From assembly GCA_949959185.1 (NCBI GenBank), contig CATLIX010000027.1, forward strand, positions 1-44,621: DNA of 44,621 nucleotides, read 5' to 3'. The notes below the pieces were generated by a model. That model made no database searches. It was not told the origin of the DNA and saw nothing but the letters and a program-made list of their open reading frames with translations. The translations under genes and the position numbers were made by a program. This document shows positions 1 to 44,621 of the stretch, one piece after another. Position 1 is the stretch's first letter; the number at the start of each line of letters is the position of its first letter. The stretch is from an uncultured Eubacterium sp. (lineage in GTDB: Bacteria; Bacillota; Clostridia; Lachnospirales; Lachnospiraceae).

Positions 1-73
1 GTGCGTCCGGCATTTCGGCCTTTTTGTATGATGAAAATATTTCATAGAAAGTGTAGAAATTGTACATGAAATT

Positions 74-108
74 TTGACAATTGGATAGTTTTGCAATTGT
101 CTGATAAT
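74..108 (+). promoter_or_regulatory. Promoter/operator region of the GH94 gene
   Basis: A perfect 8-bp inverted repeat, GACAATTG (76-83) and CAATTGTC (94-101), lies over a likely promoter. TTGGAT (81-86) and GATAAT (103-108) are 16 bp apart; TTGACA at 74-79 is also present but too far from that -10. A small hairpin, TTAAGG (113-118) with CCTTAA (130-135), follows in the leader. The dyad could bind a repressor; which protein is unknown. Confidence 0.4.
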
Positions 109-176
109 GTGTTTAAGGCGTCAGGAGCACCTTAAGTATATCGGAACAGAAACAGAGAAAAAGGGAAGGTATTTTT

Positions 177-2576
177 ATGCAGTATGGACATTTTGACAAC
201 GAAAAAAGAGAATATGTAATTGACCGGGTGGATTTGCCCGTATCCTGGACAAATTATCTGGGAGTCCGGGACATGTGCGTGGTGGTAAATCACACAGCCG
301 GAGGATATCTGTTTTACCAGTCCCCGGAATATCACCGGATTACCAGATTTCGGGGAAATGGGGTGCCCATGGACCGTCCGGGCCACTACGTGTATCTGCG
401 GGATGCAGAAGACGGAGATTACTGGAGTATTTCCTGGCAGCCGGTGGGAAAGCCTCTGGACACAGCAAAATATTCCTGCTGTCATGGCATGAGCTATTCG
501 GTGTATGAGTGTGATTATAAGGGAATCGAAGCCAGCCAGACGCTGGTGGTGCCCATGGAGGATTCGGTGGAACTGTGGGACGTGAAACTGAAAAATACCA
601 CAGACAGAGAACGGAAACTCTCGGTGTTCTCCTATCTGGAATTTTCCTTCCATCATGTTATGATTGACAACCAGAATTTCCAGATGAGCCTGTATTGTGC
701 CGGCTCCTCTTATGAGGATGGAATTATTGAGCATGATTTGTTCTATGAGGAATTCGGTTACCAGTATTTTACCGGCAGCTTTGAGCCGGACGGATACGAC
801 TGTCTGCGGGACAGATTTCTGGGCAGTTACCGGACAGAGGACAATCCCGTTGCAGTGGAACGGGGGCGCTGCAGCGGTTCCAGGGAGCTGGGTAATAACC
901 ACTGCGGCAGCCTGCAGAAAGATCTGACTCTGGCGCCTGGAGAAGAAGTCCGGCTGATTTTCATGCTGGGAGAAGGAAACCGGGAAACCGGCAGGAAGAT
1001 TCGTGAGAAATACTCGGATTATTCCAGAGTGGATCAGGTTTATCGGCAGCTTGCAGCTTACTGGGAGGATAAATTTGCAAAACTTCAGATACAGACTCCC
1101 AGTGAAGGAATGAACACCATGATTAACACCTGGAACCTTTACCAGGCGGAAGTAAATATTATGTTCTCCCGGTTTGCCTCCTTTGTGGAGGTGGGAGGAA
1201 GAACCGGCCTTGGTTACCGGGATACGGCCCAGGACGCCATGACCATACCCCATTCCAATCCGGAAAAATGCAGACAGCGTATTGTAGAGCTTTTGCGGGG
1301 GCTGACCGGTAAAGGTTACGGGCTGCACCTGTTTCAGCCCGAATGGTTTGAGCCGGACAGGGAGAAAAAGAAAAAGCCCTTCAAATCCCCCACGGTGATT
1401 CCCGGTGCAAAACCGAAGGACAGGGTACACGGAATAGAAGACGCCTGTTCGGACGACGCCCTCTGGCTGGTGCCCGCCATTGTGGAATATATCCGGGAGA
1501 CGGGAGAAGTGGAATTTGCAGATGAAGTGGTTACCTATGCAGACGGAGGGGAAGGAACCGTCTATGAGCATATGAAGCGTATTCTGGATTTTTCCGCAGA
1601 GCAGGTGGGAGCCACCGGAATCTGCAAAGGACTCCGGGCAGACTGGAACGACTGTCTGAATCTGGGCGGAGGAGAAAGCGCCATGGTATCCTTTCTCCAT
1701 TACTGGGCCCTGGGATACTTTATTGTACTGGCAGAGTATTTCCATCGGGACGAAGATGTGGTAAAATATAAGAAAATCAGGGAACGGGTGCACAGGGTCT
1801 GCAATGAAGTGCTCTGGGATAAGGAATGGTTTATCCGGGGCGTGACGAAAAACGGCAGGAAGATTGGGACTTCAGAGGACCGGGAAGGCAGGGTACATCT
1901 GGAATCCAATGCCTGGGCAGTGCTTTCCGGCGCGGCAGACGAGGAAAAGGGCAGGATGGCCATGGACAGCGTGGAGCAGTATCTGTTTACCCCGTACGGG
2001 TTAATGCTGAACGCCCCTTCTTATACGGAGCCTGACGACGATATTGGATTTGTCACCAGAGTCTATCCGGGCCTTAAGGAGAACGGCTCCATTTTCTCCC
2101 ATCCCAATCCCTGGGCCTGGGCGGCGGAATGTGTGCTGGGCCGGGGTGATAAAGCCATGAAATTCTATGATGCAATCTGCCCCTGTTATCAGAACGACCG
2201 CATTGAGATTCGGGAGTCGGAGCCTTACTCTTACTGCCAGTTCGTGATGGGAAAAGACCACACAGCTTTTGGACGGGCCCGCCATCCCTTTATGACAGGA
2301 AGCGGCGGCTGGGCTTATTTTTCAGCCACCCGCTATATGCTGGGAATTCAGCCCCGGCTGGAAGAACTGGTAATTGACCCCTGTATTCCTCCGGACTGGA
2401 AAGGATTTTCGGCAGTGCGCAGATGGAGAGGCGCGGAGTTTCAGATTACCGTAGACAATCCGGAAGGGGTGATGAAAGGGGTAAAAACCATACGGCTGGA
2501 CGGACAGGAAGTGGAGCATATTCCGGTGATGGAGGCGGGAACGAAACATCAGGTGGAAATTACTATGGGAGCCTGA
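177..2576 (+). CDS. GH94 phosphorylase, N,N'-diacetylchitobiose phosphorylase type
   Basis: A cytoplasmic GH94 inverting phosphorylase (799 aa). It should split a beta-1,4 disaccharide with phosphate into a sugar-1-phosphate and a free sugar. The length and many stretches match my memory of Vibrio chitobiose phosphorylase (about 800 aa): FDNEKREYVI at the start, RPGHYVYLRD, VEVGGRTGLGYRDTAQDA, and HLESN. The family motif GLRADWNDCLNLGGGES places the general-acid Asp of DWND at residue 492. Clostridial cellobiose phosphorylases diverge more in these blocks, so (GlcNAc)2 is the better substrate guess, but the substrate is inferred. There is no signal peptide, so the disaccharide must be imported. 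AGGGAAGG precedes the ATG. A phosphohexomutase gene follows 117 bp downstream, as expected for handling GlcNAc-1-P or Glc-1-P. Confidence 0.85.
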   Translation: MQYGHFDNEKREYVIDRVDLPVSWTNYLGVRDMCVVVNHTAGGYLFYQSPEYHRITRFRGNGVPMDRPGHYVYLRDAEDGDYWSISWQPVGKPLDTAKYSCCHGMSYSVYECDYKGIEASQTLVVPMEDSVELWDVKLKNTTDRERKLSVFSYLEFSFHHVMIDNQNFQMSLYCAGSSYEDGIIEHDLFYEEFGYQYFTGSFEPDGYDCLRDRFLGSYRTEDNPVAVERGRCSGSRELGNNHCGSLQKDLTLAPGEEVRLIFMLGEGNRETGRKIREKYSDYSRVDQVYRQLAAYWEDKFAKLQIQTPSEGMNTMINTWNLYQAEVNIMFSRFASFVEVGGRTGLGYRDTAQDAMTIPHSNPEKCRQRIVELLRGLTGKGYGLHLFQPEWFEPDREKKKKPFKSPTVIPGAKPKDRVHGIEDACSDDALWLVPAIVEYIRETGEVEFADEVVTYADGGEGTVYEHMKRILDFSAEQVGATGICKGLRADWNDCLNLGGGESAMVSFLHYWALGYFIVLAEYFHRDEDVVKYKKIRERVHRVCNEVLWDKEWFIRGVTKNGRKIGTSEDREGRVHLESNAWAVLSGAADEEKGRMAMDSVEQYLFTPYGLMLNAPSYTEPDDDIGFVTRVYPGLKENGSIFSHPNPWAWAAECVLGRGDKAMKFYDAICPCYQNDRIEIRESEPYSYCQFVMGKDHTAFGRARHPFMTGSGGWAYFSATRYMLGIQPRLEELVIDPCIPPDWKGFSAVRRWRGAEFQITVDNPEGVMKGVKTIRLDGQEVEHIPVMEAGTKHQVEITMGA

Positions 2577-2693
2577 GCGGTCCCGGAGGAATGAAGACGA
2601 CAACTGGAAACCAGAACCCGGCGGCAGGCTGACAGGGGATGGAACCTGCAGACCGACGAAGCAGCGGGGATTCACAGAAAAGAGGATGAGAAA

Positions 2694-4106
2694 ATGGTAA
2701 AATTTGGAACAGGCGGCTGGAGAGCTGTCATCGGAGATGAATTTACAAAAGCAAACATACAGTTGCTTTCACAGGGACTGGTAAATAAAATGAAAAGCGA
2801 AGGAGTGGCAGAGCGGGGCATTGTCATGGGATATGACCGGAGGTTTCTCTCCAAAGAGGCCATGCAGTGGGCGGCCACGGTATTTGCGGCAGCGCATATC
2901 AATGTGTACCTGATTAACAAATCCTCCCCCACTCCGCTGGTGATGTTCCATGTGATGAAGCATGAATTTCCCTATGGAATGATGATTACCGCCAGCCATA
3001 ATCCGGCCATTTACAACGGAATTAAGGTATTCACTGCCGGAGGCCGGGATGCGGACGAGGTACAGACGAAGGATATCGAAGATTATATCGGAGATCTGAA
3101 GCCGGAAGATGTACAGGAAACAGAATACGAAACGGGCAAACAGGAAGGCTATATCCGGGAAATTTATCCCCTGAACGAGTACCTGGACAATATCATTGAT
3201 TCTGTGGATATGCAGGCGATTCGGAATGCGGGGCTGAAAGTGGCTCTGGATCCCATGTACGGCGTCAGCGAAACGTCCCTGAAGATGATTCTGATGACCG
3301 CCCGCTGCGAGGTGGCCACCATACACGACAGACACGATACCCTGTTCGGCGGAAAACTGCCGGCTCCCTCGGCAGCCACCCTTCATTCCCTGCAGAATTA
3401 TGTGGTGGAAAAGAAATTTGACATCGGTATAGCCACAGACGGGGACGCAGACCGCATCGGCGTTATTGATGACCAGGGGAATTTTCTGCATCCCAACGAT
3501 ATTCTGGTGCTGCTCTATTATTATCTTGTGAAATTCAGGGGCTGGAGCGGGCCGGTGGTGCGGAATATTGCAACCACCCATATGCTGGACAAGGTGGCGA
3601 AGCAGTTTGGCGAAACCTGTTACGAGGTTCCCGTAGGTTTCAAGCATATATCTGCCAAAATGCAGGAATCCGGGGCTATAATCGGCGGAGAATCTTCCGG
3701 CGGGCTTACCGTGCGGGGACATATCAACGGAAAAGACGGAATTTATGCGGCAGCGCTCCTGATTGAGATGATTGCCGTAACCGGAAAAAAACTTTCCCGG
3801 ATTATGGAAGATATTTACCGGGAATGCGGCGCCATTCACATGGAAGAGCGGGATTATCAGTTCACACCGGAAAAGAAAAAGCACATGCAAAAGATTCTGA
3901 TGGAAGATAAACTTCTGCCGGAACTGCCGGAAGAAATCGACCATATTTCCTATCTGGACGGAAGCAAGGTTTATTTCAGAAATGGCGGCTGGGTCATTGC
4001 CAGATTTTCCGGTACGGAACCGCTGCTGCGTATTTTCTGTGAAATGCCAGAGGCCTCCCAGGCAGCGGAAATCTGCGGCATATACGAGAAATTTCTGGAA
4101 CTGTAA
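2694..4106 (+). CDS. Alpha-D-phosphohexomutase (phosphoglucomutase/phosphomannomutase family)
   Basis: Interconverts sugar-1-phosphate and sugar-6-phosphate in the cytoplasm (470 aa). All four family sites are present: the phosphoserine loop TASHNP with Ser101, the metal loop DGDADR with Asp249, Asp251 and Asp253, the sugar loop GGESSGG, and the C-terminal phosphate loop RFSGTEPLLRIF. The gene follows the GH94 phosphorylase, so its natural substrate may be the phosphorolysis product. In Vibrio the chitobiose phosphorylase operon also carries a mutase that acts on GlcNAc-1-P; this parallel supports GlcNAc-1-P but does not prove it. Phosphoglucomutase activity is an equally reasonable default. 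Ribosome site AGAGGATGAG precedes the ATG. Confidence 0.88.
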   Translation: MVKFGTGGWRAVIGDEFTKANIQLLSQGLVNKMKSEGVAERGIVMGYDRRFLSKEAMQWAATVFAAAHINVYLINKSSPTPLVMFHVMKHEFPYGMMITASHNPAIYNGIKVFTAGGRDADEVQTKDIEDYIGDLKPEDVQETEYETGKQEGYIREIYPLNEYLDNIIDSVDMQAIRNAGLKVALDPMYGVSETSLKMILMTARCEVATIHDRHDTLFGGKLPAPSAATLHSLQNYVVEKKFDIGIATDGDADRIGVIDDQGNFLHPNDILVLLYYYLVKFRGWSGPVVRNIATTHMLDKVAKQFGETCYEVPVGFKHISAKMQESGAIIGGESSGGLTVRGHINGKDGIYAAALLIEMIAVTGKKLSRIMEDIYRECGAIHMEERDYQFTPEKKKHMQKILMEDKLLPELPEEIDHISYLDGSKVYFRNGGWVIARFSGTEPLLRIFCEMPEASQAAEICGIYEKFLEL

Positions 4107-4181
4107 TTCCGGCCGGCGGCCAGACCGGACGCACCGGACATTCCGATGGGCATATGGATGAATATGGATACATATGGATGC

Positions 4182-4218
4182 GGAGAATCATGTCCTGCAG
4201 GAGCTGCCATGATTCTTC
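4182..4218 (+). terminator. Hairpin after the mutase gene, possible terminator
   Basis: AGAATCATG (4184-4192) pairs with CATGATTCT (4208-4216) and extends with weaker pairs, around a 15-nt loop that itself holds TCCTGCAGGA. Only a broken T-rich run follows, so termination would be weak. It sits between the mutase and the sensor kinase. Confidence 0.35.
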
Positions 4219-4235
4219 TGTGTCCCGCCTTTTAT

Positions 4236-4313
4236 CTTATAGAAAATACCGTGTTACCAGGTCCCTCAAGATTGGAGGGATTCAGGGAATTGAAGTGGAC
4301 CTGTCCACTTTTT
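4236..4313 (+). repeat. Dispersed intergenic repeat, copy 1
   Basis: CTTATAGAAAATACCGTGTTAC (4236-4257) differs at one base from 44533-44554. It is followed by a hairpin with T-run, AAGTGGAC-CT-GTCCACTT (4293-4310) then TTT, like the AAAGTGG-CTGT-CCACTTT hairpin near 44507. The hairpin lies just upstream of the kinase ribosome site and could end read-through transcription. Confidence 0.55.
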
Positions 4314-4332
4314 CAAAGGACGGAAGGAACCC

Positions 4333-6174
4333 ATGAAGAAAAAAACGAAATCACTGAACAAAAAAATACTGCTGTTTCTGATACTGTGCTGGGGCGTGCC
4401 GGTTGCAGTATTTTTTACATTTACAACCATTTCCTACCATCAGCGGATTGTGGAGAAGGCAGAAGGGCTCATGGAAGAAGAACTGTACAATGCGGCCTCC
4501 TTTGCCTCAATTCGGATTGGAGACGCCATCACTCTCTGCCAGCGGCCTTCCTATGAAAAAACCTGGGAGGTGGCCTGGAAAAGTTATGAAAGAGGAAGCT
4601 GTACCAGAACGGAATATCTTCAGGAAGTAAATGCCAGCCTGAAAGGGAAGTTTTATCTGGATGAGCGGTTCAACATGTATGCCTATTACTGTTACGGTCA
4701 TGAGAATCCGGAGTGTTTTTCTTCCCGGACAGGCATTTCCTACCACAGTTATCTGACAGAAATCCAGCCGGCCATCGAGGATATTATGGAAGGGGATTCT
4801 TCTTATGCGTATGTGCGCGTGGTGGAAGGGCGGATGTTTATTATACGGAACCTCTATACCACAGCAGACTATGTGCGGTACGGAACGTTGGTGGTGGAAC
4901 TGAACAAATATAAAATTTTTCAGGATGTCTCCCAGAATACCCGTGATAATATGATTGTGTGTATCGGGGACAGCCAGGATGTGCTGGATTTTACCCGCAA
5001 AGAGCCGGGAGACAGCAGGGAAAAACTGCTGCAGCAGCTTACACAGAATTATGACGGAGTCAGCAGGCGGCGGATTGACCGGGTGGAAAACAGAGAATAC
5101 AACGGATACCTCTATCAGGAGCGGTACGACAATTACCATACGGGGATTATTCTGTTTGCCAGAAGGCGGGAGCTGTATGCCAGCCTGTATGAGTTTTATT
5201 CCCTTGTGGCCATGCTGCTGGTACTGTTTATACCCTTTTTCTGTTATGGAGCCTGGTTTCTGCGCAGACATATTCAGGTTCCCGTTGAACAGATTATGCG
5301 GGCTTCCAAAAAGATGGAGGAGGGGGAAATGGGCGTCCGGGTGGAAGGACGGGAAATGCCCAACCTGGAATTTCAGTATATGAAAGAGAGTTTTGACAGC
5401 ATGTCCGCTCAGGTAAAATATCTCTTTGATTATGTGTACGAAGAAAAACTGGCCCGCAAAGATGCCCAGATTCAGGCGTTGCAGGCCCAGATTAACCCTC
5501 ATTTCCTGAACAATACCCTGGAAATGATGAACTGGCAGGCCAGAATGTCCGGGGACACTGTGGTGCCGAAAATGATAGAGGCGCTGGGTACGGTGCTGGA
5601 TTACAGGATGAACCGGGCGAATGTGCGGGAAATCCATCTGTCCCAGGAGCTTCAGTGCGTGAACGCCTATTTCTATATTATGTCCATGCGCTTCGGGCAG
5701 CGGCTGCGGATTGAGCGGGATATTGACGAAGAACTTCTGGATGTGATGGTGCCTCCGCTGATTTTGCAGCCTCTGGTGGAAAATGCCATAGTCCATGGAG
5801 TGGAAGCCATGGCCAACGGCACCATAGAAGTAAAAGTGTACCATGATACGGACCGCATGTATCTGGAAGTGCGGAATACGGGAAAAGAGATTACGGAAGA
5901 AACACAGCGGAAAATACAGGCCATTCTGGAAGGAAACGAAGCGCAGATTCCCAGAGAGCCGGGAAGACATACCTCTATCGGTATTCAGAATGTGAACCGG
6001 AGAATCCGTCTGGTATACGGAGAATCCTACGGTCTGACCATTACCCAGGAACAGGGGGAGGAGACCGTTTCCAGAATTACCATACCTTACCGGAAGGAGT
6101 TGGAAGAGCAAACGTCAGAAGAACGGGAGAGTGTGGAAGAAGAACTGAAGAACATGGCAAGATTAAACAATTAA
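4333..6174 (+). CDS. Sensor histidine kinase, YesM/LytS-like (His_kinase + HATPase)
   Basis: Membrane sensor kinase of a carbohydrate two-component system (613 aa). The first membrane segment is near residues 12-36, an extracellular sensing region of about 250 residues follows, the second membrane segment is near 290-315, and a HAMP region comes next. The phospho-acceptor block QINPHFLNNTLE has His390, typical of the His_kinase (HisKA_5-like) family rather than classical HisKA. The ATPase N box is LVENAIVHG and a G-rich SIGIQNVNRRI block follows. The sugar binding protein, two permeases and the cognate AraC-type response regulator lie downstream on the same strand, so the kinase probably senses the imported sugar or the loaded binding protein. 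GGAAGG precedes the ATG. Confidence 0.9.
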   Translation: MKKKTKSLNKKILLFLILCWGVPVAVFFTFTTISYHQRIVEKAEGLMEEELYNAASFASIRIGDAITLCQRPSYEKTWEVAWKSYERGSCTRTEYLQEVNASLKGKFYLDERFNMYAYYCYGHENPECFSSRTGISYHSYLTEIQPAIEDIMEGDSSYAYVRVVEGRMFIIRNLYTTADYVRYGTLVVELNKYKIFQDVSQNTRDNMIVCIGDSQDVLDFTRKEPGDSREKLLQQLTQNYDGVSRRRIDRVENREYNGYLYQERYDNYHTGIILFARRRELYASLYEFYSLVAMLLVLFIPFFCYGAWFLRRHIQVPVEQIMRASKKMEEGEMGVRVEGREMPNLEFQYMKESFDSMSAQVKYLFDYVYEEKLARKDAQIQALQAQINPHFLNNTLEMMNWQARMSGDTVVPKMIEALGTVLDYRMNRANVREIHLSQELQCVNAYFYIMSMRFGQRLRIERDIDEELLDVMVPPLILQPLVENAIVHGVEAMANGTIEVKVYHDTDRMYLEVRNTGKEITEETQRKIQAILEGNEAQIPREPGRHTSIGIQNVNRRIRLVYGESYGLTITQEQGEETVSRITIPYRKELEEQTSEERESVEEELKNMARLNN

Positions 6175-6212
6175 TGACAGGTCGGTCTAATGCTTTTTGT
6201 GCGGTTTGCTCC

Positions 6213-6263
6213 TATAATATGAATATAACAACGAAAACCCATTGTGAAATCATATGAAGGAGG
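6213..6263 (+). promoter_or_regulatory. Likely promoter and ribosome site of the binding-protein gene
   Basis: A perfect TATAAT (6213-6218) with only a weak -35 candidate (around 6190-6196) lies in the 96-bp gap after the kinase. A weak -35 would fit activation by the YesN-type regulator encoded downstream. AAGGAGG at about 6256-6262 fixes the start at 6271. Confidence 0.5.
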
Positions 6264-6270
6264 ATTTACT

Positions 6271-7605
6271 ATGAAGAAGAAACTTTTATCCATGCTGCTG
6301 GTTGGGGCCATGGCAGTATCAGCCCTGTCAGGCTGCGGGGGAAATGCAGGAAGTGCGGACAAAGGAAGTACGGACGGAGGAAGCGGCACAAAAGAAGCGT
6401 CCTCAGACGCATCAGGAGGAGATAATCCCGTTACCCTGAAAACGGTATCCATGTTCGGCGGTACGGACCCCAACAAAGAGGCTTATGAGGCAATCAATGC
6501 AGACTACATGAAGGAAAACAGCAATGTTACCATTGAAGATAACTCTCAGACCTCAGACGAGGAGTGGAAAGCAGCAGTCAATGCAGATTTTTCCGTTGGA
6601 AATGAGCCGGACGTTATCCAGTTCTTTACCGATGCAACTGCAGACAGCATTATTGCCACAGACAAACTGGTAACAGTAGAAGAAATCTGTGCGGAATATC
6701 CGGATTATGCCAAAGATACTCTGGGAGACGCGCTGGATGCGGCGAAGAATACGGACGGCGTGTCAAGGGCAGTGCCCACTACCGGATACTGGGAAGGACT
6801 GTTCTGCAATAAGGATTTATTTGACAAGTACAATCTGGATTTGCCCACAGACTGGGCTTCCATGGAAAAAGCAATCACCACTTTTAAGGAAAACGGTGTG
6901 ATTCCCATTGCCTGCTCCCTGAACAATGTGCCCCATTACTGGGTGGAATTTTTAATGCTCTATGCAGCAGGAGTGGAAGAATATACCTCTGTTCCGGAAA
7001 CAGCGCCGGAAGGATGGGTAAAAGGTCTTGAGATGTTCAAAACTCTGCGGGATATGGGAGCATTTCCGGAAGATACGGACACGGTAGACGACGCTTATGT
7101 GGGACAGCTGTTCCGTGATAAAAAAGCAGCCATGCAGTTAGAAGGCTCCTGGTATTCCGGAAATATTGAAGATACGGAAAATACCGTAGTAGTTTCCTTC
7201 CCCGGCGTTCCGGACCAGAAAGCGGAAGCAGGCACCATGGTAGGAGGCATTTCCTCCGGATTCTATATTACCAGGAAAGCATGGGATGACCCGGACAAGA
7301 GAGAGGCGGCAGTGAAATTTGTCATGGCCCATACCTGTCAGGCAGGCGTTCAGAAATACTGGGAAGCTACCGGCGCCGTATCCCGTGCGGCAGTGGAAGT
7401 GACTCCGGTGGAAGGTATTTCTCCGCTGGTAGATTCCATTGCAGTGTGCACAGACGCCAAAAACGTGGTGGTAGCCCCGACAGACGCAAGAATCGGCGAT
7501 GCATATAAGACACTGATTTCGGAAATTGTAAAAGTATCCACAGGCGCAATTTCTGCAGAAGACGCCATCAATGAGGCCCTTTCTATCAGACAGCAGTTAC
7601 AGTAA
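6271..7605 (+). CDS. ABC transporter sugar-binding lipoprotein (family 1, CUT1)
   Basis: Extracellular solute-binding lipoprotein (444 aa) that captures sugar and delivers it to the two permeases that follow. The lipobox is LSGC with Cys22 after a short hydrophobic signal, then a Gly/Ser/Asp-rich linker. The mature part has typical family-1 blocks, including the repeated Trp-rich sugar face and GGISSGFYI. A longer in-frame start exists at 6244, but AAGGAGG sits just before ATG 6271 and the lipoprotein signal begins there, so 6271 is chosen. The substrate cannot be read from sequence. Location between the GH94 enzyme and nagB suggests an amino-sugar disaccharide. Confidence 0.88.
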   Translation: MKKKLLSMLLVGAMAVSALSGCGGNAGSADKGSTDGGSGTKEASSDASGGDNPVTLKTVSMFGGTDPNKEAYEAINADYMKENSNVTIEDNSQTSDEEWKAAVNADFSVGNEPDVIQFFTDATADSIIATDKLVTVEEICAEYPDYAKDTLGDALDAAKNTDGVSRAVPTTGYWEGLFCNKDLFDKYNLDLPTDWASMEKAITTFKENGVIPIACSLNNVPHYWVEFLMLYAAGVEEYTSVPETAPEGWVKGLEMFKTLRDMGAFPEDTDTVDDAYVGQLFRDKKAAMQLEGSWYSGNIEDTENTVVVSFPGVPDQKAEAGTMVGGISSGFYITRKAWDDPDKREAAVKFVMAHTCQAGVQKYWEATGAVSRAAVEVTPVEGISPLVDSIAVCTDAKNVVVAPTDARIGDAYKTLISEIVKVSTGAISAEDAINEALSIRQQLQ

Positions 7606-7620
7606 AGAGGTGGGAGAGAG

Positions 7621-8556
7621 ATGTTATATAAGAAAAAATGGCCCCTGCTGATATTTCTGGTGCCCGGCTTACTGTTTATGGTAATTTTTCTTTACATCCC
7701 ATTTCTGGAAAATATTAAGAACAGTTTTTACGATATGCCGGCAGTAGTGAAAATGCCGGGAACGGAATGGAGATTTCTGGGGCTTGACAATTATAAAAGA
7801 CTGTTCACGGACCCGGATGTGAGGACAGCGCTGATAAATTCTCTGAAAATGATGGTGCTTACCGTGATTTTCGAGGTGGGAATCGCTTTTGTGCTGGCGG
7901 TGATGGTGTCTCAGATAAAAAGGCTGCAGCAGTTATTCCGTACTGTATATTTTTTCCCGGTGGTAATCTCCGCCACTGCCATCGGTCTGCTGTTCAAGCT
8001 GTTCTACAATTACAACGGCGGTATGCTGAACCAGATTCTGGAATTTTTCGGAAGAGAGCCGGTGAACTGGCTCTCACCGGAGCTGGCCTTTATCATGGTG
8101 TGTATTCCCACATTGTGGAGTTATATCGGATTTTATTTTGTTATTCTTCTGACGGGACTCAGCGATATCCCCGACGATGTGTACGAAGCGGCTTCCATTG
8201 ACGGGTGCAACCGGTTTATGCAGGTATTTTACATTACCTTTCCCATGATGAAACCGGTATTTTTCACCTCGGTGACACTGGCGGTAACAGGAGCGCTGAA
8301 GGTATTCGATCTTCCCTGGGTAATGGTTCCCAACGGGGCGCCGCAGGGGAGCACCCATTTTCTGGGTACCTACATGTATCAGCAGACCTTCGGGCTGAAC
8401 AATTATGATTATGGTTCCACCCTTGCGGTACTGATTGTGCTTCTGGGAATTCTGGTGTCCAGAGGCGTGGGATTCCTCACGGAAGATAAAGAAGAACGCA
8501 TTGCACGGAAAGAAAAACGTCTCAGAGAGAAAGCGCAGAGAAAGGGGGCGGCATAA
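7621..8556 (+). CDS. ABC sugar permease, MalF/UgpA type
   Basis: Inner-membrane permease of a CUT1 transporter (311 aa), with six or so membrane segments beginning with WPLLIFLVPGLLFMVIFLYI. The cytoplasmic coupling loop (EAA motif) reads EAASIDGCNRFMQVFYITFP, where the ATPase docks. It starts 15 bp after the binding-protein gene behind AGGTGGGAG and ends directly at the next permease, so the three are one transcription unit. No ATP-binding subunit is encoded here. Such transporters in Bacillota usually share an MsmX-type ATPase encoded elsewhere. Confidence 0.9.
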   Translation: MLYKKKWPLLIFLVPGLLFMVIFLYIPFLENIKNSFYDMPAVVKMPGTEWRFLGLDNYKRLFTDPDVRTALINSLKMMVLTVIFEVGIAFVLAVMVSQIKRLQQLFRTVYFFPVVISATAIGLLFKLFYNYNGGMLNQILEFFGREPVNWLSPELAFIMVCIPTLWSYIGFYFVILLTGLSDIPDDVYEAASIDGCNRFMQVFYITFPMMKPVFFTSVTLAVTGALKVFDLPWVMVPNGAPQGSTHFLGTYMYQQTFGLNNYDYGSTLAVLIVLLGILVSRGVGFLTEDKEERIARKEKRLREKAQRKGAA

Positions 8557-9420
8557 ATGGATACAGCAGTACAGAGCACTGTGCCGGCAAAAAAACGAAA
8601 AGTAAAAATCAGCACGGTTGTGATTTATGCCATACTGGTTCTGTGGGCTCTTCTGACCATCTTTCCATTTGTGTGGGTGGCCCTGAATTCCTTTAAGCCT
8701 TCGGCGGAGGTCCTTCGTTCTTCCTTTTCTCTGCCCGCTCCGCCCACGCTGATGAATTATGAAAATGCATTCGGCAAACTGAATGTACTTAAGGCATATG
8801 GACACAGCTTTGTGATTTCAGGTACCGTGACCATAGGAGTTATGGTTCTGGCTTCTCTGATGTCCTTTGCACTGACCAGATATGATTTTAAGGGGAAACA
8901 GTTTGTGCGCAGCCTGATTGTGGCCAGCCTGATGTTCCCGGTGTTCGCCACCATTATCCCGGTCTTTAAAATGATGGTGCAGTGGGGGCTTCTGAGCAAA
9001 AACATTGCGGTAATCCTGCCTCAGATTGCGGGAAACCTGAGTTTTGCCACCATTGTCATGACAGGATTCATGCAGAGCATTCCCCTGGAAATGGAGGAGG
9101 CTGCCTATATGGAAGGAGCCAATGTATTTCAGGTATTTACCGGAATCATTGTTCCCCTCTGCCGGCCTTCCCTGGCTACGGTAGCCATATTCAGCTTCCT
9201 GTGGTCCTACAATGACCTGTTTGTACAGAAAATCATGATACGCGATTCCACCAAATACCCCATTTCCTCTCTGCTGGAGGAAATCAGTTCCCAGTACGGG
9301 ACAGATTTCGGGCTGATGGCCGCTTCCGTGACCATTATTGTGATTCCGGTTATGATTGTATACATATTATTGCAGAAAAATATTATCAAAGGATTGACAG
9401 CAGGAGCAGTGAAAGGATAA
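8557..9420 (+). CDS. ABC sugar permease, MalG/UgpE type
   Basis: Second CUT1 permease subunit (287 aa), forming the channel heterodimer with the preceding MalF-type protein. Its first membrane segment is IYAILVLWALLTIFPFVWVAL and the EAA coupling loop is EAAYMEGANVFQVFTGIIVP. The ATG follows the previous stop without a gap; AAAGGGGG within the end of the upstream gene serves as ribosome site, so translation is probably coupled. Confidence 0.9.
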   Translation: MDTAVQSTVPAKKRKVKISTVVIYAILVLWALLTIFPFVWVALNSFKPSAEVLRSSFSLPAPPTLMNYENAFGKLNVLKAYGHSFVISGTVTIGVMVLASLMSFALTRYDFKGKQFVRSLIVASLMFPVFATIIPVFKMMVQWGLLSKNIAVILPQIAGNLSFATIVMTGFMQSIPLEMEEAAYMEGANVFQVFTGIIVPLCRPSLATVAIFSFLWSYNDLFVQKIMIRDSTKYPISSLLEEISSQYGTDFGLMAASVTIIVIPVMIVYILLQKNIIKGLTAGAVKG

Positions 9421-9509
9421 TATTCTGTTTGTTGACCGGGCTTATGGCTTCCCGGCCGGATTCCGGCTGCGGAGGCCATATACTGGTTGTATGGAAAGGG
9501 TGTGAAATT

Positions 9510-10334
9510 ATGTACAGGGTCATGCTTGTGGATGATGAGCCGATTATTGTGGAAGGGCTGTCAAGGAGTATTCAGTGGGAAAAGTGGAACTGCCGCGTAG
9601 TGGCGACCGCCCACAACGGACTGGAGGGAAAGCAGGTCATTGAGCAGGAAAAACCGGATATTATTTTTATGGATATCTGTATGCCGGAACTGGACGGTCT
9701 TGCCATGATAGCAGCCATTAACTCCCAGTTTCCGGATCTGGAAGTATGCGTACTCACCGGATTTCGGGATTTTGAGTATGCAAAAGAAGCAATTCGTCTG
9801 GGAGTGACCCGGTTTCTGCTGAAGCCTTCCAATATGGAAGAGCTGGAAGAAGCCATAGAGAAGATGTGTGAAAATCTGAAAAAGAAGGGAATTACGGGAG
9901 AGGAGCCGGACGACCTTCCGGAATCAGGCGGAGAAGCGGAAAAGGCTCCGGAGGAATCGGAAGAAAGCCCTTCCGGCAGCTTTATTGTGAAACATGCCCT
10001 TGCTTATATCGGGGAACATTATGAGCAGAAACTGACACTGGGAGAAGTAGCGGAAAAGACATATGTGAGCCAGTGGCATCTGAGCAAACTTCTGAACCGT
10101 CATACGGGACAGAGCTTTTCCGATATTCTGAACCGTGTGCGGATAGAAAAAGCCAAAGAACTGCTGAAAGACCCCTCTCTTCGTATTGGAACCATATCTG
10201 AGCAGGTGGGATTCCTGGATATGGCCCATTTTTCCAGAGTGTTTAAAAAGCGGGAAGGGGTTACCGCCAATGAATACCGGAATAAAATTCCGGGGAGACA
10301 GAAAAACAGCAGAAAAAGAAATGGAGAGAAATAG
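9510..10334 (+). CDS. Response regulator, YesN-type (receiver + AraC HTH)
   Basis: Transcription factor of the two-component system (274 aa). The N-terminal receiver has Asp8/Asp9 in LVDDE, phospho-acceptor Asp55 in FMDICMPELDG and the conserved Lys in RFLLKPS. After an acidic linker (about 130-165) the C-terminal part is an AraC-type double helix-turn-helix, with SQWHLSKLLNRHTGQSF and FLDMAHFSRVFKK. An upstream in-frame start at 9429 would add 27 unrelated residues, so ATG 9510, preceded by AAAGGG, is preferred. Kinase and regulator are separated by the transporter genes they probably control. NagB follows 3 bp after the stop. Confidence 0.9.
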   Translation: MYRVMLVDDEPIIVEGLSRSIQWEKWNCRVVATAHNGLEGKQVIEQEKPDIIFMDICMPELDGLAMIAAINSQFPDLEVCVLTGFRDFEYAKEAIRLGVTRFLLKPSNMEELEEAIEKMCENLKKKGITGEEPDDLPESGGEAEKAPEESEESPSGSFIVKHALAYIGEHYEQKLTLGEVAEKTYVSQWHLSKLLNRHTGQSFSDILNRVRIEKAKELLKDPSLRIGTISEQVGFLDMAHFSRVFKKREGVTANEYRNKIPGRQKNSRKRNGEK

Positions 10335-10337
10335 AAC

Positions 10338-11072
10338 ATGAGGATTATCAAAACAAAAGACTATCAGGATATGAGCCGGAAAGGAGCCGGAATAATAGCA
10401 GCTCAGATGATTCTGAAACCGGACAGCGTGCTGGGACTTGCCACAGGTTCCACGCCGGTGGGAATCTATGAACAGCTTGTGGAAAAATATAAAAAGGGAG
10501 ATTTGGATTTTTCCAGGATTTCCACGGTGAATCTGGACGAATACTGCGGCCCTGACCCCCGCGATAAGCAGAGCTATTATTATTTCATGCAGGAGCAGTT
10601 ATTCCGGCATGTAAATATATGTCAGAACGCAGTCTTTGTTCCGGACGGAAGCAATCCCAATGAGGCGGAAGTCTGCGGGAAACATGAGAACATCATCCGG
10701 GATCTGGGCGGCATTGATCTGCAGCTTCTGGGCCTTGGACGGAACGGCCATATCGGCTTCAATGAGCCGGGGCCTGTATTTGCAAAGGAAACGTACCGGG
10801 TGGCGCTGACTGAGAGCACCATTCAGGCCAACGCACGGTTTTTCGATTCTCCCGCACAGGTTCCCACCCATGCATATACCATGGGAATCGGCACTATTTT
10901 TAAGGCAGGAAAGATACTGGTGGCAGTCAGCGGAGAAGATAAGGCCGAAGCGGCAGCACGGGCCTTCCGGGGGCCGGTAACGCCGGAAGTTCCCGCTTCC
11001 ATTCTGCAGCTTCATCCGGATGTTACCGTGATTGGGGATGAGGCTGCCCTTTCCGGCATATCCGGCCTGTAA
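10338..11072 (+). CDS. nagB: Glucosamine-6-phosphate deaminase
   Basis: Converts glucosamine-6-phosphate to fructose-6-phosphate and ammonia in the cytoplasm (244 aa, normal length). Motifs are LGLATGSTPVGIY (phosphate loop), VNLDEY with catalytic-base Asp67, and GLGRNGHIGFNEPG with His138 and Glu143. Bacillota forms have Asn at residue 136 where E. coli has Asp. The gene lies 3 bp after the response regulator and belongs to the transporter operon, which is the best clue that the locus handles N-acetylglucosamine-type sugars. The deacetylase NagA is not encoded in the window. Confidence 0.93.
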   Translation: MRIIKTKDYQDMSRKGAGIIAAQMILKPDSVLGLATGSTPVGIYEQLVEKYKKGDLDFSRISTVNLDEYCGPDPRDKQSYYYFMQEQLFRHVNICQNAVFVPDGSNPNEAEVCGKHENIIRDLGGIDLQLLGLGRNGHIGFNEPGPVFAKETYRVALTESTIQANARFFDSPAQVPTHAYTMGIGTIFKAGKILVAVSGEDKAEAAARAFRGPVTPEVPASILQLHPDVTVIGDEAALSGISGL

Positions 11073-11085
11073 ACGGTGGATTCTG

Positions 11086-11952
11086 TCAGTCCTCCGGCAG
11101 GGAGCGGTGTTCCGCCCCTCTCTGATAGAGAAAGGCTCCCAGGGCTGAGAGGCAGACAGCGCCTGCCAGAATGGCCAGGTGGATTACAGGGGAATCACCG
11201 CCGTAGAGCAGAATATCCGGGGCAAAAGTTCCCCAGAGGTTAAACAGCATGTGGAACAGGATGGACAGGTAAATGCTGCCTCCTTTCAGACAGACGTAGC
11301 CGCAGAACAGGCCCACGGCAAAGGCGTAGACGCCCTGCACCACATTGCCGTGAAAGACGCCGAACAAAAATGCCTGAAAGATATTTGCCAGGAAAAGAGG
11401 CATTGCTTTTGCGGCGTATTTCAGGGTCACGCCCCGGAAAATCAGTTCTTCACTGACAGGGGCAATGATAATGGAATACAGGGCCAGCAGCAGCGTGACA
11501 TTTTCAAAGCCCACGCTGTTCATCAAATCCTCATAGGTGTGATACCAGGCGGGATTGATTACCGTAAGGATGGTTACCAGAAAGGTGGAGATGTACTGCA
11601 TTCCAATCATCAGAAGAACCAGCCCTGCTGCCATGGCCGGGTTGATGATATCAGAAACCTTTCGGCGGGGATGGTCGTTCGGGACAAAACGTTTCCGGTA
11701 CCAGAACCCCATAACCAGTGCGGCAATCACTGCGTAAGCTGCCGACAGGCCCGCCAGAAACTGACTGTTACCGGTCAGCTCCATAAGGAAAGCGGGACTG
11801 GAAAGTTCGTTTACCAGAGAAGGGTCCTGCTGAATCATATAAATAATTCTCAGAACAAGGCCGGCAACAGTCACAAGAAGCTGAATGCCCAGGGCCAGAA
11901 GGAACGGAAGCAGACAAAACAGGATGCTTCCGGTTTTTTTGAGTATTTTCAT
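11086..11952 (-). CDS. CPBP family intramembrane metalloprotease
   Basis: Integral membrane protein (288 aa) with about seven or eight hydrophobic segments. The CPBP (ABI/Rce1) motifs are present: SEELIFRG (EExxxR), FGVFHGN and HMLFNLWG, which supply the two glutamates and two histidines of the site. Members cleave prenylated proteins in eukaryotes and are linked to bacteriocin self-immunity or anti-sigma processing in Bacillota; the target here is unknown. It is convergent with nagB (13-bp gap) and has a divergent promoter next to the DUF2185-DUF4241 gene. Confidence 0.85.
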   Translation of the reverse strand: MKILKKTGSILFCLLPFLLALGIQLLVTVAGLVLRIIYMIQQDPSLVNELSSPAFLMELTGNSQFLAGLSAAYAVIAALVMGFWYRKRFVPNDHPRRKVSDIINPAMAAGLVLLMIGMQYISTFLVTILTVINPAWYHTYEDLMNSVGFENVTLLLALYSIIIAPVSEELIFRGVTLKYAAKAMPLFLANIFQAFLFGVFHGNVVQGVYAFAVGLFCGYVCLKGGSIYLSILFHMLFNLWGTFAPDILLYGGDSPVIHLAILAGAVCLSALGAFLYQRGAEHRSLPED

Positions 11953-12032
11953 AATATAATCCTTTCTTTTATAAAATATGTTTCCTCGTAACAGTTCAGG
12001 GACGCGGGATGAACGGTTACCTTTCTTCTGTC

Positions 12033-12061
12033 ATTATAGAGCTGCCGGAGAGAAAAATCAA
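12033..12061 (-). promoter_or_regulatory. Sigma-A-like promoter of the CPBP gene
   Basis: On the minus strand TTGATT (12061-12056) and TATAAT (12038-12033) are separated by exactly 17 bp. This is about 80 bp upstream of the CPBP start. Confidence 0.7.
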
Positions 12062-12084
12062 GGCGGGACCGGCAATAATAAGAG

Positions 12085-12113
12085 TTGCAGCCTCTCAGGG
12101 TATGTGCTAGAAT
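12085..12113 (+). promoter_or_regulatory. Sigma-A-like promoter of the DUF2185-DUF4241 gene
   Basis: TTGCAG (12085-12090), 17-bp spacer, TAGAAT (12108-12113). The predicted leader of about 80 nt contains the 51-bp GC-rich repeat hairpin just before the ribosome site. Confidence 0.65.
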
Positions 12114-12135
12114 AAAACGAAAAAGCGGAGATGAG

Positions 12136-12189
12136 TTTATTGCTACGCAATCCGCTCGCGCGCGAAGAATGCGCAGGCGCATTCTTTTT
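12136..12189 (+). repeat. 51-bp GC-rich leader repeat, copy A
   Basis: Matches 13349-13399 at 47 of 51 positions. It ends in a perfect 10-bp stem, AAGAATGCGC (12165-12174) and GCGCATTCTT (12177-12186), with a 2-nt turn and three further Ts, so it looks like an intrinsic terminator placed just before the AAAGGAG ribosome site at about 12192. It could be an attenuator, an mRNA 5' stabiliser, or a mobile repeat. Confidence 0.75.
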
Positions 12190-12203
12190 AAAAAGGAGCA
12201 GGT

Positions 12204-13316
12204 ATGGGATTATTTAACAGTAAGAAGAAAAAAGAGAATGAAACAGAAGACGTAAAAACGGAAGTCAGAAAACCGGAAATAAAGCAATATATAGAAGGAG
12301 CGGGAGAATCTATTGTGAGCAAATCCATTCTGGAGGGCACTTCCAGGCTGAAATGGCTTTTCCGCCAGAATAACGGGCAGGGGAACGGATGGATTGCCTT
12401 TGGAGACAGGGATACGCAGGAATATGTGGATAATCCGGACAATATGGCGGTGGTGGATTTTAACGTGCTGGCGAATCTGGAGCCGGCAGTGGTAAATGTA
12501 TTCCATATGCCTTATGGAGCGGATCTGGAATTCCGCACGGATGCTTCCGGCTCTTATTTTGTGGATACCGCAACGGGGGAAGAAATCAGGGAACAGGTCA
12601 GAACGCCCCTGCAGGCAGTGTTTGAGGAGAATCTGAAATTTCTGAATAAGGAGACTTATCCGGAAACCTTTTTTCAGAGCCTGTTTCAAAACAGCGGCAG
12701 AACGGAAACTTATACGGTGGGGGAGGCAGACTTTCCGACGGGCAAAATCGTTCTTGCAGACCCCATTGTATATCTGGGGAGCAGGTATATGGTTACGCTG
12801 GAGCAGAAGATTCCGGCCGGAAGCTATCCCATTGACCTTTCCATCTGCCATTCCGATAAGGTAGGGCTTCGCATTGCGGCTGCCAGGCTTCGGGTCAGCG
12901 GCAGCAGGCCGGTCCGTCATGAAATTGCCATGCCGGAAGGAAACAGCCGGGAGGATCTGGGCAAACCCGGAGTATGGGCGTTTTTCGGAGTAGACGCCGG
13001 CCTGGCCTGTATTTCGGATAAGCAGGTGGCGGCGAATTACCGGACTTTTATCAGCAGATGGAAGCAGGAACATCCGGATAAGAATGAGTATTACGACTAT
13101 TTCGCATCTCTGTTCCGGAAAAGCTATGAGATGTGTCCCGGACTGCAGCGGGAGAGCGGCGATTTCCTGCTCTGGCAGATACCGGATACGGAAGAAAAGG
13201 TGGTAATGTTTGCAAGCGGCATGGGAGACGGAATATACAGCGGTTACTGGGGGCTGGACGAGCAGGGGCAGCCTGCGGAACTGGTCATTCCTTTCCTGAA
13301 TCCGGAGTATATGTAG
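12204..13316 (+). CDS. DUF2185-DUF4241 fusion protein, function unknown
   Basis: A soluble 370-aa protein with a Lys/Glu-rich N-terminus (residues 1-25) and no signal peptide. Residues of about 45-125 (WIAFGDRDTQEYVDNPDNMA through the FRTDASGSYFVD block) look like DUF2185, the Imm33-like immunity fold. Residues of about 170-370 look like DUF4241: GKIVLADPIVYL, IPAGSYPIDLSICH, FGVDAGLACISD, FASGMGDGIYSGYWGLDEQG. Both domains are mostly known from uncharacterised or toxin-immunity contexts. No toxin gene is visible nearby. The call rests on recalled motif patterns, not on a search. It has its own promoter (12085-12113) and leader repeat. Confidence 0.65.
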   Translation: MGLFNSKKKKENETEDVKTEVRKPEIKQYIEGAGESIVSKSILEGTSRLKWLFRQNNGQGNGWIAFGDRDTQEYVDNPDNMAVVDFNVLANLEPAVVNVFHMPYGADLEFRTDASGSYFVDTATGEEIREQVRTPLQAVFEENLKFLNKETYPETFFQSLFQNSGRTETYTVGEADFPTGKIVLADPIVYLGSRYMVTLEQKIPAGSYPIDLSICHSDKVGLRIAAARLRVSGSRPVRHEIAMPEGNSREDLGKPGVWAFFGVDAGLACISDKQVAANYRTFISRWKQEHPDKNEYYDYFASLFRKSYEMCPGLQRESGDFLLWQIPDTEEKVVMFASGMGDGIYSGYWGLDEQGQPAELVIPFLNPEYM

Positions 13317-13327
13317 GGATGATTACT

Positions 13328-13399
13328 GCGCAGCTCGCGGAGCGGAAATTTATTGCTGCGCAACCCGCTCGCGCGCGAAGAATGCGCTTGCGCATTCTT
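13328..13399 (+). repeat. GC-rich leader repeat, copy B
   Basis: The 51-bp core (13349-13399) matches copy A at 47 of 51 positions and has the same perfect stem, AAGAATGCGC (13378-13387) with GCGCATTCTT (13390-13399). Copy B extends further left with GCGCAGCTCGCGGAGCGG, which can pair with CCGCTCGCGCG inside the core. The 13-bp left end TGCGCAGCTCGCG (13327-13339) recurs at the right edge of the window. It lies immediately before the dnaE ribosome site. Confidence 0.75.
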
Positions 13400-13422
13400 A
13401 TTTACAGGAAGGATAAAGGATT

Positions 13423-16400
13423 ATGTCATTTGTGCATCTTCATGTCCATACGGAGTACAGTCTCCTGGACGGTTCCAATAAGATAAATGAATATGTGGCC
13501 AGAGTAAAGGAACTGGGCATGACTGCGGCGGCCATCACGGACCATGGCGTAATGTACGGGGTCATTGATTTTTACCGGGCGGCGCTGGAAGCAGGTATCC
13601 GGCCCATTTTAGGCTGTGAAGTCTATGTGGCCCCCGGTTCCCGGTTTGACCGGGAGAAGGTGGAAGGAGAAGACCGGTATTTCCATCTGGTTCTGCTGGC
13701 AGAAAATAATCAGGGCTACGGTAATTTAATGAGAATTGTGTCCAGAGGCTTTACGGAAGGCTATTATTACAGGCCCAGAGTGGACCGGGAGGTGCTGGAA
13801 CAGTATCATGAAGGGCTGATTGTGTTAAGCGCCTGCCTGGCGGGCGAGGTTCAGAAGCTCCTGTCCAGAGGAGATTATGAAGAAGCAAAAGAGGCGGCCC
13901 TCTGGTATGAGAAAACCTTCGGGCACGAGAATTATTTCCTGGAGCTGCAGGATCACGGCCTGCCGGAACAGCGGAATGTGAATCAGCAGCTTTTAAGGCT
14001 GAGCCAGGACACAGGCATTCCGCTGGTTGTCACCAATGACGTCCATTATACTTATGAGAGCGACGTGGATTCCCATGATATTCTTCTGTGTATTCAGACC
14101 GGAAAGAAACTGTCCGACGAGAACCGGATGCGCTACGAGGGAGGGCAGTTTTTTGTTAAATCCGAAGAACAGATGGCCCGGCTCTTTCCCTATGCGGAGG
14201 AAGCACTGGAGAATACGCAGAAAATCGCAGACCGCTGCCAGGTGGAAATAGAATTTGGCGTCACCAAACTGCCGAAATTTGACGTGCCGGCAGGCTATAC
14301 CTCCTGGGAATATCTTAAGAAGCTGTGTTACGAAGGGCTGGAGGCCAGATATCCTGTCCGGGACGGTATGGCTGTCATCCCCGGCAAAGAAGACATTCCG
14401 CTGGATGAGATTAAAAAACAGCTTCAGTATGAGCTGGATATTATCCGGCAGATGGGATATGTGGACTATTTTCTGATTGTGTGGGATTTCATCCGTTTTG
14501 CCAGAGAAAACGGGATTGCAGTGGGGCCGGGACGGGGAAGCGCTGCCGGCTCCCTGGTTTCCTATACCCTGAAAATCACCAACATCGACCCTTTGCGCTA
14601 TAATCTGATTTTTGAACGTTTTCTGAATCCGGAACGTGTCACCATGCCGGATATTGATATTGATTTCTGCGTGGAGCGCAGGCAGGAAGTTATTGATTAT
14701 GTGAGTGAAAAATACGGCAAAGACCGGGTGGTGCAGATTGTCACCTTCGGTACCATGGCGGCCAGAGGCGTCATCCGGGATGTGGGAAGGGTGATGGACC
14801 AGCCATATGCTTATGTGGACAATATTGCCAAGCAGATACCCACAGACCTGGGAATCACCATTGACAAGGCCATGGAGAAGAACCGGGAGCTGCGCACCCT
14901 CTACGAAAATGATGAAAATGTCAGACGGATTATCGACATGTCAAAGCGGCTGGAAGGTCTGCCCCGGCATACCTCCATGCACGCGGCGGGCGTGGTAATC
15001 AGTTCCAGAGAGATTGACGAATTTGTCCCCCTTTCAAGGGGAAGCGACGGCGCCATTACCACTCAGTTTACCATGACCACCCTGGAAGAACTGGGTCTTC
15101 TGAAAATGGATTTTCTGGGCCTGCGCAACCTGACTGTCCTGCAGGATGCGGTAAATCTCATTCAGGAAAACAGGAAGATTGCGCTGGATATTGACAATAT
15201 TGATTTTGCGGACAAGGCGGTGCTGGATGCGCTGGGAACCGGGAAAAATGAAGGGGTGTTCCAGTTAGAAAGCGCCGGTATGAAGAACTTCATGAAGGAA
15301 TTAAAGCCTCAGAGCCTGGAGGATATTATTGCAGGTATTTCCCTGTACCGTCCGGGCCCCATGGACTTTATTCCCGCCTATATCCGGGGGAAGAACAATC
15401 CGGGTTCCGTCACTTACGACTGTCCTCAGCTTGAGCCCATTCTGGCCCCCACTTACGGCTGTATCGTATATCAGGAACAGGTAATGCAGATTGTCCGGGA
15501 TCTGGCAGGCTATACCCTGGGCCGCAGCGATCTGGTGCGCCGGGCCATGTCCAAGAAAAAAGTCTCCGTCATGGAAAAAGAGCGGAAGAATTTCGTATAC
15601 GGCAATCCCGAAGAGGGGGTTCCGGGCTGTATCAGCAACGGGATTGACGAAAAAACAGCCAACAAAATATACGACGATATGATTGATTTTGCCAAATACG
15701 CCTTTAACAAATCCCATGCGGCAGCCTATGCGGTGGTGGCCTATCAGACCGCTTATCTGAAATATTACTATCCGCTGGAATATATGGCCGCCCTGATGAG
15801 TTCTGTCATGGGGCATATCGGCAAAATTTCCGAGTATATTTTTACCTGCCGCCAGATGGGGATTCAGGTGCTTCCCCCCAGTGTCAATGAAGGAGAAAGT
15901 AATTTCTCCGTATCCGGCAATCGGGCCATCCGTTACGGCCTTTCCGCCATCAAGAGCGTCAACCATGCATTTATCAAAAATCTCTGTCAGGAGCGGAAAG
16001 AGCGGGGAAAATTCACCAGCCTGAAGGATTTTCTTACCCGTATGGCAGACCAGGAAATCAACAAACGGGTGGTGGAAAATCTGATTAAAGCCGGTGCGCT
16101 GGACAATCTGGGAGGTACCAGGAAACAGAACATGATGGCCTACGCGGGGATGATGGACGCCATTGCCCAGGATAAGAAAAATACCATGGCCGGACAGATG
16201 ACCCTGTTTGACCTGGCAGGAGAAGAGGAAAAAGCGGAATTTGAAGTGAAGCTGCCGGATGTGGGAGAGTACGCCAGAGAGACATATCTGGGATTTGAGA
16301 AAGAAGTGCTGGGTATTTACATCAGCGGCCATCCCCTGGAAGAATACGAAGAAAAATGGAGAAAAAATATCACCAGAGTGACCACGGATTTTGTGCTGGA

Positions 16401-16947
16401 AGAAGACAGCGGCCAGACGAAAGTACGGGACGGAGAATCCGCCATGGTGGGCGGAATGATTGTGGACAAAACGGTGAAATACACCAGGAAGAACCAGACC
16501 ATGGCTTTTATCACACTGGAGGATCTGGTGGGCAACCTGGAAATCATTGTGTTTCCCAAAGTGTATGAAAAAAGCAGCCATCTTCTGAATCTGGATGAAA
16601 AAGTATTTGTAAAGGGCCGGGTGGCCACAGAAGAAGAGAAAAACGGGAAACTCATCTGCGATAAAATCTATTCCTTTGACGACACCAGAAAAGAACTGTG
16701 GCTGCAGTTTTCTTCCAGGGAATCCTACAGCCGGAAGGAGGAGGAACTGTTCCGCCTGCTGGAGTCCGGTGACGGGAATGACACAGTAGTGATTTATATC
16801 GCAGATGAAAAGCTGATGAAACGTCTGCCGCCAAACCGAAATATCGGCATTTTACCGGAAATTGTCAACAGATTAACTAACTTTTTGGGAGAAAATAATG
16901 TAAAAGTTGTAGAAAAGAGCATTGAAAATCATGGAAAAAGAGATTAG
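13423..16947 (+). CDS. dnaE: DNA polymerase III subunit alpha, DnaE
   Basis: Replicative DNA polymerase catalytic subunit of the C family (1174 aa, usual length for DnaE). The N-terminal PHP domain begins HLHVHTEYSLLDG. The palm carries the catalytic acids in MPDIDIDFC (Asp410 and Asp412), preceded by GPGRGSAAGSLVSYTL. The fingers region includes YRPGPMDFIPAYIRGK, then helix-hairpin-helix and a C-terminal OB fold (about 975-1060, GGMIVDKTVKYTRKNQTMAF). PolC-type exonuclease insertion is absent, so this is DnaE, not PolC. AGGAAGG precedes the ATG. The gene is followed 47 bp later by pfkA, an arrangement common in Clostridia. Confidence 0.97.
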   Translation: MSFVHLHVHTEYSLLDGSNKINEYVARVKELGMTAAAITDHGVMYGVIDFYRAALEAGIRPILGCEVYVAPGSRFDREKVEGEDRYFHLVLLAENNQGYGNLMRIVSRGFTEGYYYRPRVDREVLEQYHEGLIVLSACLAGEVQKLLSRGDYEEAKEAALWYEKTFGHENYFLELQDHGLPEQRNVNQQLLRLSQDTGIPLVVTNDVHYTYESDVDSHDILLCIQTGKKLSDENRMRYEGGQFFVKSEEQMARLFPYAEEALENTQKIADRCQVEIEFGVTKLPKFDVPAGYTSWEYLKKLCYEGLEARYPVRDGMAVIPGKEDIPLDEIKKQLQYELDIIRQMGYVDYFLIVWDFIRFARENGIAVGPGRGSAAGSLVSYTLKITNIDPLRYNLIFERFLNPERVTMPDIDIDFCVERRQEVIDYVSEKYGKDRVVQIVTFGTMAARGVIRDVGRVMDQPYAYVDNIAKQIPTDLGITIDKAMEKNRELRTLYENDENVRRIIDMSKRLEGLPRHTSMHAAGVVISSREIDEFVPLSRGSDGAITTQFTMTTLEELGLLKMDFLGLRNLTVLQDAVNLIQENRKIALDIDNIDFADKAVLDALGTGKNEGVFQLESAGMKNFMKELKPQSLEDIIAGISLYRPGPMDFIPAYIRGKNNPGSVTYDCPQLEPILAPTYGCIVYQEQVMQIVRDLAGYTLGRSDLVRRAMSKKKVSVMEKERKNFVYGNPEEGVPGCISNGIDEKTANKIYDDMIDFAKYAFNKSHAAAYAVVAYQTAYLKYYYPLEYMAALMSSVMGHIGKISEYIFTCRQMGIQVLPPSVNEGESNFSVSGNRAIRYGLSAIKSVNHAFIKNLCQERKERGKFTSLKDFLTRMADQEINKRVVENLIKAGALDNLGGTRKQNMMAYAGMMDAIAQDKKNTMAGQMTLFDLAGEEEKAEFEVKLPDVGEYARETYLGFEKEVLGIYISGHPLEEYEEKWRKNITRVTTDFVLEEDSGQTKVRDGESAMVGGMIVDKTVKYTRKNQTMAFITLEDLVGNLEIIVFPKVYEKSSHLLNLDEKVFVKGRVATEEEKNGKLICDKIYSFDDTRKELWLQFSSRESYSRKEEELFRLLESGDGNDTVVIYIADEKLMKRLPPNRNIGILPEIVNRLTNFLGENNVKVVEKSIENHGKRD

Positions 16948-16994
16948 AATGTAAGAGATTAGAGAATCAGGACAGGAAAACAGGAGGGACGGTT

Positions 16995-17969
16995 ATGGCA
17001 AAAGAAGTTCAGACAATTGGTGTGCTGACCAGCGGCGGCGACGCGCCGGGCATGAATGCTGCAATCCGTGCGGTAGTACGTCAGGGCCTTGCACGGGGCA
17101 AAAAAGTAAAGGGAATTAAACGAGGATATGCCGGACTGCTTCAGGGAGAGATTATAGATATGGAAGCAAAAGGCGTTTCAGATACGATTCAGCGGGGCGG
17201 TACTATTTTACAGACTGCAAGGTGCAGCGAATTCCGGACCCCGGAAGGACAGGCACTGGGGGCGGAAATGTGTCGTAAGCATGGGATTGACGGAGTGATT
17301 GTAATCGGCGGCGACGGTTCCTTTAAAGGGGCGCAGAAGCTGGCGGCTCTTGGAATCAACACGGTGGCAATTCCCGGAACCATTGATTTGGACATTGCGT
17401 GTACGGAATATACCATTGGATTCGACACAGCCGTGAATACAGCCATGGACGCCATTGACAAAGTGCGCGATACTTCCACTTCCCATGAGCGCTGCTCTAT
17501 CATAGAGGTTATGGGCCGGGGTGCAGGTTATATTGCGCTGTGGTGTGGTATTGCCAATGGTGCGGAGGACATTCTGTTGCCGGAAAAATACGATTATGAC
17601 GAGCAGAAGCTGGTAAATAATATTATTGCCAACCGGAAACGGGGAAAGAAACATCATATTATCATAAATGCAGAGGGAATCGGACATTCCGCAAGTATGG
17701 CTAAGAGAATTGAGGCAGCTACAGGTCTTGAGACAAGAGCAACCATCCTGGGGCACATGCAGCGCGGCGGAAGCCCCACCTGTAAGGACCGTGTCTATGC
17801 GTCCACCATGGGAGCCTATGCGGTGGATTTGCTCTGCGAAGGAAAGTCCAACCGGGTGGTGGGATACCGCCACGGAGATTTTGTGGACTTTGACATTGAC
17901 GAGGCTCTGGCCATGGAGAAACAGCTTCCGGAATACCAGTTTGAAGTCTGCAGAAATCTGAGCGTTTAG
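16995..17969 (+). CDS. pfkA: 6-phosphofructokinase
   Basis: Phosphorylates fructose-6-phosphate to fructose-1,6-bisphosphate (324 aa). The nucleotide loop is GVLTSGGDAPGMN. GGDGS at residues 105-109 has Gly at the site that favours ATP over pyrophosphate. The catalytic loop is PGTIDLDIACTEYTIGFDTA with Asp131 as base; the usual Asn between the two aspartates is Leu132. RxSxR-type sugar contacts and HMQRGGSPTCKDRV are intact, so it should be active. Ribosome site CAGGAGGGA precedes the ATG. It probably shares a transcript with dnaE and the methylase gene that follows 14 bp later. Confidence 0.94.
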   Translation: MAKEVQTIGVLTSGGDAPGMNAAIRAVVRQGLARGKKVKGIKRGYAGLLQGEIIDMEAKGVSDTIQRGGTILQTARCSEFRTPEGQALGAEMCRKHGIDGVIVIGGDGSFKGAQKLAALGINTVAIPGTIDLDIACTEYTIGFDTAVNTAMDAIDKVRDTSTSHERCSIIEVMGRGAGYIALWCGIANGAEDILLPEKYDYDEQKLVNNIIANRKRGKKHHIIINAEGIGHSASMAKRIEAATGLETRATILGHMQRGGSPTCKDRVYASTMGAYAVDLLCEGKSNRVVGYRHGDFVDFDIDEALAMEKQLPEYQFEVCRNLSV

Positions 17970-17983
17970 GAAATGGAGTGCTT

Positions 17984-18766
17984 ATGATTACGAGTTCTGC
18001 CAACAGACAGATGAAACAGATTTTACAGTTGAATAAAAAGTCAAAAACCCGCTATGAACAGCGGGTTTTTGTGGCGGAAGGAATGAAAATGTGCCTGGAG
18101 GCACCCAGGGAATCCATTGAGGCCATGTACGTCTCGGAATCCTTTCTGGAAGATGAGGAAAAATGCCGGAAGATTCAGGGGTATGCTTATGAAGTGGTTT
18201 CTGACCGGGTATTTCAGGCAGTCAGTGATACCCAAACCCCCCAGGGAATCCTGTGTATCATAAAAATGCCGGAATACCATCCGGAAGATTTACTGGGAGA
18301 GGACAGGAATGCACATCTTTTAATCCTCGATACCATTCAGGATCCAGGAAATCTGGGCACCATGATACGCACCGGGGAGGCCGCCGGAATTACCGGAATT
18401 ATCATGAATCAGACCACCGTGGACCTGTTTCATCCCAAAACCATCCGGGCTACCATGGGAGCTCTGTACCGGGTGCCCTTTTATATTATGCCGGATTTGC
18501 CGGGATTCCTCCGGGAACTGAAACAGCGGGGAGTCACCCTGTACGGGGCACATCTGGAAGGAACAATGTGCTACGATGAACCGGACTACGGAGGCCATAC
18601 CGGTTTTCTGATTGGAAATGAAGGAAATGGACTGAGTCCTGAGATTGCGGAACTGGCAGATATCCGGATTCGGATTCCCATGGAGGGCCGGACGGAATCG
18701 CTGAATGCTGCTGTGGCAGCAGCCCTTCTGATGTACGAAGCAAACCGGCAGAGAAGGGAACGGTGA
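17984..18766 (+). CDS. TrmH/SpoU family RNA 2'-O-methyltransferase
   Basis: SAM-dependent ribose methylase of the SPOUT class acting on rRNA or tRNA (260 aa). An N-terminal substrate-binding domain (about 1-95, SSANRQMKQILQLNKKSKTR) is followed by the knotted domain with DTIQDPGNLGTMIRTGEAAG (motif 1), IGNEGNGLS (motif 2) and IPMEGRTESLNAAVAAALLMYE (motif 3). ATG 17984 is chosen, 5 nt after GGAG; a GTG at 17978 is also possible. It follows pfkA by 14 bp. Exact RNA target is not determinable. Confidence 0.9.
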   Translation: MITSSANRQMKQILQLNKKSKTRYEQRVFVAEGMKMCLEAPRESIEAMYVSESFLEDEEKCRKIQGYAYEVVSDRVFQAVSDTQTPQGILCIIKMPEYHPEDLLGEDRNAHLLILDTIQDPGNLGTMIRTGEAAGITGIIMNQTTVDLFHPKTIRATMGALYRVPFYIMPDLPGFLRELKQRGVTLYGAHLEGTMCYDEPDYGGHTGFLIGNEGNGLSPEIAELADIRIRIPMEGRTESLNAAVAAALLMYEANRQRRER

Positions 18767-18810
18767 ATTCTTCTGCGGGTGTACAAAATAAAAGGAAAGA
18801 GAAGATAAAA

Positions 18811-18837
18811 GGCCGCGGGATTCTGAATCCTGCGGCC
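18811..18837. terminator. Bidirectional terminator between convergent genes
   Basis: GGCCGCGGGATTC (18811-18823) pairs with GAATCCTGCGGCC (18825-18837) with one G-U pair. On the minus strand it is followed by TTTTATCTTC and on the plus strand by CCTTATT, so it best serves the minus-strand gene at 18840-19100 and may also end the pfkA transcript. Confidence 0.75.
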
Positions 18838-18839
18838 CC

Positions 18840-19100
18840 TTATTCCTCAATCATATGTATTTCCAGAAAATCAAATGAAATTTCTTCCAGAAAATTATCC
18901 TGATAAAAGCGGGCTTTGCCATGGCGTTTGAATTCGGACACGGTGGCGTCCAGCCAGATTGGCCGGCCCAGATCAAATTCATAACAGACCTGTTCCAGTG
19001 CATGGAAGATTTTATGAGTGCGGGTGTCGCTGCTGTCGTCCGTAATCACGGTATCCCGGAGCAGACGGTTATCTTTGCATAATTTAAACCAGATACGCAT
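18840..19100 (-). CDS. Small conserved protein of unknown function
   Basis: An 86-aa soluble, acidic protein without signal or membrane segment (MRIWFKLCKDNRLLRDTVI at the start, then DDSSDTRTHKIFHALEQ and PIWLDATVSEFKRHGKARF). I recall near-identical proteins of this size annotated as hypothetical in many Clostridia. AGGAAA precedes the ATG, and a good terminator follows. It lies downstream of the repeat-peptide gene on the same strand, separated by a terminator, so co-function is not implied. Confidence 0.8.
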   Translation of the reverse strand: MRIWFKLCKDNRLLRDTVITDDSSDTRTHKIFHALEQVCYEFDLGRPIWLDATVSEFKRHGKARFYQDNFLEEISFDFLEIHMIEE

Positions 19101-19149
19101 GGTGTTTTCCTTTCTTTTATGAATCTCTGAATCCTCGTTATATACCTGG

Positions 19150-19203
19150 ATATATCCGGATAATCTGAGAGGCTTTCAGGCCTGCAGGAAATCCCGGATA
19201 TAT
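19150..19203 (-). other. Stem-loop upstream of the 86-aa gene
   Basis: ATATATCCGG (19150-19159) pairs perfectly with CCGGATATAT (19194-19203) around a 34-nt loop that contains AGGC/GCCT. It lies between the peptide terminator and the 86-aa gene and may be a leader structure or operator. No clear promoter was found within it. Confidence 0.4.
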
Positions 19204-19208
19204 GGAAA

Positions 19209-19243
19209 AGACCAGAAGTTCCGCCGAGGCAGAACCCTGGTCT
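19209..19243 (-). terminator. Terminator of the repeat-peptide gene
   Basis: On the minus strand AGACCAG and CTGGTCT (19243-19237, 19215-19209) pair, with an inner GTTC/GAAC stem, followed by TTTTCC. It lies 44 bp after the peptide stop codon. Confidence 0.65.
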
Positions 19244-19286
19244 AAAAGAGAGTGGGCAAATTCATATAACGTGTAACGACTGTCTT

Positions 19287-19484
19287 TTAGTTATCCCCGT
19301 TGCAGTTCATATCTGTAATACTGCAGGTAGTATCATCTTTGTCGCTGTTGCAGTTCATGTCTGTGATACTGCAGGTGCTGTCGTCATTATCGCCGTTACA
19401 GTTCATATCTGTAATACTGCAGGTAGTATCTTCATCTGAAGTTACTCCGTTCATGTTCGAAATATTTAAGTTTTTCTTCTCCAT
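19287..19484 (-). CDS. 65-aa peptide with three Cys-X6-Cys 16-residue repeats
   Basis: Unrecognised small protein. After a 19-residue hydrophilic head (MEKKNLNISNMNGVTSDED) come three units of 16, 16 and 14 residues with the pattern TCSITDMNCN followed by an Asp/Asn-rich linker. Cysteines are at 22/29, 38/45 and 54/61, always six residues apart. There is no secretion signal or membrane helix. Coding is strongly supported: AGGAGGG (19490-19496) is 5 nt before the ATG, a TTGCAA-17-TATAAT promoter lies upstream, a terminator lies downstream, and repeats differ mostly at synonymous or conservative sites. Possible roles are a RiPP precursor with iterated core, a metal or Ca-binding peptide, or a redox peptide; the neighbouring ahpC/thioredoxin genes are divergent. 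No maturase is in the window. Confidence 0.8.
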   Translation of the reverse strand: MEKKNLNISNMNGVTSDEDTTCSITDMNCNGDNDDSTCSITDMNCNSDKDDTTCSITDMNCNGDN

Positions 19485-19538
19485 AGTTTCCCTCCTGAAC
19501 CAATATAAAAAATGTAATTGCGTCTTATCTGTGTCTGT

Positions 19539-19567
19539 ATTATAACGTTAATTGGCAGGGATTGCAA
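19539..19567 (-). promoter_or_regulatory. Consensus promoter of the repeat-peptide gene
   Basis: On the minus strand TTGCAA (19567-19562), 17-bp spacer, TATAAT (19544-19539). The predicted transcript starts about 47 nt before the ATG. The remainder of the 308-bp gap (19485-19792) holds this and the divergent ahpC promoter. Confidence 0.75.
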
Positions 19568-19683
19568 GGCAAAAAAACTGGAAATGGCAGAATTGACAGG
19601 GTTTTTTGACACTTAAAATGAACTGTATGAGGCCAGATAGAAATATTGCAGACAAATTATATTCGGTTCCGGGAAAATATTTA

Positions 19684-19712
19684 TTGATTTTATGGATTTT
19701 CAAAGATATAAT
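19684..19712 (+). promoter_or_regulatory. Promoter of ahpC
   Basis: TTGATT (19684-19689), 17-bp spacer, TATAAT (19707-19712). A 7-bp hairpin, TAACTGT/ACAGTTA, lies in the leader near 19743-19763, before the AAAGGAG ribosome site. No clear PerR box was seen. Confidence 0.7.
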
Positions 19713-19792
19713 AAATTTCAGGAGCCTTACTGCTCCGGATATAACTGTAAGCGAAACAGTTACAGAATGAACAGAGGAAAGGAGTTTTTAGA

Positions 19793-20359
19793 ATGGAAAA
19801 TATGATTAATAAACAGGTGGAAGCATTTCAGGTATCAGCATTCTGCAAAGGAGAGTTTCTGGACGTAACGCAGGAGGATTTGAAAGGACACTGGTCCGTG
19901 CTGTTTTTTTATCCGGCAGATTTTACCTTTGTATGCCCTACGGAGCTGGGAGATCTGGCAGATTATTATGAGGAATTCAAAGAAGAAGGGTGTGAGATTT
20001 ATTCCGTATCGGAAGATACTCATTTTGTACACAAGGCATGGGCGGATGCGTCAGACACTATTAAAAAGATTCAGTATGTAATGCTGGGAGATCCGGCAGG
20101 TGTTCTTGCAAAACAGTTTGGTGTTCTGGTGGAAGAACTGGGACAGGCTCTGCGCGGAACTTTTATTCTGAATCCAAAAGGAGAAGTAAAAGCATATGAG
20201 ATTCATGACATGGGAATCGGAAGAAATGCGGAGGAACTGCTCCGGAAGCTGCGGGCGGCAAAATTCGTGGAAGAACATGGAGATCAGGTGTGTCCGGCAA
20301 AATGGCAGCCGGGAGAGGAGACCTTAAGTCCGAGCCTGGACCTGGTTGGGATGCTGTAG
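19793..20359 (+). CDS. ahpC: Alkyl hydroperoxide reductase C (2-Cys peroxiredoxin)
   Basis: Cytoplasmic peroxidase reducing H2O2 and organic peroxides (188 aa, usual length). The peroxidatic Cys48 sits in DFTFVCPTELGDL and the resolving Cys167 in QVCPAKWQPG, the AhpC/Prx1 signature. The C-terminal tail is complete. ATG is preceded by AAAGGAG. The next gene starts 10 bp after the stop and encodes a two-thioredoxin-fold protein that is its likely electron donor. Confidence 0.95.
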   Translation: MENMINKQVEAFQVSAFCKGEFLDVTQEDLKGHWSVLFFYPADFTFVCPTELGDLADYYEEFKEEGCEIYSVSEDTHFVHKAWADASDTIKKIQYVMLGDPAGVLAKQFGVLVEELGQALRGTFILNPKGEVKAYEIHDMGIGRNAEELLRKLRAAKFVEEHGDQVCPAKWQPGEETLSPSLDLVGML

Positions 20360-20369
20360 GAGAAGCGAA

Positions 20370-21041
20370 ATGATTAATATCGAAAAAATATCTCTCAGAA
20401 GTGAACTTATTACGGAGGAACTGGAAAGTCAGCTGAATACGGTACTTGGGAAGCTCACAGGGGAAGTATGCATGGTGTGTGTAATCAATCCGGAAGAAAA
20501 GGCTTCCATGGAAATGGCGGAACTGGTGCGCCATATGGCCGGGCTGTCCGATAAACTTTCCTGCCGTTTTTATGATCAGGCAGAGGCCGAAAAAGAACTG
20601 CCGGAGCTGGACGCTTCACTGTTGCCCGTGACAGCACTCTATAAAAATGACAGGTATACAGGGGTGGCATATCATGGAGTTACCGGCGGCAAGGAGATGA
20701 ATTCTCTGGTATTCGGTATTTACAATACGGCAGGCCCTGGTCAGGAAATCAGCGGAAGAATACAGAAGAAGCTGCAGAAACTGGAAGACAAGGTGGATAT
20801 CAGAGTATTTGTATCTCTGTCCTGCCATCATTGTGCACAGCAGGTAATAACCTGTCAGAAAATGGCTTCCGAGTCAGAAATGATTGAAGCCAGAATGATA
20901 GACGCCAGATTATATCCGGAGCTTGCGGAACAATACCATATTGAACGGATTCCCATGACTATTGTGAACGAGAAGGAAGTGCTGATGGGGACAAAAACCA
21001 TCGAAGAAATGTATCAGGTGATTAAAAAGTGTAAAAAGTAA
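20370..21041 (+). CDS. AhpF N-terminal-domain-like thioredoxin-fold protein
   Basis: A 223-aa protein resembling the tandem thioredoxin-fold N-terminal domain of AhpF or archaeal protein disulfide oxidoreductase. Only the second fold has a redox site, SLSCHHCAQQV with Cys152 and Cys155; the first fold lacks CxxC, as in AhpF. A cis-Pro loop ERIPMTIVN follows. The FAD/NAD(P)H reductase part of AhpF is missing, so a separate thioredoxin reductase must reduce it. AGGAGA precedes ATG 20370; a TTG start 24 bp upstream is unlikely. Location 10 bp after ahpC supports a role as AhpC reductant. Confidence 0.82.
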   Translation: MINIEKISLRSELITEELESQLNTVLGKLTGEVCMVCVINPEEKASMEMAELVRHMAGLSDKLSCRFYDQAEAEKELPELDASLLPVTALYKNDRYTGVAYHGVTGGKEMNSLVFGIYNTAGPGQEISGRIQKKLQKLEDKVDIRVFVSLSCHHCAQQVITCQKMASESEMIEARMIDARLYPELAEQYHIERIPMTIVNEKEVLMGTKTIEEMYQVIKKCKK

Positions 21042-21123
21042 AAAACCATTGGACAAAATAACCAAAATGTCAGAATAAAATTTGACAGTATTGGCCATAA
21101 TTTTATTTTTTTCGAAAGTTTGC

Positions 21124-21152
21124 TTGAATTTTCCCGGTAAAAATGCTAACAT
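21124..21152 (+). promoter_or_regulatory. Extended -10 promoter of glpP
   Basis: TTGAAT (21124-21129), 17-bp spacer, TAACAT (21147-21152) with an extended -10 TGC directly before it (21144-21146). Transcription would begin about 35 nt upstream of the leader terminator at 21193. Confidence 0.5.
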
Positions 21153-21192
21153 AATAGCACAAGAAGGAAGTAAACAGGTGCCTGGAGAGTGG

Positions 21193-21248
21193 AGAGTAAG
21201 GTTAGCACAGCAGAAATGTTGCTTATTAACTTTACTCTTTTTTCTTTT
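21193..21248 (+). terminator. Leader terminator (candidate antiterminator target) before glpP
   Basis: AGAGTAAGGTTA (21193-21204) pairs with TAACTTTACTCT (21227-21238), one G-U pair, around a 22-nt loop, followed by TTTTTTCTTTT. It lies between a likely promoter and glpP. It could end the ahpC transcript, or attenuate glpP under control of GlpP. A short frame of eight codons (21268-21294) lies between it and glpP. Confidence 0.65.
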
Positions 21249-21321
21249 CGCAAAATTAAGGAGGTGGATGCCTGGAAATAATTTCGGAACGTGAACTGGC
21301 TGAAACTGGTATGGGAGGCTT

Positions 21322-21888
21322 ATGGAACAGAAATTTTATGATGCGATGGCGGACTGTCCCGTTGTTGCGGCGGTAAAAAACTTTGAGGGAATTGAGAAAT
21401 GTCTGAAATCTGATGTAAAAATTGTATTTATTCTGTTCGGAGATATGTGCAATATCGGCGAAATTGTGGAACAGCTGAAAAGGGCAGACAAAATAGCTCT
21501 GGTGCATCTGGATTTGATTGAAGGGCTCAGCGCCCATGAGATTGCGGTGGATTATATCAGAAAAAATACAAAAGCAGATGGAATTATTTCAACCAGGATG
21601 AATATGATTAATCGTGCAAAAGAGTTGTCCATGTATACGGTTTATCGAATTTTTGTGCTGGATTCCAGAGCTTATCAGAGTATAGAAAAGCAGAAAAAGC
21701 AAATCCGGGCAGATTTTATCGAGATTCTGCCGGGAGTCATGCCGAAGATTATACGGAAGATCAATAAACTTAGTTCTCAGGCTGTCATTGCCGGCGGACT
21801 GATCAGTGACAGGGAAGATGTGATTGACGCGCTGAATGCCGGGGCAATTTCAGTTTCAACCACCAACCAGGATATATGGTTTATGTAA
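21322..21888 (+). CDS. glpP: Glycerol-3-phosphate-responsive antiterminator GlpP
   Basis: RNA-binding regulator (188 aa) that, with glycerol-3-phosphate, prevents termination in leaders of glycerol genes. It has the TIM-barrel GlpP pattern: NFEGIEKCLKS, VFILFGDMCNIGEIVEQLK, LVHLDLIEGLS, ADGIISTRMNMI, and near the end AVIAGGLISDREDVIDALNAGA and VSTTNQDIW, which suggest the phosphate site. GGGAGG precedes the ATG. It is followed 15 bp later by a TetR gene and then glpK, glpF and a glpD-type operon, matching its role. A terminator hairpin sits in its own leader. Confidence 0.92.
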   Translation: MEQKFYDAMADCPVVAAVKNFEGIEKCLKSDVKIVFILFGDMCNIGEIVEQLKRADKIALVHLDLIEGLSAHEIAVDYIRKNTKADGIISTRMNMINRAKELSMYTVYRIFVLDSRAYQSIEKQKKQIRADFIEILPGVMPKIIRKINKLSSQAVIAGGLISDREDVIDALNAGAISVSTTNQDIWFM

Positions 21889-21903
21889 GGAGGAGAAAGA
21901 GAG

Positions 21904-22458
21904 ATGGGTAATACAAAAAGAAAGATTGCAGACGGGTTACAGGAGCTGCTTCATGAAAAGCCGCTGAGGAAGATTACCGTTCAGGATATCATGGACTGCA
22001 AGAATATGAAACGCCAGAGTTTCTATTATCATTTCCAGGATATTTACGGAGTGATTGAGTGGCTTTATAATGAAGACTTTGTAAAACAGGTTGCATATGA
22101 CGAGAATGAGGCATTTGAGGACTGGATTTGCAAGGTTGTAAGAATCATCAGGGAAAATCGTTTCTTCTATAAGAAAGTGCTGGAGAATATCAGCAGAGAA
22201 CGACTGATGGAGCGGCTGTTTCCGGTGGTGGACGAACAGCTCAGAGGCCGGTTCTGGTCAGAGAAAAACGGGAACTATCTGGTGGAAAGTTTTATTGTGA
22301 AATCTGTCTGTCATTTTGTACTGGACTGTGTGGCCATGAAGAAAGGGCCGGGAGAGGAAGAAGTGCTTGCTGCGGTGGAAAATATCAGAGCCATGCTGCA
22401 TCATCCAACAAATAATATTTTGGTACTTCCTACAACAAAAAGCAGTATGACAGCATAG
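21904..22458 (+). CDS. TetR family transcriptional regulator
   Basis: DNA-binding regulator (184 aa). The N-terminal helix-turn-helix is ITVQDIMDCKNMKRQSFYYHFQDIYGVIEWLY, a canonical TetR fold-start, and the C-terminal half resembles the DhaS-like subgroup (TetR_C_8). In Bacillota this subgroup includes regulators of dihydroxyacetone or glycerol use, which fits a location between glpP and glpK; the ligand is not known. AAGGAGGAG precedes the ATG. It is co-transcribed with glpP (15-bp gap). Confidence 0.85.
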   Translation: MGNTKRKIADGLQELLHEKPLRKITVQDIMDCKNMKRQSFYYHFQDIYGVIEWLYNEDFVKQVAYDENEAFEDWICKVVRIIRENRFFYKKVLENISRERLMERLFPVVDEQLRGRFWSEKNGNYLVESFIVKSVCHFVLDCVAMKKGPGEEEVLAAVENIRAMLHHPTNNILVLPTTKSSMTA

Positions 22459-22524
22459 AGTTTCGGCAGAAACACCGTGTATTGGGACGGAAGAACAATA
22501 AATTTCAATAAATTGTACAAATAA

Positions 22525-24099
<1,575 letters not shown>

Positions 24100-24138
24100 A
24101 AGACAAAAGTAGATTGAAGGCAGAAAGGGGAACACGAA

Positions 24139-24843
24139 ATGTTACCATATATAGCAGAATTTGTAGGAACAATGATGTTGATCATGTTAGGTGATGGCGT
24201 AGTTGCTAACGTAACTCTGAACAAATCCGGAATGAAGGGCGCAGGCTCTATCCAGATTACCATTGCCTGGGGTCTTGCAGTTATGATACCGGCATTCATT
24301 TTTGGTGCTGCATCCGGTGCAAGTTTTAACCCCGCTTTAACCTTGGCATTAGCAGTAGACGGCAGCTTTGCATGGGATCTGGTGCCTGGTTATATCGTAG
24401 CACAGTTCGCAGGTGCATTTGTAGGCGCGATTATTGTATGGATTGCTTTCAAAGGCCAGTTCGATGCAACAGATGATCCGGGAACCAAACTTGGTGTATT
24501 CTCCTGTGGACCATCTATTCCGAACCTTCCAATGAACATCCTTGCAGAAGCAGTTGCAACTTTCGTACTGGTATTTGCAATCAAAGGCCTTCCGGCAGAA
24601 GCTCCTGCTGGTGTAGGTAACCTGTTAGTATTCGGAATCATCGTTTCCTGCGGTATGTCCTTTGGTGGATTAACAGGATACGCTATGAACCCGGCCCGTG
24701 ACCTTGGACCTCGTCTGGCACATACAATCCTTCCGATCAGCGGAAAAGGAAGCTCTAACTGGGGATATGGAATCGTTACATTAGTTGGACCGATCATCGG
24801 CGCTCTGCTGGCAGTTGGTCTGTATGGAATCATTCCATGGTAA
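24139..24843 (+). CDS. glpF: Glycerol uptake facilitator (aquaglyceroporin)
   Basis: Membrane channel of the MIP family (234 aa) letting glycerol diffuse in. Six membrane segments are arranged around two pore loops, SFNPALTLAL and GYAMNPARDLGPRLA, both with intact NPA; Arg after the second NPA and Asp of ARDLG are the glyceroporin signature. It starts 39 bp after glpK, behind AAAGGGG, and shares its transcript. Confidence 0.94.
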   Translation: MLPYIAEFVGTMMLIMLGDGVVANVTLNKSGMKGAGSIQITIAWGLAVMIPAFIFGAASGASFNPALTLALAVDGSFAWDLVPGYIVAQFAGAFVGAIIVWIAFKGQFDATDDPGTKLGVFSCGPSIPNLPMNILAEAVATFVLVFAIKGLPAEAPAGVGNLLVFGIIVSCGMSFGGLTGYAMNPARDLGPRLAHTILPISGKGSSNWGYGIVTLVGPIIGALLAVGLYGIIPW

Positions 24844-24857
24844 AATAATGACTCGAA

Positions 24858-24866
24858 TGTTATAAT
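24858..24866 (+). promoter_or_regulatory. Extended -10 promoter before the glpD-type operon
   Basis: TGT-TATAAT (24858-24866) is a full extended -10. A -35 match is poor (around 24838-24843). It lies 17 bp after the glpF stop and about 55 bp before the terminator hairpin. Confidence 0.5.
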
Positions 24867-24919
24867 TATCGTGTAAAGCACTGATATGTGAAATATGGCA
24901 TTGCAGAGATAACAGAGAG

Positions 24920-24964
24920 GCAATGATTACATTCCCCGGAATGGGGAGTGTGATTGTTGCTTTT
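24920..24964 (+). terminator. Leader/intergenic terminator between glpF and the dehydrogenase operon
   Basis: An 18-bp stem with only G-U mismatches: left arm 24920-24937 (GCAATGATTACATTCCCC), right arm 24943-24960, loop GGAAT, followed by TTTTCCTG. The right end shares TGTTGCTT with the glpP leader hairpin. This would be the predicted GlpP antitermination site for the dehydrogenase operon, or a simple glpKF terminator. Confidence 0.75.
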
Positions 24965-25077
24965 CCTGTATCAGAAACTGGTTTGTATTTTAAATAAGTA
25001 AATTAACTGCCCTGAACCTCCGGCTTATGGCAGTAAAAAATAAATAAGAAAGAGTGAGAAAAGGATAGGTGAACAAT

Positions 25078-26514
25078 ATGTATGATGTAGTAATTATTGG
25101 AGCAGGCGTATCAGGAAGTGCTTCCGCAAGAGAACTTTCCAGATACAAACTGAATGTCTGTGTAGTGGAAAAGGAAGAAGACGTATGCTGTGGAACATCC
25201 AAGGCAAACAGTGCAATTGTACATGCCGGATTTGACGCAGAAGCAGGTTCCCTTATGGCGAAGCTGAATGTGGAAGGCAACCAGATGATGGAAGCTCTTT
25301 CCAAAGAACTGGATTTCCATTATAAGAACAATGGTTCTCTGGTTGTATGTATCAACGAAGAAGAAAAACCCAATCTGCAGGCGCTGTATGACAGAGGTGT
25401 GGAGAACGGTGTCAAAGATCTGCGCATTATTGACAGAGAAGAACTTGTAAAACTGGAGCCAAATATTGCAGATGAGGCAGTGGCAGCGCTGTATGCACCT
25501 ACCGGCGGAATTGTCTGCCCCTTTGGAATGAACATTGCTTTTGCTGAAAATGCGGCAACCAACGGCGTGGAATTCAAATTTGATACGGAAGTAACGGATC
25601 TGGAGAAAAAGGGAGACAACTGGATTGTTAAGACAAATCAGGGTGAGATTGAGACCAGATACGTTGTAAACGCAGCAGGCGTTTATGCTGATAAATTCCA
25701 CAACATGGTAAGCGATAAGAAATTACATATCACACCGAGACGCGGAGATTACTGTCTGTTAGACCGCTCTACCGAAGGATTTGTAACACATACTATTTTC
25801 CAGCTTCCAGGTAAATACGGAAAAGGCGTTCTGGTATCTCCTACCGTTCACGGCAATACTTTGGTAGGACCTACTGCAATTGACATTGAGAACAGAGAAG
25901 GAACCAATACCACACAGGAAGGTATTGACGAACTGATTAACAAGGCAGGAACTACTGTAAAAGGTCTTCCAATCCGTCAGGTAATCACCTCATTTGCAGG
26001 ACTCCGTGCACATGAAGACGGGCATGAGTTCTACATTGGCGAGCTGGAAGAAGCAAAAGGCTTCATTGACTGTGCAGGTATCGAGTCTCCCGGACTGACC
26101 AGTGCTCCGGCAATTGGAAAAATGGTAGCAAATATTATCAAAGATCTGACAAATGCAGAAGAGAATCCTGACTTTAACGGAACCAGAAAAGGAATCCTGG
26201 ATCCCAAGACTCTGACCAATGAAGAACGGGCGGCTCTGATTAAGGAAAATCCTGCATATGGAAATATTATCTGCAGATGTGAGATGATTACAGAAGGCGA
26301 AATTATCGACGCAATCAAACGTCCTCTGGGCGCAAAATCCCTGGACGGTGTAAAACGTCGTACCAGAGCCGGAATGGGACGCTGCCAGGCAGGTTTCTGT
26401 TCTCCGAGAACCATCGAGATTCTTTCCAGAGAACGCGGAGTAGACCCATCCGAAATTACAAAAGCAGGTGGAGAATCCAGGATTATTGTAGGAATTAATA
26501 AAGACAGAATATAG
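25078..26514 (+). CDS. FAD-dependent glycerol-3-phosphate dehydrogenase, GlpA-like
   Basis: Flavoprotein (478 aa) that likely oxidises glycerol-3-phosphate to dihydroxyacetone phosphate. The Rossmann FAD site is VVIIGAGVSGSASARELSRY. The DAO-type body includes SAIVHAGFDAEAGSLMAKLN. The C-terminal BFD-like [2Fe-2S] domain (about 395-450) has CRCE and CQAGFC, as in GlpA of the anaerobic GlpABC enzyme. SD AGGTG sits 7 nt before ATG 25078; a GTG nine bases upstream is an alternative. Forms an operon with the next two genes, downstream of glpK-glpF. Regulation by GlpP is suggested by the leader hairpin. Confidence 0.88.
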   Translation: MYDVVIIGAGVSGSASARELSRYKLNVCVVEKEEDVCCGTSKANSAIVHAGFDAEAGSLMAKLNVEGNQMMEALSKELDFHYKNNGSLVVCINEEEKPNLQALYDRGVENGVKDLRIIDREELVKLEPNIADEAVAALYAPTGGIVCPFGMNIAFAENAATNGVEFKFDTEVTDLEKKGDNWIVKTNQGEIETRYVVNAAGVYADKFHNMVSDKKLHITPRRGDYCLLDRSTEGFVTHTIFQLPGKYGKGVLVSPTVHGNTLVGPTAIDIENREGTNTTQEGIDELINKAGTTVKGLPIRQVITSFAGLRAHEDGHEFYIGELEEAKGFIDCAGIESPGLTSAPAIGKMVANIIKDLTNAEENPDFNGTRKGILDPKTLTNEERAALIKENPAYGNIICRCEMITEGEIIDAIKRPLGAKSLDGVKRRTRAGMGRCQAGFCSPRTIEILSRERGVDPSEITKAGGESRIIVGINKDRI

Positions 26515-26540
26515 TTGGTTACGAATCAGGAGGGAAAAAA

Positions 26541-27812
26541 ATGTTAAATTATGATATTGTTATTGTAGGAGGCGGCCCTGCAGGACTTGCAGCAGCCGTA
26601 TCAGCAAAAAGAAATGGAGTAGAATCTATTTTAGTATTAGAAAGAGATAAAGAGCTGGGTGGTATTCTGAATCAGTGTATCCACAATGGATTCGGACTTC
26701 ATACATTTAAAGAAGAGCTGACAGGCCCGGAATATGCAGGAAGATTTATTGACCAGTTAAAAGACGAGAAGATTGAATATAAATTGAACACCATGGTTAT
26801 GGATATTGCACCGAACAAGGTTGTAACTGCCATGAACCGTGAAGATGGAATGTTTGAAATTCAGGCAAAAGCAATTGTACTTGCCATGGGCTGCAGAGAG
26901 CGTTCCCGAGGCGCGTTGAATATTCCCGGATATCGTCCGGCAGGTATTTATTCTGCAGGTACTGCACAGCGTCTTGTGAATATGGAAGGCTATATGCCGG
27001 GACGTGAAGTAGTAATTCTTGGTTCCGGTGATATCGGACTGATTATGGCAAGAAGAATGACACTGGAAGGTGCAAAGGTTAAAGTGGTAGCTGAGTTAAT
27101 GCCATATTCCGGCGGACTGAAGAGAAATATCGTACAGTGTCTGGATGACTACGGAATTCCGCTGAAATTGAGCCATACTGTTGTAGATATCGAAGGCAAG
27201 GAGAGAGTGGAAGCGATTACCATCGCAGAAGTGGGTTCGGACAGAAGACCGATTCCGGGAACAGAAGAACGTTATACCTGCGATACTCTGCTGTTATCCT
27301 GCGGACTGATTCCGGAAAACGAGCTGTCCAGAAGCCTGAATGTGGAAATGAGCCCGGTTACATCCGGACCGCTGGTAAACGAATGTCTGGAAACCAATGT
27401 GGAAGGTGTATTTGCATGTGGTAACGTGCTTCACGTACATGATCTGGTAGACTTTGTTTCCGAGGAAGCATCTGCTGCCGGAAAACATGCTGCTGAGTAT
27501 GTACTGAACGGTGCAAAACATAAAGACACCAATGCAAAGGATATTCCGATTGTTGCGGTAGAAGGTGCACGCTACACCGTACCGAAGACCATCAATCCGG
27601 ACAGAATGGATGAGAAACATACGGTACGTTTTCGTGTGGGCGATGTATATAAGAACTGCTATGTATCCGTATATCTGAATGATGAGCGTATTATTCACAA
27701 AAAGCGTCCGGTTGTAGCACCTGGAGAGATGGAAGAAGTTGTACTGAAAAAAGAAGAATTAGCAGCATTTTCAAATCTGTCTCAGATTACCGTAAAGATT
27801 GAGGAGGCGTAA
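26541..27812 (+). CDS. NAD(P)/FAD-dependent oxidoreductase, GlpB-like partner
   Basis: Pyridine-nucleotide-disulfide oxidoreductase family flavoprotein (423 aa). FAD-binding GGGPAGLAAAVSAKRNG is at the start, a second Rossmann motif GSGDIGLIMARRMTLEGA (about 160) suits NAD(P), and the ATG motif-like VFACGNVLHVHDLVDFV is near residue 295. It lies 26 bp after the GlpA-like gene behind AGGAGGG. It probably passes electrons between the dehydrogenase flavin and a carrier. Sequence is unlike E. coli GlpB, so the name is by position only. Confidence 0.82.
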   Translation: MLNYDIVIVGGGPAGLAAAVSAKRNGVESILVLERDKELGGILNQCIHNGFGLHTFKEELTGPEYAGRFIDQLKDEKIEYKLNTMVMDIAPNKVVTAMNREDGMFEIQAKAIVLAMGCRERSRGALNIPGYRPAGIYSAGTAQRLVNMEGYMPGREVVILGSGDIGLIMARRMTLEGAKVKVVAELMPYSGGLKRNIVQCLDDYGIPLKLSHTVVDIEGKERVEAITIAEVGSDRRPIPGTEERYTCDTLLLSCGLIPENELSRSLNVEMSPVTSGPLVNECLETNVEGVFACGNVLHVHDLVDFVSEEASAAGKHAAEYVLNGAKHKDTNAKDIPIVAVEGARYTVPKTINPDRMDEKHTVRFRVGDVYKNCYVSVYLNDERIIHKKRPVVAPGEMEEVVLKKEELAAFSNLSQITVKIEEA

Positions 27813-27816
27813 AACT

Positions 27817-28176
27817 ATGGAAACAAGAGAATTAATTTGTATCGGATGCCCCATGGGCTGCCCGTTAAAAGTGGAAATGAACAATGGTGAAGTGGTAAGC
27901 GTTACCGGCAATACCTGCAAGCGCGGTGATGATTATGCGAGAAAAGAAGTAACCAACCCGACCAGAATCGTTACAAGTTCTGTTATCGTAGAAGGCGGAA
28001 GCCTTGCAGCAGTATCTGTAAAGACAAAAGAAGATATTCCGAAAGGAAAAATCTTTGATATTATGAAAGACCTGAAAGGCGTAAAAGTTCAGGCACCGGT
28101 ACATATCGGGGATGTAATTGTAAGCGACGTGGCAGGTACAGGCGTAGACATTATCGCAACCAAAAACGTATTATAA
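27817..28176 (+). CDS. DUF1667 cysteine-motif protein, third dehydrogenase subunit
   Basis: A 119-aa protein with four N-terminal cysteines, Cys8, Cys11, Cys15 (ICIGCPMGCPL) and Cys34 (GNTCKRGDDYA), the DUF1667 pattern. CxxCxxxC-Xn-C spacing resembles the [4Fe-4S] site of molybdopterin oxidoreductases, but there is no direct proof of a cluster here. GAGGAGG before ATG 27817 sits in the end of the previous gene, so translation is coupled. Conserved linkage to GlpA/GlpB-like flavoproteins suggests it replaces GlpC as electron carrier. Confidence 0.85.
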   Translation: METRELICIGCPMGCPLKVEMNNGEVVSVTGNTCKRGDDYARKEVTNPTRIVTSSVIVEGGSLAAVSVKTKEDIPKGKIFDIMKDLKGVKVQAPVHIGDVIVSDVAGTGVDIIATKNVL

Positions 28177-28226
28177 TTAAGCCTATCCTAAATTTCAAAA
28201 TCTTTCACCGTTATGCGGTAAAGAAT

Positions 28227-28259
28227 ATCCCCCTGCGGCATATACTGTAGCAGGGGGAT
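28227..28259 (+). terminator. Hairpin between the dehydrogenase operon and ylmC, covering the ylmC ribosome site
   Basis: ATCCCCCTGC (28227-28236) pairs with GCAGGGGGAT (28250-28259), a perfect 10-bp stem with a 13-nt loop. The AGGGGG in the right arm is the only ribosome site for the ATG at 28264. It may terminate the upstream transcript weakly and hide the start of the next gene. Confidence 0.6.
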
Positions 28260-28263
28260 TATT

Positions 28264-28503
28264 ATGCGTTTATGTGAATTAAAAGAAAAAGAAGTCATTA
28301 ACGTCTGCAACTGCAGATGCCTGGGGTTTGTGGTGGATTTGGACATTGACCCCTGCAACGGATGTATTCTGGCACTGATTATTCCCGGCTGCGGAAAAAT
28401 ATGGGGATTGTTCGGCAGAGAGAGTGAAATTGTGATTCCCTGGAAACAGGTGGTCAAAATCGGACCGGACATTATCCTGGTGGAAATTCCGGACCCGCCG
28501 TAA
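28264..28503 (+). CDS. ylmC/ymxH: YlmC/YmxH family sporulation protein
   Basis: A 79-aa PRC-barrel-like protein: MRLCELKEKEVINV at the start, LGFVVDLDIDPCNGCILALIIPG and ESEIVIPWKQVVKIGPDIILVE. This matches the YlmC/YmxH family of spore-forming Bacillota, whose precise role is not established. Its ribosome site lies inside a stable hairpin, hinting at translational control. Confidence 0.88.
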   Translation: MRLCELKEKEVINVCNCRCLGFVVDLDIDPCNGCILALIIPGCGKIWGLFGRESEIVIPWKQVVKIGPDIILVEIPDPP

Positions 28504-28542
28504 CAGCGGTTTCCCAGGGCCGGAAACTTTCAGGAAATCATA

Positions 28543-28571
28543 TTGACAGGAGAAAAAAAGTAGAATATACT
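28543..28571 (+). promoter_or_regulatory. Consensus promoter of nrdR
   Basis: TTGACA (28543-28548), 17-bp spacer, TATACT (28566-28571). Confidence 0.75.
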
Positions 28572-28616
28572 GAAAAGCGACCAGGCAGTTTTGTGTACAG
28601 ATTTGGGAGGGGTTTC

Positions 28617-29069
28617 ATGAAATGTCCGTTTTGCAGCAGCGATAATACGCGCGTGATTGATTCAAGGCCTGCAGATGACAATAATTCCATTCGCAGGAGA
28701 AGGCTCTGTGACGACTGCGGGAAGCGTTTCACCACTTATGAGAAAGTAGAGACAATTCCTTTGATTGTCATTAAGAAAGATAATAACCGGGAACAGTATG
28801 ATCGGACGAAAGTGGAGGCCGGAATTCTGCGGGCCTGCCATAAACGTCCGGTACCTGCAAATATGATTAACCGGATGGTGGACACCGTAGAGGTGGACAT
28901 TTTTAACCGGGAAGAAAAAGAAATCTCCAGTTCGGAAATCGGAGAAATTGTCATGAACAGGCTGCAGGAACTGGATCCGGTAGCTTATGTGAGATTTGCT
29001 TCCGTGTACCGGGAGTTTAAAGATGTCAATACTTTTATGGACGAGCTGAAGAAAATACTGGACAAGTAA
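28617..29069 (+). CDS. nrdR: Transcriptional repressor NrdR
   Basis: Zinc-ribbon/ATP-cone repressor of ribonucleotide reductase genes (150 aa). The zinc ribbon has Cys3, Cys6, Cys31 and Cys34 (MKCPFC and LCDDC), with SIRRRRLCDDCGKRFTTYE as DNA-contacting part; the ATP-cone follows from about residue 46 (LIVIKKDNNREQYDRTK). GGGAGGGG sits before ATG 28617; a GTG 24 bp upstream would add residues ahead of the zinc ribbon and is rejected. Confidence 0.95.
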   Translation: MKCPFCSSDNTRVIDSRPADDNNSIRRRRLCDDCGKRFTTYEKVETIPLIVIKKDNNREQYDRTKVEAGILRACHKRPVPANMINRMVDTVEVDIFNREEKEISSSEIGEIVMNRLQELDPVAYVRFASVYREFKDVNTFMDELKKILDK

Positions 29070-29108
29070 GGTGAGATTTCAAATTGCAGAGTTCAGGAGA
29101 ATGACAGA

Positions 29109-29606
29109 ATGTTGAGAAAATTTTATCCGAATGAATATTTGGATTCCGCGTATCAGATAGAGTTTGAACGTTTATATCAGGAAGGATATCGGGGAATTAT
29201 TTTTGATGTGGACAATACACTGGTACCTCATGGCGCGCCGGCAGATGAGCGGGCGAAAAAGCTGTTTGCTCAGCTGAAAAAGCTGGGCTATCAGTGCTGT
29301 CTGCTGTCTAATAATAAAGAACCCAGAGTCAAAATGTTTAATGACCAGGTACAGGTGCAGTATATTTTTAAGGCCGGAAAACCCAAAGTCTCCGGCTATG
29401 AGCGGGCCATGGAGCTGATGGGAACCCACAGGGAGAATACACTTTTTGTGGGAGATCAGATTTTTACTGATGTGTATGGGGCCAACCGGGCAGGAATCCG
29501 GACGATTCTCACCAGGCCCATTCACCCAAAAGAGGAAATCCAGATTGTACTGAAACGGTATCTGGAAAGAATTGTTCTGTTTTTTTATCAGAGAAGCCAA
29601 AAATAA
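29109..29606 (+). CDS. YqeG family HAD-IIIA phosphatase
   Basis: HAD-superfamily hydrolase (165 aa). Motif I is GIIFDVDNTLVPHG, motif II LLSNNKEPR, the Lys motif AGKPKVSGYERA, and motif IV FVGDQIFTDVYGANRAG. YqeG-type proteins are conserved in Bacillota; the substrate is uncertain, with phosphatidylglycerophosphate phosphatase activity reported for related proteins. GGAGAA precedes the ATG at a normal distance. Followed closely by rpiB. Confidence 0.88.
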   Translation: MLRKFYPNEYLDSAYQIEFERLYQEGYRGIIFDVDNTLVPHGAPADERAKKLFAQLKKLGYQCCLLSNNKEPRVKMFNDQVQVQYIFKAGKPKVSGYERAMELMGTHRENTLFVGDQIFTDVYGANRAGIRTILTRPIHPKEEIQIVLKRYLERIVLFFYQRSQK

Positions 29607-29658
29607 TAATGACTGGCAGAGCCTGCCGGCAGTATGTCAGGAACCAGGGAGGAGTAAC

Positions 29659-30111
29659 GTGAAGATAGCGATTGGAAACGACCATGCGGCAACGGATTTA
29701 AAAAAAGAGATTGTCAGGTATGTAGAAAGTCTGGGCTATGAAGTAATTAATTTTGGGACGGACAGCAATGAGAGCTGCGATTATCCCATATATGGTGAAA
29801 GAGTAGGACGGGCAGTGGCAGAAGGAGAAGCAGACTGCGGGATTTTGATTTGCGGAACAGGAGTGGGAGTCTCCCTGGCTGCAAATAAGGTGAAGGGCAT
29901 CCGCTGCGGCGTCTGCTCGGACACCACGACGGCCCGTTTGATTAAAGAACATAACAATGCCAATATTATAGCTTTTGGGGCAAGAATTGTAGGACTGGAA
30001 AAGGCGAAGGATATCGTAAAAGCCTATCTGGAAGCAGAATTTCAGGGAGGAAGACATCAGCACAGGGTAGATATGCTGGACAGAATAGAAGAAACCTGGC
30101 TTCAGAATTAA
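29659..30111 (+). CDS. rpiB: Ribose-5-phosphate isomerase B
   Basis: Interconverts ribose-5-phosphate and ribulose-5-phosphate (150 aa; RpiB/LacAB family). Motifs: IAIGNDHAATDLKKEI, SCDYPIYGERVGRAVAEGEADCGILICGTGVGVSLAANKVKGIRC, and the C-terminal HQHRVDMLDRIE. GTG 29659 is chosen because GGGAGGAG precedes it and it aligns with the family's usual first residues. An allose-6-P isomerase role is possible but less likely. Confidence 0.93.
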   Translation: MKIAIGNDHAATDLKKEIVRYVESLGYEVINFGTDSNESCDYPIYGERVGRAVAEGEADCGILICGTGVGVSLAANKVKGIRCGVCSDTTTARLIKEHNNANIIAFGARIVGLEKAKDIVKAYLEAEFQGGRHQHRVDMLDRIEETWLQN

Positions 30112-30118
30112 GAAAGGT

Positions 30119-30151
30119 GTAACAGGGCAGCTTGTCTGAACTGTTACCATT
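30119..30151 (+). terminator. Weak terminator after rpiB
   Basis: GTAACAG (30119-30125) pairs with CTGTTAC (30141-30147), 15-nt loop, followed by CATTTTCC. The stem is short and the T-run weak. Confidence 0.4.
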
Positions 30152-30176
30152 TTCCGGATGGTTCCGGAAAAAAAGG

Positions 30177-30205
30177 TTGAAAAATCTGCCATTATAGGAT
30201 AGAAT
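30177..30205 (+). promoter_or_regulatory. Promoter of efp
   Basis: TTGAAA (30177-30182), 17-bp spacer, TAGAAT (30200-30205). Confidence 0.7.
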
Positions 30206-30260
30206 AATAACGAATACAGGGGCTGAACGGGCCCAAGTGTAGTTTAAGGAGGAAATTCGG

Positions 30261-30818
30261 ATGATTTCAGCAGGAGATTTCAGAAATGGTATTACGATTG
30301 AATTAGATAATAACATTTACCAGATTATTGAGTTTCAGCATGTAAAACCAGGAAAAGGCGCAGCCTTTGTAAGAACGAAACTGAAGAATATTAAGAGCGG
30401 CGGAGTTGTGGAAAAGACTTTCCGTCCCACGGAAAAATGTCCCCAGGCAAGAATTGACAGAGCGGACATGCAGTATTTATATTCCGACGGGGATCTGTTC
30501 CATTTTATGGATGTGGAGACATATGAGCAGATTGCGTTGGATGCGGAAGCAATCGGCGACGCACTGAAGTTCGTGAAAGAGAATGAGATGGTGAAAATGT
30601 GTTCTCATAACGGCAGCGTATTTGCAGTAGAACCGCCTCTGTTCGTAGAGTTGAAAATTACGGAGACAGAGCCGGGCTTTAAAGGCGATACGGCGACAGG
30701 CGCAACCAAGCCGGCAGTTGTGGAAACCGGCGCGACCGTATATGTTCCTCTGTTTGTGGAACAGGAGGATGTAATTAAGATTGATACCAGAACCGGGGAA
30801 TATCTGTCCAGAGTATAG
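30261..30818 (+). CDS. efp: Elongation factor P
   Basis: Translation factor that relieves ribosome stalling at proline runs (185 aa, normal length). N-terminal KOW-like domain carries the modified loop [17 protein letters not shown] with Lys32 at the tip; two OB folds follow, ending [14 protein letters not shown] Lys tip of the PGKG type is common in Bacillota. AAGGAGGAA precedes the ATG. Confidence 0.96.
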
Positions 30819-30939
30819 TAAAACATTATAAGGATTACGCAGGGCTGTTGCAGAATAGCTGCTGTATATATGATATGGCATTCGATTACAGAATCTTTAT
30901 CCGTATCATGTATATAAGCCGCATTTTGCGACAGTCTTT

Positions 30940-31839
30940 TTATCTTACAGGACCTTCCGCAAGCATCTGTATGGAAAGGGAATATTCTGAGGGAGTCATG
31001 CCGGTTATTTTCTTAAATTGCCGGGAAAAATAATGAATGGAGGTGTAGCCCAGAGCGTCGGCAATCTGGGTGAAATTCATGTTTTGTTCCCGAATCATTT
31101 CTTTGGCCCGTATGATTTTCATATGAGAAAAATATTCAATGATACCGCTGCCGCATTTACTGCGGAACAGCTTCTGAAGCTGGGAAGTGCCAATCAGATT
31201 ATCCCGGCAGATTTCATCCAGCGTAAGGTTCTGAGAGAGACGGGCTTCCATGTAAGCATGAACGCGGCGGAACGTCTCATCGTCCTGTTTTAATTTTACA
31301 GATTTTGCAGGCTGCATGTCCGGAGCCGAGGCAATCCCTTTCCGGTAAAGGGAAATCAGAAAATGTTCCAGAGAAAGCTGTATAAGCTGTTCTGCTCCGG
31401 GGCGCTGCCTGGGATTGCAGGAAAGCTGACAGGTGTAAGGATTATTCAGAGGGGTGAGAAATGCGTCGCCGGCCTCGGAAATGACCGTTGCCAGAAGGCA
31501 GCGTTCCGGTTCTCCCAGATGGAGAATTTTGTCTTCGAAAAACTGCATGGCGGGCGAATTGCATACAAAAGAGACCACCACCAGATTGGGAGCGATGATC
31601 CCGTTGGTAGCCACGGAATGAAACTGGCCGGGTTTGTGGAAAATAATACTGCCTTTTTGCAGAATGTGAGTATTCCGGTCTGCAGTGACGGTGACCTGTC
31701 CCTTGTCCACACAGAGAAATTCCCAGAAATCATGGGATTCTCCCTCAAACATGAAATCTTTGCCATATTCAAAATAGTGGATGGTAATGATTTGAGGGAT
31801 ATCAAATAACCGGGACAGGGGATATCTGTAAAATTCCAT
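30940..31839 (-). CDS. AraC family transcriptional regulator with N-terminal cupin
   Basis: A 299-aa regulator. Residues of about 20-100 form the sugar-binding cupin-like domain (FEYGKDFMFEGESHDFWEF, GSIIFHKPGQFHSVATNG). The C-terminal 100 residues are two helix-turn-helix units, LTLDEICRDNLIGTSQLQKLF and FTQIADALGYTSIHYFSRQFKK. It is transcribed away from the nucleotidyltransferase-NahK-galE genes, whose control region holds TGCAAA direct repeats 21 bp apart, a spacing usual for AraC proteins. AAGGAA precedes the ATG. Confidence 0.88.
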   Translation of the reverse strand: MEFYRYPLSRLFDIPQIITIHYFEYGKDFMFEGESHDFWEFLCVDKGQVTVTADRNTHILQKGSIIFHKPGQFHSVATNGIIAPNLVVVSFVCNSPAMQFFEDKILHLGEPERCLLATVISEAGDAFLTPLNNPYTCQLSCNPRQRPGAEQLIQLSLEHFLISLYRKGIASAPDMQPAKSVKLKQDDETFRRVHAYMEARLSQNLTLDEICRDNLIGTSQLQKLFRSKCGSGIIEYFSHMKIIRAKEMIREQNMNFTQIADALGYTSIHYFSRQFKKITGMTPSEYSLSIQMLAEGPVR

Positions 31840-31856
31840 AAAAATTCCTTTCCGTT

Positions 31857-31973
31857 AGCTGTCATACGCCTTCGGGGGCCTCTGGCTGCGGGTGAGAAGG
31901 TTATCCCCTCATGGAAGAGCAAATCATCCCATCACCGATAAACCGGAGAGGTCTGATTTGTCTCCATGGGGTT
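31857..31973. repeat. Tandem structured repeat, unit 1
   Basis: 117-bp unit starting AGCTGTCATACGCC. It shares long identical blocks with unit 2, especially the 40-odd bases around 31903-31945. Folding potential: a nested stem with CATGGA (31910-31915)/TCCATG (31963-31968) outside and CAAATCA (31920-31926)/TGATTTG (31954-31960) inside, plus an upstream GGGG/CCCC stem. No ORF or known riboswitch signature was recognised. Confidence 0.75.
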
Positions 31974-32021
31974 TATGAGGGAGTAGTTATTCAGAATACC
32001 GCGCCACAGCCATGCCAGCAG

Positions 32022-32141
32022 AGCTGTCATACGCCTTTAGGGGAGGCTCCTGGCTGCGGCTGGGAGGTATCCCCTCATGGAAGAGCAAATCATCCCATCA
32101 CCGATAAACCGGAGGGGCCTGATCTGACTTTCCATGGAGTT
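32022..32141. repeat. Tandem structured repeat, unit 2
   Basis: 120-bp second unit, 165 bp after the first. The upstream stem region differs in sequence (GGCTCC/GGAG in place of CTC/GAG) yet still can pair, and CATGGAA/TTCCATG gains a base pair, which suggests selection for structure. It lies in the 446-bp gap between the AraC gene and the nucleotidyltransferase. Confidence 0.75.
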
Positions 32142-32170
32142 CTGAACAGATATATTTTAACATAAAATTA

Positions 32171-32221
32171 TGCAAAAAAGTAGAAATATTGTGCAAATAC
32201 AGAAATTTTTTTTTGTATTAT
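32171..32221 (+). promoter_or_regulatory. Promoter/activator region of the nucleotidyltransferase operon
   Basis: Two TGCAAA direct repeats at 32171-32176 and 32192-32197 (21 bp, two helical turns apart) precede a TATTAT -10 candidate (32216-32221). There is no good -35, consistent with an activator-dependent promoter. Confidence 0.45.
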
Positions 32222-32285
32222 CATGAAAGGTATAAGAAGAACAGAAACAGTGCGGAGGCACTGGAATTTCAGGAGGACAGGAAAT

Positions 32286-33200
32286 ATGAAAAAACCAGTA
32301 TTGGTCATTTTGGCAGCAGGAATGGGAAGCCGTTACGGTGGTTTAAAACAGATTGATCCGGTAGACGAGCAGGGACATATTATTATTGACTTTTCCATTT
32401 ACGATGCTCTGGAGGCAGGATTTGAAAAAATAGTGTTTATCATCAAGAAAGCCAATGAGGCCGCATTTAAGGAGAGTATCGGAGACCGGGTTTCTGAGAA
32501 AATTCAGGTGGAATATGTATATCAGGAACTGGAAAAAATTCCTGCAGGTTTTCAGGTGCCGGAAGGCAGGGTGAAACCCTTTGGTACAGGCCATGCCATT
32601 CTGTGCTGCAGGGACGTGCTGGACGGGCCTTTTGCAGTGATTAATGCAGATGATTATTATGGCAAACATGCCTATCAGGCAATCTATGATTATCTGACCA
32701 GCCATCAGGACGATGAAAAATATCGTTATGCCATGGTGGGATATGAGCTGAAAAATACTCTGACAGAAAACGGACATGTAGCCAGAGGAATCTGCGAAGC
32801 AGATGAAGAAGGATTTTTAACAGAAATCTGTGAACGCACCCATATTGAAAAACGGGGAGAAACAGCGGTTTATACAGAGGATGACGGGGCTTCCTGGACA
32901 GAAATCCCCATGGACAGCGTGGTTTCCATGAATATCTGGGGCTTTTCTGAAAGCATTTTAAAGGAGCTGGAAACAGGATTTGTGAAATTCCTGAAAGAGG
33001 AACTGCCGGATAATCCAATGAAAGCCGAGTATTACCTGCCCATGGCAGTAGGAGATATACTGAGAGAAGGCAAGGCCAGCGTACAGGTATTAAATTCCCG
33101 TGACAAATGGTTTGGGGTTACCTATAAAGAGGACAAAGAGCAGGTGGTAAAAGCCATTGCAGAGCTGAAACAGCAGGGACAGTACCCGGAAGAATTTTAA
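32286..33200 (+). CDS. Sugar-1-phosphate nucleotidyltransferase
   Basis: NTP_transferase family enzyme (304 aa) that joins a sugar-1-phosphate to a nucleotide. The N-terminal nucleotide loop is LVILAAGMGSRYGGLKQIDPV, with the metal Asp pair in AVINADDYYGKHAYQ and the conserved PFGTGHAIL. It differs from GalU and RfbA in the loop and length. It precedes a NahK-like kinase (about 30 bp gap) and galE, so UDP-GlcNAc/GalNAc or UDP-Gal/Glc synthesis from the kinase product is the likely role. GGAGGACAGGAA precedes ATG 32286. Confidence 0.88.
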   Translation: MKKPVLVILAAGMGSRYGGLKQIDPVDEQGHIIIDFSIYDALEAGFEKIVFIIKKANEAAFKESIGDRVSEKIQVEYVYQELEKIPAGFQVPEGRVKPFGTGHAILCCRDVLDGPFAVINADDYYGKHAYQAIYDYLTSHQDDEKYRYAMVGYELKNTLTENGHVARGICEADEEGFLTEICERTHIEKRGETAVYTEDDGASWTEIPMDSVVSMNIWGFSESILKELETGFVKFLKEELPDNPMKAEYYLPMAVGDILREGKASVQVLNSRDKWFGVTYKEDKEQVVKAIAELKQQGQYPEEF

Positions 33201-33233
33201 AGGCTGGAAGGGAAGCATATGGAGGGAGAACAT

Positions 33234-34337
33234 ATGGAAGAAAAGGAAATACTGAAATGGGCGAAAGAGGCGGCCAGTCAGTTTGAGCTGGCAGGGAATG
33301 TGAAAAATATCTGTCCTTATGGCAGCGGGCATATTAACGACACCTTTCTGGTGGAAGGAGAAAAGGACTGTATTCTGCAGCGGATGAACCGAAATATTTT
33401 TACAAAGCCGGAAGAGGTAATGGAAAATATTCTGGGCGTTACCACCTTTCTGAAAAAGAAAATTGCAGAAGCCGGAGGCGATGAACTGCGGGAGACATTG
33501 ACGGTACTGTCTGCCAGAAACGGAAAACCTTTTTACCGGGACAGCCAGGGAGAATACTGGCGCATGTATTATCTGATTGAAGATGCGGTAAGCTATGACA
33601 GAGTGGAACGGGATGAGGATTTCTATGAGAGCGCTCTGGCTTTCGGAAATTTCCAGCAGCTGCTGGCAGATTATCCGGCGGAAACCCTTCATGAGACCAT
33701 TCCCGGATTTCACGATACGAAAGCCAGATACCAGGTATTTCTCGATGCGGTGGAAGCAGATGTGTGCAAAAGGGCAGAAAATGCCCTGGAAGAAATCGAA
33801 TTTTTCAAATCCCGGAAGGAGACAGCCTGTGTGCTGGGAGATTTGCTGGCACAGGGAAAAATGCCCCTGCGGGTAACCCATAACGATACAAAACTGAATA
33901 ATATTATGATGGACAATGAGACGAGGAAAGGAATCTGCGTTATAGATCTGGATACGGTTATGCCGGGACTGGCAGTCAATGATTTTGGAGACGCCATCCG
34001 GTTTGGAGCCAGCACCGGAGATGAGGACGAAAAGGATTTGTCAAAAGTGAGCTGCGATTTGAGACTGTTCCGCATTTATACAGAGGGATTTTTAAAAGGC
34101 TGTAAGGGAAATCTGACAGATATGGAAGTTGCCATGCTTCCCATGGGTGCAAAAGTGATGACTTATGAAAACGGCATACGTTTCCTGACCGATTATCTGC
34201 AGGGAGATACGTATTTTAAAATCCACCGGGAAGGCCACAATCTGGACCGGTGCCGTACCCAGATGAAGCTGGTGGCAGATATGGAAAAGAAGTGGAAGGA
34301 ACTGGAGGAAATTGTCAGGGAGTGCCAGGGTGCATAA
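33234..34337 (+). CDS. NahK-like N-acetylhexosamine 1-kinase (APH-fold)
   Basis: Aminoglycoside-phosphotransferase-fold kinase (367 aa). It resembles Bifidobacterium NahK, which phosphorylates GlcNAc/GalNAc at C1: YGSGHINDTFLV, ILQRMNRNIFTKPEEVMEN, RVTHNDTKLNNIM with catalytic Asp218, VIDLDTVMPGLAVNDFGDAI, and GHNLDRCRTQMKLV. In bifidobacteria NahK acts with a uridylyltransferase and GalE in the lacto-N-biose pathway, the same trio of activities as here. GGAGGG precedes ATG 33234; ATG 33219 (with GGAAGGG) is also possible. Substrate is inferred from family blocks and context. Confidence 0.85.
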   Translation: MEEKEILKWAKEAASQFELAGNVKNICPYGSGHINDTFLVEGEKDCILQRMNRNIFTKPEEVMENILGVTTFLKKKIAEAGGDELRETLTVLSARNGKPFYRDSQGEYWRMYYLIEDAVSYDRVERDEDFYESALAFGNFQQLLADYPAETLHETIPGFHDTKARYQVFLDAVEADVCKRAENALEEIEFFKSRKETACVLGDLLAQGKMPLRVTHNDTKLNNIMMDNETRKGICVIDLDTVMPGLAVNDFGDAIRFGASTGDEDEKDLSKVSCDLRLFRIYTEGFLKGCKGNLTDMEVAMLPMGAKVMTYENGIRFLTDYLQGDTYFKIHREGHNLDRCRTQMKLVADMEKKWKELEEIVRECQGA

Positions 34338-34365
34338 GCGGTAAAAAAGCAGACTGACAGGTAAC

Positions 34366-34396
34366 TTCTATGGGAAATCCTGCGTCACGCTAATAT
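34366..34396 (+). repeat. Diverged dispersed repeat, copy 2
   Basis: CTTCTATGGGAAATCCTGCG and CACGCTAATATATTG resemble the block at about 44473-44506. This is a partial match, in the gap before galE. Confidence 0.4.
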
Positions 34397-34452
34397 ATTG
34401 TTTGTGCTTAAACGCAAAGAAAGCAGGCTGATGGGGAACTCCGGACTAAATA

Positions 34453-34513
34453 TTTACTAAAAATATAGTAAAATAAAAATAGTATTTACTAAATGAACCG
34501 AGTGTGGTATACT
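34453..34513 (+). promoter_or_regulatory. galE promoter with operator half-sites
   Basis: TTTACT (34485-34490), 17-bp spacer, TATACT (34508-34513). Two TTTACTA half-sites (34453-34459 and 34485-34491) and one inverted TAGTAAA (34466-34472) flank or overlap the -35, forming a probable repressor site. Confidence 0.6.
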
Positions 34514-34616
34514 GAGTCCTGAGAGAACCGGACAGCAGGTCAGAATATGTTGGTTTTCCCGGACAGGTAATAAGAAATGCGTAACGCGCGCAGATTGCGG
34601 ACAGGAGGTAAAAATT

Positions 34617-35633
34617 ATGGCAATTTTGGTAACAGGCGGAGCTGGGTATATCGGAAGCCATACCTGTATTGAGCTGATTCATGCAGGATATGAAGTGGTT
34701 GTGGTGGATAATCTGGTAAATTCCAGTGAAGAAGCAGTAAAAAGAGTGGAAAAAATTACCGGAGCAAAGGTACCTTTTTATCAGGTGGATATTCTGGACG
34801 CTCAGGGCCTTGGAGAAGTATTTGAGAAAGAAAAGATTGACAGTGTCATTCATTTTGCAGGTTTGAAAGCAGTGGGAGAGTCTGTGCAGAAACCGCTGGA
34901 ATATTATCATAACAATATTACCGGAACATTGATTTTGTGCGACGTTATGCGCAAGCATGGAGTGAAGAATATTATTTTCTCATCTTCCGCAACGGTGTAC
35001 GGAGATCCCGCCATTATTCCGATTACAGAGGAGTGCCCCAAAGGCCAGATTACCAATCCATATGGTCAGACCAAGGGAATGCTGGAACAGATTCTGACAG
35101 ATTTCCATGTGGCAGATCCGGAATGGAATGTGGTGCTGCTTCGCTACTTTAACCCCATCGGCGCCCACGAAAGCGGAATCATCGGAGAGGACCCCAAGGG
35201 AATTCCCAACAATCTGGTACCCTACATTGCCCAGGTTGCTGTGGGCAAATTAAAATGCCTTGGCGTATTCGGGGATGATTACGATACACCGGACGGAACC
35301 GGCGTGCGGGATTACATTCATGTAGTAGATCTGGCAAAAGGCCATGTGAAAGCATTAAAGAAAATTGAAGATAAATCCGGCGTCAGCATATATAATCTGG
35401 GAACCGGTAACGGTTACAGTGTGCTGGATGTGGTAAAGGCTTATGAAAAGGCCTGCGGTAAACCAATCCCTTACGAAATCAAACCCAGAAGAGCCGGAGA
35501 TATCGCCACCTGTTATGCAGATGCTTCCAAAGCAAAAGCGGAACTGGGCTGGGAGGCAGAGTTTGGCATCGACAGAATGTGCGAGGATTCCTGGAGATGG
35601 CAGAGTACCAATCCGGACGGATATCGCAGTTAA
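34617..35633 (+). CDS. galE: UDP-glucose/UDP-N-acetylglucosamine 4-epimerase
   Basis: Short-chain dehydrogenase-family epimerase (338 aa, normal length). The NAD loop is [17 protein letters not shown], the catalytic Ser/Tyr pair is in [10 protein letters not shown] and NPYGQTKGM (YxxxK), and the sugar-binding blocks [15 protein letters not shown] and [14 protein letters not shown] are present. Whether it accepts UDP-GlcNAc as well as UDP-Glc cannot be told by eye. It has its own promoter but is placed after the nucleotidyltransferase and NahK genes, so it probably serves the same pathway. CAGGAGG precedes the ATG. Confidence 0.95.
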
Positions 35634-35751
35634 TTTATGGAAGGTAACACAGATATTATAACCATTATGCCATACCGGAAGATTGTTTTTATGAACTGGT
35701 GGAAGAACAGTACATCCAAAAAGATACCGGGCGGCACGCAGAGTAATGATA

Positions 35752-35795
35752 AATACCGCCGGTGCAGAATGGCCTGCACCGGTGGTATTCATTTT
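35752..35795. terminator. Strong bidirectional terminator after galE
   Basis: AATACCGCCGGTGCAG (35752-35767) and CTGCACCGGTGGTATT (35774-35789) form a 16-bp stem with one G-U pair and a 6-nt loop, followed by CATTTT. It lies between the convergent galE and mazG genes. Confidence 0.8.
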
Positions 35796-35808
35796 AAAGT
35801 CAGGGATT

Positions 35809-36141
35809 TTATTCCTTTCTGCTCATAAGAAAAGATTCCAGACAGGTGTTGTGATGGTACTTTACAGCAGCTTTTTTATCTTTATCAATAATAGTACCGC
35901 TTAAATCAATATCATTGATTGCAGCAATCCCCACAACATAATGAATGACGTCAGCCAGCTCGTTTGCCAGCTGTGTCTGCATATCTTCTTCATTGACCTT
36001 TTTTCTTCCTGCACGCATATTGAGGACTTCGGCAACTTCCCCGATTTCTTCCACCAGTTTCATAAACAGTCCCTGTTCCGTTACGGAATTGCCGTAAGTA
36101 CAGAGCAGATATGTCTCGTAATCTTCAAAAGAAACGTTCAT
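35809..36141 (-). CDS. MazG-like nucleoside triphosphate pyrophosphohydrolase
   Basis: 110-aa single-domain MazG-type protein: FMKLVEEIGEVAEVLNMRAG (EExxE) and LANELADVIHYVVGIAAIN (ExxD) supply the metal-binding acids. It would hydrolyse NTPs to NMPs and pyrophosphate. The true start is ATG 36141 behind CGGAGG; a longer frame to 36243 runs into the upstream gene. It follows the HD-GYP-like gene on the same strand with a 16-bp gap. Confidence 0.82.
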   Translation of the reverse strand: MNVSFEDYETYLLCTYGNSVTEQGLFMKLVEEIGEVAEVLNMRAGRKKVNEEDMQTQLANELADVIHYVVGIAAINDIDLSGTIIDKDKKAAVKYHHNTCLESFLMSRKE

Positions 36142-36157
36142 TGTGTGCCTCCGCAAA

Positions 36158-37339
36158 TTACAGCGACCTTCCCGCAGCAAGTATCTGATTCCGTTTATCC
36201 GAATACCGTCTGGCTGTTTCCAGTGTGTGAGGGTCGCTGGCATATTTCTTTAAAGTCTCATGGTCTACCTTCAGGCGCAAATCCATGGTTTTCATCACAT
36301 CTGCAATATGCATGGTTTTCTGGAATCTGGAATCGGTAAAGTCAACCCGCTGGTTGTCAGAAAACAGGATAACCACAGGCTGGGCGTAATTTTTCTGATT
36401 TTCCTCCACCACAATGCCTTTCTGGCCATTGGAAAAGTCCACGCAGCATCCCTTTGGAAGAATGTGAATACACTGGGTCAGGGCGGTGACGAACTGGGCG
36501 GGATAATAGTCCGGATAATCCCGCAGAAAACGCACGGCCCGGATTTCAGATACCGGTTCCCGGTCCAGATGCATGGAAGTCATTTCGTCAAACATGCTGG
36601 CCACATGAAGCACATGGGTGCCGTTTTTCCAGCGGATGTTTTTCTGAAGAGGTACTTTGACGTTGTGCTCCAGGCGGGCCATCTGCCCTACAATCTGAAG
36701 GGTAAGTTCCGGCAGCTTATAATCGTTGTAATCCGGATGGAGCATCTGGTAGCCCTTTTCCAGATAGCCCTGGATTAACCGGCGTTCGTCCGGAGACAGA
36801 AGCCGGTCTCCCTTTTCCAGAATCTCGTCGGGCACCATCAGAAGCCCCGTATCATGCAGCAGGGCGGCGCACACAATGGCAAGCTGTTCCGCATAGGAAT
36901 AATGAAGTCTGTTTACCATCATGGCTGCTAAAATAGCCGTATTCAGACAGTGTTTGTATACATAGTCCCCGTTGCTGCGGAGATTCCTGGCAAAGTTGAT
37001 TTTGTGGTCGGGAGAACCGAAGCTGCGCAGAATTGTCTGGGCCAGAGGGGTGATATTCTGAGGCGGCATATCATTCATAAGCAGTGTGAGGTCGTCTTTC
37101 AGGCGGAATGTGGAGACCGTGAGAAAGCGTTCCAGTTCAATATCCTCCTCGCTGAGAGGGGGTACCGGCTCGGCCGGCTCCAGAATGTATACGCCCCAGA
37201 GACCGAAATTCTCAATGCTGGCAATTCCCTGGCGTGTCAGTCTTGTATCACGTTCAAACAGCATAACTCCCCTTTTATTGTAAATTGGCCGGGCAAGACG
37301 CATACCGGGCTTTAACTGGCTGATTTTTACATATTGCAC
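36158..37339 (-). CDS. Degenerate HD-GYP domain protein
   Basis: 393-aa protein related to HD-GYP c-di-GMP phosphodiesterases. A DUF3391-like N-terminal piece (ISQLKPGMRLARPIYN) leads to an HD domain: ALLHDTGLLMVPDEILEKG with His162 and Asp163. The usual Lys of HDxGK is Leu here, the HHExxxGxGYP segment is replaced by sequence without the GYP (VGQMARLEHNVKVPLQ), and the later part (about 300-345) is a small beta-rich tail. The metal site may therefore be partial and the protein non-catalytic or with altered specificity. AGGTGTTTTCG precedes the ATG. Confidence 0.75.
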   Translation of the reverse strand: MQYVKISQLKPGMRLARPIYNKRGVMLFERDTRLTRQGIASIENFGLWGVYILEPAEPVPPLSEEDIELERFLTVSTFRLKDDLTLLMNDMPPQNITPLAQTILRSFGSPDHKINFARNLRSNGDYVYKHCLNTAILAAMMVNRLHYSYAEQLAIVCAALLHDTGLLMVPDEILEKGDRLLSPDERRLIQGYLEKGYQMLHPDYNDYKLPELTLQIVGQMARLEHNVKVPLQKNIRWKNGTHVLHVASMFDEMTSMHLDREPVSEIRAVRFLRDYPDYYPAQFVTALTQCIHILPKGCCVDFSNGQKGIVVEENQKNYAQPVVILFSDNQRVDFTDSRFQKTMHIADVMKTMDLRLKVDHETLKKYASDPHTLETARRYSDKRNQILAAGRSL

Positions 37340-37455
37340 GAAAACACCTCCGTATCTGATTCTGGTGTTAAATACTACTATTTTTATATCGGATAAAAGG
37401 AGGAAATGGCAAAGGCTGTCAGAAAATAAAAATGTTTCCTGATGTCCGGCAGGAA

Positions 37456-37484
37456 TTGCACTGCTGCCGGTTGTGTGTTAAAAT
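37456..37484 (+). promoter_or_regulatory. Promoter of the wall hydrolase gene
   Basis: TTGCAC (37456-37461), 17-bp spacer, TAAAAT (37479-37484). Confidence 0.65.
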
Positions 37485-37530
37485 CGGTATGACAGTTCCA
37501 ACTGCAGAAGACGAAGATGTGGAGGAAAAC

Positions 37531-38700
37531 ATGAGAAAAATATGGAAAAGCGCAGTCCTTATTTTATTCCTGTGCTGTCTGTCCGGCACAGCAGTTTCTG
37601 CCACCCAGGGGAAAATCGACAAGGTACAGGAAGGAATAGAGGACCTGGAAAAACAGAAGAAAGAAGCAGAGGAGCAGGTGGACAGCCTGACAGGACAGGC
37701 GGGCAGCCTGGAAGGAGATCTGAAAAATTTTAATAACAGTCTGGCTGCTGTGACAGAAGAACTGAACGCCACGGAAGAACAGTTAAACAATACCAGAATC
37801 AGCCTGGAAGAAACAGGCAGAGCGCTGGACGCGGCCAGGAAAAAAGAGCGTGACCAGTATGAAGCCATGAAAAAGAGAATTCGCTTCCTGTATGAAATGA
37901 ACATGGAAGGTATGCTGGAAGTGCTGCTGAGCGCAGAAAGTTTTGCAGACTTTTTAAATAAAGGTGAATATATTGTAAGCATTCACAGTTACGACCGTAA
38001 AATGCTGAAAGAATATCAGGCGACCAAAGAAGAGATTGCCGGCAAAGAACGGGATCTGGAAGAACAGGAAGCACTGCTGGCAGATTTGCAGGAACAGCAG
38101 GAAGCCAAACAGCAGGAGCTGACAGCTCTGGTGGACAGCACATCCGATAAACTGAACGCTGCCAGAAAACAGATTGCAGACGCCCAGGCAGACGTGGAGG
38201 CCTACGAAGCGGAGATTGAGCGGCAGAAGGCCTATGAGGCGGAGCTGGAGAAGCAGAAAGCCGCAGAAGATGCAAAGAGGATGGCGGAAATCAAACGGCA
38301 GGAAGAAGAGATGAAACGGCAGGAAGAAACCGGAGGCAGCGGAGGAGGCGGAAGCTATCAGGGCAATGCTTCCGATACCTCGCTGCTGGCAGCTCTGATT
38401 CAGTGTGAAGCGGGAGGCGAAAGCTATGAGGGAAAACTGGCCGTGGGGAGCGTGGTAATGAACCGGGTGCGCAGTTCCCATTTTCCCAATACGGTAGCAG
38501 GGGTAATCTATCAGGGAGGACAGTTTTCTCCTGTGGCAAGCGGCAGGTTTGCAACGGTGCTGGCAAAAGGGGCCAGCCAGAGCTGCGTCCAGGCGGCGGC
38601 AGAGGTTCTGGGTGGAAATATTACCATAAACTGTCTCTATTTCCGGAGGAATAACGGCACCATTCCGGGCACTGTGATAGGAAATCATGTTTTTTATTAA
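37531..38700 (+). CDS. Secreted coiled-coil cell wall hydrolase, SleB/CwlJ-type domain
   Basis: 389-aa exported protein. The signal peptide is MRKIWKSAVLILFLCCLSGT followed by AVSA, with cleavage probably after residue 24. Residues of about 27-275 are a long coiled coil of the PcsB/CwlO type (many Glu/Gln/Lys heptads), then a GGSGGGGS-like linker. The C-terminal domain (about 280-389) is hydrolase_2: LLAALIQCEAGGES with probable catalytic Glu293, AVGSVVMNRVRSSHFPN and NCLYFRRNN. It is likely a peptidoglycan lytic enzyme of vegetative or spore wall. GGAGGA precedes ATG 37531; the longer frame from 37432 lacks a signal at its start. Confidence 0.87.
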   Translation: MRKIWKSAVLILFLCCLSGTAVSATQGKIDKVQEGIEDLEKQKKEAEEQVDSLTGQAGSLEGDLKNFNNSLAAVTEELNATEEQLNNTRISLEETGRALDAARKKERDQYEAMKKRIRFLYEMNMEGMLEVLLSAESFADFLNKGEYIVSIHSYDRKMLKEYQATKEEIAGKERDLEEQEALLADLQEQQEAKQQELTALVDSTSDKLNAARKQIADAQADVEAYEAEIERQKAYEAELEKQKAAEDAKRMAEIKRQEEEMKRQEETGGSGGGGSYQGNASDTSLLAALIQCEAGGESYEGKLAVGSVVMNRVRSSHFPNTVAGVIYQGGQFSPVASGRFATVLAKGASQSCVQAAAEVLGGNITINCLYFRRNNGTIPGTVIGNHVFY

Positions 38701-38731
38701 TACACAGCCCGAATGCTGTAAAACCGAAAAA

Positions 38732-38773
38732 GGTCGGTTTTTGTGGAAAATGCACAAAAACTGACCCTTTTTT
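38732..38773 (+). terminator. Terminator after the wall hydrolase gene
   Basis: GGTCGGTTTTTGTG (38732-38745) pairs with CACAAAAACTGACC (38753-38766), one G-U pair, 7-nt loop, then CTTTTTT. A smaller hairpin AAAACCGA/TCGGTTTT (38720-38741) overlaps it. The stretch 38774-38876 shows nothing further. Confidence 0.8.
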
Positions 38774-38876
38774 ATCGAAAAAACACCGGGGAGAATGATA
38801 AAAATATAACAAAGATGTACAAAAAGAACAGGAAAAAAAGGGAGAATGAGAAGGGCCGGAGCGGGGAAGATAATCC

Positions 38877-38905
38877 TTGCAATTTACAGTGAAATGTGCT
38901 AGGAT
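38877..38905 (+). promoter_or_regulatory. Promoter of the butyryl-CoA operon
   Basis: TTGCAA (38877-38882), 17-bp spacer, TAGGAT (38900-38905). It implies a leader of about 190 nt before thl. Confidence 0.6.
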
Positions 38906-38960
38906 ATTTTTATCGAGGGAAGAAAACATGGGAAAAACAGGAATTTTCAGAATTATTTTG

Positions 38961-39009
38961 CAGGCATGGCAGAGAAATGAATGCCAGCGAACCTGTTTTC
39001 CTTTTTTTT
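38961..39009 (+). terminator. Possible leader attenuator of the butyryl-CoA operon
   Basis: CAGG (38961-38964)/CCTG (38992-38995) and GGCA (38968-38971)/TGCC (38982-38985) form a broken stem, followed by TTTTCC and eight Ts (39002-39009). An alternative outer pairing AAAACAGG (38934-38941)/CCTGTTTT (38992-38999) competes. A terminator between the promoter and thl would attenuate the operon. Confidence 0.4.
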
Positions 39010-39102
39010 GGCAAAAGATTGTTAAAAAAATAACAGACATTTTGGTGATTTTGTCAAAAATGTTTTCGCGATTACATAATATTTTAAAAGGAGACGAAGA
39101 AA

Positions 39103-40284
39103 ATGGCAAAGAAAGTTGTTTTGGCAGGCGCATGTCGTACCGCAATCGGAACTATGGGTGGAGCTTTAAGCACAACTCCTGCACCGGTATTGGGGTCTAT
39201 CGTTATCAAAGAAGCATTGAACAGAGCTGGTGTTCCGGCTGACAAAGTTGACCATGTATACATGGGCTGCGTAATCCAGGCTGGTCTGGGACAGAACGTG
39301 GCACGTCAGGCGTCCATCAATGCCGGTCTGCCTATTGAGACACCGGCAGTTACCGTGAACGTAGTCTGCGGCTCCGGTCTGAACTGCGTAAATATGGCTG
39401 CTCAGATGATTCAGGCAGGCGATGCTGATATCGTTGTGGCAGGCGGTATGGAAAACATGTCTATGGCTCCTTATGCTGCTATGCAGGGACGTTACGGATA
39501 CAGAATGAACAATGCGACTCTGGTAGATACCATGGTAAACGACGCATTGTGGGATGCATTCAATCAGTACCATATGGGAATTACTGCTGAAAACGTAGCA
39601 GAGAAATGGGGACTGACCAGAGAACAGTTAGACGAGTTTGCAGCAACTTCACAGCAGAAATGTGAAAAAGCAATGAACGACGGTAAATTCAAAGATGAAA
39701 TCGTTCCGGTAGAAGTAAAACAGAAGAAGAAAACAGTGATTGTAGATACAGACGAAGGACCACGTCCCGGCACAACCAAAGAAAGCATTTCCAAACTGCG
39801 TCCCGCATTCAAACCGGACGGAATTGTTACCGCAGCAAATGCTTCCGGAATCAACGACGGTGCGGCAGCAGTGATTGTTATGAGTGAAGAAAAAGCAAAA
39901 GAACTGGGCGTTACACCGATGGCTACTTTCGTAGCAGGCGCACTTGGCGGCGTAGACCCGTCCATCATGGGTGTGGGACCGGTTGCTTCCACAAAGAAAG
40001 TATTCGAGAAGACAGGTCTGACCATTGACGATATGGATCTGGTAGAGGCTAACGAAGCATTTGCAGCTCAGTCTCTGGCAGTAGCACATGACCTGAACTT
40101 TGATATGAGCAAGGTTAATGTAAATGGCGGCGCTATCGCACTGGGACATCCGGTAGGAGCCAGCGGATGCCGTATCCTTGTTACTCTGCTTCATGAAATG
40201 CAGAAGAGAGACGCTAAGAAAGGTCTTGCAACTCTGTGTATCGGCGGTGGAATGGGATGCTCTACCATCGTGGAAAGAGATTAA
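39103..40284 (+). CDS. thl: Acetyl-CoA acetyltransferase (thiolase)
   Basis: Condenses two acetyl-CoA to acetoacetyl-CoA, first step of butyrate formation (393 aa). Nucleophile Cys89 is in [17 protein letters not shown], the His349 loop is [10 protein letters not shown], and Cys379 is in [18 protein letters not shown] precedes the ATG. First gene of the operon thl-hbd-bcd-etfB-etfA. A 15-bp perfect hairpin separates it from hbd, where many butyrate producers carry crt nearby. Confidence 0.96.
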
Positions 40285-40301
40285 TTTAGCTGGTTATTAA
40301 T

Positions 40302-40335
40302 TGAGATACCGAAGCGGTCACGCTTCGGTATCTCA
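40302..40335 (+). other. Perfect 15-bp hairpin between thl and hbd
   Basis: TGAGATACCGAAGCG (40302-40316) pairs perfectly with CGCTTCGGTATCTCA (40321-40335) around GTCA. No T-run follows, so it is probably an mRNA-stability or processing element in the operon rather than a terminator. Confidence 0.75.
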
Positions 40336-40359
40336 CAGAATAATTTAAGGAGGATTATC

Positions 40360-41199
40360 ATGAAAGTTGGCGTTATTGGAGCAGGAACCATGGGTTCCGG
40401 AATTGCACAGGCATTTGCACAGACAGAAGGATATGAAGTATGCCTTTGCGATATTAATGACGAATTTGCAGCAAATGGCAAGAAGAAAATTGCAAAAGGA
40501 TTCGAGAAGAGAGTTGCAAAAGGCAAGATGGACCAGGCAGCAGCAGACGCAATCCTTGCAAAGATTTCCACAGGTACAAAGGAAATCTGCGGCGACTGTG
40601 ATTTAATCGTAGAGGCAGCGCTGGAAGTAATGGATGTTAAGAAACAGACATTCAAAGAACTGCAGGACATTGTGAAGAAAGACTGCATGTTCGCAACCAA
40701 CACATCTTCCCTTTCCATCACAGAAATTGGCGCAGGACTTGACAGACCGGTAATCGGTATGCATTTCTTCAATCCGGCTCCGGTTATGAAACTGGTTGAG
40801 GTTATCAAAGGAGAGAACACACCGGATGAAATGAAAGATAAAATCGTTAAGATTTCTGAAGAAATCGGCAAGACTCCGGTAGAAGTAAACGAAGCAGCAG
40901 GATTTGTTGTAAACAGAATCTTAATCCCGATGATCAACGAAGCAGTTGGAATCTATGCAGACGGCGTAGCTTCCGTAGAAGGTATCGACACCGCTATGAA
41001 ACTGGGTGCAAACCATCCGATGGGACCTCTGGCTCTGGGAGATCTGGTTGGACTGGATATCTGCCTTGCAATTATGAATGTATTATATGATGAGACAGGA
41101 GATCCGAAATACCGTCCGCATCCATTGTTAAAGAAAATGGTACGTGCAGGTAAGCTGGGACAGAAGACCGGAATCGGTTTCTATGACTACAGCAAATAA
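40360..41199 (+). CDS. hbd: 3-hydroxybutyryl-CoA dehydrogenase
   Basis: Reduces acetoacetyl-CoA to 3-hydroxybutyryl-CoA with NAD(P)H (279 aa). NAD loop is [17 protein letters not shown]; the catalytic His region is [17 protein letters not shown]; the C-terminal domain ([36 protein letters not shown]) is intact. AAGGAGG precedes the ATG. It sits between thl and bcd; the crotonase needed for the next step is not in the window. Confidence 0.96.
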
Positions 41200-41261
41200 T
41201 ACATAATAACGAAAGCATGGCCGGCAGCGGGCTTTTGCCTGCGCCGTATAGAATGTGAGGA

Positions 41262-41294
41262 ACTGCCGTATTGGGTTTATCTTAATGCGGCAGT
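41262..41294 (+). other. Hairpin between hbd and bcd
   Basis: ACTGCCG (41262-41268) pairs with CGGCAGT (41288-41294) around a 19-nt loop in the 136-bp hbd-bcd gap. There is no T-run. A GC-rich partial stem also lies at about 41221-41246. These may shape mRNA stability. Confidence 0.45.
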
Positions 41295-41335
41295 CCCATT
41301 CCATAAAATAAAAGAAAGTTTGGAGGAAAAGTATC

Positions 41336-42490
41336 ATGGATTTTTCTTTAGATAAGAAACATGAAATGGCGAGAACTCTGTTCAGAGAGTTTGCTGAAAA
41401 TGAAGTAAAGCCTCTTGCTCAGGAAGTTGATGAGACAGAAAAATTCCCAAGAGGAACCGTAGAGAAAATGCAGAAAATCGGATTCATGGGTATTCCGATT
41501 CCGAAAGAGTACGGCGGACAGGGCTGTGATCCTCTTACCTACATTATGTGCGTAGAGGAACTGTCCAAAGTTTGCGGTACTACCGGCGTTATCGTATCTG
41601 CACACACCTCTCTCTGCTGCGACCCGATTATGACATACGGTAATGAAGAGCAGAAACAGAAATATCTTGCACCTCTTGCAAGAGGAGAGAAACTGGGCGC
41701 ATTTGCTCTGACAGAGCCGGGCGCAGGTACGGACGCACAGGGCTGCCAGACAAAAGCAGTGTTAGACGGAGACGAATGGGTACTGAACGGCTCCAAATGC
41801 TTTATTACCAACGGTAAAGAAGCTGATATTTATATCGTAATCGCAATCACAAGCGTTGTGGAAGATAAGAGAGGAAGAAAGAAAAAGAATTTCTCCACCT
41901 TTATCGTAGAAAAAGGAACACCGGGCTTCTCCTTCGGAACAAAAGAGAAGAAAATGGGTATCCGCGGCTCCGCTACATATGAACTGATTTTTGAAGACTG
42001 CAGAATTCCGAAAGAGAATCTGTTAGGACCGGAAGGAAAGGGATTCCCAATCGCAATGCATACACTGGACGGCGGACGTATCGGTATCGCAGCTCAGGCT
42101 CTCGGTATTGCAGAAGGCGCACTGGATGCAACCATCGCTTATACAAAAGAGAGAAAACAGTTTGGACGTTCCATCGCAATGCAGCAGAATACCCAGTTCC
42201 AGTTAGCAGACATGGCAGCTAAGATTGAAGCGGCTCAGATGCTGGTTTACAAGGCAGCTATGGCAAAAGCTACTCAGAAAGTTTACTCTGTGGAAGCAGC
42301 AAAGGCAAAATTATTTGCAGCAGAGGTTGCCATGGACGTAACTACCAGATGCGTACAGCTTTTCGGCGGATACGGATACATCAGAGAGTACGATGTAGAG
42401 CGTATGATGCGTGACGCCAAGATTACAGAAATCTATGAAGGAACTTCCGAAGTTCAGCGTATGGTTATTTCCGGCGCACTGTTGAAATAG
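41336..42490 (+). CDS. bcd: Butyryl-CoA dehydrogenase
   Basis: Acyl-CoA dehydrogenase (384 aa) reducing crotonyl-CoA to butyryl-CoA. Signature blocks are FALTEPGAGTDAQG (flavin/substrate), GSKCFITNGKEAD, and YEGTSEVQRMVISGALLK with catalytic base Glu368. With EtfAB encoded downstream it can form the electron-bifurcating complex that reduces ferredoxin. TTGGAGGAAA precedes the ATG. All acyl-CoA dehydrogenase core residues appear intact. Confidence 0.96.
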   Translation: MDFSLDKKHEMARTLFREFAENEVKPLAQEVDETEKFPRGTVEKMQKIGFMGIPIPKEYGGQGCDPLTYIMCVEELSKVCGTTGVIVSAHTSLCCDPIMTYGNEEQKQKYLAPLARGEKLGAFALTEPGAGTDAQGCQTKAVLDGDEWVLNGSKCFITNGKEADIYIVIAITSVVEDKRGRKKKNFSTFIVEKGTPGFSFGTKEKKMGIRGSATYELIFEDCRIPKENLLGPEGKGFPIAMHTLDGGRIGIAAQALGIAEGALDATIAYTKERKQFGRSIAMQQNTQFQLADMAAKIEAAQMLVYKAAMAKATQKVYSVEAAKAKLFAAEVAMDVTTRCVQLFGGYGYIREYDVERMMRDAKITEIYEGTSEVQRMVISGALLK

Positions 42491-42533
42491 CCGCGATAAG
42501 CAAAGAAAAATAAAACATAAGGAGTGAATTACC

Positions 42534-43319
42534 GTGAAAATCGTTGTATGTATAAAACAGGTACCAGATACCAAAGGCGGAGTGAAATTCAATCCAGATG
42601 GTACTCTGGACAGAGGTGCAATGCTTACCATCATGAATCCCGACGACAAAGCCGGACTGGAAGCAGCACTCAGATTAAAAGAGCAGTATGGTGCGGAAGT
42701 TACCGTACTTACCATGGGACTTCCCAAAGCAGACGAAGTTCTTCGTGAAGCAATGGCAATGGGTGCCGATAAAGGTATCCTTGTAACAGACAGAGTATTG
42801 GGAGGAGCAGATACATGGGCTACCTCTACCACAATTGCAGGAGCAATCCGGAATCTGGAATATGACCTGATTATCACAGGACGTCAGGCTATCGACGGAG
42901 ATACCGCTCAGGTTGGGCCGCAGATTTCCGAACATCTGGATATCCCTGTAATTTCCTATGCACAGGAAATCAAAATTGACGGAGACTATGTAGTAGTTCA
43001 GCGTCAGTATGAAGATAGATATCATGAATTAAAAGCAAAAATGCCGTGTCTGGTAACCGCTCTTTCTGAATTGAACGAGCCGCGTTATATGACGCCGGGC
43101 GGAATTTTTGACGCATATGACAAAGAAGTAACCGTATGGGGCCGGGCAGATCTGAAAGATGTGGACGATTCTGACCTTGGTTTGAAAGGATCACCTACCA
43201 AGATTGCAAAAGCATCTGATAAAGTAAAGAAAGGTGCCGGAGAAAAAGTTGTTCCCGATACACCGGAAGATGCAGTTGCCTATATTACAGGTAAACTGAA
43301 AGAGAAACACGTAATCTAA
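42534..43319 (+). CDS. etfB: Electron transfer flavoprotein subunit beta
   Basis: 261-aa EtfB. It begins MKIVVCIKQVPDTKGGVKF and has the NPDDKAGLEAALRLKEQYGAEV and GRQAIDGDTAQVGPQISE blocks. In Clostridia EtfB binds the bifurcating FAD and receives NADH electrons. It lies 43 bp after bcd and pairs with etfA. AAGGAGTGA precedes the ATG. Confidence 0.96.
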   Translation: MKIVVCIKQVPDTKGGVKFNPDGTLDRGAMLTIMNPDDKAGLEAALRLKEQYGAEVTVLTMGLPKADEVLREAMAMGADKGILVTDRVLGGADTWATSTTIAGAIRNLEYDLIITGRQAIDGDTAQVGPQISEHLDIPVISYAQEIKIDGDYVVVQRQYEDRYHELKAKMPCLVTALSELNEPRYMTPGGIFDAYDKEVTVWGRADLKDVDDSDLGLKGSPTKIAKASDKVKKGAGEKVVPDTPEDAVAYITGKLKEKHVI

Positions 43320-43353
43320 TATATCCGTAAAAATAAGGAAAGTGGTGAAAATA

Positions 43354-44400
43354 ATGGGTTTAGAAGCATATAAAGGAGTATATGTCTTTGCACAGCAGGT
43401 AGATAATGTATTAAGCGGAATTGCTTTTGAGCTGCTTGGCAAGGCAAAAGACCTGGCAAAAGATTTAAATACAGATGTAACAGCAGTACTGATTGGTTCA
43501 GACGTGAAAGGTCTGGCAGACCAGCTTGCAGAGTATGGCGCTGATAAGGTAATCGTTGTGGACGATCCGGAACTGAAAGAATACAGAACAGAGCCTTATA
43601 CCCATGCACTTGCATCTGTTATCAACGAATACAAACCGGAAATTATGCTGGTAGGCGCTACCGCAATCGGCCGTGACCTTGGCCCCCGCGTATCTGCAAG
43701 GGTAAAAACAGGTCTGACCGCAGACTGTACCGTACTGGAAATCGGCGATTTCCCGCTGAATCCTGTTCCGGGTAAAGAAGATGAGCAGAAACACAATCAG
43801 TTACTGATGACCCGTCCTGCATTCGGCGGCAATACCATTGCAACCATTGCATGTCCGGATAACCGTCCTCAGATGGCGACCGTACGTCCTGGCGTTATGC
43901 AGAAAATTGACCCCATTAAGGGTGCAAAAGCAAATGTGGTAGAGTACAATCCCGGATTTGCTCCTAATGATAAATACGTTGAAATCCTGAACGTGGTAAA
44001 GGCTGTAAAAGAAACAGAAGATATCATGGAAGCAAAGATTCTGGTGTCCGGCGGACGTGGAGTAGGAAGTGCAGAGAACTTCAAAATGCTGCAGGATCTG
44101 GCAGATGTAATCGGCGGAACCGTAAGCTGCTCCCGTGCAGTAGTGGAAAACGGATGGAAGCCGGTAGATTTGCAGGTAGGACAGACCGGTAAGACCGTTC
44201 GCCCGAACGTATACTTTGCAATCGGTATTTCCGGAGCAATCCAGCACGTGGCTGGTATGGAAGAAGCAGACATCATCATCGCAATCAACAAAGATGAAGA
44301 CGCTCCAATCTTTGACGTAGCTGACTATGGCGTAGTTGGAGATTTACATAAAGTTGTTCCGGCTCTGACAGAAGCACTGAAAGCTGAAATGGCAAAATAA
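43354..44400 (+). CDS. etfA: Electron transfer flavoprotein subunit alpha
   Basis: EtfA (348 aa from ATG 43354), the FAD-binding partner of EtfB. The N-terminal domain has VNYVFAQ-like VYVFAQQVDNVL and GLTADCTVL; the C-terminal FAD domain (about 200-348) includes ILVSGGRGVGSAENF, VSCSRAVVENGWKP, VGQTGKTVRPNVYFAIGISGAIQH and ITAINKDEDAPIF-type INKDEDAPIFDVADYGVVGD. An in-frame GTG at 43342 would add four residues; GGTGA 5 nt before ATG 43354 favours the latter. Last gene of the operon. Confidence 0.96.
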   Translation: MGLEAYKGVYVFAQQVDNVLSGIAFELLGKAKDLAKDLNTDVTAVLIGSDVKGLADQLAEYGADKVIVVDDPELKEYRTEPYTHALASVINEYKPEIMLVGATAIGRDLGPRVSARVKTGLTADCTVLEIGDFPLNPVPGKEDEQKHNQLLMTRPAFGGNTIATIACPDNRPQMATVRPGVMQKIDPIKGAKANVVEYNPGFAPNDKYVEILNVVKAVKETEDIMEAKILVSGGRGVGSAENFKMLQDLADVIGGTVSCSRAVVENGWKPVDLQVGQTGKTVRPNVYFAIGISGAIQHVAGMEEADIIIAINKDEDAPIFDVADYGVVGDLHKVVPALTEALKAEMAK

Positions 44401-44416
44401 TACATCTGAAACTATG

Positions 44417-44470
44417 ACAGGTGTGATTTCCGGTGATGATAAGTTCATAACCGGGGTCACACCTGTTTCT
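44417..44470 (+). terminator. Terminator of the butyryl-CoA operon
   Basis: ACAGGTGTGA (44417-44426) pairs with TCACACCTGT (44457-44466) and an inner CCGGT/ACCGG stem continues it, followed by TTTCTGATT. Long composite stem, weak T-run. Confidence 0.75.
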
Positions 44471-44472
44471 GA

Positions 44473-44591
44473 TTCTACAGGAAAGACCTTGCTACGCTAA
44501 TGTATGAAAGTGGCTGTCCACTTTTTTGTTCTCTTATAGGAAATACCGTGTTACTGAGAAGTGCTAAAGTATATAGATTTCCTATAAGAGA
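44473..44591 (+). repeat. Dispersed intergenic repeat, copy 3 with perfect 15-bp inverted repeat
   Basis: Left part (44473-44506) resembles 34366-34396. A hairpin AAAGTGG-CTGT-CCACTTT with six Ts (about 44508-44527) looks like a terminator. Then TCTCTTATAGGAAAT (44530-44544) and ATTTCCTATAAGAGA (44577-44591) form a perfect 15-bp inverted repeat around 32 bp. The left arm with ACCGTGTTAC also occurs at 4236. Confidence 0.65.
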
Positions 44592-44608
44592 AAGCCCACC
44601 GGGCGGGA

Positions 44609-44621
44609 TGCGCAGCTCGCG
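44609..44621 (+). repeat. Partial GC-rich leader repeat at the window edge
   Basis: TGCGCAGCTCGCG is identical to the left end of copy B at 13327-13339 and is cut off by the window end. Confidence 0.55.

What the first reader, a model, noticed from the sequence alone, without database searches (positions are those of the whole stretch)
19287..19567. Cys-X6-Cys triple-repeat peptide with full gene signals
Three 16-residue units of the pattern TCSITDMNCN plus an Asp/Asn-rich linker follow a 19-residue hydrophilic head. The gene has a TTGCAA-17-TATAAT promoter, an AGGAGGG ribosome site and a terminator, so it is very likely expressed. The regular six-residue Cys spacing suggests iterated modification (RiPP-like core), metal or Ca binding, or redox chemistry. 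I do not recognise the family and no maturase is in the window.
Basis: partly seen in the sequence, partly recalled or inferred. Interest (0 to 1): 0.78.

Follow-up and report, generated by a model that had tools for sequence, protein, structure and literature searches.

The report
Cysteine-repeat peptide paired with peroxide scavenger
A tiny, previously unnamed gut-bacterial protein built from repeated cysteine-pair motifs travels with a hydrogen-peroxide-destroying enzyme whose partner lacks its usual reductase half, suggesting a new small redox helper.

Summary
A 65-aa minus-strand gene (window 19484-19287) has three 16-residue Cys-X6-Cys units, a consensus promoter, a ribosome site and a terminator. 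It is a conserved protein: 21 distinct peptides (window included) from 20 genomes, dN/dS well below 1, no Pfam or NCBIfam match above cut-off. In 63 repeat units both cysteines are present (53) or both absent (10), never one. The head is a Cys-less unit.

The RiPP reading is not supported: no maturase is linked, 10 of 53 Cys units lack the CX3D Asp, and no SPASM enzyme was found that tracks the peptide (partial test).

The peptide is instead tied to an AhpC peroxiredoxin and an AhpF-N-terminal-like disulfide oxidoreductase (PDO). Within the genus, peptide and AhpC occur in the same 11 of 29 genomes. In the family sample, all 4 peptide-positive genomes with a PDO have it as a short open frame without the NADH/flavin domain; only 3 of 56 peptide-negative ones have a short frame. 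Best explanation: a cytosolic multi-dithiol accessory (electron relay or adaptor) of a reductase-less AhpC/PDO peroxidase. A version without Cys pairs sits in arsenic operons, one in a genome without a detected AhpC, which limits this reading.

The parts
19539..19567 (-). promoter of the peptide gene: TTGCAA, 17 nt, TATAAT
   Evidence: TATAAT is present in all 9 same-genus intergenic regions aligned, TTGCAA exactly in 5 of those 9; neither was seen in the tenth region (L053, another genus)
19490..19496 (-). ribosome-binding site AGGAGGG, 5 nt before the ATG
   Evidence: read
19287..19484 (-). 65-aa Cys-X6-Cys repeat peptide gene
19428..19484 (-). 19-residue head containing the Cys-less unit LNISNMNG
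19380..19427 (-). repeat unit 1 (TTCSITDMNCNGDNDD)
19332..19379 (-). repeat unit 2 (STCSITDMNCNSDKDD)
19287..19331 (-). repeat unit 3 and stop
19206..19243 (-). intrinsic terminator of the peptide gene
19793..20359 (+). AhpC-type 2-Cys peroxiredoxin, divergent from the peptide gene
   Evidence: Pfam AhpC-TSA 2e-34; PDB AhpC matches
20370..21041 (+). standalone PDO: AhpF N-terminal-like protein with CHHC, no flavin domain
   Evidence: Thioredoxin_3; profile matches 5h29, 1zyn, 1hyu; open frame 237 aa; start codon read
21322..28176 (+). adjacent glycerol cluster (G3P antiterminator, TetR, glycerol kinase, glpF, DAO+Fer2_BFD, Pyr_redox_2, DUF1667), whose 3' end carries the peptide gene in L005, L007, L017 and L036

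Best explanation
The gene makes a cytosolic, probably disordered, acidic peptide that carries several dithiol pairs (Cys-X6-Cys), each inside a conserved recognition motif [IL]-[TN]-[DN]-M-N. It serves a peroxide-reducing system made of AhpC and a standalone PDO (the AhpF N-terminal part without its NADH/flavin half). Proposed mechanism: the motif docks on a thioredoxin-fold partner (PDO or AhpC), and the paired cysteines cycle between dithiol and intramolecular disulfide, relaying or buffering electrons that the missing tethered flavoprotein domain would otherwise deliver, from a TrxB-like or other flavoprotein to PDO to AhpC to H2O2. Shown: conserved gene, all-or-none Cys pairing, genomic linkage and co-occurrence with AhpC, correlation with the short, reductase-less PDO. 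Inferred: cytosolic location, physical contact, disulfide cycling, the identity of the electron donor.
For: Purifying selection. 53 CC, 10 no-Cys and 0 single-Cys among 63 non-head units of 21 peptides, 16.8 single expected if independent. PDO within the fetched stretch in 16 of 20 peptide genomes and AhpC in 15 of 20 (window), in several arrangements: divergent from ahpC, divergent from the PDO gene (L011), after DUF1667 at the end of the neighbouring glycerol cluster (L005, L007, L017, L036); L007 has a copy at each end of the cluster. Genus: peptide in 11 of 29 genomes, AhpC in the same 11 of 29, p 3e-8 without phylogenetic correction. Family: of 85 genomes with an AhpC match, the four best (the window's own included) are the four peptide-positive genomes that have AhpC. 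AhpC tree: 15 of 17 peptide-linked rows in one clade, 97/88. PDO: 4 of 4 peptide-positive genomes have open frames of 226-253 aa, while 53 of 56 peptide-negative ones have 486 aa or more (p 7e-5 uncorrected). Own genome has a separate 302-aa TrxR-like ORF with CATC. In AhpF this domain relays electrons from the flavoprotein part to AhpC (passages of PMC8945050 and PMC12288474).
Against: The arsenic-operon relatives (G271, G587) have no Cys pair (one Cys each). G271 has no AhpC match at E 1e-5 and G587 only a 29%-identical one, so neither Cys nor this AhpC is essential to the whole family. AhpC next to the L011 and L036 peptides falls outside the main clade. G015 has a standalone PDO without a detected peptide. 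L010 has no AhpC or PDO in its 10 kb. Counts are phylogenetically non-independent; only 5 of 397 family genomes have the peptide. No structure was predicted (pLDDT 41). No experiment bears on it.
Confidence: 0.4

Rival explanations
1. Cys-optional adaptor: the [IL]-x-[ND]-M-N-[G/C] repeat is a multivalent docking motif that holds or regulates thioredoxin-fold or other partners; the Cys pair merely closes the loop by a disulfide in most copies.
For: The core motif stays when both Cys are replaced (heads, L011, L014, L028/29, arsenic-operon types). The arsenic-type copy lies between acr3-like and arsD-like genes; ArsD being a thioredoxin-fold protein is recalled, not tested.
Against: Cys pair kept in 53 of 63 units; in a reducing cytosol a purely structural disulfide in a short peptide would be unstable (inference).
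Confidence: 0.22
2. Metal- or metalloid-binding peptide (metallothionein-like), sequestering iron, zinc or arsenite so as to limit thiol damage.
For: Dithiol pairs with Asp-rich linkers (net charge -6 to -15 in the 19 peptides with Cys pairs); peroxide and arsenic contexts.
Against: The arsenic-operon versions are the ones lacking the Cys pairs; the residues between the Cys are more conserved than metal ligation alone should need (inference).
Confidence: 0.13
3. Sacrificial thiol sink or redox sensor: the pairs are oxidised by AhpC/PDO as a signal or buffer, without passing electrons to PDO.
For: Same linkage and pairing evidence as the best explanation.
Against: Does not explain the correlation with absence of the flavin domain.
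Confidence: 0.12
4. RiPP precursor: thioether (ranthipeptide-like CX3D) or other crosslinked cores.
For: CSITD/CGLND fits CX3D in 43 of 53 Cys units; PapB links Cys to Asp in CX3D (passages of PMC9413430); own genome has 3 SPASM matches elsewhere; one SPASM cluster among the loci compared was seen only in peptide-positive genomes, 4 of the 7 examined.
Against: 10 of 53 Cys units have Asn there. No maturase linked: the only CxxxCxxC hits in ORFs of at least 150 aa are HemW-like, in 5 of 20 stretches. The only SPASM type shared by peptide-positive G399 and G414 among the loci compared also occurs in peptide-negative G402. Units exist with no Cys.
Confidence: 0.06
5. Not a functional protein (chance ORF or decaying repeat).
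For: No family match in Pfam or NCBIfam above cut-off; rare outside the genus.
Against: dN/dS, conserved promoter in the genus, clean orthologues.
Confidence: 0.02

Closest known systems
AhpC/AhpF alkyl hydroperoxide reductase (typical 2-Cys Prx1 peroxiredoxin with NADH flavoprotein)
   Same: Window AhpC is a clear AhpC, and the PDO matches the AhpF N-terminal domain
   Different: The flavin/NADH domain is absent next to it and the repeat peptide is added
Fused flavoprotein-PDO reductases of peptide-negative Lachnospiraceae (domain order like F. nucleatum AhpF, passage of PMC12288474)
   Same: Follow ahpC; PDO homology lies in the same long open frame
   Different: One long protein (open frames mostly about 510-600 aa) including a TrxR-like domain; no peptide detected
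Ranthipeptides (PapA/PapB, freyrasin)
   Same: Repeated CX3D-like motifs after a leader-like head
   Different: No linked radical SAM maturase; Asn at the acceptor in 10 of 53 units; units exist without Cys (freyrasin is recalled, not looked up)
Thioredoxin/glutaredoxin-type redoxins
   Same: Would work like a dithiol electron carrier (hypothesis)
   Different: No family match to thioredoxins, no CxxC, spacing C-x6-C, no confident fold

Membership tests
AhpC (Prx1 peroxiredoxin), window 19793-20359 | AhpC-TSA family with peroxidatic FVCP and resolving VCP Cys | tested here: met
   Pfam 2e-34; FTFVCPTE and QVCPAKW in the sequence
AhpF, window 20370-21041 | N-terminal double-thioredoxin domain with CxxC | tested here: met
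   profile hits 1zyn and 1hyu over profile positions 13-217; CHHC invariant in 8 rows
AhpF, window 20370-21041 | TrxR-like FAD/NADH domain in the same protein | tested here: not met
   open frame 237 aa; the best TrxR-like match of the genome lies on another contig
Ranthipeptide precursor | CX3D/E acceptor in the core | tested here: inconclusive
   Asp in 43 and Asn in 10 of 53 Cys units
Ranthipeptide precursor | linked radical SAM/SPASM maturase | tested here: not met
   only HemW-like CxxxCxxC ORFs, in 5 of 20 stretches; a maturase elsewhere in the genome is not excluded
Ranthipeptide or other RiPP | modified core in the cell | not testable with these tools
   needs mass spectrometry
Metallothionein-like peptide | binds metal through Cys | not testable with these tools
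   no Pfam match of that kind; needs a binding assay
SFI toxin family (Pfam Toxin_28) | score over the curated cut-off | tested here: not met
   20 bits against 25 for the window peptide

The most novel reading that the evidence does not exclude
A new class of electron carrier: a short disordered repeat peptide with C-x6-C dithiol pairs stands in for the tethered flavoprotein domain of AhpF, carrying electrons from a general flavoprotein (TrxB-like, or the FAD enzymes of the adjacent glycerol cluster) to a standalone PDO and AhpC. A branch without Cys pairs was recruited to arsenic operons, where thiols would be poisoned.
Probability: 0.22. Interest if true: 0.82.

Novelty: new variant of a known kind. 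Interest (0 to 1): 0.62.

Why it matters
Anaerobic gut bacteria can remove peroxide with AhpC, yet these lineages appear to lack, beside AhpC, the flavin reductase domain that most AhpC-bearing relatives have (53 of 56 long open frames). A small partner peptide that tracks those AhpCs would make the question 'how is this AhpC reduced' directly testable with a few small proteins, and could add a non-thioredoxin dithiol peptide to the known kinds of electron carrier. The pair-wise gain and loss of Cys in a fixed motif is also a clean natural experiment on what the Cys do.

Tried and rejected
RiPP core: looked for linked maturases and for SPASM proteins restricted to peptide-positive genomes; none tracked the peptide throughout, but the comparison covers 13 genomes, 33 fetched loci and SPASM-type enzymes only. 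One search did show one SPASM cluster (L115, L128, L137, L143) seen only in peptide-positive genomes (G000, G399, G421, G400); G414, also positive, has no SPASM match of that length apart from the L140 type, though its third locus was not fetched, nor were all loci of G398 and G405.

Mobile element: no match in plasmids, phages or viral contigs for the window peptide or family alignment or for the arsenic-type peptide.

Structure: AlphaFold2 gave pLDDT 41, so no fold search was made. PDB: no sequence match to the peptide profile.

Pfam Toxin_28 hit (6 of 16 members, best 3e-4; window member 20 bits against the cut-off of 25): rejected as Cys-spacing noise (judgement).

Structured RNA: no Rfam match in the window at gathering scores.

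Literature: searches for 'TDMNC', Lachnospiraceae + peroxiredoxin + small protein + cysteine, and arsenic resistance operon + Acr3 + ArsD + small peptide found 0 papers each. Searches gave listings with nothing on this peptide in the titles or abstract starts shown. Absence from print is claimed for these searches only. Of PMC9413430, PMC8945050 and PMC12288474 I saw passages, not the whole text.

AhpC loop 134-139 (IHDMGI in most of the peptide clade) resembles the peptide motif I-T-D-M-N; kept only as a note, because L011 and L036 lack it.

Full report
Observation. The gene lies on the minus strand, ATG at 19484 and stop ending at 19287. A TTGCAA-17-TATAAT promoter and a terminator-like stem are found by scan (fold z -4.3); AGGAGGG is read directly. 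The 65 aa are a head (MEKKNLNISNMNGVTSDED) and three 16-residue units around CSITDMNC, the last one shortened. The head contains LNISNMNG, a Cys-less form of the same motif.

Is it a real gene. A scan of species-level genomes returned 10 homologous loci, and whole-genome searches gave more: 5 of 397 family genomes, 11 of 29 genus genomes, 4 of 392 order genomes, and 1 of 398 phylum genomes, the window's own. The own genome is in each of these counts and the samples overlap. After merging duplicates there are 21 distinct full peptides, window included, from 20 genomes (one further genome, G421, is identical to the window; G399 also holds a truncated head copy beside a transposase-like gene). 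dN is 0.018-0.32; every defined dS is 0.52 or more, and dS is undefined in 19 of 45 pairs (10 sequences). No Pfam or NCBIfam family above its cut-off and no PDB sequence match.

Anatomy. Of 63 non-head units, 53 have Cys at positions 1 and 8, 10 have neither, none has one; all 21 heads have neither (the first script mis-binned two heads, corrected; two of the Cys-less units carry a Cys at position 7). If independent, about 17 single-Cys units would be expected, though the units are related by descent. The Cys-less units come from L011, L014, L028 and L029 (unit 2 each) and the two arsenic-type peptides (all three units each). The residues between stay: in the 53 Cys units I/L (F in 3), T/N (Q in 1), D/N, M (51), N (53). 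So the Cys are used as a pair in a motif that can exist without them. AlphaFold2 finds no confident structure.

Neighbourhood. Next to the gene, divergent, is ahpC (AhpC-TSA), followed directly by a 223-aa PDO with CHHC whose profile matches AhpF N-terminal domains (5h29, 1zyn, 1hyu), then a glycerol cluster ending in DUF1667. PDO is in the fetched stretch of 16 of 20 peptide genomes and AhpC in 15 of 20 (window plus 15 and 14 of the 19 other stretches). The exceptions: L010 (neither in its 10 kb; it has TetR-like, glpF-like, peptide), G281 (peptide at a contig edge; AhpC-PDO on another contig), and the two arsenic-type loci; L005 has PDO but no AhpC on its short contig. The peptide gene occurs divergent from ahpC, divergent from the PDO gene (L011), or as the gene after DUF1667 (L005, L007, L017, L036; 2 nt between in L036). 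L007 has one copy at each end of the cluster.

Co-occurrence. In the genus, AhpC (E <= 1e-20) is in 11 of 29 genomes, the same 11 that have the peptide. This may reflect a cassette gained or lost as a unit, so it shows linkage rather than function. In the family, AhpC is in 85 of 397 genomes; the four best hits, the window's own included, are the four peptide-positive genomes with AhpC; the other 81 have no peptide. On a tree of 42 AhpCs (one of 26 negative loci, L073, gave no sequence), 15 of 17 peptide-linked rows form one clade with support 97/88; L011 and L036 lie elsewhere.

The missing reductase. In 12 of 16 peptide-negative AhpC loci inspected, AhpC is followed by a large flavoprotein ORF that starts like a TrxR; the rest were a split frame (L078), a contig end (L071), no such ORF (L075) and a standalone PDO (L077 = G015). 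A PDO search of 329 family genomes found 60 with a match: the 4 peptide-positive ones have open frames of 226-253 aa; of 56 others, 53 have 486 aa or more and 3 have less than 300 (G015 standalone; G205, whose ORF begins like the flavoprotein and then runs into PDO; G218, not inspected). That the long frames are flavoprotein fusions is shown only for those inspected. Fisher p 7e-5, uncorrected for descent. The peptide-bearing systems thus lack the tethered NADH/flavin half. The window's genome has a separate 302-aa TrxR-like ORF with CATC on C29, and a distant homologue in the glycerol cluster. In AhpF this PDO-like domain hands electrons from the flavin domain to AhpC (passages of PMC8945050 and PMC12288474).

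Counter-evidence. G271 and G587 (G587 from another family of the order) carry a version with no Cys pair (one Cys each) between acr3-like and arsD-like genes of an arsenic operon (gene names from reading the sequence, not from a family search). G271 has no AhpC match at E 1e-5; G587 has one of 29% identity, a different peroxiredoxin type by similarity. The family's common denominator is therefore the N-M-N motif, not the Cys or this AhpC. That keeps an adaptor role open; a swap of Cys for Tyr/Gly where arsenite would bind dithiols is an attractive but untested idea.

RiPP test. CX3D is present in 43 of 53 Cys units and CX3N in 10; PapB is described as using Asp or Glu (passages of PMC9413430). 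No maturase is linked. SPASM matches occur in all 12 genus genomes tested (6 with and 6 without the peptide). Among the 33 fetched loci put into, G399 and G414, both positive, share only the type represented by L139/L140, which peptide-negative G402 also has; another cluster was seen only in four positive genomes. Maturation in trans is not excluded.

Conclusion. A new small-protein family by the libraries searched; an association with AhpC/PDO is well supported; a redox function of the Cys pairs is likely; the electron-relay mechanism is a hypothesis at about 0.2-0.4.

Noticed in passing
L019 (G271) 9539-9736 and L035 (G587) 1461-1658: Members of the peptide family without Cys pairs inside arsenic operons (acr3-like, peptide, arsD-, arsA-, arsC-like) in two different families of the order.
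   Followed up: partly
window 19793-20359, AhpC residues 134-139: 15 of 17 peptide-linked AhpCs share a loop close to IHDMGI that most other AhpCs lack; it resembles the peptide motif I-T-D-M-N. L011 and L036 AhpCs do not have it.
   Followed up: partly
L039 (G399) 6718-9288: A transposase-like gene lies between a truncated head copy of the peptide gene and a full copy.
   Followed up: no
L095 (G205) 1276-2136: An ORF that begins like the TrxR-like flavoprotein but runs straight into the PDO domain, as if the middle were deleted (or misassembled).
   Followed up: no
window 18840-19100, minus strand: 86-aa ORF downstream of the peptide gene on the same strand with no Pfam or NCBIfam match.
   Followed up: no
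window 39103-44400: Thiolase, 3-hydroxybutyryl-CoA dehydrogenase, acyl-CoA dehydrogenase and EtfBA-like genes: a butyrate-type cluster (by sequence reading, not searched).
   Followed up: no
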